From assembly GCA_019155205.2 (NCBI GenBank), contig JAHNZQ020003147.1:1021380-1085379 (forward strand): DNA of 64,000 nucleotides. The letters run 5' to 3'. The position numbers and the translations under genes are program-made. A model generated the notes under the pieces. That model was not told the DNA's origin. It ran no database searches and saw only the letters and a program-made list of their open reading frames with translations. Source of the stretch: Gracilaria vermiculophylla (taxonomy: Eukaryota > Rhodophyta > Florideophyceae > Gracilariales > Gracilariaceae). Each line of letters begins with the position of its first letter. The stretch's first letter is position 1. This document shows, one piece after another, positions 1 to 64,000 of this stretch.

Positions 1-440
1 GTCCCGAGAGCCAGTACACTGTACCAATCTCACCCCGGCAATGAGAGCCGCCGACTCGCAGGAACAGGAGAAGAACTTTCAGGATTTGAATGACACACCA
101 ACAAAGAGCGGAAGTTATCGAGCTGCGTATCACAATATCCGCTCGTTTCAAGAAAAATACTGTTACTGCGCTCTAGTTCGCATGCAGCCGGCTGCGCCGG
201 CCCTTGCCCCGTCAGTGCAGGGACCGGCATGCAAACCAGTTGCATCTCCAGGGAATATGTCACATCCCGACTCGGAACCGCAGCAGCCGTCCTCTCCTGA
301 AATTGAGCTCCCCTCCAACCAGCGAAACCATCAGGATCGCGCGTAGTGGCTTTGTGGGGCTCCTGACTATCGAGTCTTGGTCTCACGGAGGTCGTCTTTA
401 AGAAAAGGGGAGAAGCCGTCTGCACTGTCGACGCAAAATC
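1..440 (+). pseudogene. R1 gag 3' end and gag-pol junction remnant
   Basis: The segment begins inside the gag zinc-knuckle-like region (residues read SREPVHC at the very start, as in R4 at 25590) and continues into a Q/E-rich stretch with EKNFQDL and a proline/glutamine-rich tail, all seen in R4 from 25621. An open stretch of about 100 codons runs from 41 to 346. Gag should form the particle that packages the RNA. The reading frame breaks before the protease. Identified by comparison with R3-R5 rather than by a stand-alone motif. Confidence 0.65.
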
Positions 441-458
441 GGCGGGCCCTCCAATCCA

Positions 459-900
459 TTGGACCCATTTGACGCCTTTGAGGAATCTGTGTGCAAGCTT
501 AGCCGTTACAGTACAAGGGGCTTGTCCTCGATACCAGAGCTGGCCCCAATCTGGTGCACGCTGACTTGCTCCCGCGGCCTGCGCTCGGCACCCTGCAGAC
601 TGGCAAGCTCCGTACGGTGCAAGACGCGTCACATCGAGCATTAGACATCCTCAGAGCATTTACATTGTATCTCTGGCTGGGTTCCTTAAAGGTGAAGGTG
701 TGGTTCTTCGTGCCAACCAACTTGGCATCAAGTTGAATATTTGGCACTTCCTCTGTAGATCGCAATATATGTGCAATCTACCGTCGCCTGCGGAAAGGGA
801 CGATTCACGACGCCATCCTTGTAGGTATCGTGTCCGCATCTTCGAAACCGGACGCCGAAGCGCGTCAAATGAGCAATCTTCCAAATAAACCGCATTCGAA
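459..900 (+). pseudogene. R1 retropepsin remnant
   Basis: The start MDPFDAFEESVC matches the protease-region start of R4 (26040) and R5 (39337). The active-site region is recognisable in another frame near 520-555 as D-T-R-A-G-P-N-L-V, where R3 and R4 have D-T-G-A-G-P-N-L-V, so the catalytic glycine is Arg and there is at least one frameshift upstream. The downstream part (LKVKVWFF, VPTN) matches the R4 protease tail. Not functional. Confidence 0.6.
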
Positions 901-1079
901 CAAGCTTCGGGTGGTGAAGAGTGTCGAAACACCCGCGAGAAGTCAGGCCGAAGTATTGGGACAGAACCGTGCATCTGGCTTTTCATTCCTACATGGCAGT
1001 TCAAATCCGACGACAAAACAGCACTACTTGAGGGCGAACGGCATTATGGAAATAATGCCGAATATTCCATTCAGGGTCG

Positions 1080-2215
1080 TGCTCGCTAACCTGAGGAAGT
1101 CGCCTTAACGGCTCCAAAAAAGAACTGTCGTCAGATTAGCACTACCTGCTCCTGCAGCACTAGCTCATCTGCCTCGTGCAGAAGACCTCGCGGATCGCGG
1201 TGCACTCACTACCATGGAGGCAGAAACTACATCGACGACTCTAGAGAAAAAGAAGCCTTCTATCTGCCAGGAGAAGCTCCAAATGGGCAAAGATTTCAAA
1301 GAGTATCGCCATAGGATGGTGGAAATGCTATCCGCCTTTGAGGACATGTGCTACGGTCCCTGGGGGCTGTGTAGCCTCTCCAAGCACTGGATCCGGCTCA
1401 AACCTGATGCGAAACCAGTACACAAACTCCCGAGGAGGGCTGGACCCCATGCAGGCAATTTCGAACGCGATGAGGGCCACCGGATGCTGTACAAGAATAT
1501 TATGGAGCGCTCCAATTCCACAAGAGCCTCATCGGTGGTATTTGTCAAGAAAAACTATGGCTCTTTGAGGTTTTGCATTGACTATATACGCCTTAACGAA
1601 GTGAAGGTACGCGATTCGTACTCGATACCCCGGATAGATAAATGTATTACCTCCTTAGGTGATGCGCCCGTTTTCTCTACGCTGGATGCAATCAGGGACT
1701 ACTGAAAGATTGAGATGGACGTTTCCGATAAGGATGAGACAACGTTGACCTCGCACTATGGAAATTTCAAGTTTCTAAGGATACCATTTGGGTTGAAGAA
1801 TGCAACCGCTACGTTCCAACGAGCGGTGGACATAGTCCTACCAAAAGTGAAGTGGACGTACGCTCTGGTGAAATATTGATGATTTCAGTATATACTCCCG
1901 CAGCGTGGAGGAGAACTTTATGCTTGAAAAGCACGTGCTTCACCTTCTGAATGATGCTGGACCCACCCTGAAGCCCGAAAAGTGTTTCTAATTCACCTCA
2001 TCGTTGGATTATCTGAAGCACGTTGTGCTACCAGGCCGTGTAAAGGTTTCCAAAAACGCAAGACGCCATCAAGGAAGCTCATCGTTCCACACACCAGACG
2101 AAGCTACGCTCCTTCCTGGGGTTGTGTAATGTCTTTTGGAGGTTTGTACCGAATTTCTCCCGCATTGGAGTGCCGTTAAATTGCCTCTTGCAGAAAGACA
2201 AGCTGAGGCAATTGG
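1080..2215 (+). pseudogene. R1 reverse transcriptase remnant
   Basis: An open stretch at 1214-1705 carries the LTR-retroelement RT signature SSVVFVKKNYGSLRFCIDY and then FSTLDA. It stops at a TGA (1703-1705) exactly where R4 has Trp in SYWQIEMD, a TGG to TGA change. Downstream, FLRIPFGLKNA follows in frame, but the YIDD box near 1870 is broken by a one-base shift (tandem TGA TGA). The thumb region continues to about 2215 with several further shifts. Confidence 0.75.
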
Positions 2216-2289
2216 GTATCCTAACGGATGAATTGTTTGAAGCATGTAACACCTCAAAAAGAGGAGACTGATACAGCCACCGATCTTTG

Positions 2290-3955
2290 TACTCCCGAAG
2301 CGGCACGGCCAAATCATACTAGACACAGACGCCTGTAAAACCCAGGTCGGATTTTCCTTCCTTCAGGAACAACCGGAAGATGGACGTCAACCTATAGAGT
2401 ACTGTATACAGACGCCTGCAAATACTAGGTTGGATGTGCTCTCCTACAGTAATAACATGAAGGTGGATTTCAACCTATAGGATACAGGAGTCGCAGCCTT
2501 TCACCTACGTAACGGAATTATTCCACCGCGAAGCGCGAATGTCTCGCCATCGTATGGGCGTTGTTACTTTTACGCCCGTACCTGGAAGGCGCGCGTTTCA
2601 CTTCAAGGACGAACTCCGTACCATTAAAGTGGATACTGTCCTTTACTCATGCTTCCATTCGCTTGGAAAGGTGGAGTCTACGCCTCCTGGAGTTTGAATT
2701 GGACATCTACCACCGTCCTGGCATAAAGCACCACGTAGTGGACGCGCTGTCACGAATCTCCATCGAAGGAGAAGGCAATACACCATTGGAAGATACACTT
2801 CCGTGTATGGTCATCCATCACGTCGACAGGAAAGAAGGATCCGATGGAGAATGCTTGGAAAGCTGTGAACCTGGAGGTAGGTTTAGTGGGCTCCCTGAGG
2901 TGATAACCCTTGATGACAAGGAGAAAAATGTTCTCCACATCACCACGACGAAGTTCGTGAAGGAGCACAGTATGGATGAGTACTGCAAGGAGTGCCTCGC
3001 CACTGTGGGGAGTCTAACATCGTCATTTGATGTCGACCGCGACGGCGTCCTTGTGTGCCGCACTCCTCTGGATGGAGCTCTCGAAAAGGTGGTCCTGACA
3101 AAACTACGGGAGAGCGTGCTGTATCTCTCGTACTATCCTCGTCTCGCCGGGCACCCCGGTAGGTCGCACATGTTTTTCACCATGAGGAGGGAGTTCTATT
3201 GACCAAATATGGCTAATGACGCCTTCCAAACCGTGGCAGATTGCCACTCATGCCCTGCCCGAAGGAGAAATATTTGTAGACACCGGACGCAGCCCCCTCT
3301 TTTTTCGCCTTCGGGACCGTTGGAGTTCTTTGCCATGGAAATTATGAGCCCTCTATCCAAGACAGAGCGAGGGTAGCGATTGATCCTCGTGATCTACGAC
3401 CGGTTCTCGAAGATCACACTCGCCATTCCTCTCCGAAGCACCACTGTAGCAGTAATTGCCAACACCTTACGGAGCCCTGGGTTTACCCATATGGGATACC
3501 GTTGTCTTTCCTTACGGAAAACCGGACCCCAGTTCGCGGCGAAGCTATTCATCACCATCTCCAGAATGCTGGGGATGAAGCGGTTGTTTACGACTGCCTA
3601 TCACCACCAGCCCAACAGACAGGGGGAGAGGTTTAACAGAATTATCGCCTCCAGGTGGACATAATACGTCGTGTACCATCAGATGGATTTTGAAGCATAC
3701 GTGAGCCCACTCATGTATGCATACAACCTGCATGTGAACCGCTCCACGGCGACCACTCCTTTCAATCTGGTGCTCTCGCGCACCCCGTTTAGTGCCATCA
3801 TTTCGGAACGCACCACGGCGCACCGAAAGGATGGGCCACGGGTAGGAACAGCGATGCAAGCAGCACGCTGCATCTTAAGGCGGCATGAGGACCCACACAA
3901 AGTTGCAAAGGAGAGACTCTAAGTCTCGCAGAGGAGATATGAACAGGAATTCGAC
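2290..3955 (+). pseudogene. R1 RNase H, linker and integrase remnant
   Basis: RNase H begins near 2320 with residues around D-T-D-A-C-K; part of it is internally duplicated or rearranged (two DACKxQ/DACKY-like stretches at 2320 and 2410). The open stretch 2561-3202 (213 codons) carries the RNase H end and the linker HRPGIKH...VDALSRIS, then the integrase zinc region GHPGRSHMFF. It ends at TGA 3200-3202, where sister copies have Tyr-Trp-Pro (TGG to TGA). Integrase continues at 3310-3660 (FAMEIMSPL, GPQFAAKLF, ERFNR) and 3671-3922. The first catalytic Asp is Glu and the second is Thr here, so catalysis is lost. Confidence 0.75.
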
Positions 3956-3956
3956 C

Positions 3957-4052
3957 GGAGACCACCTTTAGGAACACAAACCTATGGAGCCAACAAAACT
4001 CCTTATGGAATTTATGCGCTACAACCTCGAAAAGAGAACTGACGGTATAACA
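3957..4052 (+). repeat. R1 truncated 3' LTR (last ~95 bp)
   Basis: The segment starting AGACCACCTTTAGGAACAC and ending CTGACGGTATAACA aligns with the last 95 bp of the R4 5' LTR (23402-23496). It directly follows integrase sequence. What follows (CCGGGAC) does not resemble the family PBS, so this is a 3' rather than 5' LTR end. Confidence 0.7.
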
Positions 4053-4165
4053 CCGGGACATAAAATTAACGCGACGCTAGATCAGAAACCGTGATTTAGG
4101 CTGTATTTGGAGCCCAGCCAGAGAATACGTGCATCCGGCTGACAGCGGGACTTTCTTGTTCTGCA

Positions 4166-4718
4166 TCAATGCTGCTGCAACTTTGCGAGAATATTTCGAT
4201 GGAGAGTGTCTGTCTTCTGGTCCTGAGGTGTCTTCGTTTTCCATGGAGTTTGGTGTGGGATATTGTTCGTCAGATACGGGCGTAATAGTCTGCGGTCATC
4301 AGTTTTTGGAGTACCGAACACGATGAAGTGCGGAATGCCGATAATCATGTCACGTTTAAGTGGTCTTCGCATAAGTTTGGAAGGGACGAGGGCGCTTTGG
4401 GCTCCATTCCGTCAGTGACTTTCGCGAGATCTTAACGTTCTACCATTACTTGCCTTCCACCTTCTAATATGATCCCGGACTTAACTTCGACGGTTATACC
4501 GTGTTTCTCAACAAATACGGTTGAAATGAACGATGAGATAGCTCCAGAGCCCACCATTGTCCATCCCTCGATAATATTCGGAAGGATAAGAGTGTACAGT
4601 AGCTCCTAGGCGTCGTGCGGGCCGGGGAGAAAGATTTCAGAGCTGGATATTTCTCAGATTTGTGGTCTGGAATATCTGCATTTAGCTGCGCTTTGGGGTC
4701 TAATGTGTCATAGCCCAT
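4166..4718 (-). pseudogene. Retropepsin-like aspartic protease fragment of an unassigned gypsy element
   Basis: Read on the minus strand, one frame from about 4690 gives MVGSGAISSFIS and then FVEKHGI and a Gly-rich beta strand, the usual layout of a retropepsin start where D-S-G-A is expected. Here the catalytic Asp is Gly. Further on, in a shifted frame (4372 to 4166), RDMIIGIPHF resembles the closing ILG-motif strand of this fold. The strand is opposite to the RT fragment that follows, so the two are separate debris. Family assignment rests on motifs only. Confidence 0.5.
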
Positions 4719-4966
4719 CAGGGTGCGTTGCTCTCTATGAGCTCATGTCAGCCGCTCTCGTTCTTTAGGTTATTCAGCCGGTTTTATGGAGCTTTCTTCT
4801 TGCAGGTTGGCGGCAGACGTTAAGAAATCAACAAAAGCTCACTATTTTCTTCAAAGTTTGTGGGCCAGAGAGTGGTGAAGGGTGTGGTAAAAAAAAAGAT
4901 GAGGCCAATGATGAAGATGCGTATCCAAATACCGGCGTAGAGATTGTCGATTACGTTTGAACAGCG
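4719..4966. other. No gene seen
   Basis: Short spacer with a poly-A run near 4890. I see no coding signal and no recognisable repeat end. Confidence 0.4.
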
Positions 4967-6000
4967 ATGCAAATATCTTCAAGTGACTCCAAAGAGAATG
5001 TTTTCTCAGAGGCATGCAAAGATCCTCTTGAAGAATGCTTTACGCAGAAAGAGCTTGTTCTAGAGAAGGGCTGGGGATGTTTCCCCATCCAGCTTTACTG
5101 CAAATTGGAAAGTGACAAATACAAAGGACAGAAACAATTTAGGGGGAAAGTGTGCCAGTATCTGCAATCAAAACAGAAAATTTCTTGACAGTTTTAAACA
5201 GAAACTCTTACACATTATTTTTGAGATACAATATTCAAATTCAAAGTTGCTAGCCGCCCTATCGGTTGTACTGAGATCAAGCTCAAAGGCACAACCCGGA
5301 ATGCGTCCGGACCTTCATTTAATCTACTCGGCACCTGTTAAGGGCGTTTGGCAAATACATCAAGTCGATTCTGAAACTCATGACTTGGCAGGTAGCAAGG
5401 TGTTCGCTGATTTGCTTTTACGTCAGGATCCTGGTACGTCTTTAATGATCCTGATTCATATGGTAAGTGTGGATAAATTTGCCCTACTATAGTATATTTG
5501 TCACAAAAAGCACTCATGGGTTTGATGAATACAGTATCACAATTTCAATGATGATTGAATGCGGATTTTGCAGAACTACACGGCAATTTCAAATTAAAGA
5601 TCGGCGACTTTATAATAAACGCAGCGAATGAATCAAAGCTACTCTGAATAATTGAACTATTCCTTCATATATGCTTATCGAAGGGGCTTAATCTCTCAGT
5701 CAAGAAGAGCTTATTTTTCAAGAAAGATATTTAGTGCCGTGCAATACCAGTTTTCAATGCGAATAATCACCGAAGTGGTCCTAACATTTTTGGGATCGTC
5801 GAATACATTAATGGGCATAACTTAACTGCAAAACTCTGCTTGTTTAAACAATACGTTGGGCATATGTCTCAGTGTATTCTTGATGCTAAACAGTTGCTCA
5901 AACGGCTAATAAAGGTGCTAGAAGATGTATTAATGGATTCTTCAAAGCGAAAAAAAAAACAAACAAGTACAGTTACCAAGATTTTGATGGGCCGAACATC
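4967..6000 (+). pseudogene. Gypsy reverse transcriptase remnant (element D)
   Basis: Open stretches 4967-5188 and 5112-5492 end in MRPDLHLIYSAP, then EIHD-like THDLAGSKVFADL, which corresponds to the RT region DLRPVN...LxGSKxFA of oomycete-type gypsy pol. Near 5510 the frame gives LMGLMNTVSQFQ, the GLMNSVSHFQ-type block, and near 5690 KGLNLSVKKSLFF followed by the connection region. No YxDD box is readable. AT-richer than family A and closer in style to element C. It is cut before the R2 LTR starts near 6092. Confidence 0.6.
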
Positions 6001-6091
6001 ACGAACATTTTAAGATACTTTTAAAGCGGCAAAGACACGGACTACAATTGTCATATTATAAGTCTAAGAACATCATATGTACAATAACGGA

Positions 6092-6672
6092 ATTGTAATG
6101 CATTTCGATCTCCTTTCGAGATGCTGGCGCATAACGTCCTTGCAGAGTTTTTGCGGACTCCAAGGGTGCGAGTTCTTAAACGTGGTCTGCGGTAATCACG
6201 GTCAAAAGTCGGGGTGATACTCATAGAGGGTCCACTAGCAGCAAGCGGGGAAGGATTTCACTGAGCGGGCAATGCTTCAACAGGTGCTGCTATGAGGCAA
6301 CCTGGAGATTGGCGGCTTAGAAACCTGAAAGCATTCGACACGACTCTCCAAACGAAAGTAGTAGAGGAAGACTCAAGAGTGCTTGGTTTACTTCCCTCAG
6401 AGATTAAACTCGACCGTCAGTGTACGTACCGTGCCGGGAGCCCGCGTGGAGAGCTACCAGGACTATAATAAATTCCTGCACCTGTAAACGAAAACAAATG
6501 TAAATTCAAGAAATCCTCAGGGCTACTGTAGCACAAGTGGGCCACGTAATGCACCACGCAAGTGGGCCATGTAATGCACCACGCAGGTCAGTTAATAAAA
6601 TAAGAACCCTCCTTAGGAATATCCCGTCTTAAAGTGACACGACAATATCCCCCTAGGATCCACTGTAACTTA
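6092..6672 (-). repeat. R2 3' LTR
   Basis: Aligns with all other family A LTRs in minus orientation. The right end CACTGTAACTTA corresponds to the terminal CACTGTACTACA. The left end is degenerate, so 6092 is approximate. It contains a private tandem duplication of a 25-bp unit (6534-6558 and 6559-6583, starting CAAGTGGGCCACG), absent from the other LTRs. The region just inside (TTCCTTTCCTAAATTG) is the complement of the family purine tract. Confidence 0.75.
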
Positions 6673-7087
6673 TACTTCCTTTCCTAAATTGCACCACGTC
6701 CCCAATGTGCATCTTTTCATAGCTCGCGCCTTAAACGGCTGCTAACGGTGTTGAGGTCAGAGTGGTCACCGGCGACGTGAAAAAAACTCTTTTCTGGAAA
6801 TGCTTCCGTACTTCCCGGTTCCTGCGCAGCGTACCAACGGCGGGCTCGTGTTTTTTCTGTGAGGGGGTTCTGGGCCCCTAGCTCTTTTTGAGTTGACCTT
6901 GTCTACCCGTTCTTGGTTTACCCTGCTGGTGCTAGAGCGCCCGGCCTACCATTTTTCGTGAGGATCCCTTCGGAAAACCTCCTCAGCCCTCGCGTCCGCT
7001 CGTCTATCCACTTTGGAGATAACGCACCCATATTTTTCCCTTCTGCCCTGTCGTCGTCCTCCGTCCACCATAAACCCACTTCCCACT

Positions 7088-7414
7088 AAGGTTCTCGTCT
7101 CCTCGCCTGCATCCCTTCTTCCGTCCTCTCCGCACATTCCTCGCCGGCGTCGTGACATGAATCCTCCCTCCGAGGGGTATATAACGACAGGCCTCTCCCC
7201 TGATGGTATTCTCTCCAGCTTCCCTGGTGCTCTTACGCCTTCGGTCTCCTTCATGCCGCCTACATGCATCTTCGGGATGACTTCTCCGGCTCAGGCTTCT
7301 GCTTCTCCGTCCAATCTTGAGGTGTATTACACCTTCACTATTACGCCATTTCGCCCAATAAAAAACCTCGACCACCGTACTACGCTGGTCTTCATGTCCT
7401 TCCATGAAAGGGGT
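7088..7414 (+). pseudogene. R2 antisense ORF, N-terminal piece
   Basis: Opposite strand to R2 gag-pol. The reading frame resembles the N-terminus of the R4 antisense ORF (32379 to about 32060): PHIPRRRRD against SPRIPRWRLD, then NLEVYYTFTITPFRP against NPEVYHTSTGAPFRP, ending FMSFHERG against FVPFHDKR. At the position of the R4 start ATG this copy has AAG (7088-7090), so its start codon is lost. R3 interrupts it at 7414/7415 and it resumes at 16195. Function unknown; see the R4 entry at 30306. Confidence 0.65.
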
Positions 7415-7965
7415 TGTACCGTCAGTTCTCCGTTCGAGGTAGTAGAGCACGATGTCCGTTAGGAGTTTTTGTTGACTCCAAAGGTGCGTGTTCCTAAAGG
7501 TCTTCTCCGACATTCGCTGTAGCGAGCCGGGGGAATTCTTAAAGAGGATCTGCAAATACCAAGCGGAGAAGGACGTTCACTGGGCGGAAAATTCTCCTAC
7601 AGGCGCTGCTATGAGGCGACCTGTGAATCGGCGGCTTAGAAACCTTAGGATGATCGACGAGAGTCCCAAACCGGAAAAGTAGATGACGACTCAAGGGTGC
7701 TTGCCTTTACTTCCCCAGAGGTAGAGCTCAACCGGCAGAGAAAGTATCAAGCCGCGAGCTCGCCTCGGCAGGTCTCACTACTGTAGAAATTACCTGCACA
7801 AATTAACCAAAATAAATATAAGTTTTACCATCCCTTAAGAGTTTTGTAGCGGGCGCGGGCCCAATTGTACACCACGTGGCTTAGTTATTAAAGTAAGAGC
7901 ACTCCTTAGGAATATCACGCCAGAAAGCCACGCCATCATATTTCTTTTGGAACCATTGTACTACA
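7415..7965 (-). repeat. R3 3' LTR
   Basis: Starts TGTACCGTCAG and ends TTGTACTACA on the plus strand, the complement of the family ends. Contains the conserved hairpin at 7768-7797. Immediately right, AATCCCCTTCCCCAAATTG is the complement of a G/A-rich polypurine tract. Confidence 0.85.
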
Positions 7966-8277
7966 AATCCCCTTCCCCAAATTGCACAACGTCCTCAAGG
8001 TGCATCTTGCAATAGTTCGATCCCTGGGTGGCTCCTATCGGTGTTGATGCAAGTGTGGCCTCCGGCGATGTGACAAATTCTCTCCTTTCGGCGTTCTTTC
8101 AAACTTTCATACTCCTGCGCTGCGCACCACCGCGGGCTCGTGTTTTACCTTTTGCTGTGTTTACCGGCCCTGGCCCTCCTTGAACTAGCCGCGTCTCGTC
8201 TTTCTTGACGTAAGCCATCGGTGCTGCCGCGCCAGTTGGCCGCGTGAGCTTCCCCGCACACGAGCGTTTCTTGCGCG

Positions 8278-8805
8278 GTGCAGGCGTTCGAGCTCTGCGG
8301 CCGGAGCAGAAGTAAGTCTGGACTGTTTGCTGACTCCCTTAAGGCACCCAACGCTCACATTAATTCGAGGATTCCCCTTTCGACGATGTCACCGACTCCG
8401 TTCTTGGCTTTGCCGACCTCCACGGTGGAGCCAACGTTGTCCCGTCGGGAAACCGCTGTCCCAGCTGGTCCGCCGTCCGCGTCTCCTTCCGTGGCGGTTG
8501 TTGCTCCGTCAACGGAGGTGGTCGCTTCGGGTGCACTATCGAACGGAGTATCCTCTGGGGCTCTGGGGGCTGCCTTTCAGGAGTTGGGGCAGGCGTGCTT
8601 GGCGACGGGCCATCTTGCTGCGGTTTCTCCTGTAGCGATTCTGCTCGAGGCGCGTGCCTGGGTCTTAGAACTCCACAAAGCGCGGGCGGACGAAGCCTTT
8701 ATGATGGCCATCGACGAAAGCATGTTGGAGTTCTTCGAGGGACAAGCGCTCACGGCAGAAGATCGCCTCAAAGCGGAGTATACGACAAGATTTGGGGACC
8801 TCTAG
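8278..8805 (+). pseudogene. R3 antisense ORF, C-terminal remnant
   Basis: Open to the natural stop TAG (8803-8805), the same terminus as in R4 (30306), R2 (17947) and R5 (35089). Residues resemble R4: a proline/serine/alanine-rich linker with FLALPTSTVEP, then GAAFQELGQA, LELHKARAD and a C-terminal F-G-D-L. The SET-like middle and the N-terminus are missing; the ~300 bp between the purine tract and this piece does not match R4. No credible own start, so it is treated as a decayed 3' piece. The stop lies about 270 bp from the convergent pol terminus. Confidence 0.65.
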
Positions 8806-9074
8806 GTGAAAGATCCCTGGCGATTGGATTTCGTGCCCGGTAGCGACTTAAAAAAAGATTCTTAAGTTGGAGCTGAATCTTCGTGAACGGTAGTTGCAAT
8901 ACGAATGGGACGGGCACGCGCGCTCAACGACACGAAGTGCTGCCACGAGAGCTAGCAAAAAGCGAGCACCGGCGTCCTGGAGGCGGAAAAGAAAACTTCA
9001 TCTGGGTAATAAACAGCGGAGACGAATAACAACTCCGATTGCGGGCCCCCTCCCCCGTTCCGAAACGGGAGCGC

Positions 9075-10610
9075 CTATGCGTAGAGTCGTTTCCGCACCA
9101 GATTGGCATGGTGTCTTATAATGAAGTTCTCCGCGATATGCTCCGGAGGTTCTTCCGTGTCGCCTTTTGAAGTGTACTCGCACCAGCGGAGGCGGTACAG
9201 TGTTCCTGTGGGGGTTTGTCGGTGGAAGACGATATGGTCCATCTCGTAGAAGATATCAGCTTCAGGGGTGATGATGGATTCTGGAGCCACCAGAAATGGT
9301 TCGCCAAGAGTGATGATGTGGTTTCCCGCATCCGACGGTGTCGTCACTCCTGAGGTAGTCGGATGAGGAGGTTCCGCGCGTGGTCCCTGAGGTCGGGTAG
9401 CGGGCATTCCTGGAGATTTGGGCGTCGGGACTTTCGCCACCCTATCACGGGAGACGACATCTGCGAGCCCGTTTACCTCACTGGTGACGGTGTCCCTATA
9501 GGTGGGGTGGCCGGGACTTTGTAAGGCCCTGAGGTGGTCGGCGCTAACTTGCACGTGACGTCCGGCGCTTCGTTGGATGATTCCCCAGGTTTGTCGAGAA
9601 AAACCTCGTCGCCTTCCTTCATATGAGGGCCTTCTTTCACCTTCCTGTCAAAAACTAGTTTAAATCTCCTCGGCAAGGCATAGAGTTTCTCCTTTGCCAG
9701 GGAAAGTGCGTCCTCATACCGCCTTAAGCTGGAGCGCTTTGCTTGTGCCGCTATCGGCACCTGTGGCCCATCCGCCGGTTGCGCCGTGGCGTGTGCTGCA
9801 ATGACGGCACTAGGCGAAATGCGCGAGAGCACGAGATTGAAAGGAGCGGTTCTCATAGAGCGGTGCACTTACAGGTTAAATACATACGTAAGCGGGCCTA
9901 CATATGCGTCCTAATCCTTCTGGTGGTCCGCGACGTAGTCCTTCAGCCTCGAAGCGATGGTCTTGTTGAATCTCTTCGCTTGTCTGATGGACTGGGGGTG
10001 ATAGGCAGTTGCAAACAACTGTCTCATCCCTATCATTCCGGAGATGGCACTAAAGAGCTTCGCTGCAAACTGGGGGCCATTGTCCATGAGGAGGTACAAC
10101 AGTATTCCATATGGGTAAGCCCAGCGTTCCACAAAGGCCTGGGCAATTACTGCTGTAGTGGTGCTCCGGAGGGAAATGGCGCGCGTGATCTTCGAATCAC
10201 GATCAGTGATCACGAGGATAAATCGGTACTCTCGCTCCGCCTTGGAGAGGGGGCTCAACATGTCCATTGCTACGAACTCCAAAGGTCCTGGAGGCGGGAA
10301 CAGAGGGAGTGCCGTCCGGTGTTTCCGTGTATTACCCCTAGCGGCGGCGTACGAATAGCAATGTGCCACCATTTGGAAGGCGTCATAAGCCATGTTCGGC
10401 AAATCGAACTCCCTCCGCATGATGAGATACATACGCGATCCACAGGGGTGCCCTGCGAGGCGATGATAGTGTAAGAGATACAGCACTCTCGTCCTTAGTG
10501 TCGTCGGGACCACCTTTTGGAGAGCTCCATCCAGATGAACGCGGCGCACAAGTACAACGTCCCGGTCGACATCGAATAAAGATGTTAGACTCCCCACAGT
10601 GGCGGGGCAC
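9075..10610 (-). pseudogene. R3 integrase and chromodomain
   Basis: Three overlapping open stretches: 10597-9911 (linker and integrase), 9868-9473 (integrase tail) and 9554-9075 (chromodomain). Integrase keeps the first two acidic residues (FVAMDMLSPL and LLMDNGPQFAAKLF), but the expected Glu is Lys in YHPQSIRQAKRFN. The chromodomain reads LYRLRWCEYTSKGDTEEP with the conserved Trp intact and HIVFHRQ before it. Such C-terminal chromodomains steer chromovirus insertion to marked chromatin. Frame changes between pieces make the copy inactive. Confidence 0.75.
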
Positions 10611-12279
10611 TACTTGCAGAACACATCCATACTCTTCCCCTTCGTAACCTCCTCTATTGTGATGGGGAGGACTCCTTCCTCCTCCTCAACAAGGGCCATC
10701 ACCTCAGGGAGCCCACTGTACTTTTCTCCAGGTTCACACCATTCCAATCATTCTCCATCGGATATGTCTTTCCCGTTGGCGTCCTGGATGACAAGTCACG
10801 GTATTCTGCCCTCCAAAGATGTTTTGTCCTCGACCTCGGTGGAGATTCGCGAGAGCGCGTCCGCCGCCTGATGTTTTACTCCAGGACAGTGGACAATGTC
10901 AAACTCGAACTCCAGGAGGCGTAATCTTCACCTTTCCAGGCGGCCGGAAGCATCCGTCAAAGACAGTACCCACTTCATTGGTGCGTGATCCTTCCGCAAG
11001 GTAAAACGCACGCCCTCCAGGTACGGGCGTAAAAGCAACACCACCCAGAAGATGGCGAGACATTCGCACTCCGAGGTGAAAAATCCGTTTCGTAGGTGTG
11101 AGTCTGCGACTCCAGTATCCGATGGGTTGAAGCCCACCTTCAGGTGTTCCTGTAGGAGGACAAATCCGACCAGGTATTTACAGGCGTCAGTGTCAAGCAC
11201 CATTCGGCCGTGCCGCTCGGAAGTACAAAACTCGGTGGCTCTATCAGGCTCCTTTTCCTGGTATGAAAGGCTTCAAACTCTTCGTCTGTCAAGATAGCCA
11301 ATTGCGTCGGCTTTAACTTCTCAAAAAGACTATTTAACGGAGCTGCGATACGAGAGAAATTCAATACGAACATCTGGAAGACATTACAAAACCCCAGGAA
11401 GGAGCGGAGCTCCGTCGTGTTTGTGAGAGGGTGGGCTTTCCTGCTGGTGCCCTGAGTTTCTGTGGAAACCTGTAGGCGGCCCGAGAGAACAACGTGCCCC
11501 AGATAATCTACCGACGACTTGAAAAAAAAACCTTTCTCCAATTTCAGGGTGAGTCCAGCATCCTTCAGGAGTTGAAGCACGTGCATCACATGCATGAAGT
11601 GCTCCTCCTTGCTACGGGAGTATATGAGGTCAACATCAATAAAGACCAAGGCGTAATGGCACTTCATCTTTGACAGGATTATGTCCACTCCTCATTGGAA
11701 CGTAGTGGGTGCATTCTTAAATCTATTTGGCATCCTTAGGAATTTGATAATTCCACAGTGCGAGGTGAACGTTGTTGTATCCTTATCGGAGTCATCCATC
11801 TCAATTTTCCAGTAGCCGCTGTTAGCATCCAGTATGGAGAAAACGGACGCATCAACTAAGGAGTCGATAAGTTCATCCTTATGGGGTATCTGGTACGAAC
11901 TGCATACCATCACCTCGTTGTGGAGTTTATAAATAATACAGAACCTCAAGAAGCCATACTTCTTCTTCAAAAACACCATCAAAATGGCCCATTTGGAACT
12001 GGAAGGCTGGAAAACGCCCTTGTCCAGCATCCGGTGGACCTCAACACGTTCAAAATCGCGCACATGGGGTCCCGTCCTCCTTAGGAGTTGATGTACCGGT
12101 TTCGCTCTAGGTGTCAGCTGCATCTTGTGCTTGGCCAGGCTAATCTGACCCAGGCGTCCAGACCACATGTCCTCAAAGGCGGATAGCATCTCCACTATCC
12201 TACGGCGATGCCCATCGAAATATTTGCCACTTTGGAGCTCCTCCTGCCGGGTGGCAGGATTCTCTCCCTCTGGAGCCAT
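10611..12279 (-). pseudogene. R3 reverse transcriptase and RNase H
   Basis: RT begins at 12279 directly after a TGA that separates it from protease (ADAT, stop, MAPEGE). SLAKHKMQL, AILMVFLKKKYGFLRFC and FSILDANSGYWKIEMD follow. The next piece, 11688-11140, contains the active-site block as ALVFIDVDLIYSRS, where R4 has VYIDDVIIYSRS, so the second Asp of YIDD is displaced. RNase H (11203-10928) shows VLDTDACKY, SECECLAIFW and RKDHAPMKW; the last Asp of the RTDHAP block is preserved as KDHAP. Frameshifts separate the pieces. Confidence 0.75.
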
Positions 12280-13050
12280 TCAAGTCGCGTCAGCATTCAT
12301 GGTGTCGATTGCATCGCGGTCCACGAGTTCTTCCACAAGAATAAGATAAGCCTGTCCTGCAGGAGCTGGTATCACCAACCCAGCAACAGTTGCTTTCTGG
12401 AGCCGTAATGGCGACTCCTTCAGGTTGGGGAGCACAATCCTGATGGGAATGTTCGGTACTATTACCATAATTCCTTTCGCCATCATGGAGTGCTGCTTCA
12501 TTGTCAGGTGTTGAAGCCCTTGTAGGAATGAAAGGCCAGATGCAGAGGTCTGCACCCAAACTTCGTCCTGACTCCTCGCGGGTATTCCGACGCTCCTCAC
12601 CACCCGGAGCTTATTCGGCTGCGTCGCCTTTGGATGAGTACCTACCAGAGGCGCGTTGGCGTCCGGTACTGGAGATACGCACACGAAACCTACAAGAGTG
12701 GCGTCGTAAAACGTCATCTTCGGCAGGCGTGCATATATTGCACGTACATACCGATCCACAAAAAAAGCGTTGAATATGCATTGTGGGGCCAAGTTGGTTG
12801 CCACGAGGAACCATACTTTCAACTGTAAGGAGCCAAGCCGGAGATACAGGGGTATCGCTCCGAGGATGTTTAATGCTCGACGCGGCTCATCGCGCACCGT
12901 AGGGAGCTTGCACGTCCTCAAAGAGCTGAGAGTAGACCACGAGAGCACGTCGGCGTACACCAGATTAGGGCCAGCTCCGGTATCTATGATAGCGCCCACC
13001 GTAATGGAGGCGAGCGGGGATTATCCGATAGAGGCGAACACTTTGTAATT
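12280..13050 (-). pseudogene. R3 retropepsin
   Basis: Open stretch 12999-12280 (239 codons) carries GAIIDTGAGPNLV near its start, the full aspartic protease active-site motif, then the flap-side region LKVWFLVATNLAPQ and the Q/S-rich spacer leading into RT. The region just upstream (FNAFEDSVCMFR) matches the R4 protease start. The protease would release gag and pol products. Terminated by TGA 12280-12282 next to RT. Confidence 0.75.
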
Positions 13051-13099
13051 CTCAAGGCGGAACATGCAAACAGAATCCTCAAAGGCGTTGAATGGGTCC

Positions 13100-15390
13100 A
13101 ACGGGATTGGGGGGCTCGCCGACTTTGCATGGACGGAGCATATGGCTTCTCCCTCTTTCCGATAGGGTACCTGCATGGAGCTGAGACTCGATGATAAGGA
13201 GCCATGCGGAGCCTCTAGGCATGACCCTGAGGGTTCTCCTGGTTGGAGGGGGGCTGAGCTCCAGTCCGGGACCGCTGCTGCGGTTGTGAATCGATATGAG
13301 ACGTGTTTCCTTGAGGTGCAACCCGTTTGAATACCGGTACCTGCGTTGCTGGTGCAAAAAGGCATTGGGACAGGCTGCACTTTCAGTTGTGCGCTGCAAT
13401 CGTGGTTTCCTTAAGAGGAGCAGATATCGAGATACGTTCGGTAACTTCTACTCTCCGTTTGTGTGTCCTTCAGGTCCTGGGAGCTCATTTTTTGTTTCTG
13501 CAAGATGACGGCCTTCCTCGCTGGGGTGAGCATCCTACAGAGTACTGGCTCCCAAGACAAACAAATCCTGCAAGGCGGTGGGTACCCTAAACGGTTCGCA
13601 AATCGGACACTCCTGTAAGATCCGGCCGAGGCATACGAAGAGGGAGACGAGGGTGTACTCGTCCTAGACGGTGCTTCCTGAGATGAGGCGTATGTGAGGG
13701 CAAGGGCCTCTTGCGCTCCCACGAGCTTGAGCTCATCGACCTCCTCTGAGGTGCTAGAGTCCAACGTCAGGGCGGATGCACGACGGTTTTGAAGGCCGTC
13801 GGATTGTCCGAAAGTGGAGCTTGGCTGAGACGGACGGTACGGTGGGTATCTCCGTAAGGGTCTGCGAAACGCACTAGCTTCCTATAGGTGGTCTTGGTGC
13901 TCATTTTATGGTGAATATGCACCCTGGCACGGATTTAGGGAAGGAGTTCCTCGAGAAATAATGAATTCAACAGCCGTTCGGGGTACAAGTTCCCACACCG
14001 TACAGCCTTCGTCCACAGCTTCTGTGAGAGCTCCGTCTTTGCCATTCCCTTCTTTTGCCTATAGTAGGTGAGTTCAGCGTCAGCATTTACTATCACCTCG
14101 TCCGTTGCGTACTCTTCTTTGAGGAAATTCAACACCTCCGGGTACGTCGTCAAGATCATTGTTCCAGGGTCATTTACGATGGTGCTCTCCCCTGTGAGGC
14201 ACGGCTGCACCAGCGGTTGCACTTGACGTGTGATGTAGAACTGAACGCATCATACGGCGGCACATTCATGGACACCATTGGTATTACACGTTGAACGGAA
14301 GCGTGTGACAAAATTCAACAGCGAGATGGGATCTTCGCATTAGAAGCAGTGCTTCTTCATTTGAATATCCATGCAGCGCTGGATCTTCGTGAGTCGTTTA
14401 GCGACCAAAGCGTTGTAAAGAGTGGAGCGATCATTCAACCTGTAGGTGTCGTAATCCACCACTTTGGCAAAGAGGTCGTAAAGCGAGACGATCTTCCTTG
14501 CCCTTCTGCTTTTCTCTTTGGGAGGTATATTGTCCTCCGAGCTAAAGCTGTTCACGGATTAGGGGTCTGAACTTCTCTCCGAAGCAGTGTCTCGCTTTCT
14601 TTTTTCTCCCTCCGTTTCTTTCAACTTCTTTCCTTCAGGTATTCTGGATGACTGACGGTACCCTCAGTATCGCGATCCACCCGAGGAGTATCCTGTCCTT
14701 CTTTCCCTGGGTGAATTCCTTCGCGACCGGTATTCTGTCCTCCTCCACGAGACGTAAGGTCCAGACTATGCATAGAAATATTCCTGAGGGGGTCACGTTT
14801 CCCTACGGCAGTAGTTTTTCCTTCTTTGGCGTAGGGGGTGGCAGTTTCCAGTCCTTTTTCTGCCTGGGGTCACCCTAGGTGTTGACAAAGGGAACCTCTC
14901 CTGTACGGAAGAATAACTTTGAAACGCGGCTGCGGGGAGCCGCTGCGGGGTTTGGGAACGAACCTTCGCACGTATAACATCTGATACCACCTCTAGGAAA
15001 AGGTCGGAATCCACCAAAGTATCCACAGCACGGTGAACCCTCTCCGTTGCAATTTCCTCCACCAGGACGTGGCGGGACGCTCTGAAGTGTGCTTCGACAC
15101 CTGCAGGTGTTCCTTAGACGAGCTTCTGTTGGAGGCAATTCGTAAGGCGCGGGGCCAGCAACTCCAGGAGGGAGTGAGCCTCCGGATGTTCCCATCCCTG
15201 CAGCTCCTGAAGTGGCGGCTGTGATGCCGTGTGCGGTTTTCCAACCTCTACATTGGCGTTCTCCAGAAGTATCGCGGGGAATTCCGCTTGACTCCGATCA
15301 TGCATTCTCCTTAGGCAGTTTCTGAAACGCTCCATGGAGGAGCCAGTAATCCTTAGGAGGCTTTCAGGGTCCTCCAATCTGACGGGCATT
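13100..15390 (-). pseudogene. R3 gag
   Basis: Pieces in order: 15389-15114 (LEDPESLLRI, RFRNCLRR), 15062-14793 (EEIATERVHRAVDTLVDSD), 14555-14340 (PPKEKSRRARK, DLFAKVVDYDTYRLNDR), 14222-13935 (DDPGTMILTTYPEVLNFL-type block) and 13764-13411 with a Cys-rich motif PCRICLSWEPVLC that resembles a zinc knuckle. Each matches R4 and R6. Several frame changes. Gag would coat the RNA in the particle. Confidence 0.7.
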
Positions 15391-15640
15391 TCCTAGAGAG
15401 CGTTGCGCGTGCTGCGCCAGCCAATGGAGTCCGTGGCTCGAGGGTCCTGTAGGGGGGTTTCCATTGGGGGTTCTGAGGGGTCCATATAAAAGTAGGTAGG
15501 GGGTGAGTTTCTTCCACTTCCTAACCATCTTCAGGAAGAATTCTAATGTTGGGTTCCGATCGTTGCAAACTAGAAACACTGTTCTGCTGAGACTTCTGCC
15601 AATTCTTTAGGAAACTGACCTTCTGAGTCGGAAGACCGGT

Positions 15641-16194
15641 TGTGCTACTGTCAGTGCTGATTTCGAGGTAGGAGAGCACGAAGTCCGTTAGGAGTTTTTG
15701 TTGACTCCGAAGGTGCGTGTTCCTAAAGGTCTTCTCTGACATTCGCTGTCGCGAGCCGGAGGAAGTCTTACAGAAGATCCGCAAACACAAAGCAAAGGGG
15801 GATGTTCACTGGGCGGACAATGCTCCTACAGGCGCTGCTATGATGCGACTTTGGGAGCGGCGGCTTAGAAACCTTAGAATGATCGACAAGGGTCTCCAAC
15901 CTGAAAAGTAGATGAAGACTCAAGGGTGCTTGCCTTTACTTCAAAAGAGGTGGACCTCACCCGGCAGATTAAGTATCAAGCCCGGAGCCCGCCTCGGCAG
16001 GTCTCACTACTGTAGAAATTACTCGCACGAATTAACTAAAATAAATATAGGTTCTGCCGTCCTTTAAAAAGACTGTAGCGCACGCGGGCCGAAGTATGCA
16101 CCACATGGCGCTGTTAAGAAAATACGAGCCCTTGTTAGAAATATAACGCTATAAAGCAACACCACCACATTTCCTTAGGAGCCACTGTACTACA
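15641..16194 (-). repeat. R3 5' LTR
   Basis: Starts TGTGCTACTGTCAG and ends CACTGTACTACA (plus strand). Same length class as the left LTR. To its left, 15622-15640 is the complement of a PBS-like stretch (AC, then CGGTCTTCCGACTCAG), matching R4 and R5 with the first base changed. Confidence 0.85.
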
Positions 16195-17947
16195 ACAGGC
16201 ACGTCATTCTCCCGTGACCCGTTGAAGACTGCATTTATCATTTTGGACCGCATTCTCACGCGATGGGGCTCCGCGCCGTACTGGAGGTCGCGTAGAACAA
16301 CAATAAGCGAAACAGGATGGAACATGGTTGCGCTCACTGGCTCCAAACTCCTGGGCACGGTGACAATGCTCCGATCATGGAGGAGCACTGCAACATTCTT
16401 TACCTCAGGTGCACTGCGATGCGCGACATTCAGACTCGACTCCAACTACTACTGCACCAAAAAAACTCACATCAGCCAGTGGGAAAGCCCGGAATCAATG
16501 CAGATGGACGCTCCGCACTTGCGGCGCTGCCCTTCGATCCCCCTTACGATCACCTCTACTGGCTCGATCGTAATCGATGCGGGACGCACCATGCGAATGA
16601 GATCCGAAGGCGCAACGCCTTCAGATACTTCTACGGGTGGCACAATACGGAATTAAATTATATGCCTTCCGGGCACCGTCCAAAGTGCTACCTCAAGTTG
16701 AATGACTTCTGAAGGGACCATTGGGTCTTCCCGCACCTCTTCGTGGCGACGGCCATCAGGTTCGCGTATCATACCTCAGGAATTCTGGATCCATATGACT
16801 CCTTAACACGTTTCACCATGTTGATCCCTTTGACGAAATTCGCAGTCGGTACCCTCGCGACTTATCTCCAGGCCATAAACGAGGGCGTCACTTCCAATTC
16901 CAGGTACCACGTTGGTCGCCTCAAATGTGATTCTTCGTATCACCCAACCGCCGGACATTTGCTTACCTTATCAGTGCTAATTATCCGGATTCTTTGCTTC
17001 TCGTGAATTCAAATTCTTGTCAAGGGCACCGCGTGGAGCAAATTAGAGGCCAATGTGGTGTCAGATTTTAACCTACAGCTGGCGTGAAACGATACGCCAG
17101 GTTTTCTGTAGTACGACTATGGCGAAGATAAGGTCCATCTCATTGTGACGAGCTCTAAAGCAGAAGATGACAGGCGAACCTACCCTGATTTTCTCCACAA
17201 TGCCATTTCTAGGGTCCCACAGGTGGCACGGGTCCGTGTCCCCAATTATTATCTCATGGTGGAGAGTCCAAGATCCGCACATCTCTTCCGTTACCAGCTC
17301 CGTCGCTGGACGTGGCTCCGCCCCCAGAGGTCGTGACGCAGCCTCCAGCATCGATGCCGGATCCTTTCGCAGTGGTGGCTGATGTGACTCCTATGGAAGA
17401 GGACGAGATTACGCCCGTCCCGGCTGCTTCGGCCCTACTGGTGCGACTGCCACTGCAGAACATCTCGGTTCCAGTTTTTCAGCCTCGCCTGAGAAGCCTC
17501 CCGGTTCTTATGACGCCGGCACCTCCGGATTCGACTGCTCCATACTTGGCCCCGCTGATCTCTGTGGCTGTGCCTACAGAATCCACTCGGGAGCCCACTG
17601 TCCCAGCTATCCCGCCGTATCCGATTCGTTCTGTGGGGGTTTTTGTTGCGTCGACTGAGAATGCCACTTCTGGCGTACCGTCGGGTGGGTTATCCTCTGT
17701 GGCTCTTGGTATTGCCTTCCAGGAGTTGGTGCCGTCTTGTCTGTTAACGGAACGTACTGCTTCTACTTCTCGTGTAAAGGGTCTGCGCGAGGCTCATAAC
17801 TGGATCCCAGAGCTTCATTACGCCCGGGCGGACCGAGATTCGATGGCTGCCATCAAGGAGAGCCTGACGGAGTTCCTTGATAGCCATTCACAAACAGCGA
17901 AGGCTCGCCATGAAGCCGAGTAGATGACACGGTTTGGTGACCTGTAG
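16195..17947 (+). pseudogene. R2 antisense ORF, C-terminal piece
   Basis: Continues the ORF broken at 7414. Blocks shared with R4: ADGRSALAALPFDPPYD, FAYHTSGILDPYDSL, KFAVGTLATY, CDSSYHPTAGHLL, ILVKGTAWS, YDYGEDKVH, ARVRVPNY, then the proline-rich linker, AFQELVPSC, LREAHNW, LHYARADRDSMAA and the final G-D-L stop at 17947. Internal stops include one before DHWV, one after the first TPTAG block, TGA at A-stop-NDTPGF (also TGA in R4), TAG before YDYG (TGA in R4; TGG is the simplest ancestor) and TAG at 17921-17923. The long shared frame against R4 is strong evidence that this was a real gene. Confidence 0.7.
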
Positions 17948-18064
17948 GGGTAAAGAACCGGGCGACAGAATGCATCCCACATTAGGGCAGAATAAAACAC
18001 CCTTAATGTAGAGCAGCGGCTCCACAATGGGTGATTGCAGTACTTGTTGGCCGTGGCCGAGCCC

Positions 18065-19215
18065 CTAGTGACCAGAGTTGCCACCGCAAAAGCGCACGAC
18101 AAGCAGGCATCGACAGCCATGATGCTTAAAATAGAAGTACAGGTGAGGAGATAGCGGAGAACGAAAAACAACCCCGTCTAGGGGCCCTTTCCTCTTTATT
18201 AGGCGGCAACGCCTTTGCGTAAATGTGTTTCCGCTCCAGATTGGCGTGATATCTACTGGAGAAATTGTCGGGAATGTGCTCCGAGGATTCCCCCGTGTCA
18301 TCCTTCGAGGTGTATCTGTACCATCGTAAGCGGTAGAATAGTCCTGCAGGGGTCCGTTGGTGAGAGATATTTTGATCCACCGCATAATGAATATCACCTT
18401 AAGTGTTCATCATGGCGTCTGTGGCTTCCATCGATGGCTCCCCGAGAGTTGTGATGGGATTTTCGATATCCATTGGTGTCGTCGCTTCTGAGCTGGATGG
18501 AGCAAAACTTTCCGCGTATGGCTCACGAGGTGGGGTGGCGGACGTTCCTGAAAGGCTGACAGTTGGGATTCTCGTCACCCGCTCAGGGAAGACAACGTCT
18601 CGCAGGCTGTTTACCTCGATGGCGACAGTGTTCCTGTAGGTTCTAATGACTTTGATGTAATGCCCTGAGGTGTTTGGCGCTAGCTTGCACGTGGCGTCCC
18701 GGAGTTTATCAGACGTCTCCTCGGGTTTGTGGAGGAATACCTCGTCGCCTTCCTTCAGGTAAGGGCCATATTTCACCTTCCGGTCAAAATCCAGTTTTGA
18801 TCTCCTTTGCGAGGCTTTGAGTCTCTGCTTCTTAAAAGATAGGGCGTCCTCATAACACTTTCAAATTAAGAGCTTTGCTTGAACCGCTGTTCGTGCCTGT
18901 GGCCCGTCCGCCAAGTGCACTGTGGCGCGTGCCGCGGTAACGGCTCTACGTGGGATGCACGAGAGCACGAGATTGAAAAGACCGTTTTTCGGGGAGTGGT
19001 GCACCTGCAGGTTGAATGCATACGTGAGCGTGCACAAGTATGCGTCCCTTTGTTTCTGGTGCTCCGCAACGTAGTGTTCCGAACTTGAGGCGAGTGTTTT
19101 GTTAAACCTCTCCGCCTGTCCGTCGGTCTGGAGGTAGTAAGCATTGGTAAACAACTGCTTCATCCCCAGCTCTCCGGAGATGGCACTGAATACCTTCGCG
19201 GCAAACTCGGTTTTG
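18065..19215 (-). pseudogene. R2 integrase tail and chromodomain
   Basis: On the minus strand: integrase core end at 19163-18861 (MKQLFTNAYYLQTDGQAERFN, catalytic Glu kept), the C-terminal domain at 18776-18399 (LKEGDEVFLHKPEE, then a GPY/F-like SGHYIKV) and the chromodomain at 18380-18270 (FYRLRWYRYTSKDDTGE, Trp intact). It ends abruptly near 19215 inside integrase at the KVFAAK block, next to unrelated AT-rich DNA. Confidence 0.75.
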
Positions 19216-19577
19216 TAATAAAACGGGAGACGATTTGTGGTTCTTTTTATATGCCACTACATATTACATGTTTTTGAAAGTCTGTATACCCGTGAAGCCA
19301 CCTATGAGAGCTTGTCCGACTGAACACTTTGCTTACCATATACTTATGTACTGACGAGAACCGCAAAAGACATCTCACTCAAGGGAACAAACTGCAATAC
19401 GCACTCAATAAAATGCACAAAAACGTTCAATCGCTAGTGATTAGAAGCCCGACAAGAAGTATAAAGCGTTATAACGATAAGACCAACAGAAGTGAGATAA
19501 AAGTTAGCAGTTCTGTGTTGGTGAGAGAAGCGTGATTAAAAAAAATTCAAATTCCAATATATGGAAAAAAGTGCACA
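19216..19577. other. AT-rich spacer with a stray Tc1 terminal repeat
   Basis: No gene recognised. Around 19267-19290 the sequence ATGTTTTTGAAAGTCTGTATA resembles the right terminal repeat of the Tc1 element T1, suggesting a deleted Tc1 copy whose other end is gone. Confidence 0.4.
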
Positions 19578-19579
19578 TA

Positions 19580-20859
19580 CAGACTGTTTCAAAAACATAC
19601 GACATGCTGTGGAATCTCAAAAAAACTACCAAATGTATACTGTACGCCTACAAAAATAGGTTTCAGAAAAAAGTAAAGTCAAAAAGCCGTTTCAAAAACA
19701 TATGATCAGCAATAACAAATCTTTACTGCGCGACGCTAAATAGCTAATTTTGCATCCCTCTTGCTGTATAACGCTGATGCAGCATTTCGGCATCGAAGTG
19801 ATGTACTTTTCTACAGTTGAAACTGTTAGAGATTTCCAGTAATTTTTAATACAGTTTTTGAGTTCCAAAACTGTCTGAAATTGCGTTCCATGCCCATAAA
19901 CCATCCTCGCCAGGAGTCTCCAAACGTTTTCGATTGGGTTCAAATCTGGTGAGCGCGGCGGCCACTCCAAAACAGATAATGCAGACTCCTGTAGCCAATT
20001 TTAGACTAAAGATGAAGTCTTTACAGGCGCATTATCCTGTTGAAAAATGAAATTTACTTTATGAAAACAGAAGCCAAGAGGTAGCAAATAATTGTATAAA
20101 ACTTCTTGATATTTTTCTGCATTCATATTTGTTTCAAAAGAAGCACTTTTCATGTCACAAGTTTTTGAAATGCTCGCCCAGACCATTACAAAGCCTCCAC
20201 CTGAATTCCTGGTATAAACCTCATGACGTTCCTAACGAAAATTGTCCAAAAAAACTTTGTGGCAATGTGGTCTGTCCAAATTGAACCTTTTCTCATCAGT
20301 AAAAATAAGATTTTTCTATTGTTTTTTCGAGTAGGCTTTTCCAGCACACCAGCCAATCCTTTTTTCCTTGTGATGGTCTTTGAGACAGAAACCTTTTTTC
20401 ATTTTTTTTATATTTAAATAAATTTGTGCTGTTTTTCTGCCTCTATATAGTAAATTTAGAAAGAATGAGATTGAGATTTATTCTAATTTTTTTGCTCGAT
20501 ACTTTTGTTTTGCACGGATTTCTTTTCATTCCTCTTTTATCTGCTGGGCTGAGCTTCTGAGGGCGTCCTGGAGATCGTTTTAATCCATAGAGAGTTGGAT
20601 TTTTGAGAAAAGTAGCTATTGTGACCCTAGAACGCTTCAAGTTTTTAGCGATAGCACTGTTAGAATGTTTCTCGACGTTTAACTTTACGATCTGAAGCTT
20701 TTCTTCCTTGGAAAGTGGTGGGCCTCGAGCCATTTTTACTAAAAAGAATGCGGTGTACATATCTTTTTGAAACAATTCTACACAGACTATTGGCAAAATC
20801 TAGCCTAAAGTACAGTTTTGGCGCACTTTTCAGGGGTAATATGTTTTTGAAACGCACTG
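19580..20859 (-). mobile_element. T1: Tc1/mariner-type element with doubled terminal repeats
   Basis: Flanked by TA at 19578-19579 and 20860-20861. Outer repeats: left CAGACTGTTTCAAAAACATA, right complement CAGTGCGTTTCAAAAACATA. A second, inner pair in the same sense lies at 19686-19706 and 20755-20778, giving an IR/DR arrangement. The transposase remnant is on the minus strand. Total 1280 bp, a normal length for Tc1-like elements. Confidence 0.85.
19692..20733 (-). pseudogene. T1 Tc1-like DD34E transposase, broken
   Basis: The start ATG at 20733 opens MARGPPLSKEEKLQIV, a paired-like helix-turn-helix region including RSRVTIATFL and a GRPQKLSP linker. The catalytic domain shows FTDEKRFNLDRPH (first Asp), QQDNAPVKTSS (second Asp) and WPPRSPDLNPIENVW (Glu), with exactly 34 positions between the second Asp and the Glu. 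A TAA at 20001-20003 interrupts the catalytic domain; the T2 copy has Lys (AAA) there. Other frameshifts lie between 20443 and 20186. It would cut and paste the element at TA sites if intact. Confidence 0.85.
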
Positions 20860-20960
20860 TAGTGTGGTTACAGTTTGGTCAGAATGAATCTATAAAGTTG
20901 AAGACCTTTTTGGCCAAAAAAACAGCTTTTCCATGTGTCTAGAGGTAACACTGTTCCGTG

Positions 20961-21187
20961 CAGTCATTGACGGGAAAGAAGTAGATCAAGCATTGCTTAA
21001 ATATGCCCGCGTTAACAAGAAAGAAACAAAAACGGCAGATAAGTTCTGCGATATATGAAAGGGAAATAACGGCATCAAATGTTTGATTCCATAAGAAGGT
21101 TTGTCAGATGAGGTAAACAGCACGTGGGAGCCACTAGAAAATGTACCGGAAGATGTACCTGGTGTTCTGTTGGACTTTGTACAATGA
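20961..21187 (+). pseudogene. Chromodomain remnant of a gypsy pol C-terminus (D-like)
   Basis: One frame reads GKEVDQALLKYARVNKK, then KCLIP, TAA (21092-21094), EGLSDEVNSTWEPLENVPED and VPGVLLDFV before a stop at 21185-21187. The end matches the chromodomain tail of oomycete gypsy pol (TWEPL...DVP). The TAA sits where chromodomains keep their aromatic Trp. No integrase is seen upstream because T1 occupies that side. Possibly the 3' part of the same element type as the RT fragment at 4967-6000. Confidence 0.55.
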
Positions 21188-21459
21188 AAGAGAGCATTAA
21201 CAACGAGGATTGCGACTTTTCTGGAAAAACTAATATCGGTTCTGAGGTTACTATAGCGCATTTAAAGTCGCTTCTTGTGATCTCGATGGCCATGTAACCA
21301 GTGCTATGATCTTCTAATTTCTATTTAGAATCTTGGCCGAGTACATAACTGAAATAAAGCCGCGGGACAATCGGCAGTCGAGACAGTGGAGGGCTCATCG
21401 ATCCGTCGGCCTACTGGTGCTTTGCCTGCGAGCCAATCGCGCCAAGTCTCGCGAATCCG
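21188..21459. other. No gene seen
   Basis: Unassigned sequence between the chromodomain remnant and the Harbinger-associated repeat. No motif or repeat end recognised. Confidence 0.4.
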
Positions 21460-21775
21460 CACACTATGAAACATGGTTCAGGACGAAGAACCGCGATCAT
21501 GAGGCTAGCTTCCGATATTGTTTTTCTCGGCAGTTTCCGGAATGAATGCAAATATGTGACAAATCTACTAACAACTCGTTCGATCGCACAATGCTATAGT
21601 ACGTGTGAGAAACGTCAACGATACTTTCTTGTAGAGTACTGTGTACAATGAATCCCTTGTTGCCCAGGGGTACCAGTCTAGCCCACTACCCCTTTATCCC
21701 TTCGCTTTCCTGCCGAACAAAAGTTCACCCACTTCTCAAGCATGAAGCCACAGTAACTGTTGTAGAAGCCATTGG
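21460..21775 (+). repeat. Repeat shared with 47455-47760
   Basis: The two stretches share long near-identical runs (for example GTAGAGTACTGTGTACAATG, and CCACTACCCCTTTATCCCTT). In both places it precedes a Harbinger copy with an N gap between, so it is probably the 5' non-coding part of that element or a companion repeat. Confidence 0.65.
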
Positions 21776-21882
21776 AAGCTTCCTAGAAGCAACTAGAAAC
21801 TAGAAAAGTCCAGATGGTTCTAGAATATTCTATAGAAGAATTGTTGAGAATGTTCTAGATGCTTTGTGATAGAAATTGTTAG

Positions 21883-21982
21883 NNNNNNNNNNNNNNNNNN
21901 NNNNNNNNNNNNNNNNNNNNNNNNNNNNNNNNNNNNNNNNNNNNNNNNNNNNNNNNNNNNNNNNNNNNNNNNNNNNNNNNNN
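21883..21982. other. Assembly gap, 100 N
   Basis: Exactly 100 undetermined bases, a usual placeholder length. The true missing length is unknown. It lies inside Harbinger copy H1, preceded by a TAGAA-rich stretch (21770-21880). Confidence 0.95.
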
Positions 21983-22941
21983 AAATGCCTAACGGGAGCA
22001 GCGGCGCACAGTATCGTGCAATGCGTTTTGCAGCACAAAGCGATTGCCTCAGGCAAACAAATAGAGACAAGTGAACACTAGACTTTCTCGTCTTGCCTCT
22101 TTCCCAGACTTAGCCGCGATGGCTAAGGCCTTTTCTACACATGGACAGAACACGGTGCATTCTGTCTAAAATACCCTTGATCTTGGGGATTCCCTATTTC
22201 GTAGGACATCTGTTGTCATGTCCAAAATACCCAGCATTTTGCGGTCGCTTCGAAGTGACTCCAACACTAAACCCAAGCTTTGCAACGGCTTTCATCACCA
22301 TACATATGAACTTTGAACGCCGTAGACGCTTTGCCGCAGCAGTATTCGATGTACTTGGGACTCAAGAAGACAACTCTGATATTACCACAGTTCTAAGCTT
22401 GCTTTCTTTGCACTCTGCTCCTGTTGTGATCCTCTAATCTTGCGATGACCACCGTGGAACACCGTGAAGGGTATGGTCTCGACGCAGAAACTCTTCAATC
22501 TGGTTTTTTGACTTTGCAGGCAAAAAAGATATCATGGGCTGCGCGTCCTGGAAAAGTCTTTTCCGAATCACGTATTCCTTACTTCAACAATTGTCGCGAG
22601 GACTATGGGTCATCATAGAGGCAAGTAATTCAAAGTTTCGTAAAGCTCTGCCAAGAGAGATCAAAGCAGCAGCTTATCTGCAGTACGCTGGCGGAGGTAC
22701 ATGTGAGAAGGCTGCAAAACATCTCAGAATAGGCGCGAGCACAGTATCTGCAAGCTTGAAGACAATGACCAAGGCTATAACTCAAAGTACCAAGATGCTG
22801 TGCGCTTCCAAACCGAAGAGCAAGATTTTGCTCGTGCAATGAATGGATTTGAAATGCTAAGCGGTGTACTCTACTGCGTCAGCGCAATTGATGGAACTCA
22901 TATCAAATGGACAAGCTGCCTTGAATAAAAATACTATGAAT
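21983..22941 (+). mobile_element. H1: truncated PIF/Harbinger copy
   Basis: Collinear with H2 from 49343 to 50271. It starts after the N gap and ends abruptly at ACTATGAAT, where the R4 LTR begins. The remaining ~570 bp of transposase and the partner gene seen in H2 are not found on the other side of R4, so the original insertion context was rearranged or misassembled. Confidence 0.75.
22534..22941 (+). pseudogene. H1 Harbinger transposase, N-terminal part
   Basis: Begins with the same ATG as H2 (MGCASWKSLF). Carries the helix-turn-helix-like N-terminal region (HLRIGASTVSAS), then a frameshift after KSTKMLC. In the shifted frame the first catalytic block reads AIDGTHIKW, closer to the family consensus than H2's VTDGTRIKW. 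Cut by the R4 LTR. Confidence 0.75.
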
Positions 22942-23496
22942 TGTAGTACAGTGGCTCCTACGGCAATAGGGTGGTTTGGCCTTAAGGTATAATATTCCTA
23001 AGGAGGGTTCGTATTTTACTAGCTGGGCCACGTGGTGCATAATCTCGCCCGCGTGCGCTACAGTATTCTTGAGGTACGGTATAATTTATTATTTATTTTA
23101 GATATTTTATGCAGGTAATTCGCACAGTAGTGAGACCTGCTGAGGTGGGCTCCCGGCTTGATATTTAAGCTGCCGGTTGAGCTCCACCTCTGGGGGAGTA
23201 AAGAAAAGCACCCTTGAGTCTTCTTCTACATTTTCCAGTTGGGGTCTCTTGTCCATCAACTCATATTTCTAAGCCGCCGATCCCCAGGTCGCATCATAGC
23301 TGCGCCTTCAGAAGCATGGTCCGCCCAGTGAACCTCCCCCTTCGCTTGGTGTTTGCAGATCCCCTTTAAGAATTCCCGCGGCTCGCGATAGAGGATACCG
23401 GAGATCACCTTTAGGAACACGTGCCTTTGAAGTCAACGAAACCTCCTAACGGACGTTGTGCTTTACTACCTCGGGAGGAGCCCTGACAGTACCACA
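22942..23496 (+). repeat. R4 5' LTR
   Basis: Starts TGTAGTACAG and ends CTGACAGTACCACA, an imperfect 8-bp inverted terminus. Contains an AT-rich TATTTATTTTA stretch at about 23090, followed by a conserved hairpin (23111-23140). The LTR should carry the promoter and polyadenylation signals. Confidence 0.9.
23111..23140 (+). promoter_or_regulatory. Conserved LTR hairpin
   Basis: GCAGGT at one side pairs with ACCTGC 30 bp on; in most copies an inner ACTAC/GTAGT stem is added. Counterparts lie at 33080-33109 (3' LTR), 7768-7797, near 15990-16020, near 33880-33912 and near 62577-62606. The outer stem is kept while neighbouring bases drift. Possible roles are transcription start, RNA packaging or 3'-end processing; none can be shown here. 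Confidence 0.5.
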
Positions 23497-23498
23497 AC

Positions 23499-23516
23499 TG
23501 GTCTCCTGACTTAGAA
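23499..23516 (+). other. R4 primer binding site
   Basis: TGGTCTCCTGACTTAGAA begins two bases after the LTR. The same site follows the 5' LTRs of R3 and R5 (complement). Its complement ends in CCA and folds as a plausible tRNA 3' arm (T-stem CTAAG, acceptor TCGGGAG, discriminator A), so a tRNA primes minus-strand DNA. The tRNA identity is not determined. Confidence 0.65.
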
Positions 23517-23652
23517 GGTCACAGTTCCTAAAGGACTCGCAAAAGTCGCAGCAGAACCGCGCTTCTAGTTTGCAACAACTACACCCCAATAGTGAAATTC
23601 TTCCTTTAGATGATTTGGAAGTGGAAGAAAATCACCCCAGATCTACTCCACT

Positions 23653-25930
23653 ATGGACCCCTCAAAACATCTAATGGAAACCACCCTACAGGATCCTCAA
23701 ACAACCGACACTGTCGGGGGAAGCAGATCGCACAGCGCTTCCCAGGAGATGACCGCCACACTGGAGGACCCTGAAAGTCTCCTTCGGAATCCTGGCTCCT
23801 CTGTGCAGCGTTTCAGGAATCAGCTTAGGAGACTGTATGATCGGAGACAAGCGGAAACCCCCGCGACACCTCTGGAGAACGCCAATGTGGAGGTTGAAGA
23901 ACCGCACACGGCATCGCAGCCGCCATCCCAGGTGCTGCAGGGACGAAAACACCCAAAGGCTAACTCCCTCCTGGAGTCGCTGCCCCCGCGCCTTACGGAT
24001 TGACTCTCACGAGAGCTGGTCGAACGAATACCTGCAGGTGTTGAAGCCCACTTTGAAGCCCGCCGCCACGCCTTTGTGGAGGACATTGCAACGGAGAGCG
24101 ATCACCGTGCTGTGGATGCTTTGCTGGATTCTGACCCCTTCCTTGAGGTGATCTCAGATGTTATCCGTGCGGAGGCTCGCTCACAATCCGCACAGCTGCT
24201 CCCCGCAGCGGCGTTTCAAAGTTATTCTTCCGTACAGGAGAGGTTCCCTCTATCAACACCTAAGGTGACCCCGGGCAGAGAAGGACATGATACTGCCATC
24301 CCTCACGCCAGAGGAGAAGAGGATACTGCGGAAGGGAAACGGGACCACCTCAGGAATCTTGCTATGCACCGTCTGGTTCTCACGCCCGGCGAAGGAGGAC
24401 AGAGTACCGGTCGCGAAGCAATTCACCTAAGAAGGGAAGAACAGGATACTCCTCGGGTGGATCGTGATAACGGGGATATTGTCAGGTACCCAGGCCACCT
24501 CAAGAAAAGATGCCGAAAGAAACGGAGGGAGGAAAGAAGAAAGCGAGAAACCGTTTCGGAGAGAAGCGCAGACTCCGAATCCGTGAACAGCTCCAGTTTG
24601 GAGGACAGTACGCTTCCCAAAGAGAAGAGCAGAAGGGTCAGGAATGTCGTCCCGCTTAACGACTTCTTCGCCAAAGTGGTGGATTATGACACCTACAGGT
24701 TGAATAATCGCTCCACTCTTTACAACGCATCGGTCGCTAAACGACTCACGAAGATCCAGCGCCGCATGGATATTCAAATTGAGAAGCACTACTTCTCAGG
24801 CGAAGACCCCATCTCGGTGTTGAATGTTCTCACGCGCTTCCGTTCAGCGTGTAACACCAATGGTGTCCATGCAGGTGCCGCCGTATGATGCTGTCAGTTC
24901 TACCTCACAGGCCAAACCCACTCGCTGGTACAGCCGCGCGTCAGGGGGAAGAGCACCATTTTGGACGATCCTGGAACGGAGATCTTGACGACGTACCCGG
25001 AGGTAGTCAACTTCCTCCTTAAAAGGTATGCCACGGACGAGGTGATAGCCGATTCTGATGCTGAAGTCACCTCCAATAGGCTGAACACAGGAATGATGGA
25101 GACAAAGCTCTCATAGAAGCTGTGGACGAAGGCCCTACGGTGTGGGAACGTGTACTCCGAAAGGCGGTTGAAGTCGTTCTTTGTCGAGGGCCTCCTTCCC
25201 TCGATATGCGCGAGGGTGTGTTATCACCTTACAACGCACCCAAAGACCACCTATACGGAGCCAGCACGTTTCGCGGAGTCCTATGGAGATACCTGCTGCG
25301 CCACTTGCCGCAGCCATACTCCACTTTCGGACAAAGCGGCGGCCTCAAGGACCCGTCGCGCATCTGCCATGATATTGGGCTCCAGCACCTCGGAGGAGGT
25401 CGACGAGCTCACGCTCATAGGAGAGCAAGAGGCCCTTGCCCTCACATACGCCTCATCTCAGGGAGCACCATCCAGGACGAGGACATCCTCGTCTTCCACC
25501 TCGTACGCTTCGACGGGATCCTACAGGACCGTCCGGTTTGCGAACCCTCGAGGCAACCCATCGCCTTGTAGTATTTGCTTGTCTCGAGAGCCCGTACATT
25601 GTACGACTCTCACCTTGGCAATGAGGGCCGCCATCCTGTAGGAAAGAGAGAAAAACTTCCAGGACCTGAAGGACACACCATCGGAGAGCGAAAGTTATCG
25701 AACCGCTTATCGCGACATCCGCTCCCCTCAAGGAAACTACGGTTACCGTGCTTCTCTGGGAGTGCAGCCTTTCCCACTGTCTTTTGCACCCGCAACGAAG
25801 GTGCCCGTATGTAAACCGGTTGCACCTCAAGGGAACACGTCGCATTTTAATGCACAACCGCAGAAGCCGTCCCCGACTGGAACTCAGCCCCTCTCCAACC
25901 AGGAAAACCCTCAGAGCTACCCGTAGAAGC
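23653..25930 (+). pseudogene. R4 gag
   Basis: One frame runs from ATG 23653 (MDPSKHLMETTLQ) past 25641, broken only by TGA 24001, TGA 24886, TAG 25114 and TAG 25639. The last two replace Gln (CAG) of sister copies. Order: N-terminal region with LEDPESLLRN and RFRNQLRR; IATESDHRAVDALLDSD; charged region (KKRCRKKRREERRKRE); AKVVDYDTYRLNNR; FYLTGQTHSLVQP; a zinc-knuckle-like PCSICLSREPVHC; and a Q/P-rich tail. Gag forms the particle and binds RNA. A frameshift separates it from protease. Confidence 0.75.
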
Positions 25931-26039
25931 TCCGCGTGGCTCTTTACCATCGAGCCTCAACTCTGCGGAGGTCGCCTTTAGGAAACGGGGAGAGGCCGTC
26001 TGCTCCGTCGATGCAGAATCGGCGTGCCCCCCAATCCCC

Positions 26040-26969
26040 TTGGACCCATTCGACACCTTTGAGGATTCTGTTTGCACGCTCCGCCGTGGGAATTACAAGG
26101 TATTCGCCTCTATAGGATGTTCCCCGCTCACCTCCACTACGGTGGGCGCTATCCTCGATACCGGAGCCGGCCCCAATCTGGTGATTGCCGACGTGCTCCA
26201 GCGGTTTGCTCTTGGCTCCTTGAGGACTGGCAAGCTCCCTACGGTGCGCGATGCGTCGCGTCGAGCCTTGAACATCCTCGGCACAATCCCCTTGTACCTC
26301 CGGTTGGGCTCCTTACATGTGAAAGTGTGGTTCCTCGTGGCGACCAATTTGGCCGCACAATGCATATTGGGCACTTTCTTTGTGGATCGGTATGTACGTC
26401 CAATCTACCTACGCCTGCGGAAGGTGACGTTTCACGACGCCGCCCCTGTCGGTATCGTGTACGCATCTCCAAGACCGGACGCCAACGCGCATCACGTGGG
26501 TAACCTTCCAAAGGAGACGCAGTCGAATAAGCTCCGAGTGGTGAAGAGCATCGAAATACCCGCGAGGAGTCAGGCCTAAGTCTGGGTGCAGACCTCTGCA
26601 TATGGCCTATCATTTCTAGAATGGATTCCACACCTGACGACGAAGCAGCACTCCATGATGGCGAGCGGTGTTATGGAGATAATACCGAACATTCCCTTCA
26701 GGGTCGTGGTCGCTAACCTCAAGGAGTCGCCGTTACTGCTCCAGAAAGGAATTGTCGTCGGACTGGCACTACCCTCCCCTGCAAAACTGACTCATCTTCC
26801 TCGTGCGGAAGATTTTGCGCACTGCGATACAATCGTCACCATGGAGGGTGAAGCGACTTCACCGGCTCCAGAGGAAGAGAATCCTGCACTGTGGCAGGAG
26901 AAGCTCCAAATTGGCGAGGATTTTGAAGGGTATTGCCATAGGATAGTGGAGATGCTATCCGTCTCTTAG
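26040..26969 (+). pseudogene. R4 retropepsin and spacer to RT
   Basis: Starts MDPFDTFEDSVC. Residues 37-47 read GAILDTGAGPN, with the catalytic Asp at residue 40 (26157-26159). The flap/tail region is VKVWFLVATNLAAQC. TAA at 26577 replaces a sense codon of sister copies (Glu in R1 and R3). The second half carries QTSAYGLSF, LTTKQHSMMAS and PIPFRVVVANLKESPLL and leads to RT. It ends with TAG 26967, after which the frame shifts by one. Confidence 0.75.
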
Positions 26970-26974
26970 CACAT

Positions 26975-28216
26975 GTGGTCTGGTGGCCTGATCATGTCAG
27001 CCTGGCCAAGCACAAAATCCAACTCACACCGGATGCAAAACCGGTACATCAACTCCCGAGGACGACCGGACCCAATGCGCGCGATTTCGAAGGCGATGAG
27101 GTCCACTGGATGCTGAGGAAGGGGGTTATCGAGCCTTCCAATTTCGAATGGGCCTCTTCGGTGGTGTTTGTCAAGAAGAAAGATGGCTCCTTAAGGTTCT
27201 ATGTTGACTACACACGCCTCAACGAGGTGTCGGTACGCGATTCGTACCCGATACCCCTTATGGATGAATGTATCTACTCCTTAGGCGATGCGTCCGTTTT
27301 CTCCACGCTGGATGCCAACAGCAGCTACTGGCAGATCGAGATGGACGACTCCGATAAGGATAAGACAACGTTCAACTCGCACTGTGAGATCATCAGATTC
27401 CTAAGGATGCCATTTGGATTGAAGAATGCACCCGCTACGTTCCAACGAGCAGTGGACATAATCAATGCAAAGGTGAAGTATCAGTACGCCTTGGTGTATA
27501 TCGATGACGTCATCATATACTCCCGCAGCGTGGAGGAGTACTTTTTCCATGTGAAGCACGTGATCCAACTCCTAAAGGATTCTGGACTCACCTTGAAGCT
27601 GGAGAAATGTTTCTTTTTCAAGTCGTCGGTGAACTACCTGGGGCATGTTGTGCTTCCAAGCCGCCTACAGGCTTCTTGGAGAGATCCGGACGCCATCAAG
27701 GAGGCTCACCCTCCCACGAACCAGACAGAGCTCCGCTCCTTCCTAGGATTTTGTAACGTCTTTCGGAGGTTTGTACCGAATTTTTCCCGTATAGCGGTGC
27801 CATTGAATCGCCTCTTAAAGAAGGACAGGCCGACGCAATTGGGAATCTTTACCGGTGAAAATTTTGAAGCCTTTAACACCCTGAAGAGGAGACTAATAGA
27901 ACCACCGATCTTGGTACTCCCAAAGTGGCACGGCCGAACGGTGTTGGACGCTGACGCCTGTAAATACCAGGTCGGATGTGACCTCCTACAGGAAAAACCG
28001 CAAGGTGGACTTCAACCCATCGGATACTGGAGTCACAGCCTCAAACCTACTGAGCGGAACTACTCCACATCGGAGCGCGAATGTCTTGCCATCGTATGGA
28101 CGGTTCTGCTCTTACGCCCGTACTTCGAAGGCACGCGTTTCACCCTGAGGACAGACCATGCACCACTGAAGTGGATACTGTCCTTGACGGATGCTTCCGG
28201 TCCCCTGGAAAGGTGA
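26975..28216 (+). pseudogene. R4 reverse transcriptase and RNase H
   Basis: Long open frame of 413 codons. RT blocks in order: SSVVFVKKKDGSLRF, FSTLDANSSYWQIEMD, RMPFGLKNAPATFQ, YALVYIDDVIIYSRS (catalytic YIDD intact), LKLEKCFFF, YLGHVV. RNase H: VLDADACKYQVG, SERECLAIVW and RTDHAPLKW provide the acidic residues. It ends at TGA 28214, where R1 has Trp (TGG). Start codon and the fusion to protease are obscured by the upstream frameshift. Makes DNA from the element RNA. Confidence 0.85.
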
Positions 28217-28985
28217 AGGTTACCCCTCCAGGAGTTTGAGTTTGACATCCTCCACCGTCCTGGCATAAAACACCAGGCAGCGGATGCGCTCTCGAGCATC
28301 TCCACCGAGGGCAAAGATAAAACACCTTTGGAGGACAACATCCCGTGTCTGGTCATCCAAGACGCCGACGGAAAAGAAAGATCCAATGGAGAATGTTTGG
28401 AATGCTGTAAATCTGTAGGAAAGTCTAGTGGACTCCCTGAAGTGATGGCTCTTGTTGAGGAGGAGAAAGAAGTTCTCCCCATTACCGTAGTGTAGTTTCT
28501 GAAACAACGGAGTGCGTATGCGTACTGCAAGGAGTGTCTCGCCACTGTGGGGAGTTTGACATCTTCATTCGATGTTGTCGGAGGTGGCGTGCTCGTACGC
28601 CGCGCCTCTCTGGATGGAGCTCTTCAAAAGGTCGTCCCGACGAAGCTGCGGGTGAGATTGTTGTACATCTCGAACTATCCTCGCCCCGCCGGGCATCCCG
28701 GTGGATCCCGGATGTATTTTACCATGTGGAGGGAGTTCTAATGGCCAAAAATGGCTAATGACGCCTTCCAAACGGGGGCGGGTTGCTATTCTTGCGCCGC
28801 CACCAGGGGGAATATACGGAAACACCGGACGCCGCTCACGCTGTTCCCACCTTCAGGACCATTGGAGCTTGTGGCCATGAACATCTTGGGTCCTCTCCCC
28901 ATGACGAAGCGAGGGCACCGATTTATCTTCGTGATCACGGATCGTTTCTCCAATATCACGCGTGCCATACCCCTAGGAGCATCCC
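28217..28985 (+). pseudogene. R4 RNase H end, linker and integrase N-terminal half
   Basis: Continues the RT frame after TGA: HRPGIKHQAADALS, an acidic linker, TAG 28494, CKECLATVGSLTSSFD, then the integrase zinc region GHPGGSRMYF...CYSCAA after a TAA at 28739-28741. The core begins LELVAMNILGPL, with Asn where R3 keeps the first catalytic Asp, and VITDRFSNITRAIPL. A frameshift near 28980 moves the frame for the rest. Confidence 0.7.
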
Positions 28986-29997
28986 TGCACCAGTGATTCT
29001 CGACGCCTTTCTGGAGCATTGGGTTTACCCCTATGGGATACCGTTGTACCTTCTCACGGACCATGGCCCGCAGTTCGCAGCGAAGCTCTTCAGCGCCGTC
29101 TCTGGAATGCTGGGGATGAAACAGTTGTTTACAACTACGTATCACCCCCAGACCAACGAACAGTCAGAGAGGTTCAACAAGACCATCGCCTCGAGGCTGA
29201 AGCACTACGTCGCGGACCACCAAAAGGATTGGGACGAATATTTGGGTCCCCTCACGTATGCATACAACCTGCAGGTGTACCGCTCCACGGGTACCGCTAC
29301 TTTCAATCTGGTGCTCTCGCCCATCCCATCAATTGCCGTCATTGCGGCACGCGCTACGGCATACCCCGCGGATGGGCCACAGGCGCCAACAGCGGCGCAA
29401 GCCAAACGCTCCATCCTAAGGCGGTATGAGAACGCACTCTCCCTCGCAAAGGAGAGGCTCAACGCCTCGCAGTGGAGATATAAGCAGGACTTCGACCAGA
29501 ACGTGATGGAAGGCCCTCACCTAAAGGAAGGCGACGAGGTTTTTCTCGACAAACCCGGGGAAACATTCGACGAACCGCCGAACGTCACGCGCAAGTTAGC
29601 GCCGACCACCTCAGGGCCCTACAAAGTCCTGGCCACCTATGGGGATACTGTCGCCATTGAGGTAAACGGGCTCCGAGACGTCGTCTCCCATGATAGGGTA
29701 ACGAAAATCCTAACGCCCGGCCTCTCAGGAATTCCCGTTACCCCACCTCAGGGACAACGCGCGGAAAATCCTCATCCGACCACTTCAGGCGCGACGACAC
29801 CACGGGATACTGGGAACCTCATCACCGCTCTCGGTGACCCATCACCGGAGGCTGCCGATGGCATCCTGACCCCTGACGGTGACATCCTCTTCGCAGCGGA
29901 CCATATCTTCTCCCATCGACAAACCCCTGCGGTTATACTGTACCGCGTCCGCTGGCATGGGTACACCTCGAAGGACGACACGGAAGAACCTCCGTAA
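28983..29997 (+). pseudogene. R4 integrase core end, C-terminal domain and chromodomain
   Basis: An open frame formally starts at 28783, but its first ~65 codons are out of frame with integrase. From 28983 it reads YLLTDHGPQFAAKLF (second Asp), YHPQTNEQSERFN (Glu), YAYNLQVYRS, KEGDEVFLDKPGE, a GPY/F-like SGPYKVLA, a proline/threonine-rich spacer and the chromodomain ILYRVRWHGYTSKDDTEEPP with the Trp intact. TAA at 29995 falls where R3 has Glu. Inserts cDNA; the chromodomain is expected to guide it to chromatin marks. Confidence 0.8.
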
Positions 29998-30305
29998 CAT
30001 ATCTCGAAGAACGTCCTTAGGCGATAACACGCCAATCTGGTGCGGAAAAGCCTCTCCACATGGGCGCTTCCGTTTAGAAAAGGGGGAGGGGGTCCCCAAC
30101 CGGAGTTCTTTTTCGCCTCCGCAGTCTATCCCCTACCTGGAGTTATCTTTTTCGCCTCCAGGATGCCGTTGCTCGCTTTCCGCATGCTCCCACGGCGGCG
30201 CTTTGTGTCGTTGAGCACGCGGGCACGGCCTATTCATATTGGAATTACCGTTCATGGAGTTTCTGCTCTATCCTAAGGATTTTTTCTTTGCCCGGGCTCT
30301 ATCAC

Positions 30306-32379
30306 CTATAGGTCATCAAATTGCGTGGAGTGCTCTGCTTCGATGCGCGGTTTCGCTGTGAGGGCTTGGATATCGAAGAACTCCGACAGGGTTTTCTTAA
30401 GGACCGCCATCGAGGCTCGGTCTGCCCGGGCCTTGTGGAGCTCTACGGCCCAGGCATGCGCCTCGCGCAGAGCCTCCACAGGAGAAGCCGGAGCAGGACG
30501 GCCTGTCATCGGGCCCGCCTGCACCAAATCCTGGAAGGCAGCCTCCAGTGCCCTATAGGAGACTACTCCCGACGGTGCACCCGATGCGGCCACTTCCGTT
30601 GACGGCGAAACAACCGCCACGGAAGGAGCCGTTTACGGCGGACCAGCTGGGACAGGGGCTCCCCGACGGGATTCCACAGGCTCCGCAGTGGAGGTCGGCA
30701 AAGCCAAGGACGGAGTCGGTGACGCCGGAGGTGACGGCGGTGCGTGAACTGGAACGATTCGCAGGCGAGGCCGGGGAACAGGCGCAGGGACGCTCCGCCC
30801 TCGGAGTTGCACCACTGGAGCCAAAAGTACCGGGACGGGAGCAATCTCGTTCTCTTCCACAGCAGAAACGGCGGCTACCACTGCGGGAGAACTTGGCACT
30901 GCGGCGGGCCGCGGAGATATCACCTCAGGAGGTGCACTCATATCCTGGGACGGAGCCGGTAACCGATGGGACGTATCATACACCAGGCTTTCCATCAAGG
31001 GGTCGTACTCGGGTATTCTGAGCCGTGGCACCTGAGGAAACCGAGAAGGCGCCAGACGGGGAAAGGAAGGGTATGCTCGCCCGTCATCATCTCTATTCGG
31101 ACTCCTCACAATGGGGTGGAACTTGTCCTCGCCGTAGTCGTATCACTGGAAACCCGGCGTGTCATTTCACGCCACCTGGAGGTTGTAATCCAACATCATC
31201 TCCCCCTCGGACTCACTCCATGCGGTGCCCTTAACCAGGTTTTGGATGCCAGAGGAGCGCAACACCCGGATAATGAGCGCCCACAAGGGGAGCAAACGTC
31301 CGGCGGTCGGCTGATATGACGAGTCCCAGTAGAGGCGGCCGTCGCGGCATCGAGCATAAAAGGTTACTCCTTCGTCCTCTGCTTGGTGATACGCCATCAG
31401 GGTGCCGACCGCGAACTCCGTTGAGGCGACCAACATGACAAACCGCCCTAGGGAGTCATGCAGATCCAGGACCTCGGAGGTGTGATACGCGAAGGTCATG
31501 GGCATTGCCACGCAAAGGTGCAGAGATACCCAGTGGTCCCTCCAGGAGTCATTCACCTTGAGGTAGTACGTCTGACGCTGCCCGGAAGGCATTTCATGTA
31601 ATTACGAGTTATGCCAACCATAGAACTACCCGAAAGGGGTGCGTACTCGAGTCTCGTCCGCAAGGAGCGTCCCCCATCGATTCCGATTAAGCCAGTAGAG
31701 ACGATCGTATGGGGGATCGAAGGGCAACACCGCGAGGGCAGAGCGCCCGTCGGCAATGCTTCCGGGTCGCCCCGCTCTCTGGTGCACGCTCACCCTGTGG
31801 AGCAGTACCTTGAGTCGCGTCTGGATCTCGTGTTCCTCAGCGCACCTCAGATATGGACTGTCGCAGTGTCCCACCGTGGTTGGAGCGTTTTCATCGTGCA
31901 CCGGAGTGTGGAGCCAGTGAGAGCGATAGGCACCCACCCGCTTCCGCTTCTTGTCGTTTTATCGCAACCTCCGGTACGGCGCGGAATCGCATCGCCTGAC
32001 GGTATGGGCCGAAGTGGTGAATGTAATCCTCCACGTGGCACGGGAGGCTTACTCGCTTGTCGTGGAACGGAACGAAGACCTGCGTGGCGCTATGATCGAA
32101 ATACTCTCCTGGACGGAACGGGGCACCGGTCGAGGTGTGGTAAACCTCAGGATTCGAAGAAGACGTAGGCGCCGGAGTCGGAGAAGACATATAGAAGGTG
32201 TAGGAAGCTGGATGGATGGCGACGGAACGCGTGGTAGCACCTGAAGAGAGAGATTTGACACCACCCGGGGAACGATCCGCGGTTATATGCGCCACAAAGG
32301 AAGGAGCCGCGTCAAGCCGCCATCGTGGAATTCGAGGAGAAGCCGGGCGACAGGAATCAGGCGAGGTATGAGGCACCAT
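30306..32379 (-). pseudogene. R4 antisense ORF, near full length, possible SET-like protein
   Basis: Runs against gag-pol from ATG 32379 to TAG 30306, ~691 codons, between pol and the 3' LTR. One frameshift near 31930; the rest stays in one frame with a few stops. Layout: N-terminal region (PHTSPDS, APFRPGEYFD), LPFDPPYDRLYWLNRNRWG, FAYHTSEVLDLHDSL, EFAVGTLMAYHQAEDEG, WDSSYQPTAGRLLPL, NLVKGTAWSES, A-stop-NDTPGFQ-stop-YDYGEDKFH, PRLRIPEYDP, a long Pro/Ala/Ser-rich linker, then a probably helical C-terminus (LREAHAWAVELHKARADR). The order GTL..Y..AE, D..., GRL, N-L-V, DTPG, YDYGE resembles a SET methyltransferase, but the NH motif is not visible. The same ORF is kept in R2. Alternatives: an element-specific protein of unknown fold. 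Confidence 0.6.
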
Positions 32380-32896
32380 AACGAGGCGCGCATTTATATC
32401 CAGTGAAGGACGACGGGGACGCAGACGAGGGGATTATGAGACTTGCATCTTCAAGGAGAAGGGATGAACGGACGCGGTGATGTGGGTGTTTCCTGAAGGA
32501 GAATCCTCGATGGAATCGGAACGGTAAGCGCCTCAAGGGAGTCAGTGTCTACTCTGGGCTGACCAACGCTCTGGCCGCGGAGTTTGCGCGACTACACCGC
32601 GGACGACGAACTTGAATGCATGGGAGCTCACGCCGCCAACTGGAGCGGTTTCACAGAAAGGATACGCCGATAAGGAGGAGATGCAGCCCAGTCAAGGAGG
32701 AGCGAGGCCCGCAAACACCACAGGGGATGAAACTCAAGCTCGCGGCAATGCGCCGCGCAGGAATATGAAGAAATGGAGGAACGCGCGAAGGAGAGCATGT
32801 GTCAATCGCAAGAAGCTGCGCTTGCAGCAACACCCATAGGAGCCACCTCGCGGATCAAGGAATCGGAAGATGCACCTCGAAGACGTGGTCCAATTT
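32380..32896. other. R4 region between antisense ORF start and 3' LTR
   Basis: Should hold the promoter of the antisense ORF. It contains CATGGGAGCTC and charged open frames (32612-32839) that I do not recognise. It shares little with the R3 and R5 regions at the same place. Confidence 0.4.
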
Positions 32897-32909
32897 AGGA
32901 AAAAGGGTA
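32897..32909 (+). other. R4 polypurine tract
   Basis: Purine-rich AGGAAAAAGGGTA directly before the 3' LTR. R5 (GAAAGAGGGGTA) and R3 (GGGGAAGGGGATT) have equivalents as complements. It primes plus-strand DNA synthesis. Confidence 0.65.
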
Positions 32910-33464
32910 TGTAGTACAGTGGCTTCTAAGGGAAAAAACGGTGGTGTGGCCTTATGGCATAATATTCCTAAGGAGGGCTCGTATTTTACTAGCTGGGCCA
33001 CGTGGTGCATAATCCTGCCCGCGTGCGCTACTGTATCCTTGAGGAACAGTAGAGTTATTATTTATTTTAGTTCATTTATGCAGGTAATTACTACAGTAGT
33101 GAGACCTGCCGAGGCGGGCTCCCGCCTAGATCCTTAATCTGCCGGTTGAGCTCCACCTCTGGGGAGGTAAAGACAAGCATCCTTGAGTCTTCATCTACTT
33201 TTTCGCTTGGAGACTCTCGTCGATCAACTCAGGTCTCTAAGCCGCCAATCCCCAGGTCTCATCATAGCAGCGCCTGTAAAAGCATGGTCCGCCCAGTGAA
33301 CCTCCCCCTTCGCTTGGTGTTTGCGGATCCCCTTTAAGAATTCCACCGGCTCGCGACAGCGGATACCAGTGACCAACTTTAGGAACACGCACCTTTAGAG
33401 TCAACAAAAACTTCTAACGGACGTTGTGCTTTACTACCCCAAGAGGAGAGCTGACAGTATCTCA
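32910..33464 (+). repeat. R4 3' LTR
   Basis: TGTAGTACAGTGGC to CTGACAGTATCTCA, 555 bp, collinear with the 5' LTR throughout. The final bases are changed. It lies 68 bp from the oppositely oriented R5 LTR, so two LTRs face each other. Confidence 0.85.
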
Positions 33465-33532
33465 GATCTTTAGAGATAAAACGTGCGGCTTCATTTTACT
33501 TAAAACCGACGTGGCTTGCGGAACAAAGGCAC
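33465..33532. other. 68-bp spacer between opposed LTRs
   Basis: Unassigned. It does not continue the Harbinger sequence interrupted at 22941. Confidence 0.5.
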
Positions 33533-34084
33533 CGTGGTACCGTCAGTTTTCTTTTTCAGGTGGTAGTGCATAACGTCCGTTAGACGTTTTTGCTGACTCC
33601 AAAGGCGCAAGTTTCTAAATTTGGTTCCCGGCAATTGCTGTCATTAGACGGGTGATTTTTGAATGGGGATCCGCATAGACGAAACGGAGGAGGAGGCTCA
33701 CCGGGCGGACAATGCTCCTACAGGGGCTGCTACTGGGCGACTTGGGGATCAGTGGCATAGAAACCTAAGGATGTGCGACGAGAGTCTTCAACCCAAGAAT
33801 AGACGTAAACGCAAGTGTGCTCGGTTTACTTCCCCAGAGGTTAAGCTCGACCGGCAGGGTAAGTACCACACCGGGGGCCTGCCTCTGCAGGTCTTACTAC
33901 TGTAGTAATAACCTGTACCAGCTAAATAAAACAAATCCAAATTCTACCTTCCCTCAAGGGTACTGTAGCGCATGTAGGCCGAACTACACATCGCGTGGCT
34001 CAGTTGATAAAATACGAGCCCTTCTTAGGAATATCCAGTCGTTCATCCACATGACAATATAACCTTAGGATCCATTTTACTACG
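33533..34084 (-). repeat. R5 3' LTR
   Basis: Left end CGTGGTACCGTCAG, right end CCATTTTACTACG. 552 bp. The conserved hairpin is at about 33880-33912 with both stems. Followed by TACCCCTCTTTC, complement of a purine tract. Confidence 0.85.
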
Positions 34085-34640
34085 TACCCCTCTTTCTGAA
34101 CTGCTCCACGTGCCCAAGGTGCGTTGTTTCACATATGAATCCAGAAGTGGCTCTTAATGGTGTGGACGCCATAACGGTCTCCCCAATATGAGACAAACCC
34201 CGCCTTCTGTGAAGCTTTGCTGAACTCTCTAGCCTTGGTGCAGCGGACCGGCCGCCGGTTCGCGTATCTCATTCGAGGCAATTTTGGGTTACTGACGCCC
34301 CTGGCCCAAACACACTTTCTCCTTTTCGGTGCCCACCCACTGGTGCTACAGCTCCAGTTGGTGCTTATCTCTTCCGCGCCCCCGAGTGTCGTCCGTACGG
34401 CGTCGGCGTTTTGCGTTCGCGGTTGGGGCGCGGGCCGGTTCGGTTTGTTCGCCGGTTTCTTCCCGTGGTACGGTGTAGCCGTCCCTCACAGCGCCAGACG
34501 CTCCAACTCCCTCTAAGATCCCATTCGGGAAGCAATCGATCCGTCGTGTCCGTTCGTGCATCCCCATGGGAGGTGTCCCAACTCATAATCCTCTCTCCTG
34601 CGCAACCCTCGGTTTCCCCTGGATACGAACTCGATTCTTA
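34085..34640. other. R5 region between LTR and antisense remnant
   Basis: The first ~120 bp match the same place in R2 and R3. The rest has open frames on both strands that I do not recognise. The N-terminal and SET-like parts of the antisense ORF are missing. Confidence 0.4.
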
Positions 34641-35089
34641 CCACGGTTCTCATTTCTTGAGTGTCTCTTATTCATCAAATGCCACGGCTGCGTGTCCCTG
34701 ATTATGACCCGATGGTGGGATGCCTGGCGATCCATACACGACATCCGTGACCGGCTCCGTTCCAGGACGTGGCTGCGCTCTTCGAGGTGGTGCAATTGTC
34801 ACTTTGTGCGAACGCCCGGGCGGGTCGTCCTCTGTGACTCTTGATACCTCCTTTCAGGAGTTCTTGCACGCGTGTCTGGTGACGGGTCGCTCTGTGCCTG
34901 CCTCTCCTGTAAAGACCCTGTGCGAGGCTCTTAACGGGGTTCTTGGACTGCACAGGGCACGGACAGCGGACAGACCGAGCCTCGATGGCTGCCATCACGG
35001 AGAGCCTGAAGGAATTCATTGAGAGCCAAGTTCTCACAGCAAGTGCTCGCCTGGATGCGGAGTATGAAATGCAGTTGAGTGACCTGTAG
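34641..35089 (+). pseudogene. R5 antisense ORF, C-terminal remnant
   Basis: Begins with PRLRVPDYDPMV, as in R4 (PRLRIPEYDPLM), loses most of the proline-rich linker, then shows DTSFQEFLHAC, SPVKTLCEALNG and a final block ending at TAG 35087-35089 with the conserved D-L terminus. A frameshift near 35000 separates the last part. Supports the view that the C-terminal domain persists when the middle is deleted. Confidence 0.6.
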
Positions 35090-35122
35090 GCGTGAGGAGA
35101 TACTCCGGCTGTGGTCGCTGGT

Positions 35123-36717
35123 CTACGGTAGCGTCGGAGTAAAATATCCTTGAATTGGAGCAGAACCTCCCTGGACGGTAATTGTAATACGAATGGGGCG
35201 TGCCCGAACTCCTAATGGCACAAAGTGCCGACGCGGAAGCGTCCGACAAACGAGAAACGGCGGCTTAGGGGCCAAAATGAGAACTCCTGGTGAGAAAGAG
35301 ATAGCGGAAAACGAAAAACAACTTCGGTGTGGGGCCCCTTTCCCCTTTCCTAAACGGAAGCGCCTATGTGGAGATGCGTTTCCGCTCCAGTATGGCGTGA
35401 TACCCCTTGATGAAATTCTCCGGGATGTGTCCCAGAGGGTCTTCTGTGTCAGTCTTTGAGGTGGATTCGTATCAGTGGACGCGGTGCAGTATTCCTGCAG
35501 GGGTTTGTCGGTGAGAGGCGATATGGTCCACCACATACAGGATATCACCTTGAGGGATCATGACGGCGTCTTAAGCTTCCATCAATTGTTTTCCGAAACG
35601 TGTAATGGGATTTTCGAGTATTCATCGGTGTCATCGCTTCTGAGGTTGTCGGAGTAAAACGTTCCGTGCGTGGCTCCTGAGGTGGGTTGCGGGGCGTACC
35701 TGAAGTGTTGGGCGTCGGGACTGTTGTCAACCTATCCCGGGGGAAGACGTCTCGAAGCCCGTTCACTGCAGGGGCAACAGTTTGTTTCCAGTAGTCCAGG
35801 ACTTTTTAAGGCACTGGGGTGTACGGCGCTAACTTGCCCGTGACTTACAGTCGTTTGTCGGACATCTCCACAGGTTTGTCGAGGAATACCTCGTCGCCTT
35901 TCTTCATGTGATGGCCTTCTTTCACCTTCCAGTCAAAATCCCGTTTTTATTTCCTCCGCGAGGCGCTGAATCTCTCCTTTGCGAGAGACAGTGCATCCTC
36001 ATAGTGCCTTAGAATGGAGCACTTTCATTTATCCGCTGTTGGTGCCTGTGGCCCATCCGCCGGATGTGCCGTGGCGCATGCCACAATGACGGCACTAGGT
36101 GGGATGCACGATAGCACTATCTTGAAAGGAGCGGTCCCCGTGGAGCAGTGCATCTATAGGGAAAATGCATATGTGAGCGGGCCCAGGTATGCGTCCCAAT
36201 CCTTCTGGTGATCCGCGACGTGGTGTTTCTACCTTGAGGTGATGGTTTCGTTAGACCTCTCCGCCTGTCCGTTGGTCTGGGGGTGACATGCAACGGAAAA
36301 CAACTGTTTCACCTACAACATTCCGGAGATGGTGCTCAATAGCTTCGCCGCGAGCTAGGGTCGGTCGTTCGTAAGGAGACACAACGGAATCCCATAATAT
36401 TAAACCCAATTCTCTAGAACGTTGTCAGCAATTTCTGCTGCAGTGGTGCTCTAGAGGTAAATGGCGTGCATGATCTTCGAGAACCGATTGTTCATCACGA
36501 AGGTAAATTGGTATCCTCTCTCCGACTTGGGGAGAAGGACCAAAATTGTAATGGTCATGAACGGCAATGATCCTAAAGGCAGGAATAGGGTCAGCGGCGT
36601 CCGATGTATGCGGGTGAATACCCTAGCGGCCGCGCACGAGTGGCAATTTGCCACCGTTTGGAAGGCGTAATTAGCCATGTTCGACCAATAGAGCTCTCTC
36701 CTCATGGTGAAATACAT
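35123..36717 (-). pseudogene. R5 integrase and chromodomain
   Basis: Zinc region and core start at 36717-36451 (MYFTMRRELYWSNM, CHSCAAAR, YQFTFVMNNRFSK). Core end near 36300 and the C-terminal domain near 35900 are in shifting frames; 35766-35545 is the spacer. In the chromodomain the frame reads HRVH, TGA (complement of 35472-35474), YESTSKTDTEDP; R4 has HW in RVRWHGYTSKDDTEEP, so the conserved Trp codon TGG is now TGA. Confidence 0.65.
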
Positions 36718-38790
36718 GCGCGACCCACCGGGGTGCCCGGCAAGCCAAGGGTAGCGCTAGAGGTACTGCATTCACCCTCTTAAACTCTTCCGGGATCACG
36801 TTTTGGAGAGCACCGTCCAAAGGAGCGCTTCGTAGAAGAACGCCGTCTCGGTCGCCATCGAATGACGATGTAAGACCCCCCACGGCGGCGAGGCATTCCT
36901 TGCAGTATACATCCATACTCTGCTCCTTCAGGATCTCCGCTATTGTGATTGAGAGAACTTCGTTCTCCTCTTTGACAAGGGCCATCATCTCAGAGAGCCA
37001 ACTAAATTTGCCTCCAGGTTCACAGTATTCCAAAACGTTTCCTTCGGTTCCTTCTTTCTTATCGGCATCCTCGATGACTAGAAAAGGAATTGTGTCTTCC
37101 AAAGGTGTTTTGTGTTCTTCTTCTGTACAGATTCGAGACAGTGCATCCGCTACCTGGCGATTTAGACCATAACGGTGGATGATGGCAAATTCGAACTCCA
37201 GAAAGCGTAGTCTCCAGCTCTTCAGGCAACCGAAAGCATTCGTCAAGGACAGTATCTGCTTCAATGCTGCGTGATCCGTCCTTAAGGTGAAACGCTTGCC
37301 TTACAAGGACAGGCATGAATGCAACACCGCCCATACGATGGCAAGACATTCGCGCTCCGGGGTGGATTCCATCTTCAGGTTGTTCCAGTAGGAGGGCACA
37401 TCCGATCTGATATTTATAGGCGTCTGTGTCCAGCACTATCCACCCGTTCCGCTTTATGAGAACCAAGGTAGATGGCTCTTCTTGTGTCCTCTTCAAGGTG
37501 TTGAACGCTTAGAACTCCTTGTCCGTCAGAATATCCGATTGTGTCGGCATGTCGCTCTCCAAGAGGGGATTTAACGGCGCCGCTAATCGGGAGAAATTCG
37601 GAACATACTTGCGAAAGACATCGCATAGCCCAAGGATGAAGCGGAGCTCCGTTTAATTTGTGGAAGGGTGAGCTTTCTTGATGGCGATGTAAGTATTTGT
37701 GGAAACCTGGAGGTGGCCCGGGAGCATAACATGCATCAGATAATCTACGAAGAACTTGAAAACGAAACACTTCTACAGCTTCAGGATGAGTTTTGCATCC
37801 TTCGGAAGTTGGAGAACGTGCTTTACCTACATAAAGTGCACCTCCACGCCGCGAAAGTATATAATGACATCACCAATATTCATCAGAGCGTTCTTCTACT
37901 TCATTTTCGACTGAATTATGTCCATCGCTCGTTGAAGGGTAGCGGGTGCATTCTTCAATCCCAATGGCATCCTTACGATTCTGAAAATTCTACAGTGGGA
38001 GGTGAACTATGTCGTATCCTTTTCAGATACATCTATTTCAATTTTCCGGTAAATAGGATTTGTATTTAGTGTGGAGAAAAGGGACGCATCACTCAAGGAG
38101 TGGGTACATATATATATAAGAGGTATCGTGTACAATTCGCATACATTCACCTCGTTAAGGCGTCTATAGTCAATGCAGAACCTCAACGGGCCGTCTTTCT
38201 TCTTCACCAACAGCACTGAGGAGGCCTATTCGGAAGTAGAGGGCTAGATGAAGCCCTTGTACAGCATCCAATGGACCTCATCGCTTTGAAAATAACGCGC
38301 ATGAGGTCCGGCCTTCCTCGTAAGCTGGGGTACCGGTTTTGCATCAGGCGTGAGCTAGATCCGGGGCTTGGCCAGACTGACCTGACCCAGGCTACCAGAC
38401 CATATCCTCAAAGTCGGATAGCATCTCCACTATCTTATGGCAATACTCTTCGAAACAATCGCCAATTCGGAGCTTCTCCTGCCAAGTGGCAGGTTTCGCT
38501 TCCTCTGGAGTCACCGATACCGCTTTGGGTTCTATGGTAGTGATAGAATCGTGAGTATCCAATCCATTCTTCTGCAGAATGTGAGCCAGTCCTGCAGGAG
38601 CTAGTAATGCCAATCTGAAGACAGACCTTTTCTGGAGCCGTAACGGCGCCTCCTGCAGGTTGGCAAGCACGACCCTGAAGGGAATGTTCAGCACTATCTC
38701 CCTATCGTTGCTCTCCCTCATGGAGTGCTGCTTCGTCGTCAGATGTGGACTCCCTTGTGGGAATGAAAGGCCAGGTGCTGAGGTCTGCAC
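36671..38790 (-). pseudogene. R5 reverse transcriptase and RNase H
   Basis: 38790-38392 holds the RT lead-in (QTSAPGLSF, LTTKQHSMRES); 38216-38007 has LLVKKKDGPLRFCIDYRRLNE and FSTLNTN. Downstream pieces are heavily shifted, and no YIDD is readable. RNase H at 37496-37059 keeps IVLDTDAYKYQIG; 37264-36671 has the RNase H end and linker (IHRYGLNRQVADALSRI, CKECLAAVGGLTSSFD). Confidence 0.7.
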
Positions 38791-38849
38791 CCAAACGTCG
38801 GCCTCACTCCTCGCTGGTATTTAGATACTCTTCACCATCGGGAACTTAT

Positions 38850-39337
38850 TCAACTGCGTCTTTTACAGAAGATCACCCATATGACGCGCATTTTAGTCCG
38901 GCGTCCGAGACGTGAACAAGATACCGACAGTGGCGGCGTTCGGAACAGTACCTTCCGCAGGAGTTGGTGTATTGCACGTAAATACGGGTCCACAAAGGAA
39001 GTGCCCAATATGCATTGCGCTGCCAAGTTGGCTGCCACGAGGAACGACGACACCTTCACCTGTAAGGAGCCCAACCGTCGATGCAAAGTTAATGCTCCGC
39101 AAATTTTCAATGCTCGACGCGACACGTCACGCACCGTAGGTAGCTTGACAGTTTTCAAGGAGCCGAGAGACGGCCGCGAAAGCAAAACAGCGTGCACCAG
39201 GTTCGGCCAGGTCCGGTGTCGAGGATAGCGCGCACCGTTATGGAGGCGAGTGGGGAGCATTCCATGGAGGCTATTACTTTGTAGTTCTCACGCCGAAGCG
39301 TAGAAACAGATTCATCAAAGGCGTCGAATGGGTTCAA
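38850..39337 (-). pseudogene. R5 retropepsin remnant
   Basis: MNPFDAFDESVSTLRREN at the start and AILDTGPGRTWC at the active site: Asp-Thr-Gly is kept, but the following Ala is Pro and the frame then shifts. The tail VKVSSFLVAANLAAQC and VLFRTPPLSV lies in the next frame. Clearly related to the R4 protease. Confidence 0.65.
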
Positions 39338-39394
39338 ATGGATTCAGGGGCCGGCCGATTCTGCGTCGACAGTGCAGACGGCTTCTCCCGCTTT

Positions 39395-41719
39395 CCTAAG
39401 GGCGACCTTTGTGGGGCCGAGGCTCGAGAGTAAGCAGCCACGTCAAGCCTCTACGCGTTACCATGAGGGTTTTCCTGATTGGAGGGGATCTACGTTCCAG
39501 TAGAGGACGACGTCTGCGGTTTTGCATCGGTATGCAACGTGTTCCCCCGAGGTGCAGCCGGTCTTGGTAATGGCCCGTACGCTGGCTGCCCACGTGCCAG
39601 TGGGACAGGCTGCACTTCAACTGGAATGCGGTAAACGTAGTTTCCTTGAGGGGAGCTGATATCATGATACGCGCTTCGACAACTTCCACTCTCTGCTAGT
39701 TTGTCCTTCAGGTCCTGGAAGTTCTTCTCCCTTTCCTGCAGGAGAGCGACCCTCATTCCCGGGGTGAGAGTATTTTAGCGTACTGGCTCTCGAGACAAGC
39801 AAAATCCTGCAAAGGGGGGCGTAGCCTCGAGGGTTTGCGAATCTGATACTTCTGTAAGATCCTGCCAAGGCGCACGAGGTAGGAGACGGGGGTGTCATCG
39901 TTTCAGACGGTGCTCCATAAGAAGAGGAGTATGTGAAAGCAAGTACCTCTTGCTCTCCCTCGAGCGTGAGCTCGTCGAACTACCTGAAGTGCTGAGATCC
40001 AACGTCAGGACGGATGCCCGAAGGTTCCTTAAGGCCGTCGGTTTGTGCGAAAGTGTAGCCTGGCTGCAAGGAGCGGCACGGTGTGTATCCCAATATGATT
40101 CCGCGTAACGTGTTCGTGTCTTATAGGTGGTCTTTGAGTGCCTTTTTAAGTTATTACGCAACTCGGAGCGGATCAAGGGGAGGAGACCCTCTTCAAACAA
40201 TTACTTCAGCTGCCGTTCGGAATACACGTTCCCACACTGTGAGGCCTTCTTTCAGAGCTTCCCTGAGACCTCCGTCTCTATCATTACCGAATTTTGTGGA
40301 TAGGAAGGGAGCTTCAGCATCGGCCATCCCCTCTTCCGTTGCGTATCTTTTCAGGAGTAAATTCGCCACTTCCGGCTACGTCGTCAAGATCTCCGTTCCA
40401 GGGTCATCCACAATGGAGCTCTCCTCCGTAAGGCGTGTATGCATCAGAGAGTGCGTTTGACCTGTGAGATAAAACTGAGAGCAACAGACAGCGGCAATGT
40501 AACTGACACCATACGAATCACATGCCGCACGGAAGCGTGTTAGATAATTTAACACCGAGATGTGGTCTTCGCCTGAGAAGGAGTGCTTCTTCAATTCTAT
40601 ATCAATGCGGCGCTGGATATTTGTGAGTCGTTTAGTGACCGACGTCTCGTAAGAAATAGAGCGATCATTCAACCGATAGGTGTCATAATCCACCACTTTT
40701 GGGAAGAGGTCGTTAAGCGGGAAGACCTTCCTGAGCCGTTTGCAATTTTTCTTTGGAGGTATACTGTCCTCCGAACTGGAGCTGTTTCAGGATTCGGAGT
40801 TTGAAATTTTGTCTGAATCGATGCCTCGCTTTCTGGCTTTCTCCCTCCGTTTCTTTTGATGTCTTTTTTGAAGGTTCTCTGGGAGCCTGACGACACCCCC
40901 GCCGTTGCGATTCACCCAAGGAGTATCCCGTCTTTCTCTCATTGGATGAAACAGTTTACGACCGGCATCTTGCCCTTCTCCGTTGGGCGAGAGGTCCAAA
41001 CGGGTCATGGCAATATTCGTGAGGTGGTCCCGTTTTGCTACGGTAGTGCCCTTTCCTCCTCAGGCGGAGGGAGCGATAGTATCCTGTCCTTCTCTGCCCA
41101 GGGTCATCTTAGGTGTTGATAGAGGGATCCACTCCTGTATAAAAAAATGACTTTGATGGGCCGCTGCTGGGACCAGCTGCGCGGTGTAGAAACGAAACTC
41201 CGCACGGATAGAGTCTGAGGTCACCTCTAAAAAGGGGTCCGAATCCAGCAATGAAAACATGGCACGGTGAGCACTTTCCATTGCAATTAACTCCACAAGG
41301 GCGTAACTACGACCTCAGAAATGTGCTTCAACACCTGCAGATATTCTTTCGACCAGCTCTTGTAAGAGCCAGTCCGTAAGGCGCGGGGTCAGTGAGTCCA
41401 AGAGGGAGTAAGGCACCTTGTGGTCCCGTTCCTGCAGCTCCTGAGGTGGCGGCGGCGATGCTGTGTGCAGTTCTTTAACCTGCACGTCGGCGTTCTCCAG
41501 AAGTATAGCGGAGGATTCCGATTACTTCCGATCACGCACTCTCCGAAGGCCATTACGGAAACGCTCCACAGAGGAGCCAGGATTCATAAGAATATTTTCA
41601 GGGTCCTCCAGTCTGACGGCCGTATCCTGGGTAGCGCTGAGCGTGCTGCGCCCACCGACGGAGTCCGTTGCCTGGAGGTCCTGTGAGGAGGTTTCCATTG
41701 AGAGTTCTGAGGGGTCCAT
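39395..41719 (-). pseudogene. R5 gag
   Basis: Start MDPSELSMETSSQDL at 41719, with LEDPENILMN and RFRNGLRR. Then 41296-41060 (AHRAMFSLLDSDPFLEV), 41008-40800 (KKRREKARKRG), 40696-40376 (VDYDTYRLNDRSISYE, FYLTGQTHSL, DDPGTEILTT), 40200-39895, and 39898-39490 with YAPLCRILLVSRAS, where the zinc-knuckle spacing is damaged. Collinear with R4. Confidence 0.7.
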
Positions 41720-41873
41720 ATAGGAGTAGGTCGAGGGTGAATCCCTTCCACTACCGATTTCTCGTAAAAAAGAAATCCACTGTCGGGCTCCGATTGTTGA
41801 AAACTAAGAACGCTGTTCTGTCATAACTATTGCGACTTCTACAGGAACTGATTTTCTACGTCGGGAGACCAGT

Positions 41874-41948
41874 TGTGGTACCGTCAGTTCGCTCTACGAG
41901 GTGGTACTGCACAACGTCCGTTAGGAGTTTTTGTTGACTTCAAAGGAG
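41874..41948 (-). repeat. R5 5' LTR, 75-bp remnant
   Basis: TGTGGTACCGTCAGTTCGC to GTTTTTGTTGACTTCAAAGG matches the end of family A LTRs, then stops matching at GAGCCAATCACG, where element B sequence begins. The junction is a truncation or an insertion point. Confidence 0.75.
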
Positions 41949-42121
41949 CCAATCACGCGCAAGAGCGTGTGAATAGTGGGACGCACTTGTTCGTATTCAA
42001 GGAGTTCTTCAGCAGCGGGAAGGATAAAACTCGCGATTAGCTCTCACTCGGGGCGGATGGCTCCCTTCCGGGTCTGACCTGCGACAGATACTGGGTGTGA
42101 ATCGCCGTTGGCGAGAAATAG

Positions 42122-43321
42122 TACCACCTGTCACGCGACATCGTCGTACAAGTGACTCCTCTCTCACATGAGGTCTCACCGGCCGATGATGTTTCTGTTT
42201 CGATATCCGGCCATTTCATCACCACGGCCTCTCAGACTTTGGGGCCTCATAACCTCATTCGGGGACTTTCGGACCTTCCGAAACTTACGGGCGTCCCGGC
42301 TCCGCGGAGTCGCCAGCTCGTGCTGACCCGTCCATGTTTCCATGACGTGTATCCACGCCTAACGGCGGCAGCGCACCCACAGGTTGCCACTCCGTATAAG
42401 GGGGGGAAGCCGGCCACCCAATCGAAGATCCAAAGTCCTTGCTATCGTGAAAGAACCCCGTTGTTGCGCCACCCCCCGGTCGTGGGAACAGAGCCGGAAA
42501 CCCGAAAGACGAAACGTCTAGGGCCGCCATTGCGGACGACCCCACCGAGAGATCTTTGGAATCGGAGAGCGCACCCTCATGGCTGCAAATGCTCCCCCTG
42601 GAGGCGGATGGCGAGCGAGCCCGTCTCATGGACCCGATTCGGCCTCAGCAAAGTGTTGACCACGACGAAGCCACGGCACAACCCGCTGCGCAGTCTCAAA
42701 CCGCACCGCAGAACGTCTCGTCTGAAAGACCGGCCGCACCCGAGCCAAAGCCCTCATCAAAACGCTGGGAGACTCTTGCGGAAGACCAAGAAGGCAAAAA
42801 AAACCGAGCAAACGGTTTCCTGCAATACTCTTCTGAGGCATATGTGGCCCAACAAAAGGAATTACAACGCTGCAGACGTGATACTACTGCCACAGGGCCA
42901 GAAAGTGTACATAAAAGATTACGTTCTTGACCGAGTTGTTGGACAAGAAATGAATCCCCAGGGGAGTGTCAGGTACCGAGTCTGTTGATACGGATATGAT
43001 TCGATCTGGGATACGCTAGAGACGATCGAGCATCTAACCGGTTCGGCGGTTTTACAGTATCACCGCAAGGCGGGAGTCTCTCTGCGAGAGACATTGGATT
43101 GGGCCCAAGTGGGAAAGGAAACCACGAGAACGGAAGGAGCTCCACCCAACTGTGAAGTACGGATATTGTCAGTGGAACATGATCCTATCCCCCATATCTC
43201 TTTCGCCCCTTTAACCATCATGGTTTTTTTAACCAGCTCGCTGGCTTCATCCCACAATGCGAGCCGCCTTGAGCACGGTTTTTTCATCGATGATGGCAAA
43301 GTTTCAGACATGTGCTGGTGA
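42122..43321 (+). pseudogene. Element B: sense ORF ending in a chromodomain
   Basis: A frame of ~400 codons, open from 42122 except for TGA 42986-42988. No ATG at the start; an R/P/T-rich region precedes the end. Residues from ~42880 read ADVILLPQGQKVYIKDYVLDRVVG, then GSVRYRVC, TGA, YGYDSIWDTLETIEHL, TGSAVLQYHRKAG. This is a chromodomain, and the TGA stands where Trp is expected (VCWYGYD). No integrase is recognisable upstream, so I infer a chromovirus pol end but cannot exclude a separate chromodomain protein. Confidence 0.6.
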
Positions 43322-43464
43322 CTAACGTTCGAAGCGCGCTTCGCGCAAGGGCAAAGAACAAGTGCAAGCAAAGAAGGCCTCAAGTCATTTTACTGCAAGA
43401 CGCAAGTCGTGCGCATTCTCGTTGCTATTCTATCCGGCGAAGCTCTCATGACGCTTAGTGGTTA

Positions 43465-45174
43465 CTACTGCCTTTTTAATGACCGGGTACTCCCCCAGAG
43501 GCGGTTTACATGTGCCTCCTGTATAGCAGCCACATCACCCGAAATCTCGCTAGGGCAAAGCCCGACCTCTCGGAGGAATTGGGCGATGACATCGCTTTGA
43601 GGCAACGAGTCAGCAAAGTACGCGGAGGAACCAGTATCTCCCGTCATGGAGGGCAGAGTCGCCCGGATCGCCGCGCGCAAGGGAGGAAGCGGAGTAATGT
43701 CCTTAGGATCATCCGCTAGAGCGGCAGGGCTTCCGTCGCGCAGGGTGTCTTCCTCCATGGAGGTGTACTTCTGCACAACAGGCGCTACGTCTTCCGTATC
43801 GATGGATTCATCTGGCTCCGGAATAACATCGTCGACCGCCGCAGCGGGTTCGTGATGGGCGTAGGGCCATCCACCGCAAAATGCAGTGAAGCCGTCGGCG
43901 TCAACATAGCCACAAAGGTGGTCAGCCGGGATCCTCCGGGGCCCATTGTAATAGGTCTCTGCCTCAGTGCGGCTGATCTTCGTGTACTCTCACGGATCGA
44001 AATACACGAAATCGCCCGCGTCCACGGTGGTGGACCCGAAACCGAGACCGGATCCGCGTTGCGGCTCGCTCCGCTGCGAGTTCTGTCGCAGTATTTTGTC
44101 CCGACGGACTTGGTCGATGTACATGAGCAGCTCCAGCATCTCTTTATGGTTTGTTTCACCCCCTTGGGGGAATTTTCATGTCCAAGGTACGTATGGATCT
44201 CCGCAAGCGCGGTAGGGAAAACCACAGACAGTATTAGTCGTACGCCTCAGCAAGGATATAAGCCACAGTGCAGACCGCCAAATCCATGACGATGACGGAC
44301 CAGTTTGAAAAAAGGGATTCTTCACCCAGGTGAAGCCCATATACGTCAGGACCGGGGAGAACACGACGAATCAACCCCAACATGGCTCGACAGGGGCCCA
44401 CCAATATGAATATAGAATTGGGACATACCACAACCTGCAGTAACGCGGCGCGATGCACTCGATCTTCGTGTTCTGATACGGTACGAAGAAGCCGCTTCGG
44501 GCTGTTCAATGCCGCTTTTCGCAAATGAAATTCTGTATGAAGAGGGACCGGCTCTGCTGGCAGGGATACCAAAATTCGACTCGTATGATAGGCCGCGTCC
44601 AGCACAATGTCTCTTGGCGTACTCGTACCCAGCCGCGCCACTCGGCGACTTCCAGTTGGAGAAGAATACCGCAATACCCGACTTCGCCGCAATTGCGGTA
44701 GAATAGGACGTCGAAGGACACACGGTTCCCCATCGGTGTCTCAAACGGTGCCCATAACTACCGTGGATGCACAATATGGGTCAGGGCGCTATGGGCCCTT
44801 TACAAGGATTCTCCGCGACGGCGGTTGATGGCATAAGACCGAATCGCTACGCCGTTGCGCCAGTCGTAATACATGGTCACCACTCCGATACTTTCTCCAG
44901 GTAGGTCGCCCAAGTTCTCGCTGTACGCAGCAGTCAATGGCTCGTCGCGGACAGCGTTCAGATGGAACCACGGAGCGTGACTGAGCATCAAGGTTTCTTG
45001 CCAAGTTCTCGGGTCTGCCGCCTTGAAGGCGTCGTAAGTCGGCCGGGGCTGTACGGGCGCTTGCCCGCGGAATACGGCACCAAATGGCCGGTGAGGCATG
45101 GCCGGGTTTCCTACATCGGGCGACTCCGAGGTAGAAGTATTCGCACGCGCGACTGTTGCATCTTCAGGTCCCAC
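43465..45174 (-). pseudogene. Element B: long convergent antisense ORF, unknown function
   Basis: One minus-strand frame runs 570 codons from 45174 to TGA/TAG at 43465 with only about six stops. Pieces: PRPTYDAFKAADPRTWQETL and LPGESIGVVTMYYDW (45174-44800), DVLFYRNCGEVGYCG (44733-44506), FTWVKNPFFQTGPS (44364-44176), then VDAGDFVYFDP, stop, EYTKISRTEAETYY, GYVDADGFTAFCGGWPYAHH and the tail IAQFLREVGLCP...AIQEAH. Some stops replace likely Trp or Arg codons (TGG, CGA to TGA). It lies convergent to the chromodomain ORF, as the antisense ORF does in family A. I do not recognise the fold. Confidence 0.5.
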
Positions 45175-47300
45175 GTCGGGTGCTTTCTATCATGGCGGAG
45201 TGCGGCTACACTGCAGGATTAGAACCGAGGAGAAGCCAGTCACAACTTCGGCGCGGTATTTTGGAGTGCGTTCGGACATTGTGCGTTCGTTGGAGATGGT
45301 AGCCAAAGTAGTCGCAGAAGATTCTCAAGCAGCGCGTGTTGGCCGTCGAGACGGAGTTCCGGAAGCCGGCGAGTCAGGCATGCTCTTGTTGCCACTTTCC
45401 GACATGGCTCTTCTTTGTCGAGGTGCGCGCCTTATCTTGAGGGGGGAACATGAAGTGCAATACTCTCTAGTGAGGCTTTTCTTGGCACTTTGCCGGTTCA
45501 CCGGATTCCGTCTAGGTCGTCTATATGAAAAAGATTAACGTCGCGGGCATAAATCACGTCCGTTTGTACGGTGGACTCCGGAGTGCCCGACCCGGCGCGT
45601 GTCGCACGACGTGGCAGGCGCGCTGGATCGCCTCCCAGTGCGCGCGTGGCAGCCGCGCACGTCCCGCTGGCTACAGTATGGGTGCTGGGTGGTACCTGCT
45701 TTGCACGGCTAATGTAGTACTTTCGATATTTAGTTCTTTAGTTGTTCGGCCATTTTGGCGTAAGCGCCACAGTATTTAGCGCGATGGCTCTCCGGCCGTC
45801 GCCCCAAGTAAACTGCACAAAGCTGGATCTTTGGCCCAAAACTTGCCGCCCACGTGGGTAACTCTCTCAACCTTGCACATGTACGCGGTGGACTACGCAA
45901 GTCAACCGCCCGTGACGCCGATATCCACTGTCTGTACTATTCATTCCTTTTTTCATGTTCGCCCTCATACGGCGTGAGCCCCACCGGACCTCAGGATTAT
46001 ACTTTCGCGGACTACGTCTGCCACCCGCTCGACGTGGCTTGCCCGAAACCCACGCGACCCAATAAAGTAACCGGCCGCACCTAGATAGCCCAAAATATTA
46101 CAAGGGAATCTCACCGAACTTACGGAAACTGTCTCAATCACAGGATTTGCCGGATCCCCAGTTTCTCCATTTCTTCTCCTCCTGCACCCGTGGCGACGGC
46201 TCGCCCGCGGAGTTACGCCCAGCTCGTGTGCCTCGCCCGAGAAAGGCTCTGCCTCGTAACCATCTCGAGAGACGAAGGTTCCGAACGTCGTTCGTGGTAC
46301 TTTTCCGTTTTGGGGTATTGCACGACACGAAGTGAACCACAACGGGTACGATAATAATCTGACCATACTTTTTTACGCTTTTATTGTCCCGAATTTTAGA
46401 TAGAAGAAGTTGTTAAGAGAACGCAAGCTCTTCGCGATACAACCTGCTCGTTTTCGAGCTCGTGTGCGCCGGACTATGCAACGATGTGGTATTCACCAGA
46501 CTATGACCTCTCATATGCTTCGTTTTGTTTATAGCACAACCGATTATTTCTGTGGCCGTCTTTTGGACCATGACATTAATAGTCGGGGTCACTGACAGTC
46601 TTAAAAAAAAACTGTAAACTCTATATTCAGCCCCATCGTATGTATATTTACATGAAAAATTTAACGGAGCGCAACCGGCTCGACACGCAGGCGGTGTTTA
46701 CTTGCGCATCAATGTTATTAAAGGTTACGCCTACCTGTTCGGGTGGGGATCAGAACTCAATGTACGCCAAATTAAAGAGAAAAAAATCGTAATAGAAATG
46801 GAAAGAAGCTAGGAAGGTTTTAGGAAGGGATCTTGGACTATAAGAAATTTTAATTGAATATGTCTTGGATTTAAATCTTTCTCGCTCACGTCAGAGTCGG
46901 TATTTAATGGTGTTTTGTACAGAATCAATTATTCTTGTGCAACATTAAAAACTTTAATTTAAAACTCGGCTGTAACAATTTGGGACTTCGAAATTTTCGG
47001 GTGGGGTCACTTGAGTCTTATAGAATTTCTTCGGGTTTTCAGTTTAGTTAATAGGGGAGACCCAAAAATTTGGTAGTTTTTCGGCGGGTTTTTTTTTCAG
47101 TTTTGAACGTTTTTTCGAACAGGCGCATTAAGTTCTGTTTAAAATAGAATTTTTATAAATTTTGGGCCCTTGCGGACATGTCGGGTTCTGAAAGTAGGGT
47201 AAGTCGACTGGCTGATGGGGATGCTGGAGATGGGTTGGCCTGCATGGGTGCATCCTGGACTAACTGCTCGCGAAGTGCTTCGCGTGGAATTATTTTTTAA
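45175..47300. other. Element B 3' side and AT-rich DNA
   Basis: 45175-46400 is GC-rich with overlapping open frames on both strands (45098-45538 on plus, 46366-45965 on minus) that I do not recognise; an LTR of element B may lie here but I found no matching partner. 46400-47300 is AT-rich with homopolymer runs and no coding signal. A CGCGAAG/CTTCGCG inverted repeat sits at about 47268. Confidence 0.4.
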
Positions 47301-47454
47301 TTGATAGCTTCGTACAAAATTAAGAAAGGGTTTTTGTTGACAAAAATATTATTTTTACCTTTGGCGCGAAGCGAAGCGAATGCGAAGCGGCGACAAAGTC
47401 TATATGCTAACGAACGTAGAGAGCTGGCACCAAGTAGGAAGAAGAACAGTGCAG

Positions 47455-47760
47455 CAGCGTGTGTCTGCCACAGCCGCGCAGACTAGTTTCCAACATTGTT
47501 TTTCGAAGCACTATTTTCGGAATGAAGGCAAATTTGTGACAAATCCACTAAGAACTCGTTTGCATGCCTATCGTACAATACTGTACTACAATATAAAGAA
47601 CGTCAACGATATTTCCCTGTAGAGTACTGTGTACAATGAATCCCTCGTTGCCCAGGGATAGCAGTCTATCCCACTACCCCTTTATCCCTTCACTTTCCTG
47701 CCGAACAAAAATTCACCCACTTCTCAAGCATGAAGCCGCAGTAACGGTTCTTAAATCTGG
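47455..47760 (+). repeat. Repeat shared with 21460-21775
   Basis: Matches the H1-side repeat in order and orientation and then diverges. Precedes Harbinger copy H2 but is separated from it by unique sequence, an N gap and T2. Confidence 0.65.
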
Positions 47761-48310
47761 TAGAATGTTTAGGTGGGGAGCACCACGAAGAAAAATACCA
47801 TGTCAATCTGTTTTCTTTCAGGTCAGATTTGAACCAACCCGATATCTTGCAAAGCCCAAGACATTCTAGAAGATAATTCGAATGCGCCTTTACGAAGGAT
47901 TACGCCAGTTGCAGCCATACTACCCTGTTGGACAGGATTCAACGACTTTTTGGCGTTGCAATCGTATTTGTCCGGCCTCGCAAATCTTTTTTCAGCGATA
48001 AGAATGCTAATGTTTATCAGAGTGTGTCATTTCTTGAGTCAAGTGTTGAATTGCACTGAATTATTCTTGCTCCAATATTTAGATATTGAGCCCTTTATGG
48101 AACGCACTCTCTTGCCCTTCCTTTACATTCTAACCCCCTGACTTCCCAAAATGGAAAAAATATAAAGCTGCGAAGGAGAGTGAAGAGTACAACATCGCCA
48201 TGCTGTTGTTAGTGTGATTTTACTGTGAGGCTCTAACATCACTGAAATCATTCCAATGAATGCGACGAAATCATGACGCATCCGTCCGAAAAATGACGAC
48301 CGAAAGGGAA
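47761..48310. other. No gene seen
   Basis: Unassigned sequence up to the gap. No motif recognised. Confidence 0.4.
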
Positions 48311-48410
48311 NNNNNNNNNNNNNNNNNNNNNNNNNNNNNNNNNNNNNNNNNNNNNNNNNNNNNNNNNNNNNNNNNNNNNNNNNNNNNNNNNNNNNNNNNN
48401 NNNNNNNNNN
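48311..48410. other. Assembly gap, 100 N
   Basis: Second run of exactly 100 N. It hides the left end of T2. Confidence 0.95.
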
Positions 48411-49340
48411 TTAATTTGGTTAAAATCTGGTGCGCGCGCCGGTAATTCTAGAACAGATACTTCAGACTCCTGTAACCAATTTTTGATTAAAGATGAAGTG
48501 TGTACAGGCGCAGTATCCTGTTGAAAAAAGAAAATTTCTTCATGAAAACATAAACCAAGCGGTAGAAAATAACTTTATAGAACTTCTTGATATTTTTACG
48601 CACTCATGTTTGTTTCAATGAAGGCAATTTCCGTCAAACCTTTTTTAGAAATACCTGCCCAAACCATTACAGAGCCTCCACCTGAATGCCTGGTATACAA
48701 TTCATGACGTTGTGTACGAAGATCGTGCCAATAAAATTTACTGCAATCTGGTCCGTCCAAATTGAACTTTATTTCATCAGTAAGAATAATATTTTCCCAT
48801 TTTTTTCTCCAGTAGGCTTTTCCAGCACACCTGACAATCCTTTTGGGCTTGTGATGGTCTTGGAGAAAGAAAGTGTTTTTCGTTTTTTTATATTTTAATT
48901 AATTTGTGCTGTTTATCTGCCTCCACATATTTGATTTAGAAACGTTGAGATTAAGATTAATTCTAATTGTTTTGCACGATACTTTTCATTTGCACAGCTC
49001 CCTTTTTAATACATCTCTTATCTACTCGGATGAGCTTCTGTGGGCGTCTAGAAGATGATTTTAAGCACTATAGAGTCGGGTTTTATAGAAAAGTAGCAAT
49101 TGTGACCCTAGAACGCTTTAATGTTTTAGCGATAGCACTGTAGGAATGTTTCTTGGCGTTTAACTTAACGATTTAAAGCTGTTCATGCTTGAAAAGTGGC
49201 GGGCGTCGAGCCACTTTTATTATAAAGAAGACGGTGTACATATCTTTTTGAAACGATTCTACATAGACTATGTGCAAAATCTAGTCTAGAGTACAGTTTT
49301 GGCGCACTTTTGAGGGGTAATATGTTTTTGCAACGCACTG
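48411..49340 (-). mobile_element. T2: Tc1-type copy, left end lost in gap
   Basis: Same family as T1. Right outer repeat 49319-49340 and inner repeat 49236-49260; TA at 49341-49342. The minus strand shows ILTDEIKFNLDGPD (first Asp), VMVWAGISKKG and NWLQESEVSVLE, with Lys codons where T1 has the stop. It sits in H2 at the position equivalent to a TA in H1 (22012-22013), so T2 jumped into the Harbinger copy. The transposase is broken at several points. Confidence 0.8.
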
Positions 49341-49862
49341 TATTATGCAATGCGTTTTGCAGCACAAAGCGATTGCTTCAGGAAAACAAATAAAGACAAG
49401 TGAACACTAGACTTTCTCGTCTTGCCTCTTTCCCAGACCTAGCCGCGATTGCTAAGGCCCTTTCTACACATGGACAGGACACGGTGCATTCTGTCTAAAA
49501 TACCCTTGATCCTGGGGATTCTTTATTTCTTAGGACATCTGTTGTCATGTCCAAAATACCCAGCATTTTGGGGTCGCTTCGAAGTGACTCCAACATAAAA
49601 CTCAAGCTTTGCAACGGCTTTCATCACCACACACATGGATTCTGAACGCCGTATATGCTTTGCCGCAGCAGTTGTCGCTGTACTTGCGACTCAAGGAGAC
49701 AACTCTTATATTACCACAGTTCTAAGCTTGCTTTCTTTGCACTCTGCTCCTGTTGTGATCCTCGCATTTTGGGATGAACGCCGTGGAACACTCTGAAGGG
49801 TATAGTCTCGACGCAGAAACTCTTTAACCCGTTTCTTCGACTTTGCAGGCAAAAGAGATTTC

Positions 49863-50840
49863 ATGGGCTGCGCGTCCTGGAAAAGTCTTTTCCAAATCAC
49901 GTATCCCTTACTTCAACAATTGTCGCAAGGACTATGGGCCATCATAGAGGCAAGCGATTCAAAGTTTCGTAAAGCTCTGCCAGGAGAGATCAAAGTAGCA
50001 GCTTATCTGCTGTGCGCTGGCGGAGTTACATGTGAGAAGGCTGCAACACACCTCAGAATAGGCGCGAGCACAGTATCTGCAAGCGTGAAGACAATGACGA
50101 AGGCTGTAACTCAAAAGTACAAAGACGCTGTGCGCTTCCTAACAGAAGAGCAAGAAGTTGCTCGTGCAATGAATGGATTTGAAATGCTGAACGGTGTACT
50201 CTACTGCGTCAGCGTCACTGATGGAACTCGTATCAAATGGACATGCTGCCCTGAAGAACAATACTATGAATACCGATGCTACAAAGGGTATCCAAGTGTA
50301 GTACTGTTAGCGGGGGTAACCGCCAATGGGAGGTTTATTTACGTCGATATTGGAAAGCCCTGGGTTCTTGGTGACTCTACAGTACTCGACCAATCTACAT
50401 TAAAGAAGAATATTTATAATGGAACATGTATTGGGGACGACATACCAGACTTGGTTATCGCAACCATCGCTGTTCGTCCTTACGTAATTGGAGATGGCGC
50501 TTTCCAGCTCACCAAACATATGATGAAGAGCTGTACCGAACGTGAGAAAAACGCGAACCCGGTATTGCGGACGTGGGCTAAAGTGGCAAGAACGACGATG
50601 AAGCCAGTAAAATGCGCATTCAGAATGCTTAAACACCGCTTCTGTGTCCTGAAAGATGGAATTCGACTGCAACATGAGGACGACATCGTTATATTTATAT
50701 TCGCATGCATGGTTCTACATAACTGGAGCATTGACAATGGCAACGACCGGGAGTTTTATTTAACACCTTACGAAGACGAAGATCAAGATCTTGTTGTCAC
50801 TGCACAGACGACTGCAGGAAAGAGACAAAGGGATGCATGA
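49863..50840 (+). CDS. H2 Harbinger (DDE) transposase, open but with altered catalytic Glu
   Basis: 325 codons uninterrupted from ATG. N-terminal helix-turn-helix-like region at residues 62-80 (HLRIGASTVSAS). DDE nuclease domain: VTDGTRIKW (Asp120), YVIGDGAFQLTKHM (Asp211), then VKCAFRMLKHRF, where the family has V-E-x-A-F; residue 250 is Lys (AAA, 50610-50612), a single G to A change from GAA. The end is acidic and basic (KRQRDA). It would cut DNA at the element ends, but loss of the Glu predicts no activity. The open frame may mean recent loss. Confidence 0.85.
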   Translation: MGCASWKSLFQITYPLLQQLSQGLWAIIEASDSKFRKALPGEIKVAAYLLCAGGVTCEKAATHLRIGASTVSASVKTMTKAVTQKYKDAVRFLTEEQEVARAMNGFEMLNGVLYCVSVTDGTRIKWTCCPEEQYYEYRCYKGYPSVVLLAGVTANGRFIYVDIGKPWVLGDSTVLDQSTLKKNIYNGTCIGDDIPDLVIATIAVRPYVIGDGAFQLTKHMMKSCTEREKNANPVLRTWAKVARTTMKPVKCAFRMLKHRFCVLKDGIRLQHEDDIVIFIFACMVLHNWSIDNGNDREFYLTPYEDEDQDLVVTAQTTAGKRQRDA

Positions 50841-50845
50841 TTAAA

Positions 50846-51907
50846 CTACATAACCACCAGCTGTAGTGCAGAGTAGCATGCATCAGAACATACCAAATAA
50901 ACGTTCCGAAATTGCCCTAGTCTTCTCGTGTTCTTCGGGTTTTTTTGAATCTCTGATATCAAAGTCTCAGTTGCCTGTTCTTTCGTTTTTATGAGTTCGG
51001 ACAGTAATGAATCTCGAGAGAGCTTCACGCGCTTACGAGTGCTCGATGCTGGTAATTCCGGGGCACTAGCACCATCATCCGATGAATATTGCGCTTGTGG
51101 ATCGTAGCGCGCCTTTCTATTCTCCATCTCGTGCATCTGGTCGAAACACTCCGGCGTATTGAAAAGACTTTCGTCATCACCATCCCTGCCAGACTGCATG
51201 AGTTTGGCCATGAATGCAGAGTATTCCTGCTTTATGCGAGTGAACTTTTTTTGCCAACCTCTAGCTGTTCTTTTGATGCCACGGCTGCTTTCAGCGAGCT
51301 TCACGGCGTCGGTAAAGACATGCTTTAGGCTTTTCTTTTGTTGCTTTCCATCACCATAGCTAGCTTGCTTCATCATGGAAAACAAAAGATTAACTGTGTC
51401 ATTGTCATAGGTCGGTTTGATTAGCACACTGTTGGATGGTGTCTGGCTTTGTTGGCTTCCTGGCTGTGATTTTTTGCAGCCTGGTGAAGTGTTTTTTGTT
51501 AAGCCAGTAGTTTGTGCACTCAGTGCAATGGGTGGGGCTTCAGATGCCGTGGCAATAGCTGCAAGCGTGGGGTCTTGTCATGAGGTGTTTTTAGTGGCTG
51601 CAGCAGAGCTCAGATGAGGTTCGGGTACGAAGAACAACTTCTGGTACTGCGAGATGAACGAACGAACGAACAGTTCTGCCTGGATCTACGTTGGCGGGAG
51701 ATGTGTATTCGACCAAAAAATGTCTTTTGGACACATTGGCGCCAAATCGTGTCCATCGGGCAGCTTTTCCTTGTCCATATGTAGAAACGGCCTAAGGTCT
51801 TGTAAACTTTTACTTGGGGAATGAGACGATTTCGCCCCAGATGCGAGGAGCCAGGAAGGCGCGTTGTGCCCTGTAGAGAGCATGCGCAAAATAAAAGAAT
51901 GCAGCAA
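50846..51907 (-). pseudogene. H2 SANT/Myb-like partner protein
   Basis: One frame from 51907 to 50846, broken by TAG 51686 and a TGA near 51583; both could come from TGG. N-terminal part: LPDGHDLAPMCPKDIFWSN, THLPPT. C-terminal part (from 51427, a GTG codon): RTARGWQKKFTRIKQEYSAF, ESLFNTPECFDQMHEMEN, then an S/D-rich spacer with basic TRKRVKLSR and a coiled-coil-like end. Resembles the Myb/SANT DNA-binding partner that Harbinger transposases need for nuclear import and end recognition. No clear ATG. Confidence 0.65.
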
Positions 51908-52353
51908 CCGGTGTGTGTTGAAACCGCTCCTTGTTCCAAAAAATCACAAGTTTTGAAACTGTAAGCGCGGCGCGAACGCACAGCAACTTAGGTGGATCGC
52001 GGTACCACGGTCCGTGATTTCCAGGTTATTTATGGCTTCTACGTCACGCGCGCTGCTCGTTTGACTGGCTTTCACTTCTGTAGGCGTCGGTGGGGCTCTG
52101 AAAATAGCGATTGAGAAGGGTAGGTAGTTAGACCATACAGGCGTTTTCGCGTTCGACTGCCTGAACTCAGAGATGGTGACATCAAAAGCGTAGAGATTGC
52201 GTAAATGTTAGCCACAAGCAAGAAACGAAGACAAAATTCAGCTGCACGCGGACAAACATCTACGAAAAAATAATAGCACGGCCAAATACGGCAAGATTAA
52301 TATAAGAAACAAAGGCGCATTTAGAGAAGTGAAAGACAGAGAGCAATCGCATA
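51908..52353. other. No gene seen
   Basis: Likely the end of H2 and flanking DNA up to T3. No terminal repeat or motif identified. Confidence 0.4.
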
Positions 52354-54189
52354 CAAAGTCTGTTTCATAAGTCTAGGACACCTGGCATTGTGATGCAAAT
52401 CATCGTTTTTAGTACTGTAGTGCTACCAGAATCAGTTTTCAAACCACTTCAAGTTTAAAAACCGTTTTAAAAATCATAGGACATTTCACTTTTAAACTTC
52501 ATTTTGCCTTCTTCAGTGGTTTATTTTCGCTTTTGTGTACTAAATGATACTAATCCAGCACTTTTAAATTGCGTTTCTTTAACGTCCCATACTTAAAATA
52601 TTCATAGTTTTTGCGTTATTTCCAATACTTTTGCTTTCATCCAAACCTGTTCAGATTGGCCTAAAATGTCCATAAAGCATTCTAACGAGTACATCTTATT
52701 CATTCGTAAAGGGGTTTAAGTGAACTTACCGAGTAAGTAACTGCGTGGAATTAGATAATAGCAAGCGAAGTAGGTTTTTTATTGCTATAGACTACTAAAA
52801 GGCGGCGCTATCTTAATGAAAAACCAGTTTACATTTCTGATAAGATATGTAAAATTTTATAAAACATTGTGTGAAAGCAATTGCATCCCTTTTTGAGTCA
52901 AAAATTCTTACTGAAAAGGCTTTATATGTAGTTATTTTCATAGAGAGTCCAGTGTATTGCATAATGTAAGGTCTAATAGAACTTTTAAATGTTCAAATTT
53001 TGTTTGATCTTTTTTTCTTATTAAAGAAATATGTAATACGCTGTTCTTCATCTCCATCATAGGTTTACTCAATTTAAAATCCACTCTTTTCGCAGCTGTC
53101 TTTTTTCACAGTGCTCATTGCACATGTGGTATAACCAAAGCGGCTAAAAAACCAAAGGGTGTTCGTGTGGACGCGTGGCTAGGGAGCGCGCGGTGGGCTC
53201 AACCTAGAAGGTGGGAAAAGGAAACCTGAGAGGTACGCGGTAGCACAACCACTGGGGGTGCGAGATAGCGGGCGCGCGGAATGCACCTATATTGGTAGTG
53301 ATAGAATGCAACGCACGGGCGCTAGTAGAACCGCAAGGTAATGGACGAGCCGTAATGGTCGACTGTAGAAACCAAAACGGGGCTAGAGTTGTCCAAGAGG
53401 TGCTTACCTTTACTCTGGTGACGGGGATGGTTCGCACAGTGAGCATATCCACTCGGCGAGGCCCCCGGGCCAACGCAGCCGGACGAGCCACGTGGCCAGG
53501 GGGAGGTGCATCTGAGGTGCCCCCCCGGCACTCTACAGTAAATTCTAAAATTGATCTAGCAATTAAGATTACCTCTAGGTCGCCCACGTGGCTGTTCTCC
53601 ATGCGAACCGTACCCACTACCCTTGGTACCAAATACTAGAATTACCTCACGTTCACTATACTACAGCACACTTTGGCTCCCTGGTTTGTTTATTTGCAGC
53701 TTCCAAATAGAAATAATGTTCATTTTTATAAACCGAATGAATTTTGAAGCGTTTTTTATTTCTATTTTATTCACTTTTTGTAAACTTATAGTTCTTTTCA
53801 TGGGTTTTCTAGTGCAAAATACATTTTCAGGATAACATTCTTGCAAAACATTATCCATATTGTTACAGCTGAACATTATTAAGCTATCAATAACACTTTA
53901 TGTTTATATTACAGTGTATATTTAAGAAAATGATATAAAAATTAGAACAAAAGGTATGGATGTAAGCTACCAATTGAAGTGCTGTGTTATAAGCTTTTAA
54001 TGTAGAATTTTCAATGTATTTTTGAGGAAAGAAAACAACGTGTTGTGGAAATAATCACGCTCGAGTTCGAAATGTCCTATACTTTTGAAACGCGTTTTTG
54101 AGGGTTTTAACGAAGGGGAGTGGCTACAGTAGGCAGAAATCTATATTTTCGCGCGCGTTTGCACTGTCCAATACTTTTGAAACGCACTG
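52354..54189. mobile_element. T3: non-coding Tc1-like element with doubled repeats, holding an LTR insertion
   Basis: TA at 52352-52353 and 54190-54191. Outer pair 52354-52380 / 54166-54189 (complement CAGTGCGTTTCAAAAGTATT). Inner pair 52462-52487 / 54069-54093, ending in the shared GGACATTTC. Without the 541-bp insertion and its 5-bp duplication it is about 1290 bp, the size of T1, but no transposase motif is readable on either strand. Its repeats differ from T1 in sequence, so it is a separate family. Confidence 0.75.
53125..53665. repeat. Solo-LTR-like insertion (541 bp) in T3
   Basis: Starts TGTGGTATAACC and ends CACTATACTACA, flanked by perfect 5-bp repeats GCACA (53120-53124 and 53666-53670). 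TG...CA ends and a 5-bp duplication suit a solo LTR of an LTR element other than family A. It is clearly GC-richer than T3. Open frames inside (53292-53639) are taken as chance. Confidence 0.75.
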
Positions 54190-54564
54190 TATATATGGTA
54201 AAAAAACCGCACAGAAAAATGGTAAATGCTTTGACCAAACCATGTTAACTAACAATGTTTTGTTGAGAAATACCCCTGCAAGCGTTTGCTTTGACGCTGT
54301 TAATTGGTGTTTTGCCGTCGTTGTATAGATGTCAATAAAAAGGCATAAGGTTTGAAAGCGATTTTAGCTGGAGCACCTCGACTGGGATACCATGCTCATT
54401 AGTCGCACTAACAAAAAAGCGGGCGTGCCCTCCAAAGTCTCAAGAAAGAACAGAACATAGGTTTTCTTGGCACATGAGGTCGCGAAGCGACGCGAATTGT
54501 TTGGGGACCTGAACAGAAGCAGAGAGTTGAGTGTCAATGGCGTGATGTACTTAGACTATGACGC
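54190..54564. other. No gene seen
   Basis: Unassigned sequence between T3 and element C. Contains a GCGAAGCGACGCG motif at about 54480. Confidence 0.4.
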
Positions 54565-54857
54565 TGTGTGGTACCGTCACTGTACTTGCGGTACCGTCAG
54601 CGTAGATATTTTCTACGCCACCGCGCAATTGTATAAAACTTGTCCAGAGAAGGGCCAGTGTTGCAAGCTTTAGTCAATTTGTCAACCAGTGGCACACCGA
54701 TGCCCCCCGTCTCCCAGTAGGATCGAACTCACCGAATCGCCCACCACTTGCCAGCTCTCCACGCTTCTCGTAAACTTCATTGAACTACCGCTGTTTTGTT
54801 TTCGTCTCGCCAAACCCAAAGTCCGAACCCGCACCCGTTCAATCCCGGGAGGCCACA
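54565..54857 (+). repeat. Element C 5' LTR
   Basis: TGTGTGGTACCG to GGAGGCCACA, 293 bp. Aligns end to end with 59720-60005. It contains blocks such as TAGATATTTTCTACGCC and CCCAAAGTCC. The exact start is approximate because the first ~20 bases differ between copies. Confidence 0.75.
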
Positions 54858-54940
54858 GTGAGCACTACTCTGCACCCGAGCGCATAAAACAAGCAAAGTC
54901 GGTGGGATATGCGAAACCGTCGGAACTCCCGAAGGTCACA

Positions 54941-55825
54941 ATGGAAACTACATCTTCATCCTCCATGTCTATGCGCACTAGCCGAGGTATCACTGGTACA
55001 GCGAAAGTGGATAAAGTCAGTATGGCTACAGTGCAGCCTTTTCTGGCCCGTCTGGAAGCTAAGTTTATCCGCATATTCTTGCGCGCATATGATGCGTACT
55101 GCCACGAGCTCAAGTTGCGTGCAACATAGCTGGTTCAAGAGGCGTCCATGAATCTTGAGCCAATTCGTCTGGGGGGTCTCGTGTACTGTGTGGACTTCGA
55201 ACAACTCGAGTCCGCCGTGGACCTTGGGATGATATACCACTGCGTGGACATTGCGGACCTTTCGTATAACAAGCTACGCGCCTTCCTCGAAAAGGAGGCC
55301 ATCGACTCGGCAACTGCCGTAACCAAGTCGGACTTAAACGCCATGGTTCTCAAACACGTGCGCAAGGACATGAGTGTCAAGTCCGCTACCGATCGGATGA
55401 AGTTGCTCTCCATCGATTACAAGTCACTACTGCGTCAACCCGGAATGGCGTGGGTTGCCAAAACCAACCAAAAGGCAGACGTGCGTTACAATCTGTCGGT
55501 CGTCAAGCCGGCCCAACTCAAGACCAGACTTGATCAAGACATCTCGTTCTCAAAAAAGCATCTGAAGGAGGACCGAAAGTCTTTTCTTAAGCATGCCCTG
55601 GACCTTTTACAAGCTCTTGAGAAACTCGACAACAGGAATACCCGTGCCCGTCAGTCTGAAGCGAGAGGCGGGAGCACAAACACCGTCTCAAAGACAAAGC
55701 CGGAGAATAAGCCAGCATCAAAGACCTTAAAAAACCGTAGAATTTACAAGCCTTCGCCATCGTCATGTCCGATGAAGGCTTTCAAAGGCAAGAACCAAAT
55801 GCATTGGGTCAATGTCTGCGAATAA
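54941..55825 (+). pseudogene. Element C gag
   Basis: Open from 54941 (METTSSSSMSMRTSRG) except for one TAG at 55127-55129, then to 55825. Middle: AYDAYCHELKLRAT, then after the stop LEPIRLGGLVYCVDFEQLE, a helix-rich region and ARQSEARGGS; a basic tail and SCPMKAFKGKNQMHWV, a degenerate zinc knuckle. The YDAY...CVD..xLE arrangement is typical of gag in oomycete gypsy elements. Builds the particle. Confidence 0.75.
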
Positions 55826-55990
55826 GCATCCGCAAAAGAAAATAAAGACTTCAAATACAAACTGGGCGCAGCGGGGGCACGTGATGTTCCGGTACGTTGG
55901 ACTAGAAGTCAAGCCTCCTCGGGCGGTGACGCAGCCTAATCTGAATTCAGAAGCGTCGGTTGGCTTCTACAAGACAAGTAAAAGACCAAC

Positions 55991-56473
55991 ATGGGCGACA
56001 AATCACCGTCATGCATCATGACCGTATCGGACACCAAGGTCAGCCTCGACGTAAGCCGCAGTTGCAACGACGACAGCGACGAGAACATGGTGTCGACGAT
56101 TTTAGCCGAACGGGCGGCACTCATAGGCATCGGAAAGATTACAGTCATCGACACTATCAGCGTTAAAGTTGGCCCGACCAAGGAGAACGAGAAGCCGAGA
56201 CGGTACACATTCTCACGAGCGTGGTGTGTGCCACCAAAGGTCATGCACCTCCACGCTGATCGCCTCGCGCTAAAGAATATACGCTTTCATGTGGCGGACG
56301 ACGCATTGGCTTGTGATAACTTGCTGATCAGCCGTCCGGTCTTGCTCCAACTCCGTGTGGACACACGTACCCTGCTTGAGGATCGCGTGGCGGCTCTCCA
56401 CGGGAATGACTGCAGCCCAGAATCACTCCCAGCGGTCAAACGTGGACACGTTAGACGCAGTATGGGCGCATGA
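55991..56473 (+). pseudogene. Element C retropepsin
   Basis: Within 160 codons the active site appears as NDDSDENMVS, where LDSGADxNVVS is expected, so the D-S-G is now D-S-D. Downstream ALIGIGKITVI and RRYTFSRAWCVPP fit the rest of the fold. It overlaps a shifted frame near 56355-56711. Confidence 0.6.
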
Positions 56474-56587
56474 CTCAACGGAGTCACCAACTACCAAGAG
56501 AAAAGCCCGCCTGCAGTCAATTTCGACCGCCAAAAGGTCAACTACTTTCCCACTCGCGCAGAAGTCAATCCGTTACCGGACCCATCC

Positions 56588-57700
56588 ATGCTGGACTCTA
56601 TCGACTGGGATCATCATGAGGACATTATGGCCGCCGTGCACGACTTACGCAGAGCCGCCTTCGAAAATAGTCTTGCGGAGGAAAAGCGTCCGCGCCTCGC
56701 CAGACTGTTGAAAGGGCATGTGGACATCTTCCGAATTTCATTCTCCTCAGCACCGCCCATGTGCCTTCTGCCATTAAACATCGAGCTCACCCGTGATGCA
56801 AAGCCCGTAGAAGGTCCGTCTCCGGAGGTACTCCGAGAAGCAACGAGACTTCCCAGCCACGTTCGTCAACAATCTCGTCTGTCACGGCCTTGCGTACCCA
56901 AAATCGACATCCAAGTGGGCTTGCGCATCACTTCTCGGGCCCATGCCGGGGGCGAAGTTTGGTTTCACGTGCAATATTTGCTCGGTGAAATTATGCACCA
57001 TAAAGCACCACTTTCCGATGCCGAACCTCGAACACGAGCTGACCAAAGTGAGCCGGTCGAAATACTTCGCATACTTCGACTTGTCACACAGCTACAGGCA
57101 GCTGGAAATCGACTAGAGTCTCAAGAGAGTCACTCGTCCATATCGCCGGATGAGATCTTCACTCCGACATGTGTCCTACACGGAACGACGAACGCCGTCA
57201 CCCACCTGCAGTCATCCACCCCCAGCATCATCTCCGACGATTTGAAGCCTTTCAGCCTTTTTTGGCTGGATGACGTACTTCCACATGCGCCGACAGTGGA
57301 AAAACTTCTCAAATCTATCCAGTCGTTCTTCACCCTCTGTGTAGAATAAAATTTCAAACTGCACCTAGGCAATTATACGCTCCTCGCCACGGTAATCGGC
57401 TGGTACGGTCGCTTTATGTCGTCCGAAAACATTCGCTACGACCCGCGACGGTTGAAAGGCCTGCTTACGGTGGAGCCGCCGACCTCCGCCTCGCAACTGC
57501 AGCAGTTCGTCTGTGCCCTGTATTGGGTCAAGCAGGGTATTCCAAACTTCACAAACCTTGTTTTTCCGCTGCACGAAATCATGGAACGCGTTTACAACCA
57601 TGTGGACAAGCGCACCGAGCGGCAAGTCAGCCGAGTCAATCTCTTCAATCTGGGATGGGGTCAGAACGAACTGAGCGCATTCGGAGCCTGTTAACACGCC
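56588..57700 (+). pseudogene. Element C reverse transcriptase
   Basis: Open 56588-57349: DIFRISFSSAPP and PLNIELTRDAKPV mark the pol lead-in, FTPTCVLHGTTNAVTHLQS the palm, and LFWLDDVLPHAPTVEKLL the catalytic YLDD-type box (both Asp kept). Shifts near 56900-57110. Connection region 57416-57694: RYDPRRLKGLLTVEPPTSA, QLQQFVCALYWVKQGIPNF, ERVYNHVDKRTERQVSRVN. Confidence 0.75.
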
Positions 57701-59140
57701 CTTGCCCATCAGATCACTCTCGCACATCGCAAAGTAAACGAACGTTTGTGCGTATACACCGACGATTATGACACGGCCTGGTCCGGGATGGTTACACAAG
57801 TCCCACGCATTGATGTCCCCAAGGGTAACGCCGGGTAGAACCCTTCGCTGCTCGTGTTCCTCTTAGGTCGCTTCGATGCGACTCAACTTTGATGATCAGT
57901 CTTGGAGAAAAACGCCTACGCTGTGTTGACCACTTCGGACCGTATGATTTGGATCGTTGCCACTCCCGATGGTTTCGATCTTTAAACCGACCTTAACAAC
58001 CTTATCTTCTCTTCCATCCTCTTTCCGTCGTCCCTGACATATCAGCCACCTCCATGCACAAAGTACTACGATGGGCCGTGCGTCTCAGCATGTACCGCTA
58101 CATATGCGTCCACATCAACGGCGGCGCAAACGTCTAGGCAGACCTCTAGTCCTACTGGACGACCCAGCCCAACACTGTCAGCCAAATTGTGCACGTGCCT
58201 GAGCTTCCATAGTCGTCCGCCGTGGACGTTGAGTGGACGTTTAGCTCTTTAATTGCCAAAACCCAGCAATATCATGATTTCATTCGTCCTAAAGTATTTT
58301 AACTCTCCGACCATGTCTGGACTTACAAAGATACCGATCCTGTTTGGATCCGCGACGACGCTGCGGATCTGCAACTCCGTCCGTGTGTCATCACCCACTC
58401 TGGTCCTTCCCGTCATCGCGGACGTAACGCCACCGCGGAGTTAACGTCTCAGTCCTTTTACTAGTCAACCCTGCTCGCGGATTTCCGCGCCTTCGTCCGG
58501 CCTGCATTCACTGTCCATCGACAGTTGAAGGGGACAAGATACCACGCCCGTTCGGTCCGGTCGTCCATGGAACCAAGCCCAATGATCTCCTTTAGTTCGA
58601 CTATTTATTTCTTGGACTTGGTTAGACTGGGACCAAGTATATCCTCATGCTCCGAGGCGACATTTTGGACTGTAAGTGATTCTTCGCCTTACGAAAACAC
58701 CAACGCCAAAAACGCAGCTTCCGCAATCATCTACTGGTGCGATTTCTTCGGTCTCCCCTATGGCCTGACGTCAAACTGGCGCACACAATCCAAGACCGGA
58801 GTCATTTGTTTGGTCTGTCTGTAAGCGCCTCTAGGTGCCGCACCATTTTAAGCGGCCCTACTGCCCCTGAAGCAACGGGGCAATTGAGCGACTCGGAAAA
58901 GAGTTAGTTCTCATGGCTCGGGAGGTCTTGTCGGAATGGAAAATGCGGACCAAGAAATGGCACAACCTCCTGCCAATCTTTGCTTCGGTCTTGAAAAATT
59001 CCCAGACCCGGTCGCGCGGCAGTATTTGTCCCATCACCGTCTTTCTAGGACGCCAGGAGACACCACCAATCAACATCTATCTCCGCTCCTCTACGGGAAA
59101 GCCAGTACCTCTTACCGATACGCAGAATGAGCGCAAGTGA
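57700..59140 (+). pseudogene. Element C RNase H and integrase
   Basis: RNase H: QITLAHRKVNERLCVYTDDYD, EKNAYAVLTTSDRMIW and TDLNNLIF retain the acidic positions in shifting frames. Integrase: zinc region and core from about 58250; clear end block NGAIERLGKELVLMAREVL, KWHNLLPIFASVLKN. Many stops between 58440 and 58900. Confidence 0.7.
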
Positions 59141-59199
59141 AATGTTGAAAACCTCATCAAGTCCTCTGCTGAGCTTCACCCCCTCGTACAGTCCAGACT

Positions 59200-59704
59200 G
59201 GTCAAAAATCGCGAGCAATGTCGACCATCTGCGTTACGTGGCAAGTTCCCTAATTTCGAACAGGAAGCTTTAGTACCCGTCGCACCTGACGAGCACGGCG
59301 CTGGCGATAAGCTGCTGCTTCGCTGGCGTGATCCCCATCGGGTCACTAAAGCGCTCAATGACTTTGTGTACCAAGTCGAAGACTTATGCACAGGCCATCT
59401 GGACGAGATACACGCGACACGTCCGTAATTTTACCGCGTCAACGTGGTAGACGAGCGCGTGATTATGTATTACGTGTTGCAATCCGAGCTGGGCATGCCC
59501 GTTGCCCGGCTCATGGGTTTTTAAGACGGCCCTGACGGACTTCATATCATTGTCCGATGAAAGGGCCTTGACAAATCTGAGAGCACCGTCGAGCCTCTCC
59601 TCAATGTCTTTGAAGACGTCCCTTCTACGGTCAAGCCCTTGCTGCAGCGCAAAGATATGCTGGCCACCCTGGTCGCGAAGGCTCGAGCTGGTCTTCGTCT
59701 TTGA
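59200..59704 (+). pseudogene. Element C integrase tail and chromodomain
   Basis: EQEALVPVAPDEHGAGDKLLLRWRD precedes the chromodomain: YYVLQSELGMPVARLMGF, TAA (59522-59524), DGPDGLHIIVR, TGA (59558-59560), KGLDKSESTVEPLLNVFEDV and LLQRKDMLATLVAKARAG. The TGA replaces the Trp of V-R-W-K-G-L. This chromodomain form is characteristic of oomycete gypsy elements and is the main basis for the organism suggestion. Confidence 0.75.
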
Positions 59705-59719
59705 AAGAGGTGAGTGGGG

Positions 59720-60005
59720 TGTTGTCACTGTATGTGCGGTACCGTCGGCATAGATATTTTCTACGCCGCTGCGCAATAGTAGACACCTTGTCGAGAGATA
59801 GGCCAGTGTTGTAGGTCAAATTCTATATGTCGACCACTGGCGCCTCGATGCCCCCCATCTCCCGGTAGCATCGAAGTTCCCCGATCGCCCACCACGAACC
59901 GGCTCACCGCGCTTTTCGTAAAATTCATTGAAACACCGCCGTTTTGATTTCGTCTCGCCAAGCCCAAAGTCCAAACGCACAACCGTCCAACTCCGGGCGC
60001 CCACA
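59720..60005 (+). repeat. Element C 3' LTR
   Basis: TGTTGTCACTG to GGGCGCCCACA, 286 bp, matching the 5' LTR with scattered differences and small indels. Confidence 0.75.
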
Positions 60006-60619
60006 CTCTTCTATCTGTGGTTCGATGTGTGTGCGTGGGCTGCAAGAAAGAAGGTACGGTGGCCGTTACCGCGACGAGCAAAATTGGGACTGGCATCCCA
60101 TTGTGTTCTTTTCTTTGCAGACTCTGGGCTTGCCAACGCACCTACAGCGCAGCATATATGTAAGGAAGATATCCAATACCATGCAGTGATAGATTCAATA
60201 ACAGAATCGCTTTTTGTGTTCTTACCATGCAATGCTTGACGTCTAGGCTACAATAATGTATATCGATTGAACAATTCTGAAGATGCAATGGGCATCACAA
60301 TTTCTGGGAGTCGAGGTCGGGTCTTATACATTAAGCGATTTGAAATGCGTGACAGACGAATGTTCATATACTTGACGCTGTATTTGTGTCTGCAGGGAAC
60401 TATTGCCATTTCTGTCGCGTCTAAGGCGCACGCGACATGAAAAGAAGACGTAGTTTTGCGTACAGCCAGACAATTTAGAGAGTATTCTGAAGTTTAGCAA
60501 GCTGTGCATGGTGGACACCATAGCATTAAATGATTGAGCACCTCGAAGCCTTGGGAGGGGATTTTGGGGAGCGCATCCGCTGGGTTCTATCAACCACGGA
60601 CACATTAAAAATAATTAAT
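60006..60619. other. No gene seen
   Basis: Flank of element C leading into the copia remnant. No motif recognised. Confidence 0.4.
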
Positions 60620-61800
60620 CTACTTCGAAAATGTCATGTAGGCGCGTGACGGTAGGTCACCGGAGATAGGCTCCTTGTGCCCATAGCTATTAGATGGTGC
60701 CGTAGAGCTTTTAGTAATAGACAAACAGGGTAGAACTTGGGCGTTTTGCAGCCTCCATAGGAAGTGCAAAAGGTTCTTATCCATGTGGGTTGAAAGATCT
60801 GCAGATGAAGTCGAAAATATTTGGGCACCGATAGAGAGGAAAGGTACTTGATTCTGCTTCGCGCTTTGCCAGTCGACCATATGACAGACATTCTAATCTT
60901 TTGCATTATAGGAAAGGGCACAAAAAACATCTGTCTGGCCATACGAGGTTGTGCCGGAAGCGGCATTTCAGAAACACAGCACACGGAGCCTTGCAGACTC
61001 CATTGGTAGCGTAACAGCAGAAGCCAGGAAGAAGAAGCTTGGCTTCAACGAATTAATATGAATAACAGCTTTGTTATGCTGCCGGATGTAATAGATCTCT
61101 AGGTAAAAAACAGGCTGCTCCATTTTCCTTACAATCGACGAGGCTTGCAGAAGAATCCCATAGTCTATTAAATTGAGCTTTCACCTGAAGCTTTGGTATA
61201 TTTTCTGCTCTACTGAGGTACAACTCTGTTCGTTCCGCCTTCTTTCAAAATGGGAAAAGGTGATCGGATCGAATGTGGAAATAAATTCTTCTATAATGAA
61301 ATGGACATTATTCTCTTCAAGGAAGCCAATGAAAAGTGTTTTGAAGACAGTTTCTTTATTAGAAGTCATGCGGCTCACTTCACACTTTGCAGAGATTGCA
61401 TCTGCGAATGCTTGGAGGCTTTCGTGAAAGCCTGTGAGCAGTACATCATCTACTATTTTGGCTATGATGAGCCTTAGCTCGCCCACATACCATTAAGAAG
61501 AGATTTCGGGAACACCCAGAACGGCTTGAAATAGTTGCTTAAGGAGGCACATGTCGACGCGCAAATCCCATTACCTGCTCAATCTCACAAGGCTATCGGC
61601 TGGGGTGGGGAACTTCCTGAACTCGAATTTAATTTCGGTCCAGCCTCGTGCGTGGTGCACTTCAATGTCCCGCGTGAGTTGTTCGGCTTGAACCTAAGCC
61701 AAATTCTGGACTATGTAGGCAATGGGGAGAAAAAACAGGGGAACGAAGGCCAGCAGTAGCCGTGGGGGTTGGAACTGTATTGTAGAGGAATTGAAACTTT
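60620..61800 (-). pseudogene. Ty1/copia pol remnant (RT and RNase H)
   Basis: Minus strand: in the RT, 61486-61181 carries IIAKIVDDVLLTGF, the copia-type VDD box in place of YVDD, and SLQAFADAISAKCEVSRM with the usual spacing. Upstream, 61760-61500 has the palm in broken frames. RNase H at 60984-60620 reads DWQSAKQNQVPFLSIGAQIF and HLLHFLWRL-like regions (NLLHFLWRL). It is AT-richer than the gypsy elements and has many stops. Confidence 0.6.
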
Positions 61801-62408
61801 GCGATTTTTTGTCTCCGTTATTATTCTAGGGCGAAACGAAGCGGCACATAGATGTCATCGAGTCACTCTTATAATCATATTATTAAGAAAATGACGTAGG
61901 GAGTGAAGATGGGATTGGCGCTGCGATGGAGATACTTGTGGAAGAGCGGCTTGTAGGCCTTGCGGTTTCGTTAGTGCTTGTGCTCGGTAAATGGCACAGT
62001 GTCAAATATCTGATCCAAAAATTTCATAATGTCTTGTTTTGCTGATGGAAGGAACCTCGCATCGTCAACAACTTTGTGAGGAGTTTGGCCGTAGTTCCCA
62101 ATGTTGTCGGAGGTATTGTTAACGGGCCAAACAGACTGACTCTTAGAGACGTAGAATCCGCCTAGCGAGTGAGCTCACCAATCGTAAAAGTCAGAAAGTT
62201 CCCGTTCATTAGAAACCGCTGTAAAGGGCTCATCAGTAAATCTCACAAAAGGGATTCTCTCCAAAAAGCCGGAGAGGGTAGTGGTGCCTACGTTTAAAAC
62301 AGCATCGTTTTCTTCGAACTCAAGCCATCCGAGTTGGATGCGCTCAAACTTGCGAAGCAGTTCATATGGAAACATGAATTGCATATCATCCTACAGAATG
62401 GTACACGA
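61801..62408. other. Probable upstream copia pol debris
   Basis: Contains an open stretch on minus at 62384-62175 (QLGWLEFEENDAVLN) with no recognised motif. Likely part of the same copia element. Confidence 0.35.
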
Positions 62409-62962
62409 TGTAGTAAAGTAAATCCCAAGGTGTTATTGTGGTGTCGCTTTACGACGGGATATTCCTAATGAGAGCTCGTACATTATTAACGGAGCCACGT
62501 GGTGTATAACTAGGCCCACGTGCGCTACAATACCCTTCAGGAACGGTAGAATTTAGATTAACTTTGGTTGATTGTTGCAGGTAATTACTACAGTAGCAAC
62601 ACCTGCCGAGTCGGGCTCCCGGCTTGATACTTATTCTGCCCGTCGAGTTCCACCTCTGGAGAAGTAAAGGCAAGCACCCTTGAGTGTTCATCTACTTTTC
62701 TGGTTGGAAACTCTCATCGATTATCCTCAGATCTTTAAGCCGCCGATCTCTAGGTCGCCGCATAGCAGCACCTGATGGAGCATTGTCCGCCCAGTAAACC
62801 TCCTCCTCCGCTTGTTTTTTGCGGATTATCTTTAAGAATTCCCTCGGCTTGCGAGAGCGAATAACGAAGACGACCATTTGGAACACGCACCTTTGGAGTC
62901 AAGAAAAACTCCTAATGGACGTTATGCTCTACAATCCCGAAAGAAAAACTAACAGTACCACA
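62409..62962 (+). repeat. R6 5' LTR
   Basis: TGTAGTAAAG to CAGTACCACA, 554 bp, with the conserved hairpin at about 62577-62606. Confidence 0.85.
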
Positions 62963-62979
62963 CTATCTCTCCTATGGGG

Positions 62980-64000
62980 CGTTTCAGGAATCGCCTTAGG
63001 AGATTGTGCGATCGGAGGCAAGCAGAATCCCCTGCGACACCTCTGAAAATCATCGATGCAGAGGTGGATGTGGTATAAACAAAGTGGCTACAAACAAAAA
63101 GGTGTTTGTGTACACTCACTATACCACAGTTGAAGAACCGCACACGGCATTGCAGTCGCCACCTCAGGAGCTGTTGAGAAGGGAACCCCGGGATGCTATC
63201 TCTCGTCTGGAGTCCCTGGTTCCGCGCCTGACGGGTATTATCTCACAAGAGTTGGTAGAAATAATTCCTGCAGGCATTAAGGCGCGATTCCGAGCACGCT
63301 GCAACGCCCTTGTGGAGGAAATCGCAACGAGAAGTGCTAACCGCGCTGTGAGTTCCTTGCTGGATTTGGGCCCCTTTCAAGAGGTGATCTCGGATGTTAT
63401 CCGTGCGAAGGTTTGTTTCCAAACCACGAAAATGCTCCCCGCAGAGGCGTTTGAAATACATTCTTCTGTACAGGAGATGATCCCTCTATTCATACTGAAG
63501 GGGATGCCGGCCAGAGAAGGACAGGATACTGCAACCATTTACACCAGAGGAGGAAAGGATGCTGCCGTAAGCAAATGGGAACACCTCAAGAATACTGCTA
63601 TGAACTGTCTGGACCTCGCGATTTACGGAAGAGGACAGGACACCGGTCGTGAAGTACTTCACCGTAGGAGATATAGGCAGGATACGCCCCAAGTAAATCA
63701 CGATAGCGGGGGTATCGTCAAGCACCCAGAAAACCAAAACGATAGACGCCAAAAGAAACGGAGGGAGAAAGGCAGAAAGCGAGACATCGATTCGGAGAGA
63801 AGCTCAGAATCTGAATCCGTAAACAGCTCCAGCTCGGAGGACAGTATACCTCCAAAGCAGAAAAGCAGAAGGGCCAGCAAGGTCGTCCCGTTTGAAGACC
63901 TCTTCGCCAAAGTGGTGGATTAAGACACCTAAAGGTTGAATGATCGCTCCACTCTTTACGACGCGTCTGTCACTTAACGGCTCACGAAGATCCAGCGCCG
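62980..64000 (+). pseudogene. R6 gag, partial
   Basis: Open from about 62980 to TAA 63921-63923 and then on. RFRNRLRRLCDRRQAESPAT, (60-bp insertion), EEPHTALQSPPQELLRREP, EEIATRSANRAVSSLLDLG, KKRREKGRKRDIDSERSSES, DLFAKVVD, stop, DT, KRLNDRSTLYDASV. Matches R4 and R5 gag. The insertion keeps the frame (60 bp plus a 5-bp duplication, with local changes) but alters ~20 residues. The N-terminus is lost. Confidence 0.75.
63069..63128. repeat. 60-bp mini-LTR-like insertion in R6 gag
   Basis: TGTGGTATAAAC to CTATACCACA. It equals the first ~46 and last ~14 bases of the 541-bp element at 53125-53665 with the middle deleted. Flanks GTGGA (63064-63068) and GTTGA (63129-63133) are a 5-bp duplication with one change; R4 has the uninterrupted sequence. 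Confidence 0.75.

What the first reader, a model, noticed from the sequence alone, without database searches (positions are those of the whole stretch)
30306..32379. Retrotransposon family with a conserved ~690-codon gene on the antisense strand
R4 has an ORF opposite to gag-pol, from 32379 to 30306, between the chromodomain end and the 3' LTR. R2 has the same ORF, split by R3, with the same start area, block order, terminus and length (2080 against 2074 bp). Most differences I can compare are substitutions that keep one frame, so the ORF was under protein-level selection while the family was active. Antisense ORFs are known in a few plant gypsy elements, but I do not recognise this protein.
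Basis: partly seen in the sequence, partly recalled or inferred. Interest (0 to 1): 0.9.

Follow-up and report, generated by a model that had tools for sequence, protein, structure and literature searches.

The report
Antisense accessory gene in algal retrotransposons
A large, now decaying family of jumping genes in what is probably a red alga carries an extra protein gene written backwards behind its normal genes, and the pattern of older mutations shows that natural selection kept that backward protein intact while the family was active.

Summary
The antisense frame is real and was a protein-coding gene. In the window copy (R4) it is decayed (one frameshift, at least five stops), but two of 54 aligned family members are open over the whole 698-codon frame. 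Single-copy variants hit the three codon positions about equally (500/498/477, codons 61-698), as expected of decaying copies. Variants shared by six or more copies, which mostly arose while the family multiplied, sit at third positions (49/32/209), with N/S 0.37 against 3.34 and no stop. The ratio of the two implies an omega near 0.11 overall and 0.04 in the N-terminal domain. The signal starts near codon 61-72 and ends at the stop codon. Against the more distant R2 family the frame keeps its length almost without gaps, while LTR, leader and pol-aORF gap do not. The protein (conserved ~385-aa N-terminal domain, proline-rich linker, probably helical C-terminus) matched nothing in Pfam and nothing credible in PDB; profile searches found two fragments in unnamed public assemblies. 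Host gene content points to a red alga. [quoted passage not shown] Function unknown; a trans-acting accessory protein is most likely.

The parts
22942..23491 (+). 5' LTR of element R4
   Evidence: 86.2% identical to 32910-33459 over 552 columns
25851..30055 (+). pol region of R4 (decayed): protease-like, RT, RNase H, integrase, chromodomain-like end; start approximate
   Evidence: RVT_1, RT_RNaseH and RT_RNaseH_2; weak gag-asp_proteas, rve, SH3_Tf2-1 and Chromo at E 0.0028-0.023, all below their cut-offs; in R3 Chromo E 0.0012 and rve E 1.3e-7, also below cut-off, and Integrase_H2C2 above it
30306..32403 (-). antisense accessory gene (aORF) of R4, decayed; 698-codon frame as aligned to L027, with ATG in R4 at 32379 (codon 9) and 32190 (codon 72)
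31038..32190 (-). aORF N-terminal domain (frame codons 72-455), strongly constrained
   Evidence: 54 copies, codons 73-455: N/S 4.16 among singletons, 0.18 among shared variants, shared positions 21/8/152
30618..31037 (-). aORF proline-rich linker (codons 456-595), weakly constrained
   Evidence: N/S 2.22 singletons, 1.30 shared; composition
30309..30617 (-). aORF C-terminal part (codons 596-698); helical in a low-confidence model of the R2 version; low shared synonymous variation in codons 596-665
30061..30305 (.). gap between the end of pol and the aORF stop (tail-to-tail genes)
   Evidence: 77.9% identical in R3, 73.7% in R5; about 59% with 29 gap columns in R2
32404..32909 (.). leader between aORF and 3' LTR; inferred place of an antisense promoter
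   Evidence: shared variants flat over the three positions in the 420 nt upstream; promoter not tested
32910..33459 (+). 3' LTR of R4
7070..7412 (+). R2 aORF, N-terminal piece (before the R3 insertion)
16195..17947 (+). R2 aORF, remaining piece (after the R3 insertion)
6129..6671 (-). 3' LTR of R2 (boundaries approximate)
   Evidence: 70.0% identical to the R4 3' LTR over 516 aligned columns, 61 gap columns
8374..8805 (+). R3 remnant of the aORF: C-terminal ~143 codons only
34708..35089 (+). R5 remnant of the aORF: C-terminal piece only
   Evidence: profile match E 6e-16 at 34708-35019

Best explanation
R4 and R2 belong to a large group of Ty3/gypsy elements with a chromodomain-like pol end, in a genome that is probably a red alga's. 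Besides gag-pol they carried an accessory gene on the opposite strand between pol and the 3' LTR, tail to tail with pol. SHOWN: the frame was under purifying selection at the protein level while the family multiplied; it was present before the R4 and R2 lineages split; it has a conserved ~385-aa N-terminal domain, a poorly conserved proline-rich linker and a conserved C-terminal part; relative R3, and probably R5, lost the N-terminal domain secondarily. Pooled single-copy changes look neutral, so the copies as a set are now decaying; no per-copy test was made. INFERRED: the gene was transcribed as its own mRNA from a promoter in the ~500-nt leader or the 3' LTR. INFERRED: the protein worked in trans as an accessory factor of transposition, such as a nucleic-acid-binding or nuclear regulator or a counter to host silencing, because internally deleted relatives without its N-terminal domain could still spread.
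For: Shared variants against singletons: all six frames; by domain, by threshold, without CpG transitions, copies from the DNA search only. Onset near codon 61-72 and end at the stop. Fixed differences between subfamily A and R2-type in codons 73-455 by position: 9/285, 5/301, 55/188. R4 against R2: aORF N-domain 71.8% with 1 gap column in 978, linker plus C-terminal part 66.9% with 1 in 731, codons 1-71 58.7% with 0 in 213, pol end 72.3% with 3 in 984; LTR 70.0% with 61 gap columns, leader 58.0% with 122, gap 59.1% with 29. R3 (80.2% in pol) and, by a small margin, R5 (74.0%) are nearer to R4 than R2 (72.2%) yet lack the N-domain. Three copies share one deletion breakpoint, so a deleted form multiplied. 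Element context: the pol-side flank is present in 51-52 and the leader side in 45-52 of 54 aligned copies. Open copies. Relatives elsewhere: P0001, E 6e-28, and P0002, E 3.7e-21.
Against: No transcript was available, so promoter and mRNA are not shown. Function rests on no homology: no Pfam or PHROGs match and no credible PDB match. Structure models are poor (mean pLDDT 41.7 and 54.8). In the small sets the picture is mixed: subfamily B has two shared nonsense variants and no constraint in the C-terminal part (N/S 2.25 shared, 2.4 single, 13 shared variants); R2-type shows little in codons 1-72 and the linker (1.9 and 1.43 shared). Variants in 2-5 copies hold 55 stops and N/S 2.11. The LTR is as similar between R4 and R2 as the aORF is (70.0% against 71.8%), so identity alone does not single out the gene; gap freedom and codon positions do. 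Deleted relatives spread without the N-domain, so the protein may not have been essential.
Confidence: 0.85

Rival explanations
1. The frame is the shadow of a sense-strand gene, for example an env-like gene in intact copies.
For: The sense frame that shares third positions with the antisense frame also has a lowered N/S among shared variants, 0.61.
Against: That sense frame has 14 nonsense variants among the shared ones, the antisense frame 0. The three sense frames hold at least 8 stops in each of the 54 copies and 13-24 in the two open copies.
Confidence: 0.02
2. It is a host gene or another mobile element's gene caught in one family, and the selection reflects a host copy.
For: The protein has no relative in any named family searched.
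Against: The pol-side flank is present in 51-52 of 54 aligned copies, so these are element-borne. The gene is shared by families about as far apart as their pol. The two open copies have private N/S of 2.71 and 3.43, near the pooled 3.34.
Confidence: 0.06
3. The antisense RNA, not the protein, was the product (dsRNA or antisense control of gag-pol RNA).
For: Any antisense mRNA would be complementary to the 3' part of the genomic RNA. Shared synonymous variation is low in codons 596-665 (0.10 per four-fold site against 0.61 in codons 61-150) with normal singletons, so a nucleic-acid element may overlap the C-terminal part.
Against: An RNA function alone does not give N/S 0.18 with four-fold sites free to vary in the N-domain. 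No shared RNA fold in the C-terminal stretch: -4.91 kcal/mol, covariation term -0.39, 54 sequences.
Confidence: 0.05
4. Env-like or particle protein: the product is a structural, membrane or entry protein rather than a regulator.
For: It sits where env genes sit, though reversed. One stretch of L027 reaches a mean hydropathy of 1.92 over 19 residues (residues 321-339), above the commonly used cut-off of 1.6 (recalled), so a membrane segment is not excluded.
Against: That stretch lies inside the conserved domain and contains a glutamate; no second such stretch above 1.6 outside residues 318-339 is among the five best windows. Env-like genes at this place in plants are sense-oriented (PMC7264820, parts 1 and 2 of 3 read).
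Confidence: 0.08

Closest known systems
Antisense aORF-3R genes of plant LTR retrotransposons (Grande gene23, RIRE2, Retand ORF4, PvRetro13)
   Same: Antisense gene between pol and 3' LTR, present in most copies, protein of unknown function (PMC7264820).
   Different: Retand is a non-chromovirus lineage and 97% of its clusters carry antisense ORFs with the Transposase_28 domain (PMC11963269, passages). Here no Transposase_28 match in three open or nearly open copies' proteins or in the genome (which rang in no control genome either); pol ends in a chromodomain-like stretch; the host is probably a red alga.
Boty antisense gene brtn (Botrytis cinerea)
   Same: Additional antisense gene in a fungal retrotransposon (named in PMC7264820, and PMC8365987, passages; the 2011 original was seen only as a reference entry).
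   Different: The brtn sequence was not at hand; whether the proteins are related is untested.
HTLV-1 HBZ and other retroviral antisense genes
   Same: Protein read from the minus strand of a retroelement (HBZ mentioned in PMC11963269, passages).
   Different: No sequence comparison was made. The present gene lies outside gag-pol coding sequence; details of HBZ's overlap are recalled, not looked up.

Membership tests
Antisense accessory ORF between pol and 3' LTR (aORF-3R) | Lies between pol and the 3' LTR, opposite to gag-pol | tested here: met
   R4 and R2; pol-side flank present in 51-52 of 54 aligned copies
Antisense accessory ORF between pol and 3' LTR (aORF-3R) | Present in most copies of the family | tested here: inconclusive
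   40 of 40 scored DNA candidates and 64 of 64 scored protein candidates match, but they were sought with the ORF itself; R3, R5 and L084-L088 lack most of it; elements were not counted independently
Antisense accessory ORF between pol and 3' LTR (aORF-3R) | Sequence kept by selection on the protein | tested here: met
Antisense accessory ORF between pol and 3' LTR (aORF-3R) | Transcribed antisense from its own promoter (reported for Grande) | not testable with these tools
   no RNA data
Retand / Transposase_28 antisense proteins | Transposase_28 domain (PF04195) | tested here: not met
   no Pfam match at E <= 1 in three near-full-length proteins; genome search empty, with no positive control
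Ty3/gypsy chromodomain elements (chromoviruses) | Retroviral-type RT and RNase H, and integrase | tested here: met
   RVT_1 and RNase H domains; Integrase_H2C2 above and rve just below cut-off in R3
Ty3/gypsy chromodomain elements (chromoviruses) | Chromodomain at the integrase C-terminus | tested here: inconclusive
   Chromo E 0.0012 (R3) and 0.023 (R4), both below the curated cut-off
Ty3/gypsy chromodomain elements (chromoviruses) | RT phylogeny inside the chromovirus clade | not tested
   no tree was built

The most novel reading that the evidence does not exclude
An old, so far undescribed protein family carried on the antisense strand of gypsy elements of red algae and spread over several species (P0001 and P0002 being two of them), acting in trans as a dedicated accessory factor; its C-terminal coding stretch overlaps a second, nucleic-acid-level element that deleted relatives retain.
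Probability: 0.3. Interest if true: 0.65.

Novelty: new member of a known kind. Interest (0 to 1): 0.52.

Why it matters
Whether antisense ORFs of LTR retrotransposons make working proteins is still open; a broad survey of plant elements raised the question whether such extra ORFs have any function (PMC6317226, passages). This family gives a direct population-genetic answer for one case: strong protein-level selection on an antisense frame, in a lineage far from plants and fungi if the host is a red alga. It also offers a large natural set of copies, with losses of the gene in related elements, in which the role of such a gene could be tested.

Tried and rejected
Protein homology: whole protein, no hit at E <= 0.01 among the 7,995 candidates scored; profile A1, one hit; N-domain profile A4, two hits, of which P0001 was itself a row of A4, so its E-value there (1.9e-44) is circular and is not used. 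No Pfam or PHROGs relative; no PDB relative by sequence and two PDB chains at E about 0.3 by profile, taken as noise. Viral contigs: nothing. Structure prediction from window pieces alone: mean pLDDT 41.7 and 54.8, too poor for a fold search, which was not run. Domestication of the two open copies: not supported, private N/S 2.71 and 3.43 (26 and 31 classified changes); other copies range from 1.29 to 17 on small counts and were not tested singly. Conserved RNA fold over the C-terminal stretch: R4 alone folds with z -4.06, but 150-nt windows of four copies vary and 54 sequences share no stable fold. Relation to gag or another window ORF: among 515 window frames of 60 or more residues the A1 profile hit 12, all in aORF regions of R2-R5. 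Host by 18S RNA: not completed. Fungal Zn_clus family: no match, but no control rang. That I saw no paper on such a gene in red algae rests on the listings only.

My odds did not rest on that point and stay as they were, except that the env-like rival went from 0.07 to 0.08 after I weighed the hydropathy value again.

Rows dropped before counts: of 60 subfamily-A loci held, 54 were used (L031, L036, L040, L039, L061, L063 left out for splits or N); of 12 R2-type loci, 11 (L079 left out); all 8 of subfamily B were used; 54 of 84 available stretches were given. Copies were fetched as best matches to the ORF, so frame intactness and indel rates are biased; the shared-against-singleton contrast is not explained by that and holds in the 36 copies from the DNA search. 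The deleted forms L084-L088 were found with an R3 query that contains the C-terminal stretch, so their keeping it is partly by choice of query.

Full report
WHAT IS THERE. The window holds several nested Ty3/gypsy elements. R4 (LTRs 22942-23491 and 32910-33459, 86.2% identical) carries RT and RNase H and weak integrase and chromodomain matches. Behind pol, on the opposite strand, lies the frame of the finding. In R4 it is broken: five open pieces, one frameshift, at least five stops. The same genome (G000, 44.8 Mb, 27 contigs) holds many relatives: 40 of 40 scored DNA candidates and 64 of 64 scored protein candidates match, out of 558 and 1,111 first-look candidates. Two copies, L027 and L034, are open over all 698 codons of the frame (no other of the 54 aligned copies is).

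IS IT A GENE? Copies of a decaying family carry two kinds of variants. Those seen in one copy arose mostly after insertion; those shared by many copies arose mostly while the family multiplied. Among 54 aligned subfamily-A copies (60 held, 6 left out), singletons in codons 61-698 are nearly flat over codon positions (500/498/477) and give 1,099 N, 329 S and 47 stops. Variants shared by six or more copies fall at third positions (49/32/209) and give 78 N, 212 S and no stop: odds ratio 9.1, p = 1.3e-58. Dividing the two N/S values gives an omega of about 0.11; this is a ratio of ratios, not a fitted codon model. The result holds with a threshold of ten copies (OR 14.3), without CpG transitions (OR 10.8) and with only the 36 copies from the DNA search (OR 10.6). 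Over the whole frame, variants in 2-5 copies are intermediate (N/S 2.11, with 55 stops).

WHICH FRAME AND WHICH LIMITS? Of six frames only the antisense one has low N/S and no shared stop; the sense frame with the same third positions has N/S 0.61 but 14 shared nonsense variants, and the five other frames hold 13.6-20.9 stops per copy on average against 5.5. The three-base signal begins at about codons 61-72 and ends at the stop; about 420 nt upstream and 200 nt downstream show none. Codons 1-60 show a weaker effect (OR 3.0, p = 0.0055); 4 of 4 deletions relative to L027 in codons 1-72 are three bases long, and R4 and R2 align there without a gap over 213 columns at 58.7%. The start is therefore open between codons 3, 9 and 72.

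DOMAINS. Singleton and shared N/S are 4.16 and 0.18 for codons 73-455, 2.22 and 1.30 for codons 456-595 (proline-rich), 2.93 and 0.52 for codons 596-698. In the smaller sets the N-domain contrast has the same direction: subfamily B, 8 copies, 2.3 and 0.31; R2-type, 11 of 12 copies, 3.01 and 0.96. Other regions in these sets are mixed: the C-terminal part of subfamily B shows no constraint (2.4 and 2.25; 13 shared variants), and subfamily B has two shared nonsense variants.

DEPTH. Fixed differences between subfamily A and R2-type in codons 73-455 are 9 of 285, 5 of 301 and 55 of 188 at positions 1, 2 and 3. Between R4 and R2 the aORF N-domain aligns at 71.8% with one gap column in 978, linker plus C-terminal part at 66.9% with one in 731, and the pol end at 72.3% with three in 984; the LTR aligns at 70.0% but with 61 gap columns, the leader at 58.0% with 122 and the pol-aORF gap at 59.1% with 29. 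So the gene is older than that split, and like pol it kept its length while the non-coding parts did not. R3 (80.2% in pol) and by a small margin R5 (74.0%) are nearer to R4 than R2 is (72.2%), but keep only C-terminal remnants, so the N-domain was lost in R3 and probably in R5. Three further copies, L084-L086, share the same deletion breakpoints, so a deleted form multiplied. They were found with a query that contains the C-terminal stretch; R5 was seen without it.

WHAT IS THE PROTEIN? No Pfam or PHROGs match and no credible PDB relative. Two fragments in unnamed public assemblies are relatives: P0001, 52% over 102 residues, and P0002, 47% over 154 residues with the same step from conserved domain to proline-rich stretch. 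Which organisms they come from is not known. Structure models from the window alone are poor; in the R2 version the last ~75 residues are modelled as helices with block-mean pLDDT 60-79.

HOST. Ten light-harvesting (PF00504) and seventeen phycobilisome (PF00502) matches, twelve of the latter nearly full length, together point to a red alga (that this combination marks red algae is general knowledge, not a call). The 18S request did not complete.

HOW IT PROBABLY WORKED. Shown: coding, selection, age relative to the R4-R2 split, domain pattern, loss in relatives, present decay of the copies as a set. Inferred: separate antisense mRNA; action in trans. For Grande an own promoter and a nuclear protein are reported (PMC7264820, parts 1 and 2 of 3 read). 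By analogy the best guess is an accessory regulator, at perhaps 0.35; the confidence of 0.85 given above refers to the gene and its selection.

COMPARISON AND NOVELTY. [quoted passage not shown] PMC8365987, passages; PMC11963269, passages). A survey of plant elements found extra ORFs highly heterogeneous and raised the question whether they have a function (PMC6317226, passages). This family meets the position and selection criteria, with a protein that matched none of the families searched and a probably new host group. The listings of eight paper searches showed no such gene in red algae. Hence: new member of a known kind, with unusually direct evidence of selection.

LEFT UNEXPLAINED. Four-fold sites of codons 596-665 carry 0.10 shared variants per site against 0.61 in codons 61-150, with normal singletons (0.80 and 0.71). 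The decline along the gene is gradual (0.61, 0.44, 0.56, 0.30, 0.29, 0.23, 0.10, then 0.54 over 13 sites at the end). No shared RNA fold explains it.

Noticed in passing
window 30408-30617 (aORF codons 596-665): Shared synonymous variation is about six times lower than near the N-terminal end while singletons are normal, hinting at an overlapping nucleic-acid element; no shared RNA fold was found.
   Followed up: partly
L084, L085, L086, L087, L088; window 7413-16194 (R3) and 33538-41946 (R5): Several internally deleted relatives lack all or most of the aORF N-domain; L084-L086 share one deletion breakpoint and so multiplied as a deleted form.
   Followed up: partly
G000 contigs C20 and C17:3006506-3176520: Phycobilisome genes occur on C20 and again within a ~170-kb stretch of the 5-Mb contig C17: plastid DNA in the nuclear genome or an assembly join.
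   Followed up: no
window 22504-22941 and 49833-50271: Directly before R4's 5' LTR lies a stretch 92% identical to part of the region of the DDE_Tnp_4 transposase frame at 49806-50840; R4 seems to have inserted into such an element.
   Followed up: no
window 21883-21982 and 48311-48410: Two runs of exactly 100 N, presumably scaffold gaps.
   Followed up: no
window 54674-57862: A further set of long frames with retroelement-like looks (first-glance impression only; no Pfam match for the one frame tested, 55130-55825).
   Followed up: no
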